Positions 1 to 52,321 of a stretch of DNA of 52,321 nt are shown one piece after another; position 1 is the stretch's first letter, and the number at the start of each line of letters is the position of its first letter. The stretch is from the NCBI GenBank assembly GCA_903900805.1, contig CAIUOP010000052.1, forward strand, positions 1-52,321, given 5' to 3'. The notes below the pieces were generated by a model. The model ran no database searches. It saw nothing but the letters and a program-made list of their open reading frames with translations, and was not told the DNA's origin. Source of the DNA: an uncultured beta proteobacterium. GTDB taxonomy: Bacteria; Pseudomonadota; Gammaproteobacteria; Burkholderiales; Burkholderiaceae. Made by a program: the position numbers and the translations under genes.

Positions 1-1
1 G

Positions 2-280
2 CATTCTCATTTACACCATAAAGGCGGTGAAGTAGGTAGCGGTAGACTTGCTTTAGATTCTAAATACCTACATTCAGTAATGCAGGCTGTGAATGAATCC
101 AAAGAAATTCTGATTCTTGGCCCAGGTTCTGCCAAATTGGAGCTCATCAAACATGCCCATCAGCATGATGCCAAGATTGCTGAAAAGATTGTTGGCGTTG
201 AAACCGTTGACCATCCCTCCGATAAAGAAATTCTGGCGTATGCCCGCAAGTTCTTTTATAAAGTAGATCAGCTGCTGTAA
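2..280 (+). CDS. Translational machinery protein (eRF1-like domain), 3' part
   Basis: The frame is open from the left edge, so the start lies outside the window; 92 residues are visible. The visible part begins with a His-rich stretch (HSHLHHKGG), then ILGPGSAKLELIKH and a C-terminal VGVETVDHPSD motif followed by a YARKFF helix. This pattern matches small (about 125-130 aa) proteins annotated as 'translational machinery protein' in Burkholderiales, related to the third domain of the release factor eRF1/Pelota fold. A ribosome-related role is inferred from the fold only. The next gene follows after 23 bases and may be co-transcribed. Confidence 0.7.
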   Translation, partial: HSHLHHKGGEVGSGRLALDSKYLHSVMQAVNESKEILILGPGSAKLELIKHAHQHDAKIAEKIVGVETVDHPSDKEILAYARKFFYKVDQLL

Positions 281-303
281 AAATTAAATAAAGGAATGTA
301 TTG

Positions 304-570
304 ATGCCGAAAGAGATTAAAGAAGCTAAAGAGGAGCTGGGTCCAGATGGTCTACCTGGCCATGATTATTTCTTAGATGCAGTCAATCACATTGACGAAG
401 CCGTAGCCAATAAATCGATTGCGATTGGCGCAGCAAAAGGAATTGTCTATAGCCTAGTAGAGACATTGGGAACTATGGTGGGTGATCCTGATTTACCGGC
501 GCATCTCAAATCCGGCTATATGGGCGCTCTTGATCTAGCGGTGGAGTTAGAGGCTAAACTATCAAAGTAG
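304..570 (+). CDS. Hypothetical protein, 88 aa
   Basis: I do not recognise a named family. The protein is small, acidic and soluble, with no signal peptide or membrane segment. It starts MPKEIKEAKEELGPDG and contains two predicted helical stretches. The ATG at 304 is preferred over the TTG at 301 because an AAGGA ribosome binding site lies 8 bases upstream of it. It lies 23 bases after the eRF1-like gene and about 28 bases before the next antitoxin-like gene, so the three may form one short operon. Function unknown. Confidence 0.6.
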   Translation: MPKEIKEAKEELGPDGLPGHDYFLDAVNHIDEAVANKSIAIGAAKGIVYSLVETLGTMVGDPDLPAHLKSGYMGALDLAVELEAKLSK

Positions 571-598
571 AGTCAAAAGTTTATAAAAGGTGATCAAT

Positions 599-808
599 AT
601 GCGTAATGAATATGATTTCTCAAAATCTCGAAAAAATCCATATGCTTCTATGCTGAAGAAGCCAATTACGATTCGCTTGGATGAAGACTCCGTGACCTAT
701 TTCAAATCAGTATCTGAAGAAGTAGGTATTCCCTATCAAAGTCTAATTAATCTATATTTACGAGATTGCGCTGCTTCTCACAAGAAGTTGAATCTTAGCT
801 GGAAGTAA
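599..808 (+). CDS. Orphan BrnA/CopG-like antitoxin
   Basis: A 69-residue protein with the segment NPYASMLKKPITIRLDED followed by a helix ending in SLINLYLRDCA. This is typical of BrnA-type (DUF4415-like) antitoxins: the strand ITIRL and the two helices form a ribbon-helix-helix DNA-binding fold. In brnTA operons a BrnT RNase toxin lies directly upstream; here the upstream gene is not BrnT-like and the downstream gene is dusA, so it is a solitary antitoxin or free-standing regulator. The ATG at 599 follows an AAAAGG site with 8-base spacing; the in-frame GTG at 590 overlaps that site and is unlikely. Confidence 0.65.
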   Translation: MRNEYDFSKSRKNPYASMLKKPITIRLDEDSVTYFKSVSEEVGIPYQSLINLYLRDCAASHKKLNLSWK

Positions 809-898
809 GCTAAGGATAAGGTTTTTCCTCGGCCTTAATGGATTCAGGCATGGGCCACCAAGAAAAACAAAAACTACCCTTGGGCGATTTATAAATAA

Positions 899-1996
899 TT
901 GATAAAAGTCTCTGTGGAAAATAAGCAAAACAAAAGATTAGCAGTTGCCCCCATGATGGAGTGGACGGATCGTCATTGCCGCTCTTTTCATCGGACACTC
1001 ACTAAAGAAGCGGTTCTCTACACAGAGATGGTGACAACGGGTGCATTGATGCATGGAGATCTGCCACGTCTTTTAGATTATTCCCAAGATCAACATCCAG
1101 TCGTATTGCAGTTAGGTGGCTCAGAGCCTAATGACTTAGCAAAGTCTGCAGAGTTAGCACAGCAGTGGGGCTATAACGAAATTGACCTCAATTGTGGCTG
1201 CCCATCTGAGCGTGTGCAGCGCGGCGCTTTTGGTGCTTGCTTAATGGCTGAACCCAATTTAGTAGCAGACTGTGTCAAAGCAATGAAGAGCGCAGTCGAT
1301 ATTCCAATCTCAGTCAAGCATCGCTTAGGTTTAGATTCGATGGATGCAGCTGCTTCCCCCAAAGATTATCAATTTGCGCTCGACTTTATTCTTGCTGTAG
1401 CTGATGCAGGGGCCAGCCAAGTCACTATTCATGCGCGTAATGCAGTGCTCAAAGGGCTTTCACCAAAAGAGAATCGCAGTAAACCGCCGCTACGTTATGA
1501 AGTAGCTGCCAAGCTAAGGCTAGATGCGCAAAAACAATTTCCTAAGCTCAAAGTCTTGCTCAATGGTGGTCTGGAAACGAATGAGCAGATTGCGGGTCAT
1601 TGGGATGACTTTGATGGTTTCATGATTGGTAGGGCGGCATATCATTTTCCAGTCATGCTTTTAGGTTGGGATGATTTAATTAATACCAATGGTGATGCGG
1701 CTGGCTATCTTTTTAGTGAAACCGAATGGCATCGGATTCAAATTGGCTTAGTCAAGCAAGTAGAAGCTTGGTTTGATGAATGCAAAATTAAGGGTAAACC
1801 GTTTTATATCGGTGCATTTACAAGGCACATACTTGGCTTGGCCCATGGCAGGGCAGGGTCAAGATATTGGCGCCAGCGCCTCTCAGATCACCACGCTCTC
1901 GCTAAAGTACAGAGCAAAGCAGCGATAGTGGATTTTTTCATCGATGCCAGTCTAACCCTTGGAGATTGGGCAGCTTTTGAGTATGAAAGTGCTTAA
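899..1996 (+). CDS. dusA: tRNA-dihydrouridine synthase A
   Basis: FMN-dependent enzyme that reduces uridines in the D-loop of tRNA (U20/U20a for DusA) using NADPH. The sequence shows the family N-terminus VAPMMEWTDRHCR (about residues 16-28), the catalytic Cys101 in NCGCPSERVQ, and phosphate-binding segments around residues 225-245 (LLNGGLETNEQI, DGFMIGRAAY). The length of 365 aa (about 360 from GTG) is slightly longer than E. coli DusA. No ATG precedes the conserved N-terminus; TTG 899 and GTG 914 are both possible and neither has a convincing ribosome binding site. The gene stands alone just upstream of tRNA-His, itself a D-containing tRNA. Confidence 0.93.
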   Translation: MIKVSVENKQNKRLAVAPMMEWTDRHCRSFHRTLTKEAVLYTEMVTTGALMHGDLPRLLDYSQDQHPVVLQLGGSEPNDLAKSAELAQQWGYNEIDLNCGCPSERVQRGAFGACLMAEPNLVADCVKAMKSAVDIPISVKHRLGLDSMDAAASPKDYQFALDFILAVADAGASQVTIHARNAVLKGLSPKENRSKPPLRYEVAAKLRLDAQKQFPKLKVLLNGGLETNEQIAGHWDDFDGFMIGRAAYHFPVMLLGWDDLINTNGDAAGYLFSETEWHRIQIGLVKQVEAWFDECKIKGKPFYIGAFTRHILGLAHGRAGSRYWRQRLSDHHALAKVQSKAAIVDFFIDASLTLGDWAAFEYESA

Positions 1997-2019
1997 GCGC
2001 GGGGCTGGAAGCAGCGTTT

Positions 2020-2049
2020 TTGACAGGTTTTTGAGCAAAAAGCTATAAT
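2020..2049 (+). promoter_or_regulatory. Consensus sigma-70 promoter of tRNA-His
   Basis: A perfect TTGACA (2020-2025) is separated by 18 bases from a perfect TATAAT (2044-2049). The tRNA-His 5' end follows 14 bases after the -10 box, as expected for a strong stable-RNA promoter with a short leader. Confidence 0.85.
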
Positions 2050-2063
2050 GTGAGCTCTACAAC

Positions 2064-2140
2064 GGCGGACGTAGCTCAGTTGGTAGAGTCCCAGATTGTG
2101 ATTCTGGTTGTCGCGGGTTCGAGCCCCGTCGTTCGCCCCA
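2064..2140 (+). tRNA. tRNA-His (GTG)
   Basis: A 77-nt cloverleaf with anticodon GTG in the loop TTGTGAT, closed by a CCAGA/TCTGG stem. The extra 5' G (G-1) pairs with C73, which is diagnostic of tRNA-His and is used by histidyl-tRNA synthetase. The T arm carries GTTCGAG and the 3' CCA is encoded. It sits behind a consensus promoter and in front of a rho-independent terminator, so it is a single-gene transcription unit. Confidence 0.97.
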
Positions 2141-2151
2141 CCAAATTCTGT

Positions 2152-2183
2152 AAAGCTCCCAAGATTGATTGAGGAGCTTTTTT
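2152..2183 (+). terminator. Rho-independent terminator of tRNA-His
   Basis: The inverted repeat AAAGCTCC (2152-2159) / GGAGCTTT (2173-2180) is followed by a T run to 2183, about 12 bases after the tRNA. The phasin-like gene on the other strand ends at 2185, directly beside the T run. Confidence 0.8.
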
Positions 2184-2184
2184 A

Positions 2185-2543
2185 TTAGGAATTTTTCTTT
2201 CTAGCGCTGCGAGCAGACTCAGCGGCAGCATTAGACATTCTGACGGCTTCAGCAGCTGCTTCGGTTGCGCGCTTAGTTGCCTCTGAGGCTTCAGCTGCTG
2301 CCTTGATTGAGGACTCTTCTGCATGGTGAGCGACTGCAACTGCTGCTTAGCTGCCTCAATAGCATCTTTGGAAGCAGCCAGGTGAGCAGCTTTTGCAGAA
2401 TTACGTGCAGCCAATAAAGCTTTTTTTGCAGAAATTGCTGCTCGTTTAGAAGTCTCAAGAGCAGTTGTAGTAAGTGTACGAAGGCCGCTTACTGCTGCGG
2501 CATATTGCTGGTTCAAGGTGACATAGCCCTGAATATCAAGCAT
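2185..2543 (-). pseudogene. Phasin-like protein gene with a one-base frameshift
   Basis: The first about 72 codons (from 2543) encode a phasin-like protein (MLDIQGYVTLNQQYAAAV, then Ala/Lys-rich helices). In that frame the reading continues as an unlikely tail antisense to tRNA-His. One base back (-1), just after codons for QLQSL near 2325-2330, a second frame reads HHAEESSIKAAA and continues Ala/Glu-rich to KKNS and a stop at 2185. This is the expected phasin C-terminus. Restoring one base gives a 119-aa protein. Phasins coat polyhydroxyalkanoate granules. Either the gene is broken or the assembly lacks one C in a CTC-CAC context; both explanations remain open. Confidence 0.75.
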
Positions 2544-2619
2544 TACTCATAATGTGCAAATTGGCTATTTTCTTTAGAATAGGGATTATTCAATTTAGTC
2601 ACCTGGAGCTTGATCTGTC

Positions 2620-3402
2620 ATGAAGAAGTTTGATTTCACTGCCATTCTGTTTGGACTACTGCTATCAGCTATAGCAGCATATTTCCTGCTGAGGTCACCA
2701 CCGAGCCAAAGCGCTCCTGCATCTTCTATTCCAACCGTGCAAATTGGGAATCTCATCTGGGATCAAACTGAGATGAATATTGGAGATGTCAAAGGCTTTG
2801 CCGCTACTGGTTTTGTGAGCGCCGCTGAAAAGAAGGGCGGAGGCCTCACTTATGAATCAGGTTTTGTGCAAAAACCGAGTTGGACTTGGAAGACGCCCTA
2901 TGGAGTTTCTGCTAGTGATTTAGAGCCTGCAGTGCACCTGAATCAAAAAGAAGCAGAATCTATTTGTCGTTATTACGGTAAAAGATTGCCAACAGATATT
3001 GAGTGGAATTTAGCAGCATTTTTAGAACAAAGATCTAATCCTCCATCTGGCTATGTCAAGGGACAGCGTTACCCATTTCCTGGTGGCAGTACTCCGGCAG
3101 TTTCTCATTGCTTAAGCGGCTGTGGTGATTACAAGGGTTTAGCTCCAGCTGGAGCTCTCAATCGCGGTACAGGACATGTCACTACAAAAACTACCAAGCC
3201 TGGTGTTAATGGTATGTATGACATGGGAGGGAATGTTTGGGAGTGGACAGCTACGGAGCGTAATGGTGGCTTCATTACTCGTGGCGCCTCATGGTGGTAT
3301 GGCCCAGAGAGACAACAAGAGTCTGATTTGGAATCTAAACCTGGGGATATTGCTGTGGTTTATATCGGATTTCGGTGTGTAGCTGATGCCGTGAAACAAT
3401 AG
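2620..3402 (+). CDS. Membrane-anchored SUMF1/FGE-like domain protein
   Basis: A 260-aa protein with an N-terminal membrane anchor (about residues 8-24), a Ser/Pro-rich linker, then a formylglycine-generating-enzyme (SUMF1/EgtB/PvdO) fold. Visible family motifs are KRLPTDIEW (121-129), GMYDMGGNVWEW (198-209) and the closing GFRC (250-253). The paired catalytic cysteines found near the end of true FGEs are not present around RGASWW; only Cys253 remains, so formylglycine-generating activity is unlikely. The domain probably acts in the periplasm as a binding or non-FGE catalytic module. The helicase gene follows after 3 bases. Confidence 0.8.
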   Translation: MKKFDFTAILFGLLLSAIAAYFLLRSPPSQSAPASSIPTVQIGNLIWDQTEMNIGDVKGFAATGFVSAAEKKGGGLTYESGFVQKPSWTWKTPYGVSASDLEPAVHLNQKEAESICRYYGKRLPTDIEWNLAAFLEQRSNPPSGYVKGQRYPFPGGSTPAVSHCLSGCGDYKGLAPAGALNRGTGHVTTKTTKPGVNGMYDMGGNVWEWTATERNGGFITRGASWWYGPERQQESDLESKPGDIAVVYIGFRCVADAVKQ

Positions 3403-3405
3403 GGC

Positions 3406-4734
3406 ATGACTAGTTCCGCAGTAGATTCAACCGAGATTGAAATCACGCCTGATTACCAGGCAGTAATTGAGGCTATTGAGCGCCATGATCCTTATATATT
3501 TGTTAGTGGCAAGGCCGGTACGGGTAAAACTACTCTCATCGGCTACCTACGCGAAACGATTCCCGGAAATGTTGTAGTTGTTGCGCCAACGGGAGTAGCT
3601 GCATTACAAGTGAAGGGCGTCACCATTCACTCCTTCTTCAGATTGCCACCACGTTTAATCTTCCCTGAAGAGGATATCAAGCCACTGCGTGATAAACGCC
3701 TCTATAAAGACATACGTCTTCTGATCATTGATGAGATCTCCATGGTGCGGGTTGATGTAGTTGATGCGATGGACTTATTCTTACGCGAAAATGGCCCTCA
3801 AAAAGGCAAACCCTTTGGCGGAATTCAGGTGATGTTTGTGGGAGATTTATTTCAATTACCACCGGTAGTGTCTAGCAGTGATATGCAGGTGCTATCCGAT
3901 AGGGGGTATGAAGGACCTTATTTCTTCTGCGCGATGGCCTTGCATCGTAAAGAGGTCACGATGGTAGAACTTTCTAAGATCTTCCGCCAGAAAGATGAGC
4001 ACTTTGCGGATCTTCTCAATCGTATACGTATCAATCAAGAAACAGACGAAGCACTTGATACCCTCAATGCCCAGTGTTATCAGGCTAATCAAGAGGTGGA
4101 TGAAGAAACCATTACGCTCACCACTACCAATGCGAGAGCAGACCAGATCAATGGCGCAGGTTTACGAGCGATTACGAATGAAGCCAAAGTCTATGCAGGT
4201 AAAACAACTGGTAAGTTCAGTATCGATGAGCGTAACTTACCTTCAGCTAATAATCTAGCTTTAAAGGTGGGCGCTAAGGTGATGTTTACTGCAACAGATC
4301 CCGGCTTTCCGAAGCGCTGGGTCAATGGCACTATCGGAGTAGTGAGGGAGTTGTTGCCAGATAAAGTAAAAGTGATGGTTAAAAATGGACCGTACTCTAA
4401 TACTGTTGAAGTTACTGGGCACCAATGGGAATCTTATCGATATGACCACGACATGATGTCTGGCAAGATCTCTCCTAGCATTATTGGCACTTATGTACAA
4501 ATTCCCTTAATGCTCGCTTGGGCAGTCACCATTCATAAGAGCCAGGGTAAGACACTGGACAAGGTTAAAGTCGATTTATCCTCAGGGGCATTTGCATCGG
4601 GCCAAGTTTATGTAGCCCTAAGCAGATGTAAAACGATCGAAGGTATTTCTCTACAAAGACCAATTGAGCCAAGAGATGTAAGTTGCGATCCAGAAATCAA
4701 GCGCTTTTATATGAATTGCCTGCCCTCAAAATAA
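3406..4734 (+). CDS. PIF1-like AAA family helicase
   Basis: A 442-aa superfamily 1 ATPase. The Walker A motif SGKAGTGKTT is at residues 34-43, Walker B LLIIDEISM at 105-113, and a sensor-like segment VMFVGDLFQLPPV lies near 140-155. Near the C-terminus AVTIHKSQGKTLDKV and GQVYVALSRC are helicase motifs V and VI of the PIF1/RecD2 group. Such proteins unwind DNA 5' to 3', often at structured or stalled sites. The ATG at 3406 lies 3 bases after the SUMF1-like gene, suggesting translational coupling; the functional link between the two is unclear. Confidence 0.88.
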   Translation: MTSSAVDSTEIEITPDYQAVIEAIERHDPYIFVSGKAGTGKTTLIGYLRETIPGNVVVVAPTGVAALQVKGVTIHSFFRLPPRLIFPEEDIKPLRDKRLYKDIRLLIIDEISMVRVDVVDAMDLFLRENGPQKGKPFGGIQVMFVGDLFQLPPVVSSSDMQVLSDRGYEGPYFFCAMALHRKEVTMVELSKIFRQKDEHFADLLNRIRINQETDEALDTLNAQCYQANQEVDEETITLTTTNARADQINGAGLRAITNEAKVYAGKTTGKFSIDERNLPSANNLALKVGAKVMFTATDPGFPKRWVNGTIGVVRELLPDKVKVMVKNGPYSNTVEVTGHQWESYRYDHDMMSGKISPSIIGTYVQIPLMLAWAVTIHKSQGKTLDKVKVDLSSGAFASGQVYVALSRCKTIEGISLQRPIEPRDVSCDPEIKRFYMNCLPSK

Positions 4735-4737
4735 GGG

Positions 4738-5088
4738 TTAAGCAGCTTTTCTAATTTTTCTGACAGTGCTCACTTTGGTCTTTGCTGTTTTTTGCTTTTC
4801 AAGAACTTCGCTAGCGATTAATCTAAATTCACCCTCGACGAATCTTTTTAAAGCCTCACGCATGAGCGGTTGGTAGCCCATGTCATATTTTGTACCCAAG
4901 AGCTTATATGACTCAATTAAGTCTTTTTCTAGACGAATGGAGATCATCTGTAGACCTAGCGCTTCATCTATTTGAGCCCCAATTACTTTATCAACAACTC
5001 TGGCATGCTTGATATCTCTACCTAATTCACCGCTTTCCCAGGCCTCTGTAGTGTTTTCAATCTGCACCTTCTTATTTTTTGCGATCAT
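4738..5088 (-). CDS. Ribbon-helix-helix antitoxin (CopG/BrnA-like)
   Basis: A 116-aa protein with an N-terminal toxin-binding-like region (AWESGELGRDIKHARVV), then LQMISIRLEKDLIESYK and GYQPLMREALKRFV, a strand-helix-helix arrangement typical of RHH antitoxins that recognise their own operator. The basic tail (KTKVSTVRKIRK) probably helps DNA binding. It is the second gene of a toxin-antitoxin operon: the toxin gene ends at 5144, 55 bases upstream of this start, but carries a frameshift. The gene itself looks intact, so it may persist as a repressor of its own operon. Confidence 0.75.
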   Translation of the reverse strand: MIAKNKKVQIENTTEAWESGELGRDIKHARVVDKVIGAQIDEALGLQMISIRLEKDLIESYKLLGTKYDMGYQPLMREALKRFVEGEFRLIASEVLEKQKTAKTKVSTVRKIRKAA

Positions 5089-5143
5089 CGCTTTCCTCGC
5101 TTTTGAGCTTTAACATTTCGTCACTTCCATGGAGATGACACTT

Positions 5144-5436
5144 TTAGTAAGGTATTGATATTGTATTGTATATACGTATTTCTGTAGAATTTGGTGGAAA
5201 TGCACTTTTTAAGTGCAACATGTCATTGTCGAATACGAAAACCACCTTAATTAAAACCCCTTGATCATTTTCTGAAATAAACCATTCAGTGGATGGTCTG
5301 TTTGATGTTCCAGCCTATTATCCGTAAGATATGAATGCGTTCTATTCAAAAAGCACTGCTCAACATCACTGCGACTTATGCCATGCTTTAGCGTCAGCTT
5401 TTCTTGAATTGCTGGGCTAATGACCAGATTATGCAT
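5144..5436 (-). pseudogene. Frameshifted small toxin gene of a TA pair
   Basis: From ATG 5436 the first 49 codons read as a small toxin-like protein (MHNLVISPAIQEKLTLKHGI to EHQTDHP). The frame then runs to an early stop at 5251. One frame over, starting at codons for TEWFISENDQG, the expected C-terminus continues (LIKVVFVFDND, SAFPPNSTEIRIYNT) to a stop at 5144. Adding one base gives a 97-aa protein resembling the family often annotated as 'ADP-ribosyl-(dinitrogen reductase) hydrolase' or DUF4258-like toxins, which sit beside RHH antitoxins. The toxin is therefore probably inactive, unless the missing base is a sequencing error. Confidence 0.7.
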
Positions 5437-5451
5437 GTGCTCACCTTAAAA

Positions 5452-5463
5452 TTGTATATACAA
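5452..5463. promoter_or_regulatory. Palindromic operator of the TA operon
   Basis: TTGTATATACAA is a perfect 12-bp palindrome, extended by flanking A/T-rich half-matches (AAAA on the left, ATTTT on the right). It lies 15 bases upstream of the toxin start at 5436 on the minus strand, where RHH antitoxins usually bind. A 10-base copy of the half, TTGTATATAC, recurs at 5166-5175 near the 3' end of the toxin gene. Confidence 0.5.
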
Positions 5464-5565
5464 ATTTTATCAAATCGGAAGCATCAGAAATAGATAAGGG
5501 TATTAATCCCTTGATAGAAGTACTGGAATTTATTTAAGAATAATTACCTGGAGTCTTTATTAAAA

Positions 5566-5787
5566 TTGGATGACTACCAACTCAGTACTGCTCTTATGAA
5601 AATTGATCTCAATAATTATGGTGAACATCTTAGACGGATCAGCAAGTATTCAGTGCGGTTATCCCTGCCGAAAAAGAAAGTCAGAGTTGGATGGGGGTTA
5701 TGCGCTCAAGCTATCGCTAGGGATAGTAATGAAGATTCTCTTCTTGAAGAGTTTCCAAATATTAATGACAAAGATTTAGAGTGGTGA
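5566..5787 (+). pseudogene. Decayed MazE/AbrB-like antitoxin fragment
   Basis: The last about 38 residues (KKKVRVGWGLCAQAIARDS, then EEFPNINDKDLEW) look like the C-terminal tail of MazE/ChpI-type antitoxins, which wraps around a MazF toxin. The N-terminal half shows no recognisable AbrB swapped-hairpin (no GNS..VRIP-like motif) and the only early start is a TTG at 5566 without a good ribosome binding site. No MazF gene follows: only 34 bases separate it from the converging GGT gene. I read it as a remnant, but a short expressed protein cannot be excluded. Confidence 0.4.
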
Positions 5788-5821
5788 TTTACTTAAATCA
5801 TTGCTAGTGAGCTTCTTTGTT

Positions 5822-7411
5822 TTAAAACCCAGCGGCCAATCCATCCCGGCGATGATCGCTACCAGCAATATATGCGGAGTCGGCTTCATCGGTGAGTTTG
5901 ACAATAGCCTGTGCGCTACCAAAATCTAAACTATTTGCAGGCATCACTATTACATCGTGACCCATCTTTTTGAGACCTTCGACAATACTTGCAGGCATTG
6001 CTGCTTCAACGGTGAGCTTACCTAGGTCATCAATGCGCCAGCGGGGTGCATCTGAGCATGCTTGAGGATTGAGATGCTCATCCACAAAACGCATTGCAAA
6101 CTGAATATGACCTTGGGGTTGCATATTGCCGCCCATCACGCCAAATGCCATAGTGGGCTTGCCATGCTTCGATAGGAAGGCAGGAATAATTGTGTGGAAA
6201 GGGCGCTTACCCGGAGCTACTTGATTGGGGTGTCCTACTTTAAGGCTAAAGCTCATGCCACGGTTATGCAAAGCAATGCCTCCTGGTGCAACTACTCCAG
6301 AACCAAAGCCTTTGAAGTTTGATTGAATATATGAAATCATCATGCCAGAATCGTCTGCGGCGCAAAGATAGACTGTGCCGCCAGAATGGGGGTCGCCAGA
6401 ACCATAAGAGCCTACTTTATGGTGATCAATTAGAGCAGCACGACTAGCTAAATACTCTCTATTGAGTAATGCGCTCACTGGCATTGTCATTGAGCGTGCA
6501 TCAGATACATACTCATATGCATCAGCAAAAGCCATCCGCATTGCCTCTACTTGTAAATGAATATGCTGCGTGGAATTGGCTGGATATTGTTTCACATTTG
6601 CAGCTTGCAAAATGCCTAAAGCCATCTGTGCGGCAATACCAGAACCATTCGGAGGAATCTCATGAAGAGTGTAGTCACCATAATCAAAGGCAAGCGGCTC
6701 AACCCACTCCGGTGTGTTATCTGCAAAGTCTTGCATAGTGAAGCAACCACCAGAAGCTTTTGCAAAGTCAACTATGCCTTGGGCAATTGACCCTTTATAA
6801 AAAGACTCGCCTTGAGTTGCTGCAATCTCTTTTAAGGTTTTAGCTTGCGCAGGAAATTTCCAGATCTGTCCAGCTTGAGGAGCTTTGCCATCAATCAAAA
6901 ATGATTGTGCAAACCCTGGTTGATCTTTCAGAATCGGAATAGCTTCACGCCATTGACGCGCAATGACAGGGGAGACTGGAAAGCCATTCTCTGCGTAATC
7001 AATTGCACGCTTAAATAATTGAGCAAAAGGCAGCTTGCCAAATTTTTTGGATAGCTCAAGCCAGCCAGCAACCACACCTGGAACAGTTACGGTCTTCCAG
7101 CCAATCAGATCCATTTCAGATTTGCCAGCAAAATATTCTGGAGTCCAAGCGGCAGGGGCGCGCCCCGAAGCATTTAATCCATGCAGTTTCTTGCCATCCC
7201 ACAGAATCGCAAAGCCATCTCCGCCAATGCCATTCATAGTTGGCTCAACCACTGTCAAGGTGATTGCAGTAGCTAGCGCAGCATCAACGGCATTGCCACC
7301 ACTCTGCAGGGCCTCAATGCCCGCTTGGGTAGCGAGGGGCTGGGAACTAGCGACAGTATTTCTAGCTAGGACAGGCGCACGACCACCGCTAAAGGGAGGG
7401 GCAAGCAACAT
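5822..7411 (-). CDS. Gamma-glutamyltransferase family protein
   Basis: A 529-aa N-terminal nucleophile hydrolase. The precursor cleaves itself before Thr346 in the motif HSGGTVYL, whose threonine becomes the nucleophile for transfer or hydrolysis of gamma-glutamyl groups. Other GGT signatures are the N-terminal GGNAVDAALATA (38-49) and EPTMNGIGGDGF (56-67), plus GVMGGNMQPQGH in the small subunit. There is no clear signal peptide, unlike periplasmic E. coli Ggt, so it may act in the cytoplasm like YwrD-type enzymes. It is the last gene of a minus-strand operon with a Bug receptor and an FAD amine oxidase, pointing to use of gamma-glutamylated amines or glutathione-like compounds. Confidence 0.9.
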   Translation of the reverse strand: MLLAPPFSGGRAPVLARNTVASSQPLATQAGIEALQSGGNAVDAALATAITLTVVEPTMNGIGGDGFAILWDGKKLHGLNASGRAPAAWTPEYFAGKSEMDLIGWKTVTVPGVVAGWLELSKKFGKLPFAQLFKRAIDYAENGFPVSPVIARQWREAIPILKDQPGFAQSFLIDGKAPQAGQIWKFPAQAKTLKEIAATQGESFYKGSIAQGIVDFAKASGGCFTMQDFADNTPEWVEPLAFDYGDYTLHEIPPNGSGIAAQMALGILQAANVKQYPANSTQHIHLQVEAMRMAFADAYEYVSDARSMTMPVSALLNREYLASRAALIDHHKVGSYGSGDPHSGGTVYLCAADDSGMMISYIQSNFKGFGSGVVAPGGIALHNRGMSFSLKVGHPNQVAPGKRPFHTIIPAFLSKHGKPTMAFGVMGGNMQPQGHIQFAMRFVDEHLNPQACSDAPRWRIDDLGKLTVEAAMPASIVEGLKKMGHDVIVMPANSLDFGSAQAIVKLTDEADSAYIAGSDHRRDGLAAGF

Positions 7412-7446
7412 AAAAGATTCTTTAAGAAATGAAATGCGGTTGTGAA

Positions 7447-8424
7447 TTAGTCAATCTTAATATTGGCAGCTTTGACAGCCTTTGACCACTTGGCGTGTTC
7501 GGTGGCAGTGATCGCTGTCAGCTTTTCTGAGTTAGCAAATTGGGTTTGAATACCCTGATTGGCTAACTTATTTTTGAAGTCAGGATTGGTCAGTATTTTA
7601 CGAATCTCTCTTTCCAAGCGGGCAACTACAACAGGTGGAGTTCCCTTGGGCGCATAAATGGCAAATAAATTCTCAACATCAAATTGCTTAAAGCCATCTT
7701 GCTCAAGTGTTGGAACATTTGGTAACAAGGGTGAGCGCTCACTGGAGGCAATTGCAATCGGTCTTAATTTGCCACTTTGAATATGGGGAAGAGATGCCGT
7801 TAGGCTATCAAACATCATCAAGGTGTTACCAGCAATTAAATCCGGTAAGGCAAAGCTGCTACCTTTATAAGGAATATGTATTCCAGTAGCGCCAATGCGC
7901 TGCATAAACAAAGCAGATTCCAGGTGTGAAAGGCTGCCATTACCCTGAGAGGCGTAATTAAAGTTACCGTTCTTAGACTTAATAAAGGCAATCAGCTCAG
8001 TCATATTTTTTGCCGGGACACTCGGGTTCACTTCCAGAATATGAGGAACAGAGCCTACTAGTGCAACAGAGACAAAATCTTTTTGGAGATCAACTGGGGG
8101 ATTGTTAAAGAGTGCCTGAGCAATGGCTTGATTCGTGAGAGCACTAAAGTGAATGGTATAGCCATCAGGATTAGCTTTGGCTGCAGCAGTCATGCCAATC
8201 ATTCCGCCTGCGCCTGGTTTATTTTCAACTACTACTGCCTGACCTAATGCTTCACCTAATGGCACTGCAATACTGCGAGCAAAAACATCAGTTGAGCCTC
8301 CTGCAGGAAAGGAGAGAATCATTTGGATTGGTTTTTTTGGCCAATCCGTATCTGGCGCCGCGTAACTGTAGCTTAAAGCCCCACATAAAATGATGGTTGT
8401 CAAAATTCGTTTAATGTTATTCAT
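7447..8424 (-). CDS. Bug-type tripartite tricarboxylate transporter receptor
   Basis: A 325-aa periplasmic substrate-binding protein with a signal peptide (MNNIKRILTTIILCGALSYS, cleaved near Ala-Ala). The mature part opens with WPKKPIQMILSFPAGGSTDVFAR, the conserved Bug ligand loop, followed by VVENKPGAGG. No TctA/TctB membrane subunits are in the window, as is usual for the many orphan Bug proteins of Burkholderiales. It sits between the GGT and the FAD oxidoreductase genes on the same strand, so its ligand is probably related to their substrate, likely a carboxylate or acyl amine; this is inference from context. Confidence 0.92.
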   Translation of the reverse strand: MNNIKRILTTIILCGALSYSYAAPDTDWPKKPIQMILSFPAGGSTDVFARSIAVPLGEALGQAVVVENKPGAGGMIGMTAAAKANPDGYTIHFSALTNQAIAQALFNNPPVDLQKDFVSVALVGSVPHILEVNPSVPAKNMTELIAFIKSKNGNFNYASQGNGSLSHLESALFMQRIGATGIHIPYKGSSFALPDLIAGNTLMMFDSLTASLPHIQSGKLRPIAIASSERSPLLPNVPTLEQDGFKQFDVENLFAIYAPKGTPPVVVARLEREIRKILTNPDFKNKLANQGIQTQFANSEKLTAITATEHAKWSKAVKAANIKID

Positions 8425-8468
8425 ATAGACTCTCTTAAAGAACGATCACAGCATTTAATTTGAACGAT

Positions 8469-9872
8469 TTATTTCTCATCTTTAAACCAATACCATTTAT
8501 AGAGAACACTTTGCCCTAATCGTCTAAATGGGGCTAGTTTTTCTGACTGAAATCTGCCAAATGCATTAGGAAACTCGAGTGGCGAGTGATAGATTGGCAA
8601 CTTTAACACGTCTGAATCAACCCTTTTCCCAGCTACAAGCCCTGCCAAGCGTTTACCAGCCCAAGTAGAAAAAGAAACCCCATTTCCGCCATAGCCAAGC
8701 GCGTACCAAACTGGCTGTGTTGGATCTGGCTGGGTGATGCGCGGCATCATATCGTGGCTCACATCGACCCAACCCCACCAAGAGTAATCAATCTCAATAC
8801 CTGCTAAAGGCGGAAACTTTCTAGCAATGGCATCGGTTAACAGCTTTAAATGTTTAGGTGAGCTGGCGTCAGCACCACCAATCGAACTGCGACTGCCTAT
8901 TTGTAGACGCTGATCTTTTAACAAGCGATAGTAAAAGCGGAGCGTACGAGTGTCAGTTAAAAAGGCATTTGAACGAAAGTTGCAAGCTTTTATTTCAGCT
9001 TCAGTAAGGGGTCTAGTCACCAGTGAGTTGGACAGAATTGGTAGGATTTTGTTTTTGATTGGCTTTAATCCCTGTACACCATAGCCACCAGTGCAAATGG
9101 CTATCCGTTTGGCTCGGACAACCCCGCACGGAGTTTGAATATGGTGCACTCCATTAATCGTCTCCCATCCCAGTGCAGGGCTAGCAGTATGGATTTTGAC
9201 GCCCAGGGTTTGGGCTTTCTTGAGAAGACCAAAAGTAAATTTCAGTGGATGAATGCCAACACCTTCACGCTCTAGTAGGGCGCCGGCAGCATCATGATCA
9301 TCACAATATTGCTCCCGAACTTCCTGCGCGCTCAGTAATAGTGGATCGTATCCAAATATCTCTTTGCGGACCTTTGCCTCATTTTGTAGGTAGATCATTT
9401 TTTCTGGGCGATGGGCAATGTAGAGGTGGCCACCATCAAAAGCATCACAGTCTATTTCACTCGCGAGCTCTTTGAAATTCTCAAAGCCGGTATAAATTTC
9501 TCGATCTAATTTTTTAGCTGTATCTAAACCCCAGCGTTCAATCCATTGAGACCGAGATAATCTGCCGCTGGCATTTTGACCTTGTCCGCCACTCCGACTA
9601 GAGCACCCCCAAGCCGTTTGATTGGCCTCCAAGATAGTTGCTTGAATGCCATGCTCTTGCGCTAAATAAAGAGCAGTTGAAACTCCTGTCGAACCTGAGC
9701 CAATAATGACAACATCTGTATCGATATCTTGGGTGACGGGACCATCAGTTGTCGGGGGCTTACCAGCACTTGCGACCCAATAGCTGGGCGCATAGTCAAC
9801 GCCACTACCTGGATCAAGCGAGGTGAGTGGATCATAGAGTGGATCGTATGCAACTGATGGCATATTCAACAT
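8469..9872 (-). CDS. FAD-dependent amine/amino acid oxidoreductase (DadA/PuuB-like)
   Basis: A 467-aa flavoprotein of the D-amino-acid/glycine oxidase (DAO) family. The dinucleotide-binding motif VVIIGSGSTG is at about residues 54-63, followed by TAWGCSSRSGGQ, typical of gamma-glutamylputrescine oxidases (PuuB/YgaF-like). Near the C-terminus GYGGNGVSFSTWAGK binds FAD. The ATG at 9872 is chosen because the upstream alternative at 9920 would overlap the preceding gene; the chosen start leaves 4 bases after that gene's stop. Substrate is unproven, but the company of a GGT and an omega-aminotransferase suggests oxidative deamination of an amine or gamma-glutamyl amine. Confidence 0.85.
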   Translation of the reverse strand: MLNMPSVAYDPLYDPLTSLDPGSGVDYAPSYWVASAGKPPTTDGPVTQDIDTDVVIIGSGSTGVSTALYLAQEHGIQATILEANQTAWGCSSRSGGQGQNASGRLSRSQWIERWGLDTAKKLDREIYTGFENFKELASEIDCDAFDGGHLYIAHRPEKMIYLQNEAKVRKEIFGYDPLLLSAQEVREQYCDDHDAAGALLEREGVGIHPLKFTFGLLKKAQTLGVKIHTASPALGWETINGVHHIQTPCGVVRAKRIAICTGGYGVQGLKPIKNKILPILSNSLVTRPLTEAEIKACNFRSNAFLTDTRTLRFYYRLLKDQRLQIGSRSSIGGADASSPKHLKLLTDAIARKFPPLAGIEIDYSWWGWVDVSHDMMPRITQPDPTQPVWYALGYGGNGVSFSTWAGKRLAGLVAGKRVDSDVLKLPIYHSPLEFPNAFGRFQSEKLAPFRRLGQSVLYKWYWFKDEK

Positions 9873-9876
9873 AAAC

Positions 9877-10284
9877 CTATTTAGTTGCTGGTAAATTTGG
9901 GCGATTTTTACGGAAGGCATTTTTCATCTGAATCTTGCCATCCTTAAAAGTAAAAATATCGACGCCATCAGCTTCAATTCGACTTCCATCAGCTGCGGTA
10001 CCGACAAAAGTCCATTCTGATACGCCAAAATCACCGTCAACAAAATGTCGATCATTGATCCACTGCGCATCTGGCACATTCATCCAGGCACTTTCAAAAG
10101 CAGCTCTGACCGCATCAATGCCTTCATGACGAGTCCCGCAAGCATCAGGACCTGCTGCAGTCTGAAAAACGCAGTCATCACACATCAAGTCTATTAAGCC
10201 ATCAATATCATGTCGATTCCATGCCGCACTAAATTGAGCTAAGTGGGCGCTAGTCATCTGTTTTTTACTATTTTGCATTGTCAA
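9877..10284 (-). CDS. SnoaL/NTF2-like small protein
   Basis: A 135-aa protein with the NTF2-like cone fold signature: FSAAWNRHDIDGLIDLMCDDCVF near residues 18-40, then AVRAAFESAW and a C-terminal VDIFTFKDGKI strand. SnoaL-like proteins of this kind are isomerases, hydratases or ligand-binding accessory subunits; residues alone do not tell which. It lies in the minus-strand catabolic operon, 4 bases before the FAD oxidoreductase start, so it may act on or bind an intermediate of that pathway. Confidence 0.8.
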   Translation of the reverse strand: MTMQNSKKQMTSAHLAQFSAAWNRHDIDGLIDLMCDDCVFQTAAGPDACGTRHEGIDAVRAAFESAWMNVPDAQWINDRHFVDGDFGVSEWTFVGTAADGSRIEADGVDIFTFKDGKIQMKNAFRKNRPNLPATK

Positions 10285-10538
10285 GGTAAGAGTTAGTTTT
10301 AACTATCTATGGGTGGGTAGAAATACAGTGGGTTATTTTCTTGGGCGTTAGGCGGTAATAAATTCTATTTTGACTTAATTATGCGATTTATTCTGATCTC
10401 TACTTTCTCTTTTTAAGATTAGTAGAGGTGAGTACTGGGGTGATTTGTTCGGAATTCTCTTTGCAGTCTTACCAATCTGAGCCAAACTTAAAAGAGAGTC
10501 ACAGAGCCTATCGCCACGTACACGAATATCGCCCACCA
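10285..10538. other. 254-bp gap inside the catabolic gene block
   Basis: No credible reading frame or structural RNA is visible. The region is A/T-rich near 10360-10420 and could hold a promoter for the SnoaL-like gene and its downstream partners on the minus strand, but no convincing -35/-10 pair stands out. Confidence 0.3.
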
Positions 10539-11900
10539 TTAAAAAGCTTTCTGAAGAACCTTACCAAAGGTCTCTAAGAACGATTCAAGTTCAGATGGTG
10601 TTGCAACAAATGGAGGACCCATCGCAATAGTATCGCCAGTTATGCGAACTAGAATACCGCTCTCAATACAGCTCTCTAAAACTTGCATGCCGCGTAATCC
10701 TGGTTTACCAGTAATCGGCTCTAGATCTATGCCTGCTGATACGCCGCAGTTACGGATATCCAGTACCCCATTCATTCCCTTGAAGGAGTGAACACCTTTC
10801 TCTAGAACCTTTTCTAAGACCTTGGTTTTTTCCATGATGCCATCGGACTCAAAAATATCTAGAGAGGCATGCGCTGCTGCTGTGGCAATCGGATGTCCGG
10901 AGTAGGTGAAGCCGTGAAAGAATTCAATTGCTTGTTCTTGGCCGCCAACATTGACGATCGTGTCATAAATATCTTGGCGCACAATGACGCCACCCATCGG
11001 AATGACGCCATTTGTGATGGCCTTGGCAAAGGTAATCATGTCGGGTTTAACGCCGAAACGATCAGCTCCAAAATTAGCAGCTAAGCGCCCAAAGCCGGTA
11101 ATGACTTCATCAAAAATCAGCAGAATTCCATGCTTGTCACAAATTTCTCGAATTTTTTGTAAGTAGCCAACAGGAGGAACGATCACGCCAGTTGAACCTT
11201 GGACGGGCTCAAGAATGACTGCCGCAATATTGCTAGCATCATGCAACAAGACAATCCGCTCTAAGTCATCGGCTAAGTGAGCGCCCCAAGTTGGCATTCC
11301 TCTTGAAAAAGCCATTTGAGATAAGTTCAGTGTATGGGGAAGATGATCTACTCCTGGCATCATCATTGAGCCAAATGATTTGCGATTAGTTGGTATTCCG
11401 CCTACCGAGATTCCACCCACGCATCCGCCATGATAGGCACGTTCTCTACCGATAAAACGAATTCGACTCGCTTCGCCTTTCGCACGGTGATAGGCGAGGG
11501 CAATCTTCAGTGATGTATCCACTGCTTCGGATCCCGAGTTTACAAAAAATACTTTGTTTAATCCAGGGGGAGCATATTTAATAATTCTTTCTGCGAGACG
11601 AAATGTTTCTGGTCCTGCCATCTGAAAGGCTGGAACATAATCCATTTTGTGGTATTGCTTTTGAATTGCCTCAATGATGCGGGGATCGCCATGTCCTAGG
11701 GGGGAGGTCCATAGCCCAGACGCGCCATCGAATAACTTACGACCATGGTCATCGGTGTAGTAAACCCCTTTGGCGGCAACCATGATTTTGGGCTTATTTT
11801 TAAAATAACGGTTAGGTGTATAGGGAAGCCAATAGGCATCCATATTTGCCACATAACTATCTGGGTCTACTTCTTTAAATGGGGAGCTCTCAATTTTCAT
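10539..11900 (-). CDS. Class III omega-amino acid:pyruvate aminotransferase
   Basis: A 453-aa PLP enzyme. It shows YWLPYTPNRYF (23-33), GLWTSPLGHGDPRI, the phosphate-binding NSGSEAVDTSLK (121-132), the ring-binding Asp264 in LLIFDEVITGFGR, and the Schiff-base Lys293 in TFAKAITNG. This pattern matches beta-alanine/omega-amino acid:pyruvate aminotransferases, which pass amino groups from beta-alanine, GABA-like or diamine substrates to pyruvate. The start overlaps the stop of an upstream M20 peptidase remnant (ATGA). It heads the intact part of the minus-strand amine operon. Confidence 0.9.
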   Translation of the reverse strand: MKIESSPFKEVDPDSYVANMDAYWLPYTPNRYFKNKPKIMVAAKGVYYTDDHGRKLFDGASGLWTSPLGHGDPRIIEAIQKQYHKMDYVPAFQMAGPETFRLAERIIKYAPPGLNKVFFVNSGSEAVDTSLKIALAYHRAKGEASRIRFIGRERAYHGGCVGGISVGGIPTNRKSFGSMMMPGVDHLPHTLNLSQMAFSRGMPTWGAHLADDLERIVLLHDASNIAAVILEPVQGSTGVIVPPVGYLQKIREICDKHGILLIFDEVITGFGRLAANFGADRFGVKPDMITFAKAITNGVIPMGGVIVRQDIYDTIVNVGGQEQAIEFFHGFTYSGHPIATAAAHASLDIFESDGIMEKTKVLEKVLEKGVHSFKGMNGVLDIRNCGVSAGIDLEPITGKPGLRGMQVLESCIESGILVRITGDTIAMGPPFVATPSELESFLETFGKVLQKAF

Positions 11901-12136
11901 CTTGCATGTACCTCTCGATATGATCCGTTAATATGCCAGTCTCTGCCATTATGTATTTCGCCAGAGAAGGGTTCATGACGACGCTTGGGAGCAAAATCTA
12001 CATTCATACACTCAAAGCCTGCTAACTCTAGTAACTCAGTTAAATAGTTACAAAGCTCATCTTCATTGCCAGGAGGGTTGATCGTATTAAAACGTATCAA
12101 ATCTTGTGTTAAATGGATTGGATCTGGAATATTCAT
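11897..12136 (-). pseudogene. Truncated M20 metallopeptidase (ArgE/DapE-like) remnant
   Basis: The N-terminus (MNIPDPIHLTQDLIRFNTI, then PPGNEDELCNYL) is the opening of an ArgE/DapE/CPG2-type M20 deacylase. After about residue 58 (NVDFAPKR) the frame jumps to HEPFSGEIHNGRDW, a motif normally about 40 residues further on, after the first zinc-binding H-x-D. The frame then ends within 13 codons. The zinc site and the whole catalytic domain are missing, so it cannot be active. The start has a good AGAAGGG site, and its stop overlaps the aminotransferase start, so it may survive as a leader that couples translation. Confidence 0.7.
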
Positions 12137-12279
12137 GGAGCCCTTCTGCGCTATGGCCTGACATCGTAAAGATGTTACCATGGACAGGCCTTCTAATCGC
12201 TTCCGTCAGGGTGTTTAGCGATGCCGTAGATACTGCGCTGAAAATGAATTCATAGTAGATATATATTGTTAGGACAGTG

Positions 12280-13155
12280 ATGACTTCCCAAAGAACATTA
12301 TTTAACCAGCGACTTGCCGAACCAGGTTTAATTGTTGCTCCTGGCGTATATGAGATGGTGTCATTACGCCTAGCGGATCGTATGAATTTTGATGCCCTCT
12401 ATATGACTGGTTACGGCACAGTAGCTTCCTTATTGGGTCTTCCAGATGCTGGTTTAGCAACTTATACCGAGATGATTGGTAGAGTGAGTGCAATGGCCGG
12501 CATGGCAAAGACACCTTTGATTGCTGATGGAGATACTGGATACGGTGGCTTACTAAATGTGAGGCACACAGTTCGTGGCTATGAAGCTGCGGGTGCTGTT
12601 GCAATCCAGCTCGAAGATCAGGAGTTTCCAAAAAAATGTGGACACACTCCTGGCCGCAGAGTGATTCCAATGAAAGACATGGTTAAAAAGATCGAGGTTG
12701 CGGTTGCATCACGCACAGACCCTCATTTCAAGATCATTGCGAGAACGGATGCAAGGACTACCTTAGGTTTAGATGAGGCACTCAAGCGCGGAGAGGCCTA
12801 TGCTCGTGCTGGCGCTGATATTTTATTTATTGAATCCCCAGAGACTCAGGAAGAGATGATGCAGATTGGCAAAACCTTTCCAAATCATCCTTTGATAGCC
12901 AATATGGTTGAAAAAGGTCGCACTCCTGTACTTACAAAAACAGAACTAGAGCAATTGGGATGCAAAATTGCAATCTTTCCTGTGACAGCATTGCTGGCTT
13001 CTGTTCAGGCGATGACTCAGGTGTATGAGCATTTCAAAAGCTCGGGTTCTTCAGTCCAGAATCCAGTGGAGTTATATGATTTTTCAGAGTTATCTAAATT
13101 AATGGGTTTTGAAGATGTGTGGGAGTTTGAGAAGCGTTTCGTAGAAACTAATTGA
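12280..13155 (+). CDS. Isocitrate lyase/PEP mutase family enzyme
   Basis: A 291-aa TIM-barrel enzyme of the ICL/PEPM superfamily. The metal-binding region LIADGDTGYGG (80-90, with Asp83 and Asp85) and the loop motif KKCGH (118-122) with its catalytic Cys are present, as in 2-methylisocitrate lyase, 2,3-dimethylmalate lyase and oxaloacetate decarboxylase relatives. It therefore probably cleaves or decarboxylates a C4-C7 alpha-hydroxy or oxo diacid; the exact substrate cannot be read. The ATG at 12280 follows AGGA at 12271-12274. A Bug receptor gene follows after 10 bases, so uptake and cleavage of the same carboxylate is plausible. Confidence 0.85.
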   Translation: MTSQRTLFNQRLAEPGLIVAPGVYEMVSLRLADRMNFDALYMTGYGTVASLLGLPDAGLATYTEMIGRVSAMAGMAKTPLIADGDTGYGGLLNVRHTVRGYEAAGAVAIQLEDQEFPKKCGHTPGRRVIPMKDMVKKIEVAVASRTDPHFKIIARTDARTTLGLDEALKRGEAYARAGADILFIESPETQEEMMQIGKTFPNHPLIANMVEKGRTPVLTKTELEQLGCKIAIFPVTALLASVQAMTQVYEHFKSSGSSVQNPVELYDFSELSKLMGFEDVWEFEKRFVETN

Positions 13156-13165
13156 AGGAGTTGAT

Positions 13166-14143
13166 ATGAGAGTATTTCATCATGTGTTGCAGAGCCTGCT
13201 GATCTGTTTAATCTTAGTGGCGCCACTCAGTCATGCGCAATCCAATTACCCCAATCGACCGATTCGCTTAATCATCCCATTTACCCCAGGTGGAGTAACA
13301 GACACCTCGGGGCGGTATATTGCGGAGCAGTTGACCTTAAAGTTAGGCCAACAAGTGATTTCCGATAACAAGCCGGGGGCGTCTGGAAATATCGGCTCTC
13401 AAATGGTTGCAACGGCAGAGCCTGATGGATACACCTTGTTATTAGGTTATGCGGGCACCTTATCCATTAACCCATCAGTTTCAGACAAAGTTCCTTTTGA
13501 TAGCGTGAAAGACTTTGCGCCCATCGGAAAAATTGGTGATGCTATTTTGATCATCGTAGCTAACAATGATTTTCAAGGAAAGACTCTGGCAGATTTAATT
13601 GCATTCTCCAAAAAAGATCCTAATGGCCTATCTTATGGCACCTCTGGCACTGGCGGAACGCCTCATATTGCTGGTGAGTTGTTGAAGCAAAAAACGGGTG
13701 CCAATCTGGTTCACGTTCCTTATAAAGGAGGAGGCCAAGCCTTGCTTGATTTATTGGGCGGTAATATCCCTTTGGTTTACACAGCAGTTGCTGGAGCAAA
13801 TCAATATGTGAATTCTGGGCGGATTAAAGCGATTGCAGTATCGAGCTCAAAAAGAAGCTCAAGCATGCCAGACGTCCCAACCTTTATTGAAAGTGGCGTT
13901 AAAGACTTTGTGATTGATGATTGGGTTGGTTTATTGGCGCCAGCAAAAACGCCTAAACCGATTATTGCTAAATTGAACCAAGCCTTAAATGAGATTTTGA
14001 ATTCACCAGAAGGTAGGGCCAAGCTTTTAGCGATGGGTATTACCCCATCTCCTGGGAGCCCTGAAAAATTTGGCGAACAAATACAAGGTGACTTGATTCG
14101 ATTCGCACCGATTGTGAAGGCTGCTATCGGCAAATCAGAGTAA
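13166..14143 (+). CDS. Bug-type tripartite tricarboxylate transporter receptor
   Basis: A 325-aa periplasmic binding protein. It has a signal peptide ending at SHAQ (about residue 25), then YPNRPIRLIIPFTPGGVTDTSGR and VISDNKPGASGNIG, the conserved Bug carboxylate-binding loops. An AAGGAG site lies 6 bases upstream of the ATG. It is the second gene of a two-gene unit with the ICL-family lyase, with 10 bases between them. It clearly differs in sequence from the other Bug protein in this window, so the two are not a recent duplication. No TctAB subunits are present. Confidence 0.92.
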   Translation: MRVFHHVLQSLLICLILVAPLSHAQSNYPNRPIRLIIPFTPGGVTDTSGRYIAEQLTLKLGQQVISDNKPGASGNIGSQMVATAEPDGYTLLLGYAGTLSINPSVSDKVPFDSVKDFAPIGKIGDAILIIVANNDFQGKTLADLIAFSKKDPNGLSYGTSGTGGTPHIAGELLKQKTGANLVHVPYKGGGQALLDLLGGNIPLVYTAVAGANQYVNSGRIKAIAVSSSKRSSSMPDVPTFIESGVKDFVIDDWVGLLAPAKTPKPIIAKLNQALNEILNSPEGRAKLLAMGITPSPGSPEKFGEQIQGDLIRFAPIVKAAIGKSE

Positions 14144-14159
14144 TACGCTTAGTGACCCA

Positions 14160-14885
14160 CTAATTGAATAAGTGATAGATTACTGGTATTGCCACAGCGC
14201 TAATGACGCCGTTCATACCCATTGCAAGGCTTGCGTATGTTCCTGCTTCAGGATGAATGCTAAATGCTCTTGAGGTGCCAATTCCGTGAGCGGCAATACC
14301 AATCGCAAAACCTCTTTGCCACCACGCCTTCATACCCAGCACATTTAAAACAAAGGGCGCTAGGATTGCCCCCAAAATTCCGGTGCTTACTGCAAAGATT
14401 GCGGTAAGGGTTGGTGATACTCCAATACGCTCTGCAATACCCATGGCGATTGGTGCTGTCACAGATTTTGGGTACAGTGCCCCCGTGATGCTGGAGTCAG
14501 CACCTAACAAACTCGCAATGCCAACAGCGCTTGCGATAGAAACTAGAATTCCAGTAGCCAAAGAAAAAATCAGCGGAATAGATCGACCTTTTAAGCTAGC
14601 AAGCCCGCGATAGATTGGAATAGCCAAAGAAACGGTTGCTGAGCCCAGTAAAAAGTGAATGAACTGCGCGCCTTCAAAGTAGGTTGAGTAGGGCATCTCT
14701 ATGAATTGAATGATGCTAGCAACCAAGATGATGGCAATAGCAACGGGATTGGCTAATGGATTTTGCTTGGCATACTTATAAATATTAAGTCCAAGCTGAT
14801 AGGCTGCCAAAGTAATAAAGAGTGCAAAGAGGGGGCTGCCGGATAAATAGACCCAAATTTCCACTATGGAATGCTGTTCACTCAT
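14160..14885 (-). CDS. lrgB: LrgB/CidB family membrane protein
   Basis: A 241-aa inner-membrane protein with multiple hydrophobic helices and the family motif YPKSVTAPIAMGIAERIG (about residues 136-154), plus AAHGIGTSRAF near 195-205. LrgB works with the holin-like LrgA; the pair has been linked to murein hydrolase control and, in several bacteria and plants, to export of glycolate, pyruvate or other carboxylates. The start overlaps the lrgA stop by 8 bases, which implies translational coupling. Confidence 0.92.
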   Translation of the reverse strand: MSEQHSIVEIWVYLSGSPLFALFITLAAYQLGLNIYKYAKQNPLANPVAIAIILVASIIQFIEMPYSTYFEGAQFIHFLLGSATVSLAIPIYRGLASLKGRSIPLIFSLATGILVSIASAVGIASLLGADSSITGALYPKSVTAPIAMGIAERIGVSPTLTAIFAVSTGILGAILAPFVLNVLGMKAWWQRGFAIGIAAHGIGTSRAFSIHPEAGTYASLAMGMNGVISAVAIPVIYHLFN

Positions 14886-15225
14886 GAGTATCTTTTCTGC
14901 TCAAAAAGCGCACAACCAAAGCACTAGACCCAATAGTCAAAATAACGCTTCCTACGAGAGCACTGATGATTGCCAATGCGTTGGCTTGGAGTTGTGGAAC
15001 AAAGAGCACTACACCAACTGCGGCAGGGACAAAGAGTAAGCCTAAGTATTGGCTAAAGCCATCCGCCACTAGCGCCAGTTCGGCGTTGACCTCCTTACGC
15101 AGAACAAGCCATAGAACGAGCAGAACCAAGCCAATCACGGGGCCAGGCAAGGTTGGCAAGAGGAATTTAGAGACAAGTTCACCAATACTTTGGAAGAGCA
15201 GTATTTGAACAAGGCCAGAGAGCAT
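14878..15225 (-). CDS. lrgA: CidA/LrgA family holin-like protein
   Basis: A 115-aa membrane protein with four hydrophobic segments and the CidA/LrgA pattern LLPTLPGPVIGLVLL (23-37) and LLFVPAAVGVVLF (69-81). It is the upstream partner of lrgB. The pair is divergent from the molybdenum hydroxylase genes. The 126-bp gap between them must hold both promoters. Confidence 0.9.
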   Translation of the reverse strand: MLSGLVQILLFQSIGELVSKFLLPTLPGPVIGLVLLVLWLVLRKEVNAELALVADGFSQYLGLLFVPAAVGVVLFVPQLQANALAIISALVGSVILTIGSSALVVRFLSRKDTHE

Positions 15226-15303
15226 ATCTTGATCTTACAGGGCAGGATTTTGTTGCATAGCAATAAATTGATTCTTGTTTTAATATAGTCACCACATAAG
15301 CAG

Positions 15304-15321
15304 GGGCTTTACAAAAAGCCC
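15304..15321 (+). promoter_or_regulatory. Hairpin in the 5' leader of the Mo-hydroxylase operon
   Basis: GGGCTTT (15304-15310) and AAAGCCC (15315-15321) form a 7-bp stem with an ACAA loop, about 30 bases upstream of the ATG and just before the AGGAG ribosome binding site. No T run follows, so it is not a simple terminator. It may stabilise the mRNA leader or be an operator. Confidence 0.35.
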
Positions 15322-15351
15322 TCAATACAAGAAAACTAGAGGAGAACACTC

Positions 15352-15801
15352 ATGGCTGAGTTAAATGTCAATGGCAAGAAATATAAGGTGGACGTTGACC
15401 CAAGTACCCCATTGCTATGGGTGATTCGTGAACAGATTGGTTTGACCGGCACTAAATATGGTTGCGGTATTGGCGTATGTGGCGCTTGTACTGTTCTATT
15501 TGAAGGTCAGGCGATCCGGAGTTGTTCCTTACCGGTATCTGCGGCTGCAGGTAAAAAGATTGAGACCATTGAAAGTTTGGAAAAGAACGGTCAACTTTCT
15601 AAAGTACAAAAAGCATGGGTTGATAACCAAGTACCTCAGTGCGGCTACTGCCAATCTGGCATGGTGATGGCAACCACTGCGCTGCTTCGCAACAATCCTA
15701 AACCAAGCGATGCACAAATTGATGCAGCAGTTACCAATATCTGCCGTTGTGGCACCTTCCAAGAAGTTCGTGCAGCGATTCATGCTGTAAGCAAGGCATA
15801 A
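15352..15801 (+). CDS. [2Fe-2S] subunit of a molybdenum hydroxylase (IorA-like)
   Basis: A 149-aa electron-transfer subunit of the xanthine oxidase family. The plant-type [2Fe-2S] centre is formed by Cys38, Cys43, Cys46 and Cys58 (KYGCGIGVCGACTVL). The second centre uses Cys97, Cys100, Cys131 and Cys133 (QCGYCQSGM and ICRCG). The two-subunit layout without an FAD subunit is that of isoquinoline 1-oxidoreductase and related aldehyde dehydrogenases, which pass electrons to a cytochrome. AGGAG precedes the ATG. The large subunit follows after 10 bases and sox cytochrome genes come next. Confidence 0.92.
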   Translation: MAELNVNGKKYKVDVDPSTPLLWVIREQIGLTGTKYGCGIGVCGACTVLFEGQAIRSCSLPVSAAAGKKIETIESLEKNGQLSKVQKAWVDNQVPQCGYCQSGMVMATTALLRNNPKPSDAQIDAAVTNICRCGTFQEVRAAIHAVSKA

Positions 15802-15811
15802 GGGGATACAG

Positions 15812-18028
15812 ATGACTACAAATACAAATACTTCCCGTCGCCACTTTATCGTTGGCTCTAGCGCAATTGCTACTGGCCTTGCCATTGGCTTTGATCTTTC
15901 ACTCATGTCTGAAGCCAAGGCTGCCATGGGCACTGGTACTACAGCAATGACGCCACTGGTCTCACCTGAAATCGGTGTGTGGGTAGTGGTTAAACCAAAT
16001 GATGATGTAGTTGTGCGCATTGTTCGCTCAGAAATGGGTCAAGGTACGATTACTGGTTTGGCACAAATGGTTGCCGAGGAATTAGAGTGCGATTGGAAGA
16101 AGGTCTCCTATGACTATCCATCGCCAGCAGAAAACCTTAAACGGAATAAAGTTTGGGGAAGCTACTCTACTGGCGGTAGTCGCGGCATTCGTACTTCTGA
16201 GCAATATGTTCGTAAGGGCGGTGCAGCTGCACGCATGATGCTAGTTCAAGCAGCAGCAAACCAATGGAATGTCCCGGCTTCTGAGTGCGTGGCAAAAAAT
16301 AGCATCATTACGCATGCACCATCTGGTCGCAAGACTAGCTTTGGTAAGGTATCTGTTGCCGCATCCCAGTTAGAAGTACCAAAAGATGTTCCTTTGAAAG
16401 ATCCAAAAGATTGGCAGATCATTGGAAAATCAATTAATCGAATTGATGGGGTTGCTGACAAAGTTACTGGTAAGCAAATCTACGCAATTGATCTGAAATT
16501 TCCAGGGATGTTGGTAGCTACCATTAATGAGTCTCCCGTATTTGGTGGCAAGGTAAAGAGTTACGACGCTACCAAAGCTATGAGCATGAAGGGTGTTAAG
16601 AAAGTTGTGCAGGTAGGTGATACCGCAGTTGCCGTGATAGCTGATACTTTCTGGCAGGCCAAAATGGCGATGGAGCAAGTCAACATCAATTGGGACAATG
16701 GTGCAAACATTAATGTTTCAAGCGCTTCTATTAAAAAGATGTTGGAAGATGGTCTTGAGCACCCTGATTCATTTGTTCACAGCTTGCATGGTGATTCTAA
16801 AGCGGGCATTGCAGGCGCATCTAATAAAATTGAGGCTACTTACTTCTATCCATTCTTAAACCACGCTACCTTAGAGCCGCAAACCGCTACTGCAAAGTGG
16901 ACGGCAGATTCTTGTGATGCATGGGTACCAACTCAAGATGGTGAAGCTTCCTTAGCAGCGGTGATTGCGGCTTCAGGTTTACCAGCTGAAAAATGCAACG
17001 TCTTTAAAGTCAATCTTGGTGGTGGCTTTGGTCGTCGTGGCGCCTTCCAGGACTACACAACTCAAGCGGTGAACATTGCTAAGCAGATGCCAGGCACTCA
17101 CATCAAATTGATCTGGACTCGTGAAGAGGATATGACACAAGGTCGTTACCATCCTGTCATGATGTGTAAGTTAACAGCAGGGATTGATAGTAATAAGAAG
17201 ATTACTGGCATCAATATGCGTTTATCTGGCCAATCTATTTTGGCTGCAGTTCGTCCTGCGATAGTCGCAGCAAATAAAGGCAAAGATCCAGTTACCTTCC
17301 AAGGTCTTGAGGACAGCGGTGAGCATGGTTTTACTTATAACTTCCCACACATCACGATTGATCATGCAATGCGTAATACCCATGTCCCACCAGGATTTTG
17401 GCGGGGCGTGAACGTGAACCAAAATGCGGTCTTCATCGAAACGTTTATGGATGAAATGGCCGAAGCAACTGGTGTGGACGCAGTAGAGTTCCGCCGCCAA
17501 CATATGGGCAAACACCCACGCGCAATTGCGGTTCTCAATGCGGTAGCGGATGGTATTGGCTGGACGAAGCCTGCTGCGCCAGGGGTATTCCGTGGCGTGG
17601 CGCAAATGCGCTCTTTCGGTAGCTATGTGGCAGCAGCGTGCGAGCTATCAGTCAAGAATGGTAATGAAGTCAAGATTCATCGCTTTGTTGCAGCTACCGA
17701 TCCTGGCTATGTTGTGAATCCAGCCCAAGTAGCTCGTCAGGTATCTGGTTCATTTGTTTATGGCCTATCAGCACTATTCGAGGAAGAGATCACCATCGAA
17801 AAAGGTGCAGTAGTAGAAAAGAACTTTGATACCTTTGGCTCAATTCGTCTATATCAAATGCCTCCGGTTGAAACCATTGTTATCCAAGGTGGTGGCAAGG
17901 ATTGGGGCGGTGTAGGTGAGCCAACGATTGCGGTTGCTGCGCCAGCGGTACTCAATGCGTTTTATCGCGCAACGGGTAAACGCTTGCGTACAGTGCCATT
18001 AAAAAATAGTGGCATCAAGCTGGTTTAA
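15812..18028 (+). CDS. Molybdopterin-binding subunit of a molybdenum hydroxylase (IorB-like)
   Basis: A 738-aa subunit with a Tat-type signal (SRRHFIVGSSAIATGLAIGF, about residues 8-27), so the folded cofactor-loaded enzyme is exported. MCD-cofactor contacts include LGGGFGRRGAFQDYT near residue 395-410 and the catalytic Glu in GGVGEPTI near 705-715. Together with the small subunit it forms a periplasmic isoquinoline-1-oxidoreductase/aldehyde-oxidase type enzyme. Its substrate is not evident. The location directly upstream of soxXYZA suggests the operon delivers electrons from this enzyme and from thiosulfate to the same periplasmic cytochromes. Confidence 0.92.
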   Translation: MTTNTNTSRRHFIVGSSAIATGLAIGFDLSLMSEAKAAMGTGTTAMTPLVSPEIGVWVVVKPNDDVVVRIVRSEMGQGTITGLAQMVAEELECDWKKVSYDYPSPAENLKRNKVWGSYSTGGSRGIRTSEQYVRKGGAAARMMLVQAAANQWNVPASECVAKNSIITHAPSGRKTSFGKVSVAASQLEVPKDVPLKDPKDWQIIGKSINRIDGVADKVTGKQIYAIDLKFPGMLVATINESPVFGGKVKSYDATKAMSMKGVKKVVQVGDTAVAVIADTFWQAKMAMEQVNINWDNGANINVSSASIKKMLEDGLEHPDSFVHSLHGDSKAGIAGASNKIEATYFYPFLNHATLEPQTATAKWTADSCDAWVPTQDGEASLAAVIAASGLPAEKCNVFKVNLGGGFGRRGAFQDYTTQAVNIAKQMPGTHIKLIWTREEDMTQGRYHPVMMCKLTAGIDSNKKITGINMRLSGQSILAAVRPAIVAANKGKDPVTFQGLEDSGEHGFTYNFPHITIDHAMRNTHVPPGFWRGVNVNQNAVFIETFMDEMAEATGVDAVEFRRQHMGKHPRAIAVLNAVADGIGWTKPAAPGVFRGVAQMRSFGSYVAAACELSVKNGNEVKIHRFVAATDPGYVVNPAQVARQVSGSFVYGLSALFEEEITIEKGAVVEKNFDTFGSIRLYQMPPVETIVIQGGGKDWGGVGEPTIAVAAPAVLNAFYRATGKRLRTVPLKNSGIKLV

Positions 18029-18051
18029 AGCACTTTTGTGAAATTGCACCG

Positions 18052-18492
18052 ATGAGAATGAGGTATGTACTAGCGACCCTGTTACTAGTCTTCCTCAATC
18101 TCAACCTTGCAAACGCCCAATCGATTGTGGGGGATTCGATTTTTGAATCCCTTTCTTCTGCACCAGGTGATCCAACACGAGGTAGGGCCATTGTTGCCAG
18201 TCGTCAAACAGGTTTATGCCTCTTGTGTCATAGCGGCCCATTTCCAGAAGAGCGGTTTCAGGGAAACCTAGCCCCCGAGCTCAGTGTCAGCGTTGCACGT
18301 CTCACAGCACCGCAGTTAAGGGCGCGGATTGTGGATGCCAGTCACTTTAATTCAAGCACGATCATGCCGGCCTATTACAAAACTGGACACCTCAATCGAG
18401 TTGCGCCAAAATTTATAGGACAAACGATACTCAATGGCCAAGAAATCGAAGATGTTGTGGCTTTCCTAGTAAGTTTGAATAAGCAAAATTGA
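18052..18492 (+). CDS. soxX: SoxX, sulfur-oxidation cytochrome c
   Basis: A 146-aa secreted monohaem cytochrome. A signal peptide ends at ANAQ (about residue 23); the haem motif CLLCH is at 56-60 and Met105 in TIMPAYYK is the expected distal ligand. FPEERFQGNLAPEL is a SoxX signature. SoxX pairs with SoxA to join thiosulfate oxidatively to the carrier cysteine of SoxY. The gene begins 23 bases after the molybdenum hydroxylase gene and its stop sits just before soxY. Confidence 0.92.
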   Translation: MRMRYVLATLLLVFLNLNLANAQSIVGDSIFESLSSAPGDPTRGRAIVASRQTGLCLLCHSGPFPEERFQGNLAPELSVSVARLTAPQLRARIVDASHFNSSTIMPAYYKTGHLNRVAPKFIGQTILNGQEIEDVVAFLVSLNKQN

Positions 18493-18494
18493 CC

Positions 18495-18983
18495 ATGAAT
18501 ATGAAATTCAATAGCCCTCTAAAAATACATCGCCGCGCATGGATGCAACAGCTTCAAAAGCTTACCCTGTTGGCCTTTGGAACTTACTTCGTGCCTTCAA
18601 TAGCACTGGCTAAAAAGGAAGAGGCAGACGAGGCTATTCAAAAAATTACTGATGGTGCAAAGATTCAGGAAGGTCGCGTTACTCTGACTATCCCGCCTTT
18701 GGTTGAAAACGGCAATCTTGTAGTTTTGAAGGTGAGTGTCGATAGTCCAATGACGGCTAATGATTATGTGAAAGTCATTCATGTGATTGCAGAAGGTAAC
18801 CCATTACCAAATGTCTTTACTGTTTACTTAACGCCACGTTCTGGAACCGCTAACATTACTACCCGAGTACGTTTAGCTGATAGTCAGCGAGTTTGGGCTA
18901 TTGCGCAAATGAATAATGGGAGTTTTTGGCAGGGCTCAGCAGAAACTTTAGTAACCTTATCTGCTTGTACGGAGATGGTATGA
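18495..18983 (+). CDS. soxY: SoxY, sulfur carrier subunit
   Basis: A 162-aa exported protein; the N-terminus has an RRAW twin-arginine-like segment and a hydrophobic stretch ending at SIALAK. The core (NGNLVVLKVSVDSPMTANDYVK and a Greek-key beta fold) matches SoxY. The carrier cysteine sits five residues from the end in VTLSACTEMV; the classic SoxY tail is GGCGG, so the swinging arm here is of a different type. ATG 18495 is chosen; ATG 18501 is also possible and TTG 18489 would overlap soxX. It overlaps soxZ by ATGA. Confidence 0.88.
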   Translation: MNMKFNSPLKIHRRAWMQQLQKLTLLAFGTYFVPSIALAKKEEADEAIQKITDGAKIQEGRVTLTIPPLVENGNLVVLKVSVDSPMTANDYVKVIHVIAEGNPLPNVFTVYLTPRSGTANITTRVRLADSQRVWAIAQMNNGSFWQGSAETLVTLSACTEMV

Positions 18984-19309
18984 GTAAGACATCGCGCACC
19001 CAAGTGACAGTACCAGCGACTGCAATGAAAGGTTCCATTATTGAGGTCCGAGCCATTGTCCAGCATGATATGGAGTCAGGATTTCGTTATACCGAATCCG
19101 GTAAATTAATTCCAAGGGATATCATTCGCGTCTTTACCTGTAGCTATAACAATGTTGAGGTATTCAAGGCTGACTTCTATCCTGGTATCGGCGCCAATCC
19201 ATTAATCATCTTTACTACTATTGCAACAGAATCAGGAACTCTTGAGTTTAAGTGGCTTGGTGATGATGGTTATGAAGCTGTTAACCAAGCACGTATTACA
19301 GTTTCATAA
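18980..19309 (+). CDS. soxZ: SoxZ, SoxY partner
   Basis: A 109-aa cytoplasmic-looking protein that is carried to the periplasm bound to SoxY. The immunoglobulin-like strands KGSIIEVRAIVQHDMESGFR and FYPGIGANPLIIF are typical of SoxZ. The ATG at 18980 overlaps the soxY stop by four bases, so the partners are translated together; an earlier in-frame start at 18926 would lie deep in soxY and is unlikely. SoxZ forms the heterodimer on which SoxAX, SoxB and SoxCD act. Confidence 0.92.
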   Translation: MSKTSRTQVTVPATAMKGSIIEVRAIVQHDMESGFRYTESGKLIPRDIIRVFTCSYNNVEVFKADFYPGIGANPLIIFTTIATESGTLEFKWLGDDGYEAVNQARITVS

Positions 19310-19316
19310 GAGCTCT

Positions 19317-20105
19317 GTGCGCGTAGTAATTTATCTCCGTCTTACCACTTTTTGTTGCTCTATATTGCTCGCAGCATCGGCCTTGATGGCAGCCCCTGAG
19401 GGGGTTATCAATAGCAAACAATCCAGTTATGAGCTGATGACGGCTGAAAATAAAGCCATGCAGGACGATCCATCTCTCAACCCTGCTATGTTTTGGGTAG
19501 CAGAGGGCGAGAGTTTATGGCAAACCAAGTCAGGCCCAAAAAATATAGCCTGCGCTAGTTGTCATAGTGATGCTAAAAAATCAATGCGTGGTGTAGCAAC
19601 GCAATTTCCGAAGATGATCAAAGGTAAGCTGCAAACTTTAGAAGGACAAATTAATCAATGTCGATCTGCTACACAAGGCGCACCAGCACTTGCTTATGAG
19701 AGTAAAGAGTTATTAGCGCTAACTGCTTATGTTGCAATTCAGTCCAAAGGAATGCCGATTGCCGTAAAAGAAACGCCAGCTAATCAAGGACAATTAAAAA
19801 AAGGCCAACAGTGGTTTAAGGAAAGAATGGGACAGCTCAATCTATCTTGCGCTCAATGTCACGAAGAGAGGTCGGGTTTGAAGTTGGGTGGCAGTCTGAT
19901 ACCGCAAGGCCACCCTAATGCTTACCCCATCTATCGCTTGGAATGGCAAACCTTGGGATCTTTGCAGCGCCGCTTACGTAATTGCATGAGCGGAGTGAGA
20001 GCTCAACAGTTTGAGTATGGCTCCCCTGAAATGGCCCAGCTAGAACTCTTTTTAATGTGGCGCGCCAGAGGAATGCTCTTGGAGGCCCCTGGGGTTAGAC
20101 CATAG
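19317..20105 (+). CDS. soxA: SoxA, dihaem sulfur-oxidation cytochrome c
   Basis: A 262-aa secreted cytochrome starting at GTG 19317, seven bases after soxZ, with AAGAG nearby; the longer frame from 19221 would overlap soxZ. A signal peptide precedes LMAAPEG. Two haem sites, CASCH and CAQCH, and the active-site cysteine in RLRNCMSGVRA are present; this cysteine is the persulfide ligand of the catalytic haem. SoxA and SoxX form the thiosulfate-conjugating cytochrome. soxB and soxCD are not found downstream: the next gene is on the opposite strand. Confidence 0.9.
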   Translation: MRVVIYLRLTTFCCSILLAASALMAAPEGVINSKQSSYELMTAENKAMQDDPSLNPAMFWVAEGESLWQTKSGPKNIACASCHSDAKKSMRGVATQFPKMIKGKLQTLEGQINQCRSATQGAPALAYESKELLALTAYVAIQSKGMPIAVKETPANQGQLKKGQQWFKERMGQLNLSCAQCHEERSGLKLGGSLIPQGHPNAYPIYRLEWQTLGSLQRRLRNCMSGVRAQQFEYGSPEMAQLELFLMWRARGMLLEAPGVRP

Positions 20106-20123
20106 CAATCTGAATAGTCTGGC

Positions 20124-20522
20124 TTACTGCTTGACCATATCAGGGGCTTGATCTGCTATGCCTAATAGTGGCGTGCTGTTATCAGTCACAGTCGGGACAG
20201 GAATATCAATACAAATTGGCTTAGCTAAAAGCGGATTGAAAAAACTACAATCTTTTTTGGTGGCAGCTGAGGCCGCATGCTCGACAGGTGACTTACCAGT
20301 AGCTGCAGTGGATGCCAAGCTCGTAGCAGTTACTGGGTTGGCAACGGCAGCAGTTGCTACAGCGCCACCGGCGGAGCTAGCAGCAGCAGAGCCAGAGGCC
20401 CCAACCGCTGCAATCGGTGCAACGCAACCCTGTAAACCTAAGCAATAAACCATCAGCAATGGGCAGGCCCAGTAACTGAGATGGGATCGCAAATGCAATC
20501 TACCGCTTACGGCAGGCAACAT
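20124..20522 (-). CDS. Ala-rich lipoprotein, unknown function
   Basis: A 132-aa protein with a lipoprotein signal (h-region CPLLMVYCLGLQGC, lipobox LQGC), then an Ala/Ser/Val-rich low-complexity stretch and a Pro/Val-rich end (CIDIPVPTVTDN). The start is uncertain: ATG 20522 overlaps the preceding gene's end by 23 bases, and ATG 20453 would leave only a short n-region. No family is recognised. It lies downstream of a SurfaceAdhesinE-like gene on the same strand and converges with soxA. Confidence 0.55.
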   Translation of the reverse strand: MLPAVSGRLHLRSHLSYWACPLLMVYCLGLQGCVAPIAAVGASGSAAASSAGGAVATAAVANPVTATSLASTAATGKSPVEHAASAATKKDCSFFNPLLAKPICIDIPVPTVTDNSTPLLGIADQAPDMVKQ

Positions 20523-20913
20523 TAAATACCCCAGCGGTCCATGTGTCGTTAACGACGGGTTCAAACTTGCTATCAGGAGTGTTGTTATCAGAAACTACTT
20601 TGCCTGTTCCCTTTCCCTCAGAAAATTCTTTCCAAGCAATAGGGCGATAGCTTGTCTCAGCACAGTTGTATTCATTTAGGCCAACAATAGAGTTCACTGT
20701 CTGCATATTATTGGGATTTTTTCCAGGCGCTTTAAAGTCTAGCATCGACATGATTTGAGATTTTTCACCGTTATCGCTAATGGTAGCTAAATCTACATAG
20801 ACAACCATTGCTGCATTGGATCCCAACTCTTTCCACTCGGCATATGCGCTCCGAGCTGGTGACATCAGAACCACCAGAACAGTAGCGAGCAAGATTACAT
20901 TCAGTTTTTTCAT
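20500..20913 (-). CDS. Surface-adhesin-E-like secreted protein
   Basis: A 137-aa protein starting at ATG 20913, which has a GGAG site at 8 bases; the 20949 start is less likely. The signal peptide MKKLNVILLATVLVVLMSPA is cleaved near AYAEW. The mature part (WKELGSNAAMVVYVDLATI, VNSIVGLNEYNCAE, and a final FNVACRK) matches small secreted beta-rich proteins often annotated as surface-adhesin protein E, with two conserved cysteines. Function unknown. Confidence 0.65.
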   Translation of the reverse strand: MKKLNVILLATVLVVLMSPARSAYAEWKELGSNAAMVVYVDLATISDNGEKSQIMSMLDFKAPGKNPNNMQTVNSIVGLNEYNCAETSYRPIAWKEFSEGKGTGKVVSDNNTPDSKFEPVVNDTWTAGVFNVACRKR

Positions 20914-20998
20914 AAGTAGGACTCCTAAACAGCGACTAGCTAATATCAAAAAGACATTCTAAACGTCCCGGGGACAATTATGTAGCGGTCTATTGATC

Positions 20999-23458
20999 TT
21001 ATTTGTTGCCAAGCTCGAGCTGACGCTTAGTATTCTTAGGTTTCATTTGTAATGGCAGATATTCGGTATTGGCCCAGAGTGGATTCATATTGCGATAGAG
21101 CTTACTTTGTACCCAGCCTGACTGACCGGACTGATAGATAAAGAGGGATTTTTCTAAATCAGATAAGTCGTAGATGGTGCGCAGGCTAGGGGCCTGCATC
21201 GTCTCATAGGGATTCACAGATTTTAAGAGTTCAGATCTTCCCACGTTGACAGTGAAGCTATCACCCGGAAAAGGGGTTGTAATATTGAAGAGTCTACCCA
21301 GTAAAGGAACTTTGCTGAGTGGTCGATGCTCTGATACGGCGATATGGGCTTTACCCCAACTCCAACTTTTTGGATCATTGCCGTATTGACCGCTCAGATA
21401 ATCCAAGGCCTTATCAAAAGCATTGTTAGATGCCTCTAGGCATGATTCTGCTTGCTTTGTTTTAGGATCATCGCACCAAGGGCTATTCGGGTTTTGTAAT
21501 GCGAGCAGTAAGGGCTGTCGAAAACTCCGTGCCCCGTAGTTCTCAGTAAAAAGATAGCTTAAACGAGAGAACATATTGCGGGTTAGTTGGTCAACCCAAG
21601 CATTGAAGATCAGAGCACCAGCGCTATCAACCTTCATATCACCATCAAAGCTTTGAATCATTTCCTTGGCTTGAGGGGCAAGCTGATGGCTTGGCTTACT
21701 CGCTTTAAATAAGCCTAATAGCGGGGTAGATCCTAGTGATAGCGTATCTGCTTGCATGGTCTTCATGTAATCTAAGTCATGACCATTTCTAGATTTAATG
21801 AGTTCAACAATACGGTCGTAGCGCGATGGCAGATCCCAATCACCAGTTAAAGGATTCGGATCATTGGCGGCAATCACTTTTTGGTTGGCAGTAGTAATCC
21901 ACCCTTGCTCTGGGTTATTACTGGCTGGCAGTTGTTCAAAAGAAATGTAGCCGTTCCAGTCAAATTGCTTCTCCCATCCTAGTGCGGGAGCAACACCATA
22001 TAAGCCTTGATGCAAAATGCGTTTAGGCGCAACACCTGCTGCCTGATAGCTAATATTACCCTCGGTATCCGCTATCACCACGTTTTGCATTGGTGCATAG
22101 TTTTTACGTAACGCTTTTTTAAATGACTCTATATCTTTGGCACGATTCATGTCTAAAAGGCCGTCTACAGATTGATTTTCAACATCTAAGGCAGTCCAGC
22201 GTAGCGCTAAAGCAAATTTTTTGGTATCAATACTTCGTTGAGCGCGTGTATGAGAATCTGAGATCACAGGTCCGTGACGTGTTTCTTTTACTAAGAAAGT
22301 AATGGATGGTGAGCCTTTGACATCAATGATCTCTTGATGCACTTTAAAAGATAAGGGGCCATCAGGACCACGATACATGCCTGGATTACTAGGGTCAATT
22401 TGCTCAATGTATAAATCTTGGACATCAGGATTGGTATTGGTAAAGCTCCAGGCAAATTTATCTGTCCTTCCAAGGACGACCGCCGGTATACCTGGAAGGG
22501 TACCGCCAATAACATTCATACCCGGTGCATCGAGATGGGCAAAATACCAAACTGCAGGAGTTGATAGCCCTAAATGAGGATCATTTGCTAACAAAGGCTT
22601 TCCACTAGAGGTGAGTTTGCCGCTTAAGGCCCAGTTATTTGATCCAATGCCCTCTTTTCCACCGGGAAGATTCATATAGCCGTGTTCAGTAGCGGGAAGA
22701 TTTTTAGATCCACCTTCAGCAGGACCTGCTGAAGGATTAAATACCTTGAGATCTTTATATATCTTGGCAAAATCCATATTACTTACTTGGCCACCTGGCT
22801 CGTATGGCGGCAAGACTTCCCAAATTTGCTTAGTAGTGAGGAATTGGGAGAGCTCAAAGCGTTGTAATTCTTTATCCCAGTTACCACCAAGATCGAGCGC
22901 CATCATCAGCATCCAAGCAACACTGTCTGTTGGAGACCAATGACCTGGTTTAGATCCTGTTAAAAAGTATTCAAGGGGAAGCGCCCACCCTAATTGGGCA
23001 TTACCCTTATTTACGCCATCAGCGTAAGCTTGCAGTAAGCGCTTTGTGGCAACTGGGTAACGATCAAATTGACGCTCTGCAGTGCGCTTAATGCCAAGCG
23101 TCCTAAGGAAGCGATCAATTTTGATGCTCTCACTACCTAAAATTTCGGAGAGGCGACCGCTAGCAAGACGGCGATTGATTTCCATTTGCCATGAACGTTC
23201 TGTGGCGTGTAAATAACCTAAGGCAAATAATGCATCGGTTTGCGAGTTCGCCTTGATGTGCGGGATATCAGACTCATCAAAAGTGATAACTACGGAGTCT
23301 CCAATACCTTTGATAATCCGTTTGCCCGAAGGAGAGCCCTGCGTTGAGTATAAATAGGCAATTACGGTGATTAAGCAGATCGCTAGGGCAGCAGTGATAA
23401 GCCAAAAAATCAGACGGAAAAGCTTGCCAAGTCTGGTCAATTTGCTATTGAATATCAT
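20999..23458 (-). CDS. Penicillin acylase family protein
   Basis: An 819-aa Ntn-hydrolase precursor. A membrane anchor or uncleaved signal lies at residues 14-37. The auto-processing site precedes Ser273 in EGIGSNNWALSG; that serine becomes the nucleophile of the beta subunit. FALGYLHATERSWQMEINRR in the alpha subunit and LLANDPHLGLSTPAVWY downstream are family signatures. Members hydrolyse amide bonds of penicillins or acyl-homoserine lactones; the natural substrate here is unknown. The gene stands alone. Confidence 0.93.
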   Translation of the reverse strand: MIFNSKLTRLGKLFRLIFWLITAALAICLITVIAYLYSTQGSPSGKRIIKGIGDSVVITFDESDIPHIKANSQTDALFALGYLHATERSWQMEINRRLASGRLSEILGSESIKIDRFLRTLGIKRTAERQFDRYPVATKRLLQAYADGVNKGNAQLGWALPLEYFLTGSKPGHWSPTDSVAWMLMMALDLGGNWDKELQRFELSQFLTTKQIWEVLPPYEPGGQVSNMDFAKIYKDLKVFNPSAGPAEGGSKNLPATEHGYMNLPGGKEGIGSNNWALSGKLTSSGKPLLANDPHLGLSTPAVWYFAHLDAPGMNVIGGTLPGIPAVVLGRTDKFAWSFTNTNPDVQDLYIEQIDPSNPGMYRGPDGPLSFKVHQEIIDVKGSPSITFLVKETRHGPVISDSHTRAQRSIDTKKFALALRWTALDVENQSVDGLLDMNRAKDIESFKKALRKNYAPMQNVVIADTEGNISYQAAGVAPKRILHQGLYGVAPALGWEKQFDWNGYISFEQLPASNNPEQGWITTANQKVIAANDPNPLTGDWDLPSRYDRIVELIKSRNGHDLDYMKTMQADTLSLGSTPLLGLFKASKPSHQLAPQAKEMIQSFDGDMKVDSAGALIFNAWVDQLTRNMFSRLSYLFTENYGARSFRQPLLLALQNPNSPWCDDPKTKQAESCLEASNNAFDKALDYLSGQYGNDPKSWSWGKAHIAVSEHRPLSKVPLLGRLFNITTPFPGDSFTVNVGRSELLKSVNPYETMQAPSLRTIYDLSDLEKSLFIYQSGQSGWVQSKLYRNMNPLWANTEYLPLQMKPKNTKRQLELGNK

Positions 23459-23591
23459 AGCAATAGTTTAGTGGTTTTTGGCTACCCAAGCCCCAGTCTG
23501 CCCAGGGATTGATTCCCGAGCCTTTCTTGGCTTGCGTGCTAAAATTTCGCTTGTCTTGATTTATTTAGCGCAGCAGTTTCTGTTTGTGCGA

Positions 23592-23680
23592 GCCCGAGTG
23601 GTGAAATCGGTAGACACAGCAGATTTAAAATCTGCCGACTCAAAAAAGTCGTGCCGGTTCGATTCCGGCCTCGGGCACCA
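23592..23680 (+). tRNA. tRNA-Leu (TAA)
   Basis: An 89-nt class II tRNA. Acceptor GCCCGAG pairs with CTCGGGC, anticodon TAA sits in the loop TTTAAAA closed by GCAGA/TCTGC, a variable arm (CGACT..AGTCG) is present and 3' CCA is encoded. The long variable arm and anticodon identify tRNA-Leu(UAA). Confidence 0.97.
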
Positions 23681-23708
23681 TCAATTCAATCTCTTCCTCA
23701 TTTAGATC

Positions 23709-24173
23709 TTGAGAAAAATTTACTACATACTCCTGTTATTGCTTTATTACACAATCACTCCAGTGATGGGGCAATCCATCTTCTTTGATTGCAAAAGAAC
23801 TGAGAAGAATTATGTTGAGGAATACGAGATGCAACTTACGCTTGCATCTAAAACACAAAAAGCAAAAATGTTTTTAGATGGTCGTGATTTAGATCAGTCT
23901 GATTCCTATGGAAAACAGGAGGTTAAAAGCGTCACGCTTGCCAGGCCAAACATTTTTATAGTCGTAGAAGCAAGCTTTGCTCCTGAGGACATTATGGGTG
24001 TTGTATATCCTGCTGGTAGTGTATCTACCCACATCACTCTTGATCCGGTAACGGGTAAGCTAAAAAAGGTAGAAAAAATTCAGGGAGGTATTTTAGGGGC
24101 GTCCCTAGGGAATGGCACTCACGTCAGCGAAGAAAGCTGCTTGCCTGCCAAAATACCATTTAAACCCCAGTAA
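23709..24173 (+). CDS. Secreted hypothetical protein, 154 aa
   Basis: A likely TTG start at 23709 gives a textbook signal peptide (MRKIYYILLLLLYYTITPVM) cleaved before GQSIFFDC. No in-frame ATG lies before the signal, so the rare start is favoured, although no ribosome binding site is clear. The mature domain has alternating beta-strand character (AKMFLDGRDL, ITLDPVTGKLKKVE) and two cysteines that may pair. I do not recognise the family. It sits just after tRNA-Leu and converges with exbD. Confidence 0.6.
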   Translation: MRKIYYILLLLLYYTITPVMGQSIFFDCKRTEKNYVEEYEMQLTLASKTQKAKMFLDGRDLDQSDSYGKQEVKSVTLARPNIFIVVEASFAPEDIMGVVYPAGSVSTHITLDPVTGKLKKVEKIQGGILGASLGNGTHVSEESCLPAKIPFKPQ

Positions 24174-24176
24174 CAC

Positions 24177-24590
24177 TTAATCAGGTTCAGTTACAAAACC
24201 TAACTTAGTCAGCCCAGCACGTCGAGATGCTGCGAGGACTTGAGCGACGTACTCATACTTTACTGATTTATCAGCACGTAAATTGATTTCTGGTTGAGGC
24301 TCTTTTTGAGCTGCTTTCTCTGCATAACCATCAAAGGTTTTTAAATCAATTGCAGTGCTATTCCAAAAGATTTGTCCTTTACCATCAATCGTCAGTTGCA
24401 CGGATTCTGGTTTGATCTCATTGCGTGCACTATTGGCTTTGGGGAGTTCAATCTTTACTGCCTGCTGAATGACGGGGAGGGTGATCATGAAGATAATTAA
24501 TAAGACCAACATGACGTCGACCATTGGCGTCATGTTGATCTCAGACATGATGCTGTCATCGCTTTGATCGTCTTGGATGTGAAAAGCCAT
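24177..24590 (-). CDS. exbD: ExbD, biopolymer transport protein
   Basis: A 137-aa inner-membrane protein with the family pattern INMTPMVDVMLVLLIIFMI (about residues 20-38), containing the essential transmembrane Asp that carries protons. The periplasmic C-terminal domain follows (INLRADKSVKYEYVAQV). With ExbB it forms the proton motor that drives TonB for uptake through outer-membrane receptors. It is the last gene of a minus-strand tonB-exbB-exbD unit, two bases after exbB. Confidence 0.94.
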   Translation of the reverse strand: MAFHIQDDQSDDSIMSEINMTPMVDVMLVLLIIFMITLPVIQQAVKIELPKANSARNEIKPESVQLTIDGKGQIFWNSTAIDLKTFDGYAEKAAQKEPQPEINLRADKSVKYEYVAQVLAASRRAGLTKLGFVTEPD

Positions 24591-24592
24591 GC

Positions 24593-25285
24593 TTATTCTC
24601 CAGATTTAATACGGGCACCAGTAGCAAAATAGGCCAGCAGATCATTACCAAAGCGATTGAGATCAGCAACCATCAGTTTATTCGCACGATTAATAGCGTT
24701 GAAGGCTAGCACTGCAGGAATCGCTACTGCCAAACCTAATGCGGTCATGATGAGCGCCTCACCAATTGGACCTGCAACTTGATCTAGCTGCGCACTACCA
24801 GAGCTGCTAATAGCGATAAGGGCGTGATAGATGCCCCACACTGTGCCGAACAAGCCAATAAAAGGTGAGATCGCACCGGTAGAGCCAAGGAAGGTAAGAC
24901 CTTTTTGGTATCCCGCAGCAATACCATCAATACTGTTCTTTAAACTTCTAGCCATCCATTCGGAGTAATTCAGTGTTTGCAATAGCTCACGATGATCATG
25001 CGCTTGATTCTGGTGATGTGCAGAAGCAGTAGCTGCCGCTTTAGCAAGTTGATAGAAGGGATTTAGAACTTGATTGCTAAATGCCTGCAGACCTTGCGCA
25101 TAAGAGGTAGCGCGCCAGAATTGATCTAGTTCAGGTTTGAGTTTACGAAGATTACGTAGTTCCCAAAAGCGAGTAAGTAAAATTACCCAGGTAATGATCG
25201 AGCAGGTGAGAAGTGCGATAGCCACAAAGCGGGTAATAAAGTCGCCTTCAAGCCAAAGATTTGCTATGCCAAATGGTGTGTTCAT
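24593..25285 (-). CDS. exbB: ExbB, MotA/TolQ/ExbB proton channel
   Basis: A 230-aa three-helix membrane protein. GTVWGIYHALIAIS with GPIGEALIMTALGLAVAIPAV forms the conserved channel region near residues 147-192. It forms a pentamer around ExbD. It lies 8 bases downstream of tonB and 2 bases before exbD, so the three are one transcription unit. Confidence 0.94.
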   Translation of the reverse strand: MNTPFGIANLWLEGDFITRFVAIALLTCSIITWVILLTRFWELRNLRKLKPELDQFWRATSYAQGLQAFSNQVLNPFYQLAKAAATASAHHQNQAHDHRELLQTLNYSEWMARSLKNSIDGIAAGYQKGLTFLGSTGAISPFIGLFGTVWGIYHALIAISSSGSAQLDQVAGPIGEALIMTALGLAVAIPAVLAFNAINRANKLMVADLNRFGNDLLAYFATGARIKSGE

Positions 25286-25293
25286 AATGATTT

Positions 25294-25968
25294 TTACTTA
25301 AGATTAAATTTAATTAAAAGATTGGTGGAAATTCTTTGTGGTGAACCATTTACTACAAAAGGTTTGAAGCGATAGCGTCTCCCGATTTCACTTGCTGCGC
25401 GATCAAGCCTTGGGAAGGTGCTTGATTGCAAAAGGGCAATATCTTCAACGTCGCCATTTTGATCAATAATTAAACGCACTATAACCGTGCCTTGCTCTCC
25501 AGATCGTTTCGAGAATGATGGATAGTAAGCATCTGCATCAGGTTGATAGAGCACTTCCAGTTTACCAATGTCGGTCTGAATCGGCGTGCCACTAACGCCA
25601 CCAGTGCTTGAGGGAGCCACAGCAGCACTTTGGGTTTGGGCTTCACTCTTAGAGTCTGGAGGCTTGGGAGCTGTATCTGATTGTTTAGGTTTAGGAGTTG
25701 GGGGCTGTTCCTCAATCTTCTTTTTGGGTTCTTCTTTCGGTTTTGGGGCTGGCGCTTTAGGGGCGGCAGGGGCCTCTTGGCTTTTAGCTGGCGAAGGGCT
25801 TACTAAATTTGCCATGACCCGATCATCATCCATCTTGGGTGGGCGTGTACTTAAGTGAATAAACTCTAAGGCTGGCAAGATATGTAAAGCCACAACAATC
25901 ACAATAATGATTCGTTCTGATTTAGTGAACGGTAGGCGAGAGTCTAGTCTTTGTAAGAAGGTGCTCAT
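25294..25968 (-). CDS. tonB: TonB energy transducer
   Basis: A 224-aa protein with an N-terminal transmembrane helix (about residues 20-36, IIIVIVVALHILPAL), a long Pro/Lys-rich periplasm-spanning stretch (residues about 60-110), and the C-terminal TonB domain (YYPSFSKRSGEQGTVIVRL, then DRAASEIGRRYRFKPF). It passes energy from ExbBD to outer-membrane transporters. Its ATG overlaps the murI stop by four bases, an unusual coupling of iron-uptake and wall genes. Confidence 0.94.
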   Translation of the reverse strand: MSTFLQRLDSRLPFTKSERIIIVIVVALHILPALEFIHLSTRPPKMDDDRVMANLVSPSPAKSQEAPAAPKAPAPKPKEEPKKKIEEQPPTPKPKQSDTAPKPPDSKSEAQTQSAAVAPSSTGGVSGTPIQTDIGKLEVLYQPDADAYYPSFSKRSGEQGTVIVRLIIDQNGDVEDIALLQSSTFPRLDRAASEIGRRYRFKPFVVNGSPQRISTNLLIKFNLK

Positions 25969-26771
25969 GACACGTCGCCTAAGAATGCTGAATGAGTCGA
26001 ATGTAAATTTAAATCATTGGATAGCAGATCTTTTGCCATCGCTAGAAGTGATGCTTCATCCTTACTGCTGATCAATAGCACAGACCCACACTCCCCAGAA
26101 TCAGACCTGTGATCTAAGACTTCTAATTGTCGCTTGAGTTGTCTCACAACTGCATCACTAGTATCGATTAAGGTGATAGTGTCACCCAACAGCTTGCGGA
26201 TTGATTTTCTCAAAAAAGGGTAGTGCGTGCAACCCAGGACTAAAGTATCTGAGCCGGCATCTAAAATAGGCTCAAGATGCTTACTTAATAGATCTAAGGT
26301 TTCTTCACTATCTGCTTTGCCAGCCTCAATGAGGGGCACAAGACCTGCGCCAGATTGTTTAATGAAACGACAGTGATCAGGTAGGGTTGCTAATAAGGCA
26401 TTGAACTTATCACTCTTTAAGGTTGCCTCTGTAGCCAAGACGCCCACGATGCCATTTTGAGATTGCATCGCTGCTGGTTTGATTCCTGGCTCCACTCCAA
26501 TGATTGGAATGCTGAGCTCAGCACGAATCTGTGCAATTGCTTCTGCTGTAGCAGTATTGCAAGCAATCACAATCGCATGGCAGCCTTTACTAGCAAGATA
26601 TTTACATAATGCGAGGCTGCGGGCGGTGATCCAGTTGCTCGATTTTTCTCCATAAGGAGCATTGGCTGAGTCCGCAAGATAAATGTAATCGTGCTGGGGA
26701 AGCTGGCGCAAAGCCTCATCTAATATAGATAAACCCCCAACGCCAGAATCAAAAACCCCTATGAGTGCCAA
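25965..26771 (-). CDS. murI: Glutamate racemase
   Basis: A 268-aa cofactor-independent racemase that makes D-glutamate for peptidoglycan. IGVFDSGVGGLSIL opens the protein; the two catalytic cysteines sit in VIACNTATAEA (about residue 70) and LVLGCTHYPFL (about residue 181). It lies 12 bases after fumarase and overlaps tonB by four bases, so it is in the middle of a five-gene minus-strand run. Confidence 0.95.
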   Translation of the reverse strand: MALIGVFDSGVGGLSILDEALRQLPQHDYIYLADSANAPYGEKSSNWITARSLALCKYLASKGCHAIVIACNTATAEAIAQIRAELSIPIIGVEPGIKPAAMQSQNGIVGVLATEATLKSDKFNALLATLPDHCRFIKQSGAGLVPLIEAGKADSEETLDLLSKHLEPILDAGSDTLVLGCTHYPFLRKSIRKLLGDTITLIDTSDAVVRQLKRQLEVLDHRSDSGECGSVLLISSKDEASLLAMAKDLLSNDLNLHSTHSAFLGDVS

Positions 26772-26783
26772 TGCAGTGCTTGC

Positions 26784-28307
26784 CTAGATTATTTTGACTG
26801 GAATACCAGCAATTTTCGATTGCCATTCTTTCGGGCCAGTCTCGTGCATCGAGATGCCCTCAGAGTTCACGGCAACCGTTACCGGCATGTCTTTGACATC
26901 GAATTCATAAATGGCTTCCATGCCTAAGTCAGCAAAGCCAACGACTTTGGCGGACTGAATTGCTTTAGATACCAAGTATGCAGCACCACCCACGGCCATT
27001 AGATAAGCAGATTTATGCTTCTTGATTGCTGCGATTGCTTCTGGGCCACGCTCGGCTTTGCCAATCATCGAAATCAAACCTGTCTTCGCTAGCATCATCT
27101 CGGTGAACTTATCCATTCGAGTTGATGTAGTAGGACCTGCAGGACCAACCGCTTCTTCACGGACAGGATCAACTGGACCAACGTAATAGATGATGCGATT
27201 CTTAAAGCTTACTGGTAATTCTTCACCTTTAGCCAGCATGTCTTGTATGCGTTTATGAGCAGCATCACGACCAGTCAAAATCTTGCCATTCAATAACAAG
27301 GTATCACCTGGTTTCCAGCTCGCTACTTCTTCGGGGGTCAGTGTATTTACATTAACGTGCTTAGATTTTTTAGTATCTGGAGTCCAAGTGACATCTGGCC
27401 AATCCGATAATGAAGGTTTCTCTAACTTGGCAGGGCCATCACCATGCAAGTGGAAATGAATATGACGGGTAGCTGCACAGTTCGGAATCATGGCGACTGG
27501 CAGTGATGCAGCATGGGTTGGATATTCCATGATCTTGACATCGAGCACTGTCGCTAAGCCACCTAAGCCTTGTGCGCCAATACCCAATTTATTCACCTTG
27601 TCATAAATTTCAAGACGTAACTCTTCAGCACGAGTCTTCGCGCCTCGAGCAATCAGTTCTTGAATATCTACGGGACCCATTAAAGATTCTTTTGCCATCA
27701 ACATGGCTTTCTCAGGAGTGCCACCAATACCAATACCTAAAATACCAGGAGGGCACCAACCAGCACCCATCGTAGGAACTGTTTTCACTACCCAGTCTAC
27801 GATTGAGTCTGAAGGATTGAGCATTACCATCTTCGCTTTATTTTCTGAACCACCACCTTTGGCTGCGCAAATCACTTCAACATCATCGCCCGGAACAATT
27901 TCGTAATGGATCACAGCAGGAGTGTTATCGCCCGTATTTTTGCGTTTGCCAGCAGGATCAGCCAAGACTGAAGCGCGCAACATATTTTCTGGATTGAGGT
28001 AGGCGCGACGCACACCTTCGTTCACCATATCGGAAACGCTCATGGTTGCATCAGACCATTGAACGTTCATACCAATTTTGAGGAAGACAACGGCAATACC
28101 AGTGTCTTGGCACATTGGGCGATGGCCTTCAGCGCACATCCGGCTATTAGTCAAGATTTGGGCCAAGGCATCTTTAGCTGCAGCACCTTGTTCAAGTTCG
28201 TAAGCTCTACCCATGGCGCTAATAAAGTCCTTGGGGTGGTAGTAGGAGATGAACTGAAATGCATCTGCAACGCTTTGAATCAGGTCGTTTTGCTTGATAT
28301 TTGTCAT
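26784..28307 (-). CDS. Class I fumarate hydratase
   Basis: A 507-aa [4Fe-4S] fumarase (FumA type) converting fumarate and malate in the TCA cycle. Likely cluster cysteines are Cys66 (PMCQDTG), the one in GAGWCPPGILG and the one in PNCAATRHIHFH. The C-terminal beta domain shows GPAGPTTSTRMDKF and GKAERGPEAI. Iron-sulfur class I fumarases are oxygen-sensitive. It begins the minus-strand unit containing murI and tonB-exbBD and is divergent from acs across a 165-bp gap. Confidence 0.95.
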   Translation of the reverse strand: MTNIKQNDLIQSVADAFQFISYYHPKDFISAMGRAYELEQGAAAKDALAQILTNSRMCAEGHRPMCQDTGIAVVFLKIGMNVQWSDATMSVSDMVNEGVRRAYLNPENMLRASVLADPAGKRKNTGDNTPAVIHYEIVPGDDVEVICAAKGGGSENKAKMVMLNPSDSIVDWVVKTVPTMGAGWCPPGILGIGIGGTPEKAMLMAKESLMGPVDIQELIARGAKTRAEELRLEIYDKVNKLGIGAQGLGGLATVLDVKIMEYPTHAASLPVAMIPNCAATRHIHFHLHGDGPAKLEKPSLSDWPDVTWTPDTKKSKHVNVNTLTPEEVASWKPGDTLLLNGKILTGRDAAHKRIQDMLAKGEELPVSFKNRIIYYVGPVDPVREEAVGPAGPTTSTRMDKFTEMMLAKTGLISMIGKAERGPEAIAAIKKHKSAYLMAVGGAAYLVSKAIQSAKVVGFADLGMEAIYEFDVKDMPVTVAVNSEGISMHETGPKEWQSKIAGIPVKII

Positions 28308-28415
28308 GATTTTCTGCTTAATTTGTCTGGTTCGGCCTATTTTAAGGGTTTGCCATAGAGCAAATCCGGGGTGTTTTCCCTTATCTTCTAAGGTCTTGAG
28401 GATCTAATCCCACCA

Positions 28416-28436
28416 TTTTGCGACATTATGGCAAAA
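28416..28436. promoter_or_regulatory. Inverted repeat upstream of acs
   Basis: TTTTGC (28416-28421) and GCAAAA (28431-28436) form an inverted repeat with a 9-base spacer, 37 bases upstream of the acs start in the divergent gap. Its symmetry and position fit an operator, but no regulator is encoded nearby and the half-sites are short. Confidence 0.3.
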
Positions 28437-28472
28437 ATAGATTATTGATTATTTAATTGAGGATAGTGAAGT

Positions 28473-30446
28473 ATGGAAGCAATAAAGCAAGAAAGCCGCG
28501 TTTTTCACCCACCTGCAGACTTTGTAAAGGGTGCTGCTATTCCGGGTATGGATGCTTACAACAAGCTTTGTACGGAAGCTAATGCTGATTATGACGGCTT
28601 TTGGAGTCGTCTTGCTAAAGAGAATATTCACTGGAAAAAGTCTTTTACAAAAGTATTAGACGAATCCCAAGCACCTTTCTATAAATGGTTTGAAGACGGA
28701 ACCACCAATGCCTCATACAACTGCTTGGATCGCCAAGTGGAAAATGGCTTGGGTGATAAAAAAGCCATTATTTTTGAAGCTGATGACGGCACAGTTACTA
28801 ACGTTAGCTATAAAGATCTGCTCGAGCGCGTTTGCAAAATGGCAAACGCCTTGCGCAAAATGGGCATCAAGTCCGGTGACCGCGTCATTATTTATATGTC
28901 AATGTCGATTGAAGGCATTGTGGCGATGCAAGCTTGTGCTCGTATTGGTGCAATTCACTCAGTGGTGTTTGGTGGATTCTCAGCTAAGTCATTGCAAGAA
29001 CGTATTGTTGACGTAGGCGCATGCGCAGTCATTACTGCTGATGAACAATTGCGTGGCGGCAAGGCTTTGCCACTTAAAGCGATTGTGGATGAGGCACTTG
29101 CGCTGGGCGGATGCGAAAAAATTAAAAACGTTATTGTCTACAAACGTACGGGTGGCAATATTCCGATGGTTGCGGGTCGTGACTCCTGGATGCATGAAGT
29201 GACGGCTAACGAGTCCACCACTTGTGAGCCAGAGTGGGTTAGCGCTGAGCATCCCTTATTCATTCTTTATACATCGGGTTCGACTGGTAAGCCAAAAGGC
29301 GTCCAACACTCCACTGGTGGATATCTCTTGTGGGCGATTCTCACAATGAAGTGGACTTTCGATATCAAGCCAGACGATGTGTTCTGGTGTACGGCAGATA
29401 TCGGCTGGGTCACTGGTCACTCTTATATTACTTATGGCCCACTGGCAGTTGGTGCTACTGAGATTGTGTTTGAAGGCGTACCGACTTATCCTAATGCTGG
29501 TCGTTTCTGGCAGACGATCGAAAAGCATAGTGCAACTATTTTCTACACTGCACCAACAGCCATTCGTTCTTTGATTAAAGCATCAAGTAATGATGAGGCT
29601 GTGCATCCAAAGAGCTACAACTTATCTTCCTTACGTCTCTTGGGTTCTGTAGGCGAGCCAATTAATCCAGAGGCATGGATGTGGTACTACGAGAATGTGG
29701 GCGGCTCACGTTGCCCAATCACTGATACCTTCTGGCAAACTGAAACCGGTGGTCACATGATTTCACCATTGCCAGGTGCAACGCCAATGATTCCAGGCTC
29801 ATGCACATTGCCACTGCCAGGCATTCAGGCAGCGATTGTGGACGAGGCGGGTGTAGATGTGCCAAATGGTCAAGGCGGTATTTTGGTTGTGAAGCGTCCA
29901 TGGCCTTCTATGATTCGAAATATTTGGGGTGACCCAGATCGTTTTGTGAAGTCCTATTTCCCAGAAGAATTGGGTGGCACTTTGTATCTCGCTGGTGACG
30001 GTGCAATTCGGAATAAAGATACTGGTTACTTCACCATTACTGGTCGTATCGATGACGTCTTGAACGTTTCTGGTCACCGCATGGGAACGATGGAAATCGA
30101 ATCTTGCTTAGTGGCCAATCCTTTAGTTGCTGAGGCGGCAGTGGTTGGTCGTCCAGATGAGCTGACTGGTGAGGCGATTTGCGTGTTTGTCGTTCTTAAA
30201 GGCGGCCGTCCCACTGGAGAGGAAGCTAAAAAGATTGCGACTGAATTGCGTAATTGGGTCGGCAAAGAAATCGGTCCTATTGCTAAGCCAAAAGATGTGC
30301 GCTTTGGTGATAACTTGCCCAAGACGCGTTCGGGTAAGATCATGCGCCGTCTCTTGCGCGTGATCGCTAAAGGCGAGGAGATCACTCAAGACACCTCTAC
30401 CCTTGAGAATCCAGCGATTTTGGAGCAACTCAAAGAGGCTCTTTAA
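28473..30446 (+). CDS. acs: Acetyl-CoA synthetase
   Basis: A 657-aa AMP-forming acyl-CoA synthetase. It activates acetate to acetyl-CoA through acetyl-AMP. ATP binding: [15 protein letters not shown] (about residues 265-279). Motif [10 protein letters not shown] and [13 protein letters not shown] follow, and the acetylation-sensitive lysine is in [13 protein letters not shown] near the C-terminus. Length fits Acs (about 650-660). The gene uses CGT/CGC arginine codons almost exclusively, a useful contrast with the island that follows. tRNA-Ser lies 48 bases downstream. Confidence 0.96.
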
Positions 30447-30477
30447 GCGCTTCTGAGGAAAACTCTTTCGGCAAACG

Positions 30478-30483
30478 TATAAT
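30478..30483 (+). promoter_or_regulatory. -10 box of tRNA-Ser
   Basis: TATAAT at 30478-30483 ends 11 bases before the tRNA-Ser 5' end. The -35 region (around 30455-30460) is weak, so only the -10 is supported. Confidence 0.5.
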
Positions 30484-30494
30484 CATTCCTTTCC

Positions 30495-30585
30495 GGAAGG
30501 GTGGATGAGCGGTTTAAGTCACACGCCTGGAAAGCGTGCGTAGGTTAATAGCCTACCGCGGGTTCGAATCCCGCCCCTTCCGCCA
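30495..30585 (+). tRNA. tRNA-Ser (GGA)
   Basis: A 91-nt class II tRNA. Acceptor GGAAGGG pairs with CCCTTCC, anticodon GGA lies in the loop CTGGAAA between CACGC and GCGTG, a long variable arm (TAGGTT..GCCTA) is present and 3' CCA is encoded. Its last 14 bases are repeated at 46136-46149, which makes it the probable integration target of the island to its right. Confidence 0.97.
30572..30585 (+). repeat. Left attachment-site copy (tRNA-Ser 3' end)
   Basis: CGCCCCTTCCGCCA, the 3' end of tRNA-Ser, is identical to 46136-46149 in the same orientation. The bases on either side differ (CC..TG here, AA..AG at the other copy). This is the usual footprint of tyrosine-integrase insertion into a tRNA gene. 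Confidence 0.7.
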
Positions 30586-30628
30586 TGTCAATAGGTATTG
30601 CAAGGGTTTGTAGAGATACAACGCCCTT

Positions 30629-30650
30629 GTTACCAAAAGCGTTACCAAAG
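30629..30650 (+). repeat. Paired GTTACCAAA motif inside the left island end
   Basis: GTTACCAAAA (30629-30638) and GTTACCAAAG (30641-30650) are direct repeats spaced 12 bases start to start. A pair with the same 12-bp spacing lies at 45903-45924 inside the right end. Repeated motifs near attachment cores are typical integrase arm sites; that role is inferred. Confidence 0.5.
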
Positions 30651-30675
30651 CCATCCTTCGGGGTGGCTTTTCTTT
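30647..30675 (+). terminator. Rho-independent terminator after tRNA-Ser
   Basis: AAAGCCATCC (30647-30656) pairs with GGGTGGCTTT (30661-30670) over 10 bp around a TTCG tetraloop, followed by a T-rich tail. It lies inside the island's left edge and can end the tRNA-Ser transcript. Confidence 0.75.
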
Positions 30676-30815
30676 GGGCGTTCGATTCAAGAGGCCCCCA
30701 TTTCCAGAATTGGTTCCATCTAGCCCGCCCTTGTTCATTTATCAGTGCAAACGACTATGCATTTATATAATTTTATGGAATATTATTAATTTTCATAATT
30801 AAGTACAAAGTTCCC

Positions 30816-31298
30816 ATGTGTCCTAATCGTTTATGTGTTGTAGCTGTTTTATTATCAGGGCTCCTCCTTGGTGGGTGTACAACGCCACTCCCTCCTCAGT
30901 CTCAAATGCAACGAGAATTAGAGGGTCATCAACTTCCGCATAAGCCTAATGCAGCAAACTCAGTGGTTTATGTTGTGCGGCCATCTTCAATGGGCACAGC
31001 TGTTAGATTTAATGTCTTTTTGGATGATCAAGATCCAGCATCAGAGATGGGATATAACCGAGGTGGGCAGTACATATATTTCTCAACAACCCCGGGCCCC
31101 CATAAAATATTCTCAGTAGCTGAAAATACCCCTGAGCTTGCTTTTGATATTAAGCCAGGTGAGGTGATTTATATTCAGCAAAAGGTTTACCCTGGAGTGA
31201 TTATGGCTAGGAATGATCTCTCAATACTTCCTGCTACGGAAGGTCAGTGGCGAGTTAAGACTTTATCCCTTGGGACCATTATTAAAACCCAGAAATAA
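30816..31298 (+). CDS. DUF2846-type lipoprotein
   Basis: A 160-aa lipoprotein: signal MCPNRLCVVAVLLSGLLLGG with lipobox LGGC. The mature beta-rich domain (VVYVVRPSSMGTAVRFNVFLDD, YIYFSTTPGPHKIF, GEVIYIQQKV) resembles DUF2846 periplasmic proteins of unknown function. It is the first gene inside the presumed island and is separated from the polyene operon by a terminator, so it is transcribed alone. Confidence 0.7.
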   Translation: MCPNRLCVVAVLLSGLLLGGCTTPLPPQSQMQRELEGHQLPHKPNAANSVVYVVRPSSMGTAVRFNVFLDDQDPASEMGYNRGGQYIYFSTTPGPHKIFSVAENTPELAFDIKPGEVIYIQQKVYPGVIMARNDLSILPATEGQWRVKTLSLGTIIKTQK

Positions 31299-31306
31299 CT
31301 GCAGAT

Positions 31307-31329
31307 TAGGCCCCTCAGATGGGGTTTTT
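31307..31329 (+). terminator. Terminator between the lipoprotein and the polyene operon
   Basis: CCCC (31311-31314) and GGGG (31321-31324) form a short stem around TCAGAT with TTTTT following. The arms are flanked by TTAGG and AGGCCTA. It lies just after the DUF2846 gene stop. Confidence 0.6.
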
Positions 31330-31346
31330 AGGCCTATCCGAACAAC

Positions 31347-31352
31347 TATAAT
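31347..31352 (+). promoter_or_regulatory. Possible -10 box of the aryl-polyene operon
   Basis: TATAAT stands 26 bases upstream of the first gene of the operon. The -35 region overlaps the T run of the preceding terminator and is not a clear match. It is the only good -10 in the gap. Confidence 0.4.
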
Positions 31353-31378
31353 TAGTATTAATAATAATTCGGGTAAAT

Positions 31379-31618
31379 ATGAGCAATATCGCACTAGAGA
31401 CTATGCAATGGCTCCTTCACGAGCGTCTTGGCATTGATAAAGATAAGGTCACATTAGACGCTTCCTTGGAGGATCTTGGGATCGACTCACTAATGCAAAT
31501 TGAACTGCTTTTTGACTTTGAAGATAAGTACAAGGTCAAAATACCCGATATCACTGAAAAACCAACAACCATTGGTGAGTTGCTCGCAGTGATTGAACCA
31601 TTTGTACCCAAGCCTTAA
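31379..31618 (+). CDS. Acyl carrier protein (first ACP, ApeE-like)
   Basis: A 79-aa acyl carrier protein. Ser37 in LGIDSLMQIEL is the phosphopantetheine attachment site; the helix before it (TLDASLEDLGI) is typical. It is the first gene of a type II polyketide operon. The second ACP of the operon (34364) differs, as expected if they carry different intermediates of the polyene chain. No phosphopantetheinyl transferase gene is present, so the host's enzyme must activate it. Confidence 0.9.
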   Translation: MSNIALETMQWLLHERLGIDKDKVTLDASLEDLGIDSLMQIELLFDFEDKYKVKIPDITEKPTTIGELLAVIEPFVPKP

Positions 31619-31636
31619 TTAACTGAGATCTTCAAA

Positions 31637-32881
31637 GTGAAGAGACGGGTTGCTATCACAGGCGTTGGATTAATTGATCCACTAGGTATTTCTATCAGCA
31701 ACTTTTTTGATCGCACCATTCGTGGTGAGTCGTCAATTCGCCATTACTCAACAACTGATATACCTGTGCCCATTTCCATTCCCGCTGTTCATTGTGAAAA
31801 CTTTAACGGTGATGCGATATTGGGTAAGCCAAGAACTATCTCTATGGATAAGTTCGCGCAGATGGGTTTAGTTGCCGCATTTGAAGCATGGACTAACGCG
31901 GGGTTTAATATTAACGATAAGTCTCATAAGCCTGATATTGGGGTGTCATGGGGCACTGCTTTAGGTGGCACTCGAATTTATGAGCAAGGCTTGAAGGAGA
32001 TGTGGCTTAACGATAGAGAGCGTTTGCCACCTTTGTCCGTTGTCATGGGAATGAATAACGCTTGCTCCTCTCATATTGCAATTCAATTGGGTCTCGGTAA
32101 CTCATCTTTAAGTTATTCGGTTGCTTGCTCATCGGCATCGGCGGCCATTGGTGAAGCCTACAGAAGGATTCGTGATGGTGAAGCTAATGCAATGGTTGCT
32201 GGAGGATCTGATACGCCACTTATATATGGAGTAATACGTGCCTGGGATGGTATGCGAGTACTCTCTCCAGGTGATGAGAGAACATCTCCTAATGCCTGTC
32301 GCCCATTTGATAAAAGTCGTTCAGGTCTTGTATTGGGTGAGGGCGCTGCAGCGCTAATTCTTGAAGACTGGGAACATGCCGTTGCTAGAAATGCGCCAAT
32401 CATTGCAGAGTTAGCGGGTTATGGGGCGAACTGCGATCATACAAATTTAGTCAAACCTGATTCGAATGGTCAGATTGCCGCTATTTCATTAGCTCTTAAT
32501 GATTCTGGCGTTATCCCCGAGGATATTGGTTATATAAATGCTCACGGAACTGCAACAGTAGAAGGCGATCCTAGTGAGATAGAGGCGATTAGAAGAGTTT
32601 TCGGGGATCAAGCCAAGGATTTAGCGGTGAGCTCAACTAAATCGACGCATGGACACCTCATGGGGGCGTCAGGTGCCATAGAGGCTGTAATCTCAATTCT
32701 CTCCATTAAGAATGGAGTAGTTCCCCCTACAGCTAATCTGAGAGATGTTGATCCTGATTGCGAAGGGGTGCGTCATATTAAGGTTGGAGATAACAATAAA
32801 TTAAATCTCAAAGCTGCAATATCAAACTCATTCGCCTTTGGTGGTAGTAATGCAGTTTTGGTATTTAAGTCTGTTCAATAG
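31637..32881 (+). CDS. Beta-ketoacyl-ACP synthase, FabF-type (ApeR-like)
   Basis: A 414-aa ketosynthase with GTG start at 31637. Catalytic Cys164 lies in YSVACSSASAA, His303 in NAHGTATVEGD and His340 in KSTHGHLMGASGA, with Lys335; the full C-H-H set indicates an active condensing enzyme. In aryl-polyene pathways a FabF-like KS works alongside a KS/chain-length-factor pair to add malonyl units. Start lies 18 bases after the ACP gene. It is divergent in sequence from the second KS of the operon. Confidence 0.92.
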   Translation: MKRRVAITGVGLIDPLGISISNFFDRTIRGESSIRHYSTTDIPVPISIPAVHCENFNGDAILGKPRTISMDKFAQMGLVAAFEAWTNAGFNINDKSHKPDIGVSWGTALGGTRIYEQGLKEMWLNDRERLPPLSVVMGMNNACSSHIAIQLGLGNSSLSYSVACSSASAAIGEAYRRIRDGEANAMVAGGSDTPLIYGVIRAWDGMRVLSPGDERTSPNACRPFDKSRSGLVLGEGAAALILEDWEHAVARNAPIIAELAGYGANCDHTNLVKPDSNGQIAAISLALNDSGVIPEDIGYINAHGTATVEGDPSEIEAIRRVFGDQAKDLAVSSTKSTHGHLMGASGAIEAVISILSIKNGVVPPTANLRDVDPDCEGVRHIKVGDNNKLNLKAAISNSFAFGGSNAVLVFKSVQ

Positions 32882-32893
32882 GTTGATGGCTCA

Positions 32894-33616
32894 ATGAACT
32901 CGTCTACTAATTTTGGGGTTAAAGCTTGGTCAGCTTGGAGTTCATCCCTAAGAAGTCAAGAGGACTGGTTAGTGTGGGCTAAGAATCCCTTCGTGCCAAA
33001 TGGTGAAGATAAGCCAAAGGTAGAGGGAATGCAGCCAATAAATCGAAGAAGATTGAAGCGTCTTGGCAGCATGGCTTTGGAGGCTGCATATAATTTGCCG
33101 GATATAAGATCCCCAATAATTTTTTGCAGCAAACTGGGTGAGTCTGAGAGATGCTATGAGTTACTTAAAGAGTTAGCTGAAACTGGAGCTCTGTCACCGC
33201 AGTCTTTTAGTTTGGCTGTCCATAACGCAATACCCAGTTTGTACACGATAGACAAGAAGATGAACTCAAATGTTCTCGCTATCTCTTCTGAAGCGGGGGT
33301 ATTCTCAGCCATCATTGAAGCATTGGGATTGTTTGCTTGCGGCGAAAAGGTGGTTCGCATCATCGTTGCTGAAGAAGCCGTACCCAGTGAGTACAGACAG
33401 TATTGTGACTTTACCGATGAATCTTATGCGTATGCTATTGACCTTATTCCAGCGGGAGACGTATCACTCTCATTTTCTAGTGATGAGAAATCTATTCTAA
33501 ATTCTACGGGGATGTCCACTAATCTCCAGGCTTTTCGATTCCTGCTAGCGGATGATCGTTTGTATGAGTGCACCATTGGTAAAACCTCTTGGGCATTAAA
33601 GAGAGAAGAGCTTTGA
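32894..33616 (+). CDS. Ketosynthase-like chain length factor (ApeC-like)
   Basis: A 240-aa protein that looks like the N-terminal half of a ketosynthase without the active-site cysteine: where KS enzymes have ACS the segment reads NVLAISSEAGVFSAI, after SFSLAVHNAIPSLYTI. This is the Ketoacyl-synt_2 type found as ApeC in aryl-polyene clusters, where it forms a heterodimer with the KS ApeO to set chain length. It lies 12 bases after the KS gene and overlaps the next gene by four bases. Confidence 0.85.
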   Translation: MNSSTNFGVKAWSAWSSSLRSQEDWLVWAKNPFVPNGEDKPKVEGMQPINRRRLKRLGSMALEAAYNLPDIRSPIIFCSKLGESERCYELLKELAETGALSPQSFSLAVHNAIPSLYTIDKKMNSNVLAISSEAGVFSAIIEALGLFACGEKVVRIIVAEEAVPSEYRQYCDFTDESYAYAIDLIPAGDVSLSFSSDEKSILNSTGMSTNLQAFRFLLADDRLYECTIGKTSWALKREEL

Positions 33617-34389
33617 ATCGCTACTGGCGTATTTTTGCAACTGGTCTTTCATTTGCCATATTTGGACTAGGTGGGGTATTACTTACTTGCACTTTAATAC
33701 CTATTTTAGTCCTTACAAGTGACAACGAGAACCGAAGAAAATATGGAAAGAAATTACTCAAAAAATCATTTCAATCCTTTGTGTGGGGCATGCAATTTCT
33801 GGGCGTTATAAATGTACAAGCATCAAACTTGCACCACCTTAAATTAGGGGGGCGTTTAGTTTTGGCAAATCACCCTAGTTTGATCGATGCAGTTATATTG
33901 ATTGCGCTAATCGAAAACCCTAATGGGATTATTAAGTCTAGCTTATTTAAAAACCCATGTATGTACGGCCTGGCGAAAATGGCTGGGTTAATTCGTAACG
34001 TTGAGGGGCCAGAGCTAATTAGAAAATGTATGGAATCTATAACCACAGGCGATAATTTGATAGTATTCCCTGAAGGAACTAGAACAAAGGTTTTGGGGGA
34101 GCTTGTCTTTAAGCAGGGGGCTGCATATATAGCAGTTAAAGGTGGTTTTGATATAACGCCAGTATTAATAGTTACCTCTGAACCATTTCTAAGAAAAGAT
34201 GATATTTGGTATAAGGTTCCTTTGAATAAACCTTTAATCGCCATTTCGGTAATGGAGGAGATTAAGGTGGCAACAAAGGTTAGGGTAGGGAACGATCCTA
34301 TCCTGGCGTCTGAAGAATTAACTGAGTACCTAGAAGAATATTATTTACACGAATTAAGAGAATATGAGCGATCTGGAATTAGAGATTAA
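33613..34389 (+). CDS. PlsC-like acyltransferase (ApeD-like)
   Basis: A 258-aa membrane-associated lysophospholipid acyltransferase-like enzyme. A hydrophobic N-terminus precedes the catalytic motif NHPSLID (His87 and Asp92, the H-x4-D pair) and FPEGTRT near residue 150. TTG 33613 is chosen because it overlaps the previous stop as TTGA with GAGAAGAG just upstream; another TTG at 33589 lies deeper. It probably attaches the polyene chain or a fatty acyl group to a lipid acceptor. Confidence 0.85.
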   Translation: MNRYWRIFATGLSFAIFGLGGVLLTCTLIPILVLTSDNENRRKYGKKLLKKSFQSFVWGMQFLGVINVQASNLHHLKLGGRLVLANHPSLIDAVILIALIENPNGIIKSSLFKNPCMYGLAKMAGLIRNVEGPELIRKCMESITTGDNLIVFPEGTRTKVLGELVFKQGAAYIAVKGGFDITPVLIVTSEPFLRKDDIWYKVPLNKPLIAISVMEEIKVATKVRVGNDPILASEELTEYLEEYYLHELREYERSGIRD

Positions 34390-34624
34390 GAAATTAATCA
34401 TTAGCAGTTTAAATTTAGAAGACTATCAACCTGAGGACATCACCTCAGAGGAATCACTATTTGCTGATGGTCTTGGCTTGGATTCTATTGATGCATTGGA
34501 GCTAGGGGTTGCTCTTCAGAAAAAGTATGGACTTGAGCTTACGAGCGTAACAAAAACTGAAGGAAAGCATTTTTATTCCGTTGCCACTTTGGCTAAGTTT
34601 GTTGCTGAAAATAGAACAAAGTAA
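34364..34624 (+). CDS. Acyl carrier protein (second ACP, ApeF-like)
   Basis: An 86-aa ACP; Ser41 in LGLDSIDALELGV carries phosphopantetheine. The longer helix II and KKYGLEL ending match the second ACP in aryl-polyene clusters. It overlaps the acyltransferase gene by 26 bases, implying coupled translation. Confidence 0.9.
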   Translation: MSDLELEIKKLIISSLNLEDYQPEDITSEESLFADGLGLDSIDALELGVALQKKYGLELTSVTKTEGKHFYSVATLAKFVAENRTK

Positions 34625-34650
34625 GCTTTTAATTTAAAAAATGGAATTCA

Positions 34651-35166
34651 ATGGAATTTCTACTGGCAATTTTGCTGCCACTATCGATTTGGGTATTCAA
34701 GTTCTTCGGGATACCATTCTGGGTAGCCGGCATATTTCTTATCCCCCTCATTTTTCTTAAGAAAAATCCGTACTGGGGTAAGGCACTCGCACTGGTTGCT
34801 TTAGTTCTTGGCAGTGCTTCTTTATTGCTAAGAACCCCGGATTTTATCTACTTCTACCCAGTAATGGTGAATGCAGTTCTGCTGTCTATATTTGTTTCAA
34901 GCTTATATAGACCGCAGACTATCGTAGAGAAGATTGCTAGATTAAGAGACCCAAGATTCTCCGATCTAGATATTCCTTACGCAAGGAAAGTTACGCTTGC
35001 CTGGGCATTATTTTTTGCCATCAACGGCTGCGTAGCATTTGTAACTATTTTGATGGAAGATAAGTTTTATTGGTCTATATACAACGGTGCTATTTCATAT
35101 GTGCTGATGGGGCTAATGTTTGCTGGAGAGTTTTATTGCCGCAAAAGGTATATAAAAAGTGCTTAG
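34651..35166 (+). CDS. COG4648-type membrane protein (ApeG-like)
   Basis: A 171-aa protein with five or so hydrophobic segments, beginning MEFLLAILLPLSIWVFKFFG and containing FVSSLYRPQTIVEKIARLRD and the conserved TLAWALFFAINGCVAF. Membrane proteins of this kind sit between an ACP and an AMP-ligase in aryl-polyene operons; their biochemical role is unknown. It overlaps the ligase start by eight bases. Confidence 0.8.
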   Translation: MEFLLAILLPLSIWVFKFFGIPFWVAGIFLIPLIFLKKNPYWGKALALVALVLGSASLLLRTPDFIYFYPVMVNAVLLSIFVSSLYRPQTIVEKIARLRDPRFSDLDIPYARKVTLAWALFFAINGCVAFVTILMEDKFYWSIYNGAISYVLMGLMFAGEFYCRKRYIKSA

Positions 35167-36829
35167 CTATAAATTATCTAATTTTCTATTAAATGGGCAT
35201 GATGAGACACCCATAACAGATGACGGTATTACCTTTTCCGAACTAAAGGAAGATGTATCAAAAGCGAGGGTATCTATTAAATCGGTACCCAATGAGGAAA
35301 TTGCTTTATTTCATTCTGATGCTTACATCTTTTTGGTTTGGTTGCTTGCTGCTTGGCAAGAGGGGCGAAAAGTCCTAGTTCCAGTTGATAAAAATATCGC
35401 CTTAAACCCTAGTTTTTCAGGTTGGCTCAAGGTTGGTGAGTTTGATGCACCAGATTTAACTGGGTGGGATGTTGGCCATGAAGTTGCCAATAGAGTATTT
35501 AGTGAAGTTGATTCTAATTTTGGGGCATTGGGAGTTTTTACCTCAGGATCAACCGGTGAGCCAGTACGAATTGATAAAACGATGCGCCAACTTGAGAATG
35601 AGGTAGATGCTCTAGAGTTCACTTTTGGTGAGAAGATCGAAAAAGACGTTGTGTTTTATAGGTCCGTGAGTCACCAGCATTTTTTCGGAATGCCTTTTGG
35701 TGTCTTTTGGGCAATATCTCGTGGCTCAATGTTATCAAGAGTTGCGATCAAAGGCGGACATGAGTGGAATACGTCAACTCCACAGGTATTAATAACTAGC
35801 CCATCCTTCCTAAAGAGTATTGCGGATACTACTTCACAACATAAAAATATTGGCTCTGGGATTCGGTCGATTTTTAGTGCTGGTGGAATACTTGAGGATT
35901 CGATTTTTTCGATAATCAATTCAATTACAAAAAATAGAGTAGTTGATGTATATGGCAGCTCTGAAACGGGGCATATTGCATGGAGGAGCTCCCCTGAAAT
36001 GCCTTGGCAAGTACAGGAGGGAGTGGAGTTTAAGAGGCCAGTAGAAGACGTGCTGGAAATTAAATCTAAATTTTGCCCTAGTGATGAATGGTTCTCAACA
36101 TCTGATTTGGCTCATCTAAGAGGGAATTCATTTGAAATACTCGGAAGAGCTGATCGAATTATCAAAATCGAAGGTACCAGGGTTTCCTTAAGTCAGCTTG
36201 TGGCGTCAATAAAGGAATCTAGCTTGGTGGAAGATTGCCTGATTAGTGATATAGAGAATGGGAGGAGGGCTCAATTAGGTGCAGTATTAAAGCTAAGCTC
36301 TTTAGGTCTTCAAACTCTTGAAGTTGATGGAAGATTGCGATTGATTAATAGCCTGAAGGAGTCGTTGCGGGGTAAAGTCAATGCAATTGCTATACCAAGA
36401 AGGTGGAGGTTTGTAGAGGAGTTCCCAGCAAATAGTCTGGGCAAAGTTTTAAAAGTAAATTTAGACGGTATATTTTCGGATGGATTAAAAACCCCCATCA
36501 TCATAAGCCGTAAAGTTGAAGGGAATTCTGTTGAATTGGTTTTGGATATGCTCAAGAGTCTAGATTGCTTTAATGGACACTTTGATGATTTCCCGGTTGT
36601 CCCTGGCGTCGCGTTAATCGAATGGGCAATGAGAGCTGCAGAAGTTCATTTAGTCATAAATCATATCTTTTCTGGAATGTCTCAAATTAAATTTCAAAAA
36701 TTTATCAAGCCAAATCAAATTATTCGCCTAAGGTTGGACTTAAATCCTGAATCGATGAATCTAAAATATAAATATCACAATGCCGACATTGTGTATTCCA
36801 GCGGCATTTTGAAGTTTAGGAATAAGTAA
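35159..36829 (+). CDS. AMP-ligase fused to hot-dog dehydratase (ApeH-ApeI fusion)
   Basis: A 556-aa two-domain protein with GTG start. Residues 1 to about 450 form an acyl-adenylating enzyme (FTSGSTGEP at 127-135, YGSSETG, GRADRIIKIEG) that would load an aryl acid such as 4-hydroxybenzoate on an ACP. From about residue 455 comes a hot-dog fold domain with FNGHFDDFPVVPGVALIEW (His474), the active-site pattern of FabA/FabZ-type dehydratases, ApeI-like. The two are separate ApeH and ApeI genes in E. coli-type clusters. It overlaps the membrane protein gene by 8 bases. Confidence 0.85.
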   Translation: MLSYKLSNFLLNGHDETPITDDGITFSELKEDVSKARVSIKSVPNEEIALFHSDAYIFLVWLLAAWQEGRKVLVPVDKNIALNPSFSGWLKVGEFDAPDLTGWDVGHEVANRVFSEVDSNFGALGVFTSGSTGEPVRIDKTMRQLENEVDALEFTFGEKIEKDVVFYRSVSHQHFFGMPFGVFWAISRGSMLSRVAIKGGHEWNTSTPQVLITSPSFLKSIADTTSQHKNIGSGIRSIFSAGGILEDSIFSIINSITKNRVVDVYGSSETGHIAWRSSPEMPWQVQEGVEFKRPVEDVLEIKSKFCPSDEWFSTSDLAHLRGNSFEILGRADRIIKIEGTRVSLSQLVASIKESSLVEDCLISDIENGRRAQLGAVLKLSSLGLQTLEVDGRLRLINSLKESLRGKVNAIAIPRRWRFVEEFPANSLGKVLKVNLDGIFSDGLKTPIIISRKVEGNSVELVLDMLKSLDCFNGHFDDFPVVPGVALIEWAMRAAEVHLVINHIFSGMSQIKFQKFIKPNQIIRLRLDLNPESMNLKYKYHNADIVYSSGILKFRNK

Positions 36830-36831
36830 GA

Positions 36832-37566
36832 ATGAAGCTTTGTATATTGATTCCCTACTACAACCATCCAGATGCTATTGGAGCGGTTGTTAATCAACTG
36901 CTTCCCTATGACACCAACATTCTGATTGTTGATGATGGGAGTAGTGCTGAGTCAAAGAAAGTTCTTACGCCTCTATTGCAAGAGCCCAGAGTTTTATTAG
37001 TGACCCGCATACTTAATGGCGGTAAGGGGGCTGCGGTAATTACTGGTATGCGAGAAGCTTTAGAGCTGGGGTATACACATGCCTTGCAGGTTGACGCGGA
37101 TGGCCAGCATGATTTAACTAAGATTCCAGCGCTTATTAAACTATCAGAGCAATATCCAGGCAGTATTATTTCTGGGATGCCTGTTTACGACGAATCAGTG
37201 CCTACCAGTAGAAAGTTATGGAGATATGCGACACATATATTGGTGTGGATTCATACACTTTCCCTTGAGATCAAGGATTCAATGTGTGGATTCCGAATTT
37301 ACCCTTTACATCAAACCTTAGGGGTTATAGATGCTCGTGAGCAATTCGGGCAGCGTATGGATTTTGATATTGAAATACTAGTAAGAGCGCATTGGGCTGA
37401 TTTGCATACTATTCAGCTGCCTGTTGGAGTTAGCTATCCGCTTGATGGGGTCTCCCATTTCCAGCTCTTTAAGGATAATTTTTTAATTACTAACCTTCAC
37501 ATTAGATTGTTCTTTGGAATGCTAGTGAACTCACCAAAGTTAATGCTTAGAAGGGTTCTAGCTTGA
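36832..37566 (+). CDS. Family 2 glycosyltransferase (N-terminal ApeJ-like part)
   Basis: A 244-aa inverting glycosyltransferase of the GT-A fold. IVDDGSS (32-38) and the metal-binding D-x-D in QVDADGQHD (Asp88, Asp90) are present, with a C-terminal amphipathic stretch that may contact membrane. In E. coli clusters the glycosyltransferase and an acyltransferase are one ApeJ protein; here the next gene is separate. It probably adds a sugar to the polyene lipid head. Confidence 0.85.
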   Translation: MKLCILIPYYNHPDAIGAVVNQLLPYDTNILIVDDGSSAESKKVLTPLLQEPRVLLVTRILNGGKGAAVITGMREALELGYTHALQVDADGQHDLTKIPALIKLSEQYPGSIISGMPVYDESVPTSRKLWRYATHILVWIHTLSLEIKDSMCGFRIYPLHQTLGVIDAREQFGQRMDFDIEILVRAHWADLHTIQLPVGVSYPLDGVSHFQLFKDNFLITNLHIRLFFGMLVNSPKLMLRRVLA

Positions 37567-38480
37567 TTCACTGGGCAGACATAAATGAGGTCTCAGCCTC
37601 CTTTGGAATGAAAATCTTATTTCTTGTATATAGGGTTTTTGGAAGGCTGCCTGTATTAATTATTCTTTACCCCGTTATTTTGTGGTTTTTTGTGGTGAGC
37701 AAGGTTGCTAGAGAATCATCGCGAGATTATTTACGTAGACTTTATGTATTTAGCGGGGGCGCGTCTCCAGAGCCAACTTCATTAAATGTCTTTAGGCATT
37801 TATATGCATTTGGAGAGTGCATTCTAGATAAGCTGATTATCTGGAGCGGTCGAATTGATGACCTTGATTATTCATTAGAGGGTCTAGAGGAATTCCATTC
37901 TCACGCAGGCGAAGGGCTAGGTGCCGTTGTTGCTGTTTCTCATTTGGGAAACTTAGATTTTTGTAGGGCCATTGGACAGCTATATCCCGATATTAATTTG
38001 ACTGTTCTTGTGCATACAAGTCATGCCGTCAAGTTCAATCAGCTTTTAAAGTCTATCAACCCTGAGAGCGCTCTAAATATTATTCAGGTATCAAAATTTT
38101 CGATGCATGATGCAATGCTGTTATCTGAAAAGATTCAAAAAGGTGGTTTGATAGCTATAGCAGGCGATCGAGTTCCTCTGTTATGGGGAAATACAATCCC
38201 TGTGAATTTCTTAGGCTCTACGGCTGACTTCCCTATAGGCGCATACATGCTGTCCAAAACTCTTGGTTGCCCTTTATTTTCACTTACGTCAATTAAGGTT
38301 GGGGGTAGTTACCAGCTATCTTGTCAGAAAATTGCTGAATTCGGCATTGGGGGGAAATCAGGATCGATTGAAGAGGCTGCCCAAGCTTTTGCCAATATAT
38401 TAGAAGAGGGCTGCTTAAAGTCTCCCTTTCAATGGTTTAATTTCTATCCTTTTTGGCAGCGTCGTATCAATCATGAATAG
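37563..38480 (+). CDS. LpxL/HtrB-like acyltransferase (C-terminal ApeJ-like part)
   Basis: A 305-aa lauroyl/myristoyl-acyltransferase-like enzyme with an N-terminal membrane helix, the motif VAVSHLGNLDFCRA (catalytic His near residue 121) and GDRVPLLWGNTIPVNF. TTG start overlaps the previous stop as TTGA. Similar enzymes acylate lipid A precursors; here it likely transfers the polyene or a fatty acyl chain to a glycosylated lipid carrier for insertion in the outer membrane. Confidence 0.85.
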   Translation: MIHWADINEVSASFGMKILFLVYRVFGRLPVLIILYPVILWFFVVSKVARESSRDYLRRLYVFSGGASPEPTSLNVFRHLYAFGECILDKLIIWSGRIDDLDYSLEGLEEFHSHAGEGLGAVVAVSHLGNLDFCRAIGQLYPDINLTVLVHTSHAVKFNQLLKSINPESALNIIQVSKFSMHDAMLLSEKIQKGGLIAIAGDRVPLLWGNTIPVNFLGSTADFPIGAYMLSKTLGCPLFSLTSIKVGGSYQLSCQKIAEFGIGGKSGSIEEAAQAFANILEEGCLKSPFQWFNFYPFWQRRINHE

Positions 38481-39081
38481 CATTTTTAAAAGGTTAATAG
38501 CTCTTATTCTGTTTCTGATTGCTGGCTCTGTTTGCGCTAATTCGCTAGTAAGTCAAATAGAGGGCTTAGTTAGTTCAGCTCCTACTGTGCGTGGAAAGTT
38601 TACCCAAAGTAAAACTCTTTCAGGAGTGAGTAAAAAGCTAAACTCTGAGGGATTCTTTATCGTTGATAAAAGCAAGGGGATAGTCTGGATTACAGAGAAA
38701 CCTATCTATCAAACTCTTAAAGTATCTGACACAGGTATACGTATAGGTAATAAGAGCGGTGTATTAATGAATTTGGAGGCTCGCAGCGAGCCATCAGTTA
38801 AGTACATTAACGAATTAGTGCTAGCTATTTTTTCTGGCGACATGAGTTCACTAGAGAAGTTATTCAACTACTCTGGTGATGCGACAGCCAAGGATTGGAA
38901 TCTTGAATTGACGCCTAAAAATACAGCCTCACCTTTTTTTAAGAAGATTACGATTGTAGGCAGCTCTGCAATCAATCGTATTGGCTTCATTTCAAAAGAT
39001 GGTGACTTAATTGAGATTATTTTTTCTGATGTGCGTTTAGCTCCAGTCTTGAGTAAAGATGAAATCCTTCAATTTCAGTAA
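38473..39081 (+). CDS. LolA-like outer-membrane lipoprotein carrier (ApeL-like)
   Basis: A 202-aa periplasmic protein: signal MNSIFKRLIALILFLIAGSV cleaved near CANS, then the LolA-type strand pattern VRGKFTQSKTLSGV, GFFIVDKSKGIVWITEKP. LolA carries hydrophobic cargo across the periplasm in a half-barrel; a paralogue in a polyene operon probably carries the pigment lipid. It overlaps the acyltransferase by eight bases and the exporter by 23 bases. Confidence 0.85.
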   Translation: MNSIFKRLIALILFLIAGSVCANSLVSQIEGLVSSAPTVRGKFTQSKTLSGVSKKLNSEGFFIVDKSKGIVWITEKPIYQTLKVSDTGIRIGNKSGVLMNLEARSEPSVKYINELVLAIFSGDMSSLEKLFNYSGDATAKDWNLELTPKNTASPFFKKITIVGSSAINRIGFISKDGDLIEIIFSDVRLAPVLSKDEILQFQ

Positions 39082-41368
39082 GACCCTAGCGGTTCTTTTC
39101 CTATCTACGACCCTTGGGCTTGTTGTTTGGACGACTCTTAATATCCATGTTATTTCCAGTCGTCTAGATAACAATGTATTTTCGCTACTTCCGAAATCAG
39201 AACGAAATGTAGTGGCTGAAGAGTTTATTGACCGTGTGGCTAAAAAGGGCGAAAGATCACTGGTTGTATTGTTGAGTTCAGACAACCTTGAGACATCTTT
39301 AGAGGCGGAGAAAACATTTAAGTCCTTAATTAAGAGCCTAGATATCAAGAGCACACAGTCGTACGATGGTTATGCTGAATACGTATCTAAGCTTCTAGTT
39401 CATAAGTCTGGTTTAGTTACTTCGGAAGATATTTCGCTATTAGATAGTCAGCCAGCAGCTTTTTGGTTTGATAAATCAAATGCGATAGCATATTCGATGG
39501 GTAGCTCACCCATTCCTTGGAGGGATGATCCTTTCGGACTCTTAGGTGATTGGTTATACAGCCTTGGTGGCGTCACTAAGATCAGGCCTTATGGCGATAG
39601 TTTGGTTGTTGAGAGGGCGGGAATCTCGTACGTCGCTTTGCCCATGGAGATTGGTACCACTGTGGAATCATTGTCTACCCAGGTCGTTCTTGCTGATGCA
39701 ATTAATGCGGCTATTGGAGAGACCAAGCTTAAGCATCAAGGGGTAGAAATTATTAAGACGGGGGTTATTTTCTTTGTCTCCGATACTTCAAATTCAATCC
39801 AAAGCGATATTTCTTTAATCGGATTAATTTCCGGCATCTCTGCATTGCTTCTGGTGATTTTTATCTTTAGAAGTCTTTATGCGGTTGCAATTGTGCTACT
39901 GACAGTAGCAATTGGATTTCTGTACGCTTTACTTGCATGTTTTTTTATCTTCCCCAAAGTCTACATCTTGACCCTTGCATTCGGTACAAGTTTGATAGGA
40001 ATGTCAGTTGACTATTGCTTGTATTGGCTTACTGCTTCGATAGACGATATTAAAAGTCCGCTTGAGAGAAGGCGATATTTACTACCTGGAATGTTCTTGG
40101 CTTTAATTACAACGGCAATGGGTTACTTTTTGATGGCAATTACACCATTTCCAGTGTTATCCCAGATGGCAGTTTTTTCTATAGCTGGCATATCAGCCGC
40201 TTGGTTGACTGTAGTTTTGACTTTTCCGCACATTAATAAACTAAGTTTTAGTGCAAATAGCTCCTTGAAGTGGGTTAATTACATTCAACCTATAAAGTAT
40301 CCAATTTCAGCTGCTGCTCGAAAAGTGATGATTGCTGCAATGATTCTGCTATCCCTTTATGGCATTCTTTCTTTCCGCTCCAATGACAATATTAGGTCAT
40401 TAGCAAGTTTTGATAAAGAATTGATAGCTCAGCAAATAAAAACTTCAGAGATTCTCAATTTACCAAGCCCATCTCAATTTTTTATTGTTAGCGGCTCTAC
40501 CGAGGAGGAGGTTCTCTCTAGAGCTGAGGAGCTCACCAACAAGCTAGATAAATTGGTTTCTGAAGGTGTGATTAGTGGGTATCAGTCGATAACTAGGTTT
40601 ATCCCATCAATGGCCACGCAAACAATAGCAAGTAAGGCATATTCATCCCAAGGCAAGGAAAATGCCACAAAGCAGATTGCCAAAGAATTCGGTATGAGTG
40701 CAGCCTGGGTGCAAAGTCAAAGTCAAGTAAATAAGCCGCTAACAGTTGATGAGATAAAAGAAATCCCCTTTTATGAAAAGTTCTTATATCTTTGGTTCAC
40801 ATCTGATTCTTCGTCAATTAAATCAACTGCTGTCTTATTAACTGGGGTTAATGGTTCGGATGCGTTTATTAAACTTTCTCAATTGGCGGGTACGTATATT
40901 TCTTGGATTGATAAACCGCAAGAGATTTCAGATGTATTTTCAAGATACAGAACATTCTTTTCCTATGTGATTGCAATAGGTTACTTACTAACATTTGTGG
41001 CAATTTATATAAAGTACAGGAGGAGCGCCTGGAGAGCTGTTTTACCGCCGATTCTTGCGACTTGCATGACTTTAGCCATCCTGAGTCTAGCTGGCGAAAC
41101 CGTTACCTTAATGACGGTTATTGCATTTGCTTTGCTTCTTGGTATTGGTACTGATTATGGAATTTTCTTACTCCAGTACCCTGCCGATAAGAGAGTGCTG
41201 CTATCCATATCAATAGCAGCCTTGATGACATTAATTTCCTTTGGCAGCCTTTCTTTGAGTTCCGTTCCGGCAATACATAGTTTTGGTATTGCACTACTTT
41301 TTGGAGTTCTACTATCCTGGCTGCTAACTCTGTTTTTTGCCAAAAAAGTTAATATAGATGAGGAATAA
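39059..41368 (+). CDS. MMPL/RND-type exporter (ApeM-like)
   Basis: A 769-aa inner-membrane exporter with the two-repeat RND architecture: an N-terminal helix, a large periplasmic loop (about residues 35-245), five to six helices, a second loop (about 425-650) and final helices. GTSLIGMSVDYCLYWL and GIGTDYGIFLLQYPADKR are the proton-relay segments, each with an Asp. Length matches hopanoid/lipid-exporting MMPL proteins. It probably moves the finished polyene lipid out of the inner membrane to the LolA-like carrier. Confidence 0.9.
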   Translation: MKSFNFSKTLAVLFLSTTLGLVVWTTLNIHVISSRLDNNVFSLLPKSERNVVAEEFIDRVAKKGERSLVVLLSSDNLETSLEAEKTFKSLIKSLDIKSTQSYDGYAEYVSKLLVHKSGLVTSEDISLLDSQPAAFWFDKSNAIAYSMGSSPIPWRDDPFGLLGDWLYSLGGVTKIRPYGDSLVVERAGISYVALPMEIGTTVESLSTQVVLADAINAAIGETKLKHQGVEIIKTGVIFFVSDTSNSIQSDISLIGLISGISALLLVIFIFRSLYAVAIVLLTVAIGFLYALLACFFIFPKVYILTLAFGTSLIGMSVDYCLYWLTASIDDIKSPLERRRYLLPGMFLALITTAMGYFLMAITPFPVLSQMAVFSIAGISAAWLTVVLTFPHINKLSFSANSSLKWVNYIQPIKYPISAAARKVMIAAMILLSLYGILSFRSNDNIRSLASFDKELIAQQIKTSEILNLPSPSQFFIVSGSTEEEVLSRAEELTNKLDKLVSEGVISGYQSITRFIPSMATQTIASKAYSSQGKENATKQIAKEFGMSAAWVQSQSQVNKPLTVDEIKEIPFYEKFLYLWFTSDSSSIKSTAVLLTGVNGSDAFIKLSQLAGTYISWIDKPQEISDVFSRYRTFFSYVIAIGYLLTFVAIYIKYRRSAWRAVLPPILATCMTLAILSLAGETVTLMTVIAFALLLGIGTDYGIFLLQYPADKRVLLSISIAALMTLISFGSLSLSSVPAIHSFGIALLFGVLLSWLLTLFFAKKVNIDEE

Positions 41369-41906
41369 TTTAATTATTCGTTTGCTGGGAATGATAATCG
41401 TTGCTCTTGGATTGAGCTCATGCTCCACTGTATTTCTAAATGACTCTGGTAGTACTAGTCTTAATGCATTGGGTGAGCCACGTGTTCTTGAGATGCAAAT
41501 GCATTTAACAAGGGGGTCTGATTCCTACACAATGGATCTTGTAGTTGAGGTGACCAAACAGGGCTTAACAGTCATTGGATCCTCATTTGGTGTTCGGCGC
41601 TTTACGCTTTCATATAACGGTGACGTTATTGCTGAGGGCATTGGGACTGGGTTGCCATTCTATGTTCCAAATAAACTGATTGTGGATGACGTTATCTTAG
41701 CCCTATCGTCAAGGCGTGCTTTGGAGGGTAGATTGCCTAAAAATTGCAAGCTAGTAAGAGTTGGTGAGGTTGGGAAGATATACTGTGACGAGAAGCTCTT
41801 GGTGAATGTTGAGTACCAAAAGACTGCTGATAAAAATGAACTTGTTTTGGTAGAGAGATTTCAACCGGAATACAAAGTTAATTTCGTTATAAGTGAAGTT
41901 AAGTGA
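41358..41906 (+). CDS. DUF3261-type lipoprotein (ApeN-like)
   Basis: A 182-aa lipoprotein (signal MRNNLIIRLLGMIIVALGLS, lipobox LSSC). The mature domain has long beta-strands (TMDLVVEVTKQGLTVIG, FTLSYNGDVIAEGIG), fitting the DUF3261 family of aryl-polyene clusters. A LolB-like role, receiving the pigment at the outer membrane, would pair well with the LolA-like gene; this is inference. It overlaps the exporter by 11 bases. Confidence 0.8.
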   Translation: MRNNLIIRLLGMIIVALGLSSCSTVFLNDSGSTSLNALGEPRVLEMQMHLTRGSDSYTMDLVVEVTKQGLTVIGSSFGVRRFTLSYNGDVIAEGIGTGLPFYVPNKLIVDDVILALSSRRALEGRLPKNCKLVRVGEVGKIYCDEKLLVNVEYQKTADKNELVLVERFQPEYKVNFVISEVK

Positions 41907-43063
41907 CTATTTATATTAATAATTATTCGATTGTTAGCCCGCTAGGTTATGGGGTTGCTGAGACCCGTACGAACCTTTTTTCTGGCGTTAGTCCAGGAAT
42001 GATAAAAACAGAAAAATATAGCCCCGGAAGATCGCTTTCCTTGGGATTAGTTAATGATCATTTGCCTGATCTAAGTTTGGCACCTATAAAACATCGCTCA
42101 AGAAATAACCAATTACTCTTGGCCGTCTTTCAAGGCCTTGAAGATAGCTTTTATTCTCTCTCTAGTCATGTTGATAAAAGTCGTATAGCTATTGTTATTG
42201 GCTCTAGCACCTCAGGTATATCTGGCGAAGAGGATGCCTTCCCTTATTTGTTGTCAAATAATAAATTTCCAGAGTCATTTGATTTATCTCAGCGACTATT
42301 TTGTTCGCCTGCTAATTTTCTTGCTGATAGATTGGGTATCACTGGGATTGTGCATGGAATATCAACGGCATGTACATCAAGCTCTAAAGCAATTATCAGC
42401 GGCGCAAGGCTCTTAAAGTCAGGCATGGTGGATTTGGTGATAGTCGGCGGCGTAGATACACTATGCAAGTTTACTGTTGCTGGATTTACTGCAATTGAGT
42501 CTGTATCTGCCGATCGCTGCAACCCCTTGTCCCTCAATAGATCTGGAATCAATATTGGAGAGGGTGGCGCATTGTTTTTAATGAGTCTTCAGCCTGGAAA
42601 TATTTCCCTATCTGGATGGGGAGAGAGTTCTGATGGCTATCACATCTCAGCACCAGACCCCAGTGGAGTGGGTGCAGCATTGGCGGTGAATGATGCTCTC
42701 AAGATGTCTGCTAAAAGAATTGATCAGGTTGAATACATAAACTTACATGGTACGGCTACAAGACATAACGATGCAATGGAGTCGCAACTTGTTAGTAAAT
42801 TAGGATTTGAATGTCCAGTTAGTTCCACTAAGCCGCTCACCGGGCACACGCTCGGAGCTGCTGGCGCAATTGAGGCTGTGATTTCTTGTCTTGCAATTGA
42901 GGGCGATGGGCGGCTGCCTCCTCATTTGTGGGATAAGGCGCAAGATCCTGAGTTGCCAAAATTAAATATTAGCACTCAGCTGGAAAGCGCCCCCAAAGTG
43001 GTCATGACTAATAATTTTGCATTTGGCGGAAATAATACTTCTCTAATATTGGAGAGCGTATGA
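41903..43063 (+). CDS. Beta-ketoacyl-ACP synthase (ApeO-like)
   Basis: A 386-aa ketosynthase with GTG start overlapping the previous TGA. Cys157 in ISTACTSSSKA, His282 in LHGTATRHND and His315 in TGHTLGAAGA give the full catalytic triad. The order lipoprotein, KS, dehydratase, ketoreductase (N-O-P-Q) is that of E. coli-type aryl-polyene operons, so this is the ApeO counterpart, expected to pair with the chain-length factor at 32894. Confidence 0.9.
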   Translation: MTIYINNYSIVSPLGYGVAETRTNLFSGVSPGMIKTEKYSPGRSLSLGLVNDHLPDLSLAPIKHRSRNNQLLLAVFQGLEDSFYSLSSHVDKSRIAIVIGSSTSGISGEEDAFPYLLSNNKFPESFDLSQRLFCSPANFLADRLGITGIVHGISTACTSSSKAIISGARLLKSGMVDLVIVGGVDTLCKFTVAGFTAIESVSADRCNPLSLNRSGINIGEGGALFLMSLQPGNISLSGWGESSDGYHISAPDPSGVGAALAVNDALKMSAKRIDQVEYINLHGTATRHNDAMESQLVSKLGFECPVSSTKPLTGHTLGAAGAIEAVISCLAIEGDGRLPPHLWDKAQDPELPKLNISTQLESAPKVVMTNNFAFGGNNTSLILESV

Positions 43064-43503
43064 ACTCTGAACTGATTGGGTCGCTACCTCACGCCTCATC
43101 AATGCTTCTGCTTGATAGACTAATTTCGAGTAATGATTGCTCTGTTGTTGTTGAAGCAACGATTAAAAATGATTATCCTTTTTCTAATGGCGGCGCTGGC
43201 TCTTGGATTGGTCTTGAATTGATGGCTCAATCAGCAGCAGTGATGTCTAGGCTTAGCAATTCTGAGAAGTCAGCAAAGCCTTCCCTGGGGTTTTTGTTGG
43301 GAAGCAGAAGCTTTATTGCACATGTCCCAGAATTTACTCCTGGCCAAAAGGTCACGATAGAAGTTCAAATTGATCTCGAGTCTCTAGCGCACCCTACCAT
43401 TTCTGCTTCAGGCACGATAAAGGACGATTCTGGGCGTCTAATCTGCGAGGGAACTCTCACGCTACTGGAGCCTAATGATGATGCTTTATATTTGCCTAAA
43501 TGA
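43060..43503 (+). CDS. Hot-dog fold dehydratase (ApeP-like)
   Basis: A 147-aa protein of the FabZ/ApeP hot-dog family: LIGSLPHASSMLLLDRLI near the N-terminus, GSWIGLELMAQSAAVMSRL at about residues 47-65, then FLLGSRSFIAHVPEFTPG. In the known pathway ApeP forms a heterodimer with ApeI, whose counterpart here is fused to the ligase. It overlaps both neighbours by four bases (ATGA). Confidence 0.85.
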   Translation: MNSELIGSLPHASSMLLLDRLISSNDCSVVVEATIKNDYPFSNGGAGSWIGLELMAQSAAVMSRLSNSEKSAKPSLGFLLGSRSFIAHVPEFTPGQKVTIEVQIDLESLAHPTISASGTIKDDSGRLICEGTLTLLEPNDDALYLPK

Positions 43504-44234
43504 AACTGAATAAAACTGTTCTTATTACTGGCGCCAGCAAAGGTATTGGCAAGGCTATTGCCTTCAAGTTGGCAGCTGAAGGTTATGACCTAGCGCTTCA
43601 CTGTAAGTCTAGCATTGGCGAATTGAAATCATTGGCTGACTCGCTTCAAAAAGAATTCAATACAGACTCATATCTTTTGCAGTTTGATGTTTCAGATAGG
43701 CTGGCATCTAAGGATTCCTTAGAGGATTATTTAGATAAAGCTGGAGCGCCCTATGGCATTGTTTGTAATGCAGGCATTACTGCTGATAATGCATTTCCTG
43801 CGATGCTAGGGGAAGAATGGGATGGAGTAATCGCAACTAATCTAGGATCTTTCTATAACGTTCTACACCCTTTGGTCATGCCTATGGTGGTAACAAGAAA
43901 GCCAGGAAGAATCATCACCATGTCTTCGGTTTCTGGAATGATTGGTAATCGTGGACAGGCTAATTACAGCGCTTCAAAGGCTGGGATCATTGGCGCCACT
44001 AAATCATTGGCTATTGAGTTAGCAAAACGTAACATCACAGTCAATTGTGTTGCCCCTGGGTTGATTGACACCGATATGATTTCATCTGAAGTGGCTGAAG
44101 CGACCTTAAAAGCTATACCGGCTCAGAGAATGGGTAAACCTGAGGAGGTTGCAGCAACCGTTTCATTTCTTATGAGCGATGATGCAGCGTACATCACAAG
44201 GCAGGTCATATCGGTTAATGGTGGAATGATTTAA
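43500..44234 (+). CDS. 3-oxoacyl-ACP reductase, FabG-type (ApeQ-like)
   Basis: A 244-aa short-chain dehydrogenase. Cofactor loop LITGASKGIGKAIAF (8-22), the catalytic Ser in TMSSVSGMIGN, and YSASK with Tyr and Lys, followed by VAPGLIDTDMI. It reduces beta-keto groups between condensation rounds so that dehydration can give conjugated double bonds. It is the last gene of the operon and overlaps the dehydratase by four bases. Confidence 0.92.
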   Translation: MKLNKTVLITGASKGIGKAIAFKLAAEGYDLALHCKSSIGELKSLADSLQKEFNTDSYLLQFDVSDRLASKDSLEDYLDKAGAPYGIVCNAGITADNAFPAMLGEEWDGVIATNLGSFYNVLHPLVMPMVVTRKPGRIITMSSVSGMIGNRGQANYSASKAGIIGATKSLAIELAKRNITVNCVAPGLIDTDMISSEVAEATLKAIPAQRMGKPEEVAATVSFLMSDDAAYITRQVISVNGGMI

Positions 44235-44404
44235 ACGTTTTGAAGGCGCCGTTTATATCGATGCATTAAGTATTCAACGAATTAAAAAATATCTCGCAAA
44301 GACAGCCTCAAATTTTTTATACAAGATATTCTGACACTATGTACTTAGCCATAATAGATTCTGACAGCCCTGCCAGAACCGAGTTAATACTCAAGCAGTA
44401 GAAA

Positions 44405-44749
44405 TTATTTCTTAGTATCTTTTTGGATGTCTTGGAGGACTTTTTTCCCGTATGCAGAATCAATTGGGCCCGAGCATTTGAAATCAAGATCAATTATTGA
44501 TGAGTCTTTGGAGGAAGGATCAGCCCTTTGATCTTCTTTGACAACGACCATACCCTCATTGCTTTGAATAACACAGAATTTTTGAGCATGCTGATATGCT
44601 CTTAATTTGACTTTATCTGCGCCACCGCGAGATACGTTAATCGTATATAAACCATTGCTAATTGGCTTTACTCCAGTAGTGGTAGCGCAGGCAGAAAGAA
44701 TTAAGCCTGCTGAGACTATTGAAATAATTTTAGGTGTGGATAGATTCAT
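44405..44749 (-). CDS. Small lipoprotein, unknown function
   Basis: A 114-aa lipoprotein (signal MNLSTPKIISIVSAGLILSA, lipobox LSAC). The mature part (YTINVSRGGADKVKLRAYQHA, EDQRADPSSKDS, LDFKCSG) resembles many small envelope lipoproteins with an AYxxAxxFC motif. It is inside the island, converging with the polyene operon. Function unknown. Confidence 0.7.
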   Translation of the reverse strand: MNLSTPKIISIVSAGLILSACATTTGVKPISNGLYTINVSRGGADKVKLRAYQHAQKFCVIQSNEGMVVVKEDQRADPSSKDSSIIDLDFKCSGPIDSAYGKKVLQDIQKDTKK

Positions 44750-44855
44750 TTTGACCCCCTTGAGAGCTACTTTTACGTTTACCTACTCTTTGGTAAGTGG
44801 TCAGTTCATTGTATGTTAGATTTCTCTTAATTTTTATATATAAATTTTGCAGACT

Positions 44856-45833
44856 ATGATTCTTCTAACTGGCGCCACAGGCTACATAGGCTCATATATC
44901 TGGATAGAGCTATTAAAAGGGTCCCATGAAGTAGTCGGTATTGATAATCTCTCCAATTCAAGTGCTTCATCTTTGGGTGCAATTGCAGTAATTTCTGGGA
45001 CAACTCCAAATTTTATTGAGGGTGATATTCGAGATAAAGAGTTTCTGGATCAAATTTTTGATGAATACTCATTCACGCATGTTATCCATCTTGCAGGTTT
45101 GAAGGGCATTCATGAGTCTCTGGTTAAGAAAGAAGAATATTTTGATGTCAATGTTAAGGGTACAGATAATTTGCTTCAGACAATGAAATCTTATAACTGC
45201 TTGAAGGTTATATTTAGCTCTTCTGCTGCTGTGTATGGTGACTGCACATCGTCTCCAATAAAAGAAGTAGATACCCTTAATCCATCTAACTATTATGGTG
45301 AAACAAAGCTTGAGGGAGAGCGGATACTTGCCAAAGCATTTAATGGCCCACCCATTATTAGCTCTATAAGTTTGCGATATTTTAATGTCGCCGGAAGACA
45401 TCCCTCCAGAAAACTTCCTGGCTATTCAGGGTCAAATACGCATTCCCTGTTCTCAGAAATTGAATCTGTAATAACGGGCAAGAGTGAATCTCTAAAAGTA
45501 TTTGGCAATGATTGGGGTACATCTGATGGAACTTGTATAAGAGACTATCTACATATAACCGATCTGGTAAAGGGACATCTAGATGCTCTAAAGTTATTAG
45601 ATGACCTTGAGAAATGTTTAGCTTTGAATCTTGGGCTTGGGGTAGGTCAAAGTGTTTATGGTGTCATATCTATGTGTGAGCACATTACCGGTAAGTTAAT
45701 CTCCAGGCAAGTGGTCCCAAGAAGGCCTGGGGATGTAGGGGTAAGTATCGCCAACACACATTTAGCGGCCCAGCTGATTGGATGGAGACCAGAAAAAACG
45801 TTAGCAGATATGTGTTCGGATTTTTTGCTGTGA
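44856..45833 (+). CDS. UDP-glucose 4-epimerase family protein (GalE-like)
   Basis: A 325-aa extended short-chain dehydrogenase. The NAD motif LLTGATGYIGS (3-13), the FSSSAAVYGD serine region, the NYYGETKLEGE tyrosine-lysine pair and LRYFNVAGRHPS fit GalE-type epimerases. ATG 44856 starts directly at the Rossmann fold; the TTG nine bases upstream is unlikely. It is the last intact gene inside the island, and could make the UDP-sugar used by the polyene glycosyltransferase; this is inference. Confidence 0.85.
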   Translation: MILLTGATGYIGSYIWIELLKGSHEVVGIDNLSNSSASSLGAIAVISGTTPNFIEGDIRDKEFLDQIFDEYSFTHVIHLAGLKGIHESLVKKEEYFDVNVKGTDNLLQTMKSYNCLKVIFSSSAAVYGDCTSSPIKEVDTLNPSNYYGETKLEGERILAKAFNGPPIISSISLRYFNVAGRHPSRKLPGYSGSNTHSLFSEIESVITGKSESLKVFGNDWGTSDGTCIRDYLHITDLVKGHLDALKLLDDLEKCLALNLGLGVGQSVYGVISMCEHITGKLISRQVVPRRPGDVGVSIANTHLAAQLIGWRPEKTLADMCSDFLL

Positions 45834-45902
45834 AATCTAGTGCGGAGGAATGCTCCGCCTAGCGTGACCAATCTTATTGGCTCTCAGAGCTATCTCCCAA
45901 TT

Positions 45903-45924
45903 GTTACCAAAATAATTACCAACA
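45903..45924 (+). repeat. Paired TTACCAA motif inside the right island end
   Basis: GTTACCAAAA (45903-45912) and ATTACCAACA (45915-45924) are spaced 12 bases start to start, the same layout as the pair at 30629-30650; TTGTTACCAAAA is shared exactly between the two ends. Confidence 0.5.
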
Positions 45925-46135
45925 GCTAATCTAGGCATCCTTAGCCATAAATTGAAATTAGATAGGGCGACAGGGTGACCCCGCCTTGTTTAAATATCGA
46001 TCCCCCATTTTTCTAGGTTGGCCTTACCACCCATACCGAGCCCCTAAGAAGGCAAGTTCGGATAATTTTTTCTAAAAATTAGTCAAATACGCCTAGTTGT
46101 TCGCAGATTCGCTCAGTGGATTCTTTGGATAAAAA

Positions 46136-46149
46136 CGCCCCTTCCGCCA
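46136..46149 (+). repeat. Right attachment-site copy (tRNA-Ser 3' end)
   Basis: Exact 14-base copy of the tRNA-Ser 3' end (CGCCCCTTCCGCCA). The rest of the tRNA is absent here. A strong terminator 11 bases further on may be the original tRNA-Ser terminator displaced by the insertion. Confidence 0.7.
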
Positions 46150-46159
46150 AGTAGCATCG

Positions 46160-46181
46160 AAACCACCTTTGGGTGGTTTTT
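46160..46181 (+). terminator. Rho-independent terminator beside the right attachment copy
   Basis: AAACCACC (46160-46167) pairs with GGTGGTTT (46172-46179) around TTTG, followed by T's. No gene reads into it from the left, which fits a former tRNA-Ser terminator. Confidence 0.75.
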
Positions 46182-46245
46182 CTTTTTCAAGTTCCCGTAA
46201 GATATCAATCAGGAATTGATCGATCCACATCAACACGGAGACACT

Positions 46246-46548
46246 ATGATTTTTGCAATCTTATTAATGGATCGCCCAGGTACTTCTGAATTACGCATGC
46301 AAATAAGACCGGAGCACCGCGCCTATCTTGCGAAGCAGGCTGAGCGGATGGCCTTTGCTGGGCCACTCAGTTCTGAGGATGGAAAAACGATTGTAGGCAG
46401 CTTGTTAGGAATGGATTTTCCAAGTAGGGCAGATGTCGATACTTGGCTAGAAGACGAGCCATTTACTAAAGCAGGTGTTTATGAAAAACCCATCATCCAC
46501 GTGTTTAATAATATGTGGGAGCAGAAGGTTGGATTTCCGCCAGCCTAA
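46246..46548 (+). CDS. YciI family protein
   Basis: A 100-aa ferredoxin-like fold protein. MIFAILLMDRPG opens the domain; EHRAYLAKQAERMAFAGPL and SRADVDTWLEDEPFTKAGVY are YciI signatures, with the conserved Asp of DEPF. Some YciI relatives are dehydrochlorinase-like or muconolactone-isomerase-like; no substrate can be assigned. ATG 46246 is chosen because GGAG lies five bases upstream; the 46216 start has none. It is the first gene after the island. Confidence 0.85.
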   Translation: MIFAILLMDRPGTSELRMQIRPEHRAYLAKQAERMAFAGPLSSEDGKTIVGSLLGMDFPSRADVDTWLEDEPFTKAGVYEKPIIHVFNNMWEQKVGFPPA

Positions 46549-46580
46549 TAAAGCCTTTAGTTAAGCAGGGATGTTACTTT

Positions 46581-46605
46581 TGATATATCATCTGATGATA
46601 TATTA
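46581..46605. promoter_or_regulatory. Palindromic operator of the TumE/TumA operon
   Basis: TGATATATCATC (46581-46592), one central T, then GATGATATATTA (46594-46605): arms match at 11 of 12 positions. It abuts the AGGAGG ribosome binding site of the first gene, so a bound repressor would block transcription start or elongation. The HTH antitoxin encoded second is the natural ligand. Confidence 0.7.
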
Positions 46606-46611
46606 GGAGGG

Positions 46612-46968
46612 ATGCAAAAACGTGGGATTACTACTCTTTTAGATCTTCATCAAGAGCTTATAGACCAGGATGATGGTTACTGGGTGAAGATTGAGGCTTG
46701 GGAAGTGCAGGTGAGTGAAGCAGTCCCACACGGGGTGCGGTATTCATTAACCTTACATAACCCAAGGGGTTTGAGAATTCTGGGCTATGACAATGCTCAT
46801 GCTGTAAAGAAGAGATCGGGTTTCTCTGGCAGAAAGCTAGCATACGATCATAAGCATCGCAACGCCAAGGATTCAGATATTCATTATGAGTTCAGGGATG
46901 CACACCAACTCTTAAGTGATTTTTTTGCGGATGTTGATAGGGTCTTAAAAACGGATAAAGAAATATGA
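46612..46968 (+). CDS. TumE-like toxin (DUF6516)
   Basis: A 118-aa protein with LLDLHQELIDQDDGYWVKIEAW, then YSLTLHNPRGLRILGYDNAH and a conserved YDHKHR motif near residue 82, followed by YEFRDAHQLLSDFFADVDRVL. This is the DUF6516 pattern, described as the TumE toxin family. A consensus AGGAGG precedes the ATG. It overlaps the antitoxin gene by four bases. The mode of action is not readable from the sequence; the conserved His/Arg/Asp cluster may be catalytic. Confidence 0.75.
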   Translation: MQKRGITTLLDLHQELIDQDDGYWVKIEAWEVQVSEAVPHGVRYSLTLHNPRGLRILGYDNAHAVKKRSGFSGRKLAYDHKHRNAKDSDIHYEFRDAHQLLSDFFADVDRVLKTDKEI

Positions 46969-47315
46969 AAGTAATCAAAATAGGGATTGCATCCCAAAAG
47001 GATATTCGAGCCCGCATTTTAGCTATTGCTAAAGGTGATTTGAAGCCGAAGGCAAGCGATCCAAAGATATGGTTTACCTCCATGCGTTCTTTGGCGCAAG
47101 TCTTAAGTGATGAAAACAGAGCTTTATTGCACGTAATTAGAGCATCGAAGCCAGTGTCAATTTCTGAGTTGGCAGAACTTACCGGAAGAAAGCAAGGGAA
47201 CTTATCTCGCACATTAAAAACAATGTCGAATTATGGTTTAGTTAAAATGCTACAGGAGGCTAAGGCCCTAAGGCCTATCGCTTGTGGTGATCGCTACGAG
47301 ATAACACTTCACTAG
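46965..47315 (+). CDS. TumA-like HTH antitoxin
   Basis: A 116-aa protein with a winged-helix domain: ALLHVIRASKPVSISELAEL then GRKQGNLSRTLKTMSNYGLV (about residues 59-99) is a MarR-like recognition helix. The N-terminal part (ASQKDIRARILAIAKGD) is typical of the antitoxin partner of DUF6516 toxins. It probably neutralises the toxin and represses at the 46581-46605 palindrome. Start overlaps the toxin stop by ATGA. Confidence 0.75.
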   Translation: MKVIKIGIASQKDIRARILAIAKGDLKPKASDPKIWFTSMRSLAQVLSDENRALLHVIRASKPVSISELAELTGRKQGNLSRTLKTMSNYGLVKMLQEAKALRPIACGDRYEITLH

Positions 47316-47316
47316 C

Positions 47317-47910
47317 TTAAATCGGTTTGATTTGTAGCTTCTTAAACTTCACTACGCCACCTGCTGATTGAAGGGCAATTAGGCCTTCGGCAAATTTACT
47401 ATCTTGTCCGTTAGCGACAGTTACGACACCATTCATAACCACTTTGAAATTGGATCCATTGGCTGTGATTTCCATCGTATTCCAACGGCCACCTGCTTTG
47501 GGAACCGGATCGACTTTAGCAATATCCACAATCGCCCCAGTTGCATAAGCCTGCTCCGGGCGCGTATCCCAAATATTAATTTCATAGGCACTAGCAGTCG
47601 ATACTTTGCTTGGGTCTTGGCAGCGAATAAAGATGCCACTATTGGTGTTGGACTCAACCCAAAATTCTGCTTTGATAATGAAATTTTTATATTTCTTGCT
47701 GCTGACTAAAAATCCAGATGGCGAATTTCCCACAATGAGACCATTACCGATAGTCCAGCTAGCAGTGCCAATGATGTTCCAGCCATCTAAACTAACGCCA
47801 TCAATCAGGTCTACAAAACCATCTGCATTTTGAGCTATGGCCCAATTCCCACAGAAGAGGGTAGATACACAAATGGCAAGTGTTGCTAGGTATTGATTTA
47901 AGCGTTTCAT
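47317..47910 (-). CDS. Secreted DUF1080 (3-keto-disaccharide hydrolase-like) protein
   Basis: A 197-aa exported protein: signal MKRLNQYLATLAICVSTLFC cleaved near AIAQ. The mature domain is a concanavalin-like beta sandwich: FVDLIDGVSLDGWNIIG, SGIFIRCQDP, and GRWNTMEITANGSNFKVVMNG are DUF1080 signatures. Members hydrolyse 3-keto sugars or bind glycans. ATG 47910 with GGGAG upstream is preferred over the longer frame from 48051, which would overlap the opposing lipoprotein gene. Confidence 0.85.
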   Translation of the reverse strand: MKRLNQYLATLAICVSTLFCGNWAIAQNADGFVDLIDGVSLDGWNIIGTASWTIGNGLIVGNSPSGFLVSSKKYKNFIIKAEFWVESNTNSGIFIRCQDPSKVSTASAYEINIWDTRPEQAYATGAIVDIAKVDPVPKAGGRWNTMEITANGSNFKVVMNGVVTVANGQDSKFAEGLIALQSAGGVVKFKKLQIKPI

Positions 47911-48010
47911 GAAATCTCCCGGCCGTATATTGAATATTGCTGATATTTGCTCAATTACACAAGTCGAGACTTCCCTTAACTTGCGCTCAATAATCCAGTA
48001 GACTTCAGGT

Positions 48011-48229
48011 ATGAATTTAAGAAAACTACCAATCCTCGTTTCAGCCACCATGATTGCTATGCTCTCTGGCTGTGGCTCTATCGAATCTGCGGCTCAAGAT
48101 GACTGTACTTCGATTGGCTGGCAGATTGGTAGTAAAGGCTATGAAGACTGCTTTAGGGCCCGCGTATATGAGCGTAAGTTGGATTACTCGAATCCTCCTG
48201 GCGACAAGCCTTCCCCATCCCTCATATAG
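48011..48229 (+). CDS. Small lipoprotein, 72 aa
   Basis: Signal MNLRKLPILVSATMIAMLSG with lipobox LSGC gives a mature lipoprotein of about 51 residues with two further cysteines (DDCTSIGWQIGSKGYEDCF), a pattern common in small envelope lipoproteins of Burkholderiales. Divergent from the DUF1080 gene. Function unknown. Confidence 0.65.
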   Translation: MNLRKLPILVSATMIAMLSGCGSIESAAQDDCTSIGWQIGSKGYEDCFRARVYERKLDYSNPPGDKPSPSLI

Positions 48230-48403
48230 ACTAGGGTAAACCCTTAATTCATTCCCTTGAGCGCCGTCAAGGACATAGAGGGTGAAATAACCCAAAATCT
48301 AGCGATTATTTGCATATCTAGTAGGGCAAGTTCACTCTCGCTTCGCTTTAGGATGCTCAATGACTTAAAGCAATGTCAGTATAAAAATTAAAGACTACAC
48401 ACT

Positions 48404-50206
48404 ATGAATCACCCGAAGCCTACCAAGGAAGTCAAAGCAGTTGCGCTTGCTACTGCAGATGATTTGAGGGAGACCATTCGTCGTAAGAGCAAACTCAAAG
48501 GTCGTCAAGCTGATGATGCTTCATTAGCAGAAGTACGACGACTCATTGGTGATGCGGCAGATCGTCGTGACTTGTTAATTGAAAATCTCCACAAGCTTAA
48601 TGATGAGTATCGTGCTTTGCACGATCGTCATTTAGTAGCTCTGGCAAAAGAAATGAACTTGCCGATGGCTGAAGTGTATGAAGTGGCTACTTTTTATCAC
48701 CACTTTGAAGTAGTGCGTGGTAATGATACCGTTGCTGATATTACTATCCGTGTTTGTGATGGCATTGCTTGTGAGTTGGCTGGTGCACAAAATCTATTAG
48801 CTAAATTGCCTACGATCTTAGGTAATCCCAAGGTCAAAGTCATTGCAGCTCCTTGTGTTGGCCGCTGTGAGCAAGCTCCTGTAGCAGTAGTGCATCAATA
48901 TCCCGTCCTTTTTGCAACGACAGATAAAGTGCAAGCGGCAGTGAAGAATAATTTAACTACCCAGCCCATGGCAAAAGATGATGCTACTTTTGAGCCAGCA
49001 GCTTTAGTAGAGCAAGGCGTTTCTCCGCAGGGTGAGAATCAAACAGTATCTCCTGATTATGTTGGGTATGAATCCTATCGCGCTCAAGGTGGATATACTC
49101 TTGCAAAAGAAATTATCGATGGTAAGCGTGATGCTGAAAGTATTATCAAAGTGATGGAAAGTTCAGGCTTGCGTGGTCTTGGCGGCGCAGGTTTCCCAGC
49201 GGGACGCAAGTGGCGCATTGTGAAAGATCAAGTAGCGCCCAAACTCATGGCCGTGAATATTGATGAAGGTGAGCCAGGAACTTTTAAAGATCGCACATAT
49301 TTAGAGCGTGATCCCCATCGCTTCTTAGAGGGCTTACTCATTGCGGCAAGTGTAGTAGGTATTGATGCCTGCTATATCTATTTACGTGATGAGTACCATG
49401 GTTGCCGTGAACTGCTCGAAGCCGAATTAGCTAAGCTCATAGCAAATCCCCCATTTAAGTTGCCGATGATTGAATTGCGTCGTGGTGCTGGCGCCTATAT
49501 TTGCGGTGAAGAATCCGCCATGATTGAAAGCATCGAAGGTAAACGTGGTGAGCCACGGATGCGTCCTCCTTATATTGCCCAGGTTGGTTTATTTGGTCGC
49601 CCAACACTAGAGCACAACTTTGAGACTCTGTATTGGGTGCGCGATATTGTGCAGCGTGGACCAGAGTGGTTTAGCTCCTACGGTAGGCATGATCGTAAAG
49701 GTCTGCGCAGCTTTAGCGTGAGTGGCCGCGTGAAAATGCCTGGCGTGAAGTTGGCACCAGCGGGGATTACTATTCAAGAGTTAATTGATGAGTACTGCGA
49801 TGGCATGCAAGATGGCCATCAGTTCTATGGTTATCTACCGGGCGGTGCATCGGGTGGTATTTTGCCTGCCACTATGAATGACATCCCATTAGACTTTGAT
49901 ACTTTGCAACCCTATGGATGCTTTATCGGCTCAGCAGCAGTGATGGTATTTAGTGATAAAGATAAGGCGCGCGATATGGCGCTCAATGTGATGCACTTCT
50001 TTGAACATGAGAGCTGTGGTCAATGTACGCCATGTCGTGTTGGTACAGGTAAGGCTGCCAAATTGATGCAAGCCAAATCTTGGGATCAAGATACCTTAGA
50101 AGACTTAGCAACTGTCATGATCGATGCCTCCATTTGCGGATTAGGTCAGGCAGCACCCAATCCGATCCGTTGTATTGCTAAATATTTCCCGAACGAAATA
50201 GCCTAA
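48404..50206 (+). CDS. NAD-dependent formate dehydrogenase, fused gamma-beta subunit (FdsG-FdsB)
   Basis: A 600-aa fusion. Residues about 40-185 are NuoE/FdsG-like with a [2Fe-2S] site (Cys118, Cys123, Cys151, Cys155). Residues about 215-600 are NuoF/FdsB-like: GLRGLGGAGFPAGRKW binds FMN/NAD and ESCGQCTPCRVGTGK with CGLGQ holds a [4Fe-4S] cluster. It passes electrons from the formate-oxidising FdsA to NAD. In Cupriavidus fdsG and fdsB are separate genes. fdsA starts one base after its stop. Confidence 0.9.
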   Translation: MNHPKPTKEVKAVALATADDLRETIRRKSKLKGRQADDASLAEVRRLIGDAADRRDLLIENLHKLNDEYRALHDRHLVALAKEMNLPMAEVYEVATFYHHFEVVRGNDTVADITIRVCDGIACELAGAQNLLAKLPTILGNPKVKVIAAPCVGRCEQAPVAVVHQYPVLFATTDKVQAAVKNNLTTQPMAKDDATFEPAALVEQGVSPQGENQTVSPDYVGYESYRAQGGYTLAKEIIDGKRDAESIIKVMESSGLRGLGGAGFPAGRKWRIVKDQVAPKLMAVNIDEGEPGTFKDRTYLERDPHRFLEGLLIAASVVGIDACYIYLRDEYHGCRELLEAELAKLIANPPFKLPMIELRRGAGAYICGEESAMIESIEGKRGEPRMRPPYIAQVGLFGRPTLEHNFETLYWVRDIVQRGPEWFSSYGRHDRKGLRSFSVSGRVKMPGVKLAPAGITIQELIDEYCDGMQDGHQFYGYLPGGASGGILPATMNDIPLDFDTLQPYGCFIGSAAVMVFSDKDKARDMALNVMHFFEHESCGQCTPCRVGTGKAAKLMQAKSWDQDTLEDLATVMIDASICGLGQAAPNPIRCIAKYFPNEIA

Positions 50207-50207
50207 T

Positions 50208-52321
50208 ATGAACGCACCAACTAATCCAAAAGAACTCGAATTAGCAACCGTAGAGTTCAAGCTAGACGGCAAGACAATCGTTTCCTATGAAGGCGAAACC
50301 ATTCTCAAGGCTGCTAAACGCCACGGTATTGATATTCCCCATTTGTGTTTTAAAGAGGGTTATCGTCCTGACGGTAATTGCCGTGCATGCGTAGTAGAAA
50401 TTAATGGTGAACGTACATTAGCTCCGAGCTGCTGCAGAAGTGCCACCCCAGGTATGGAAGTTAAAGCCAATAGCGAGCGTGCTGTAAAGAGTCAGAAGCT
50501 AGTTCTAGAAATGCTCCTTTCTGATATGCCCGATGAAGGCTTTAAGTGGGTAGGCGATAGCAAAGCAGAAGAGCAGCAAAATCAACATGGTGAGCTCAGT
50601 ACGTGGGCAACTCGGATGGACGTCACAGTGCGCCCTGAACTCAAGGCATTGCGTCGCGAGAAGATTGCTCATGATATTTCTCACCCAGCAATGGCGGTCA
50701 ACTTAGACGCTTGTATTCAGTGCAACCGTTGTGTACGCGCTTGTCGCGAAGAGCAAGTCAATGATGTGATCGGCTACGCAATGCGTGGCTCTCATAGCGA
50801 AATTGTCTTTGATCTAAATGACCCAATGGGTGATAGCACCTGCGTTGCCTGTGGCGAGTGTGTGCAAGCCTGCCCAACAGGTGCATTGATGCCTAAGGGA
50901 TTGATAGGTTCGCAAATGGTTGATCGTAAAGTAGATTCTGTTTGCCCATTCTGCGGAGTAGGTTGTCAGATTACCTATAACGTCAAAGATGAAAAGATTG
51001 TGAGTGTAGAAGGTCGAGATGGCCCCGCTAATCACAATCGTCTCTGTGTTAAAGGCCGCTTTGGTATGGATTACATCCACAACCCACAGCGCCTCACTAA
51101 GCCATTAATTCGTAAGGCTGGCGTTCCAAAGGATGAGACTGCAGGCCAAAATCCTCAGGATTGGTCCAACATCTTCCGTGAAGCTACTTGGGAAGAAGCT
51201 TTGGAAGTCGCTGGTGGAGGCCTGAAAAAACTCAAAGACAAACATGGCTTAAAAGTATTAGCTGGCTTTGGTTCTGCTAAGGGCAGTAACGAAGAGGCCT
51301 ACTTATTTCAAAAGCTGGTGCGTACTGGTTTTGGTAGCAATAACGTCGACCATTGCACGCGTCTTTGCCATGCCTCATCTGTTGCTGCATTGCTCGAGGG
51401 TGTTGGTTCTGGTGCGGTAAGTAATCAAGTGAATGATGTTGAGCATTCGAGCATGATTTTCTTAATTGGATCAAATCCGACTGCTAACCACCCAGTAGCA
51501 GCAACCTGGTTTAAGAATGCTGCTAAACGTGGAGCGAAGATTGTTTTATGCGATCCACGCATGACTGACATCAGTAAGCATGCTTGGCGGACGATGCAGT
51601 TCAAGCCTGATACCGATGTTGCGATGCTTAATGCCATGATCTATACGATCATTGAAGAAGGTTTAGCTGATCAAGAGTTCATCAAGAACCGTGCCAATAA
51701 CTTTGAAGCTTTAAAAGAAAATATCAAGGGCTACAGTCCTGAAGCCATGGCACCGATCTGCGGTATTCCAGCAGAGACTTTACGTGAAGTGGCTAGAGAG
51801 TTTGCTACAACTAAGTCAGCAATGATTTTGTGGGGCATGGGCATTAGCCAACACGTTCATGGCACTGATAACGCCCGTTGCTTAATTGCGCTTGTTAGTA
51901 TTACAGGACAAATTGGTAAACCAGGCTCTGGTTTACATCCATTGCGTGGTCAAAACAATGTGCAAGGCGCTAGTGATGCTGGTTTGATTCCGATGATGTT
52001 CCCGAACTACCAGCGGGTTGATAACCCGGCAGCACATGCTTGGTTTGAAAAGTTCTGGGGTACACCGCTGGATAAAAAGCCGGGCTACACCGTCGTTGAA
52101 ATCATGCATAAGATCACAGCGCCTGATAGTGATCCCGATAAGATTCGTGGCATGTATATCGAAGGTGAAAACCCAGCGATGAGCGATCCCGATTTAAACC
52201 ATGCGCGTCATGCATTGGCATCTTTAGAGCATTTGGTTGTACAAGACATCTTTATGACAGAGACAGCTTTACTTGCAGACGTTGTTTTGCCAGCAAGTGC
52301 TTGGCCAGAGAAGGTGGGTAC
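50208..52321 (+). CDS. fdsA: Formate dehydrogenase alpha subunit, 5' part
   Basis: The first 704 residues of a molybdenum (or tungsten) formate dehydrogenase, running off the window. N-terminal [2Fe-2S] domain (Cys47, Cys58, Cys61, Cys75/76), ferredoxin-like clusters (CIQCNRCVRAC and CVACGECVQACPTGA), a CPFCGVGCQ cluster, then the Mo-bisMGD domain. The metal ligand is Cys in VDHCTRLCHASS rather than selenocysteine, as in NAD-linked oxygen-tolerant enzymes. It oxidises formate to CO2. ATG 50208 lies directly after the fdsGB stop. Confidence 0.93.
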   Translation, partial: MNAPTNPKELELATVEFKLDGKTIVSYEGETILKAAKRHGIDIPHLCFKEGYRPDGNCRACVVEINGERTLAPSCCRSATPGMEVKANSERAVKSQKLVLEMLLSDMPDEGFKWVGDSKAEEQQNQHGELSTWATRMDVTVRPELKALRREKIAHDISHPAMAVNLDACIQCNRCVRACREEQVNDVIGYAMRGSHSEIVFDLNDPMGDSTCVACGECVQACPTGALMPKGLIGSQMVDRKVDSVCPFCGVGCQITYNVKDEKIVSVEGRDGPANHNRLCVKGRFGMDYIHNPQRLTKPLIRKAGVPKDETAGQNPQDWSNIFREATWEEALEVAGGGLKKLKDKHGLKVLAGFGSAKGSNEEAYLFQKLVRTGFGSNNVDHCTRLCHASSVAALLEGVGSGAVSNQVNDVEHSSMIFLIGSNPTANHPVAATWFKNAAKRGAKIVLCDPRMTDISKHAWRTMQFKPDTDVAMLNAMIYTIIEEGLADQEFIKNRANNFEALKENIKGYSPEAMAPICGIPAETLREVAREFATTKSAMILWGMGISQHVHGTDNARCLIALVSITGQIGKPGSGLHPLRGQNNVQGASDAGLIPMMFPNYQRVDNPAAHAWFEKFWGTPLDKKPGYTVVEIMHKITAPDSDPDKIRGMYIEGENPAMSDPDLNHARHALASLEHLVVQDIFMTETALLADVVLPASAWPEKVG

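What the first reader, a model, noticed from the sequence alone, without database searches (positions are those of the whole stretch)
31379..44234. Aryl-polyene-type pigment operon of 15 genes
Seen: fifteen same-strand genes, most overlapping by 4-26 bases, encode two ACPs, two complete ketosynthases, a ketosynthase-like protein without the active cysteine, a FabG reductase, hot-dog dehydratases, an AMP-ligase, PlsC- and LpxL-like acyltransferases, a GT2 enzyme, a LolA-like carrier, an MMPL exporter and a DUF3261 lipoprotein. Known: this is the gene set of aryl-polyene clusters (ApeA-R type) from Gammaproteobacteria. The gene order ApeN-O-P-Q at the end is kept, but the ketosynthase and chain-length factor are at the front. 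I infer a carotenoid-like outer-membrane pigment in a Polynucleobacter-like host.
Basis: partly seen in the sequence, partly recalled or inferred. Interest (0 to 1): 0.85.

Follow-up and report, generated by a model that had tools for sequence, protein, structure and literature searches.

The report
Mosaic aryl-polyene pigment gene island
A freshwater bacterium of the genus Polynucleobacter carries, next to a tRNA gene where close relatives lack it, a gene set that probably makes a protective yellow aryl-polyene pigment, and this set is a hybrid in which the usual helper enzyme pair has been swapped for a pair from another branch of the same pigment pathway.

Summary
Fifteen same-strand genes (31379-44234) form an aryl-polyene (APE) type operon in Polynucleobacter. 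ApeC, ApeO, ApeP and ApeI-type proteins are identified by structure and family matches, and the C-to-Q order is collinear with E. coli CFT073. ACP1 and KS1 at the head belong to a pair that heads xanthomonadin/arcuflavin-like clusters of Rhodocyclales and other Proteobacteria (KS1 52-63% identical), while the body (8 genes concatenated) nests among Burkholderiaceae APE clusters (100/100 against the other type). ApeR, ApeF, ApeK and ApeB are not in the cluster. So the operon is a mosaic in which ACP1+KS1 probably does the job of ApeF+ApeR. It lies in a 15,564-bp island (30586-46149) at the 3' end of tRNA-Ser(GGA), bounded by a 14-bp copy of the tRNA end; the three nearest relatives by acs have the empty site. 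5 of 186 Polynucleobacter genomes carry the operon, in largely different surroundings, each time with a small lipoprotein gene and galE downstream; a tRNA edge was seen only in the window's genome. Product, pigment and expression are inferred. New variant of a known kind.

The parts
30495..30585 (+). tRNA-Ser (GGA), integration site; its last 14 bases (30572-30585) are the left direct repeat
   Evidence: ARAGORN; repeat; same tRNA at the empty site of three near relatives
46136..46149 (+). right direct repeat CGCCCCTTCCGCCA (copy of the tRNA-Ser end); right edge of the island
   Evidence: family D16
30586..46149 (.). inserted island, 15,564 bp (tRNA end to end of right repeat), absent from G038, G010 and G092
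   Evidence: alignments: synteny breaks exactly at both repeats
30816..31298 (+). lipoprotein with a weak DUF2846 match, inside the island but not beside the cluster in the other four carriers
   Evidence: 31.5 bits, below cut-off 34.3
31379..31618 (+). ACP1, head acyl carrier protein (GIDSL), on the xanthomonadin/arcuflavin-like side in its tree (branch not starred)
31637..32881 (+). KS1, complete head ketosynthase (Cys-His-Lys-His kept), not ApeR; Trp at the position of FabB Phe201
32894..33616 (+). ApeC, chain-length factor (Ketoacyl-synt_2)
   Evidence: PF13723, 141.8 bits; the only two PDB matches are 6qsp_B and 7f28_A
33589..34389 (+). ApeD, PlsC-type acyltransferase (listed TTG start may be too early)
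   Evidence: 37% to E. coli ApeD
34364..34624 (+). ACP2 = ApeE (56% to E. coli ApeE)
   Evidence: PRK09184, 92.7 bits over cut-off 70
34651..35166 (+). ApeG, small membrane protein
   Evidence: 43% to E. coli ApeG; Pfam IspA just below cut-off
35159..36829 (+). ApeH-ApeI fusion: AMP-ligase and ApeI dehydratase domain
   Evidence: PF00501, PF22818
36832..37566 (+). GT2 glycosyltransferase = N-terminal half of E. coli ApeJ (49%)
37563..38480 (+). LpxL-type acyltransferase = C-terminal half of E. coli ApeJ (30%)
38473..39081 (+). ApeL, LolA-like carrier
39059..41368 (+). ApeM, MMPL/RND exporter
41358..41906 (+). ApeN, DUF3261 lipoprotein
41903..43063 (+). ApeO, elongating ketosynthase
   Evidence: PRK09185 over cut-off; best PDB match 6qsp_A; 44% to E. 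coli ApeO
43060..43503 (+). ApeP dehydratase
   Evidence: PF22817 over cut-off
43500..44234 (+). ApeQ, FabG-type ketoreductase (57% to E. coli ApeQ)
44405..44749 (-). small lipoprotein of unknown family, after ApeQ in 5 of 5 carriers (59-68% identity)
   Evidence: no Pfam family for the window's copy, three chance-level matches of one member each among the others; no PDB fold match at E 0.001
44847..45833 (+). galE, UDP-glucose 4-epimerase, last gene of the shared block
   Evidence: TIGR01179 314 bits, cut-off 262; 5 of 5 carriers

Best explanation
A tRNA-Ser-targeted genomic island carries a mosaic aryl-polyene operon. Inferred path: 4-hydroxybenzoate (host UbiC) is adenylated and loaded by ApeH onto ACP2 (ApeE). 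The ACP1+KS1 head pair does the first condensations and malonyl supply, in place of ApeF+ApeR. ApeO-ApeC elongates; ApeQ, ApeP and the ApeI domain reduce and dehydrate without enoyl reduction, leaving a conjugated polyene. With no ApeK thioesterase, the LpxL- and PlsC-type acyltransferases take the chain straight from the ACP onto a (glyco)lipid made with GT2 and GalE. ApeM, ApeL and ApeN move it to the outer membrane, where it quenches light-driven and peroxide stress. Shown here: gene content, collinearity, phylogenetic mosaicism, the insertion and its empty site, conservation in five genomes. Inferred: every reaction, the starter, localisation, pigment and function.
For: ApeO/ApeC best PDB matches are 6qsp A/B, the X. 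doucetiae ApeO-ApeC pair. ApeI and ApeP Pfam models over cut-off. C-D-E-G-H-I-J-L-M-N-O-P-Q collinear with CFT073. KS1 nests with head KSs of xanthomonadin/arcuflavin-like clusters (97/96 with L067 in the careful tree); union with ApeR rejected (p 9.7e-5). Body of 8 genes nests in APE clusters (100/100); in 8 of 8 single body-gene trees the XAN rows exclude the window, and ACP1 falls on the XAN side. ApeR (58-65%) in 10 of 10 APE genomes searched, no match over 35% in the 5 carriers or over 44% in 15 KS1-type genomes. Empty site and 14-bp repeat. UbiC present.
Against: No product or expression data. The only phosphopantetheinyl transferase match is one of AcpS size in each of 12 genomes tested, while R. 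solanacearum AcpP2 and AcpP5 were not activated by E. coli AcpS (PMC9542644, passages). ApeK's absence leaves chain release unexplained. The ApeO test against a place beside the XAN type missed significance (p 0.053). ACP1's own placement is not starred (79 columns). The KS1-with-FabF test did not finish. The tRNA edge holds for the window's genome only: in the other four carriers no tRNA lies at the block's edge (G070 has tRNA-Ser(GCT) 1.7 kb upstream, the other three none in the roughly 20 kb scanned each side), and the island has no integrase. A 14-bp repeat alone is not rare (41 repeat families in the region); its weight comes from lying exactly at the synteny breaks. I know of no measured function for the KS1 clade (recall).
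Confidence: 0.76

Rival explanations
1. Ordinary APE cluster: KS1 is simply a diverged ApeR moved to the front, no mosaicism.
For: KS1 is about 32% identical to E. coli ApeR and the cluster keeps the usual number of parts (two complete KSs, two ACPs).
Against: ApeR is its own clade (14 rows, 100/100) and KS1 sits inside another; one clade rejected, p 9.7e-5; Trp at FabB-F201 in 26 of 26 of the KS1 clade, Phe in 14 of 14 ApeR.
Confidence: 0.07
2. KS1 and ACP1 are a copy of the host's own fatty-acid acpP-fabF pair.
For: Same acpP-fabF order; KS1 scores best against FabF models (389.6 bits, below the cut-off 493.75) and FabF structures.
Against: Own FabF is only 35% identical, while head KSs of other genomes reach 63%; the FabF rows form a separate clade. 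The AU test for this case did not finish.
Confidence: 0.03
3. The polyene is esterified to a dialkylresorcinol (arcuflavin/flexirubin-like product).
For: Many KS1 relatives lie in Rhodocyclales, where Azoarcus BH72 makes such a hybrid and its DAR locus has an ACP and a ketosynthase side by side, darC and darJ (PMC3949708, section 18).
Against: The only FabH-type genes in the assembly are two near-identical copies of the fab-operon gene, so no DarB was seen; DarA was not searched for. The assembly is 92% complete.
Confidence: 0.06
4. The starter is not 4-hydroxybenzoate (another benzoate, a cinnamate or a short fatty acid), giving a polyene with a different head group.
For: The ApeH part is only 26% identical to E. 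coli ApeH; the KS1 clade has a different pocket residue.
Against: UbiC is present; no aromatic ammonia-lyase in the assembly, which argues against a cinnamate starter.
Confidence: 0.15

Closest known systems
APE cluster of E. coli CFT073 (ApeA-R) and its Xenorhabdus and Acinetobacter kin
   Same: ApeC, D, E, G, H, I, J (as two genes), L, M, N, O, P, Q in the same order as CFT073
   Different: No ApeR, ApeF, ApeK, ApeB or ApeA in the cluster; ACP1-KS1 head pair instead; ApeH-ApeI fused; ApeJ split
   Same: Nearest kind of body: in g3 loci ApeO 45-49% and ACP2 52-60% where fully covered; ApeH-ApeI in one frame; GT2 and LpxL mostly separate
   Different: They keep ApeR after ApeQ and ApeK; no head pair
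Xanthomonadin/arcuflavin-like clusters of Dechloromonas, Gallionella, Uliginosibacterium and others
   Same: Have the same ACP1-KS1 pair (KS1 52-63%); no ApeR in 15 genomes searched, no ApeK in 21 loci
   Different: Body genes belong to another clade (100/100); in several the ApeO-C-Q genes lie on the other strand or apart from the ACP2-MMPL block
Xanthomonadin-type cluster of Lysobacter enzymogenes (ORF1-17)
   Same: KS plus half-length CLF protein, LolA, acyltransferase; pigment-less mutants more sensitive to light and peroxide (PMC3691225, abstract and passages)
   Different: One KS and one ACP named, XanB2-like ORF5; no head pair reported in the passages seen

Membership tests
Aryl-polyene (APE) biosynthetic gene cluster | ApeO ketosynthase with half-length ApeC chain-length factor | tested here: met
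   best PDB matches are 6qsp chains A and B, then 7f28; identities of these entries
Aryl-polyene (APE) biosynthetic gene cluster | ApeP and ApeI dehydratases and ApeQ reductase, no enoyl reductase | tested here: met
   PF22817 and PF22818 over cut-off; ApeQ over the FabG cut-offs (NF004200, TIGR01831), though Pfam's broad SDR model PF13561, titled enoyl-ACP reductase, also matches it
Aryl-polyene (APE) biosynthetic gene cluster | ApeH acyl-ACP synthetase loading an aryl starter | tested here: inconclusive
   homologue present, UbiC in genome; substrate not testable
Aryl-polyene (APE) biosynthetic gene cluster | LolA-like, MMPL and DUF3261 outer-membrane transfer set, acyltransferases and GT2 | tested here: met
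Aryl-polyene (APE) biosynthetic gene cluster | ApeR second ketosynthase (E. coli and Burkholderiaceae subtype) | tested here: not met
   not essential to the wider family: the Lysobacter cluster is described with one KS and an E. coli apeR deletion kept the main lipid (PMC8253772, passages)
Aryl-polyene (APE) biosynthetic gene cluster | Yellow aryl-polyene product | not testable with these tools
   no chemistry available
Flexirubin / arcuflavin (polyene-DAR ester) | DarA and DarB | tested here: inconclusive
   DarB: no FabH-type gene other than two copies of the fab-operon gene; DarA not tested; assembly 92% complete
Site-specific tRNA genomic island | Insertion at a tRNA 3' end with duplicated tRNA end and empty site in relatives | tested here: met
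   for the window's genome; not seen at the other four carriers' copies
Site-specific tRNA genomic island | Own integrase gene | tested here: not met
   the frames between the repeats are the 18 genes listed in parts; no integrase among their family matches, short overlapping frames not scanned

The most novel reading that the evidence does not exclude
ACP1-KS1 is an exchangeable initiation module of aryl-polyene synthases: a self-contained carrier-plus-ketosynthase cassette that can replace ApeF+ApeR (and coincides with loss of ApeK) across clusters whose bodies diverged long ago, and that changes the starter or the first rounds of elongation, so that these freshwater bacteria make a pigment distinct from both classical APE and xanthomonadin.
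Probability: 0.35. Interest if true: 0.62.

Novelty: new variant of a known kind. Interest (0 to 1): 0.47.

Why it matters
The role of the second ketosynthase and second carrier protein in aryl-polyene synthesis is unsettled (ApeR is dispensable for the main lipid in E. coli, PMC8253772, but raises output in vitro, PMC8358021; passages and abstract seen). A natural operon in which just these two parts have been replaced by a pair of another lineage, while the rest stayed, gives a clean test of what that module does. It also shows the pathway sitting as an island in small-genome freshwater plankton, where a light- or oxidant-screening pigment would be a plausible niche trait carried by few species.

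Tried and rejected
Considered KS1 as ApeR, as a host fabF copy and as part of a DAR pathway (see rivals). Looked for spread by plasmid or phage: the 15.6-kb island has no near match in plasmids or phages, and ApeC found no relative in viral contigs with the six peptide patterns used. ApeC homologues occur on 22 records of the plasmid collection, all under 60% identity, some over 2 Mb long. Structure of the small lipoprotein (mean pLDDT 76) gave no PDB match at E 0.001. Paper searches for Polynucleobacter with aryl polyene, arylpolyene, or pigment plus polyene found 0 papers; searches for P. parvulilacunae and for yellow Polynucleobacter colonies gave listings only, no paper opened. The idea that carriers share one genomic site was not borne out: 37 of 40 flank comparisons show nothing; of the three that do, two are real shared neighbours, a 148-150-residue lipoprotein directly upstream in G041 and G097 and a 218-219-residue gene downstream in G040 and G097, and one is a 38% match. 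The 42-43% KS1 relatives (L061-L063) showed no other polyene genes nearby except one weak ApeG-like hit in L063 and were not pursued.


Full report
Observation. Against the E. coli CFT073 ape proteins (annotated region) the window's genes 3 to 15 match ApeC, D, E, G, H+I, J (two halves), L, M, N, O, P and Q in that order. ApeC near the front is therefore standard. What is not standard is the head (ACP1 31379-31618, KS1 31637-32881) and the absences: ApeA, ApeB and ApeK have no detectable homologue in the window. ApeK was found in 18 of 19 APE-type loci (the miss, L042, is a contig that ends before its place), 0 of 5 Polynucleobacter clusters and 0 of 21 clusters of the other type (one BLAST query and threshold, so very distant thioesterases could be missed).

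Identity of the ketosynthases. ApeO (41903-43063) has 6qsp_A as best PDB match and ApeC (32894-33616) has 6qsp_B, with 7f28 next; PMC8358021 names 6QSP as X. doucetiae ApeO-ApeC, 7F28 as A. baumannii ApeO-ApeC and 7F27 as A. baumannii ApeR (passages). KS1 scores best with FabF structures (291 bits) and only 216 bits with 7f27; the same paper calls ApeR FabB-like (abstract and passages). In a tree of 82 ketosynthases (quick method, several long branches flagged) ApeR is one clade (14 rows, 100), while KS1 of the five Polynucleobacter sits inside a clade with head ketosynthases of other genomes (23 rows, 96; with Rhodocyclales L067, 98). Of the 21 KS rows at 38% or less, only a part was put into that tree (L084, L085, L087, L096-L098 and L100-L102 among them). 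A careful tree of 46 rows gives 97/96 for Polynucleobacter plus L067, and the other head KSs are split by it in 200 of 200 bootstrap trees. Holding KS1 with ApeR is rejected (p 9.7e-5). Catalytic Cys, His, Lys and His are kept in 5 of 5 and 21 of 21 of this clade; at the position of FabB Phe201, which PMC8358021 equates with the aryl-stacking Phe202 of ApeR, all 26 have Trp, whereas 14 of 14 ApeR, 25 of 25 ApeO, 2 FabF and FabB have Phe. At the partner position (Tyr135 in A. baumannii ApeR, Met138 in FabB) my alignment gave Met in 14 of 14 ApeR rows, which does not agree with the paper's tyrosine, so I place no weight on that column.

Where KS1 relatives live. A scan of the named genome collection with six exact peptide patterns (so far from exhaustive) gave 40 loci: 2 Polynucleobacter, 17 at 52-63% identity outside the genus and 21 at 38% or less. 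A class-level search gave 7 genomes besides G000 out of 369 at E 1e-100, four of them at 52-53%. All 21 loci of the 52-63% group have polyene-cluster genes nearby, 20 of 21 with an ACP hit directly upstream of KS1 (the exception is L057), and most continue ACP2-ApeG-ApeH-ApeI-LpxL-LolA-MMPL. These resemble the xanthomonadin and arcuflavin clusters (gene list in PMC3949708 section 18; PMC3691225 passages), so I call them XAN type; that label is mine. Lysobacter xanthomonadin is described with one KS and one ACP, so the pair is an addition there too. Azoarcus BH72 has an ACP and a KS side by side, darC and darJ, in its DAR locus; whether that is the same pair I could not test.

Mosaicism. In eight single-gene trees of body genes (ApeC, ACP2, ApeG, ApeHI, LpxL, LolA, MMPL, ApeQ; quick method) the XAN rows (6 to 20) form one side of a branch without Polynucleobacter (support 87 for ApeHI, 96-100 for the rest) in 8 of 8; for ACP1 the APE-type second-ACP rows form one side (99) and Polynucleobacter splits the XAN rows, without a starred branch of its own. 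PlsC, GT2, DUF3261 and ApeP were not tested this way. A concatenation of eight body genes (ApeC, ACP2, ApeG, ApeHI, LpxL, LolA, MMPL, ApeO; 26 rows chosen from the loci, 2,733 columns, some genes missing in some rows) puts Polynucleobacter within the APE clusters: APE plus Polynucleobacter against XAN 100/100, Polynucleobacter with eight Burkholderiaceae rows 100/99; its exact sister there is less sure (88/88), and uneven amino-acid make-up is flagged for many rows. For ApeO alone the test of placing Polynucleobacter next to XAN was borderline (p 0.053). ApeR at 58-65% identity was found in 10 of 10 Burkholderiaceae genomes chosen because they carry APE clusters; in the 5 carriers the best match is 35%, and in 15 KS1-type genomes 44% or less (30 chosen genomes). 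So the APE body kept its order while ApeF+ApeR were replaced by ACP1+KS1. These genomes share ancestry, so the counts are not independent events.

Distribution and mobility. ApeC and KS1 are each present in the same 5 of 186 Polynucleobacter genomes. All five have the same 15 genes followed by a convergent small lipoprotein gene and galE. Beyond that block 37 of 40 flank comparisons between carriers show nothing; G041 and G097 share the lipoprotein gene directly upstream of ACP1, G040 and G097 share one gene further downstream, and one match is a 38% paralogue. galE is much more diverged than the operon (55-64% against 75-94% for ApeO), so it may have its own history. In G000 the block lies between acs plus tRNA-Ser(GGA) and gene 46216. 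In G038, G010 and G092, the three best by acs (97-98%), which lack the cluster, the tRNA is followed directly by that gene, and DNA alignment breaks exactly at a 14-bp perfect repeat: the last 14 bases of the tRNA (30572-30585) and 46136-46149. G003 shows the same empty order at gene level, and the interval up to gene 48404 holds other genes in G004, G040, G041, G097 and G070. No integrase was found between the repeats. In the other four carriers the block has no tRNA at its edge; G070 has tRNA-Ser(GCT) 1.7 kb upstream. So tRNA-targeted entry is shown for the window's genome only. A further imperfect repeat with TTACCAA motifs near both ends (30612-30648 and 45886-45922, 73%) could be integrase arm sites; that is a guess. 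G+C is 0.38-0.45 over the block (mostly 0.38-0.42) and 0.44-0.49 in the 20 kb upstream. G000 looks like a metagenome assembly (fabH-fabD-fabG occur twice as near-identical variants), but the cluster is also in two named strains.

Mechanism. From APE biochemistry as told in PMC8253772 and PMC8358021 (passages) the path in Best explanation follows. UbiC is in the genome; no aromatic ammonia-lyase was found. One PPTase match, of AcpS size, is all that was seen in each of 12 genomes, 5 carriers and 7 non-carriers, so it must serve these ACPs if the pathway runs. Changes that alter amino acids are rare relative to silent ones in all 15 genes wherever silent divergence could be estimated, most clearly against G040 (dN 0.02-0.10, dS 0.18-1.36), which fits a working pathway. 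Colour, localisation and benefit are inference.

Verdict. A real aryl-polyene type operon, misread only in calling it the ApeA-R set. New are the mosaic head module, the host and the tRNA island. I found no paper linking Polynucleobacter with aryl polyenes in the open library searched; subscription papers and antiSMASH databases were not searched.

Noticed in passing
30495-48404: The interval after acs and tRNA-Ser(GGA) looks like an insertion hotspot in Polynucleobacter: G004, G040, G041, G097 and G070 hold different genes there.
   Followed up: partly
44405-44749: Small lipoprotein of unknown family that accompanies the cluster in 5 of 5 carriers; predicted strand-strand-helix-strand-strand-helix fold without a PDB match at E 0.001.
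   Followed up: partly
30612-30648 and 45886-45922: Imperfect 37-nt direct repeat with TTACCAA motifs just inside the left and about 214 bp inside the right island end; possible recombinase arm sites.
   Followed up: no
L006 2269-2718 and L008 16625-17071: Two of the five carriers (G097, G041) share a lipoprotein gene directly upstream of ACP1 on the other strand, 86-92% identical, absent from the window.
   Followed up: partly
L061-L063 (about 5-14 kb): An ACP-KS pair 42-43% related to KS1 occurs outside recognisable polyene clusters in three distant genomes; its role is unknown.
   Followed up: no
L064 and L117 (contigs C65 and C81 of the window's genome): fabH-fabD-fabG present twice as near-identical variants, a sign of strain mixture in the assembly.
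   Followed up: no
L084, L086-L096, L099, L103, L104: Paracoccus genomes share an ACP gene overlapping a KS of about 440-450 residues, a distinct conserved pair not inspected further.
   Followed up: no
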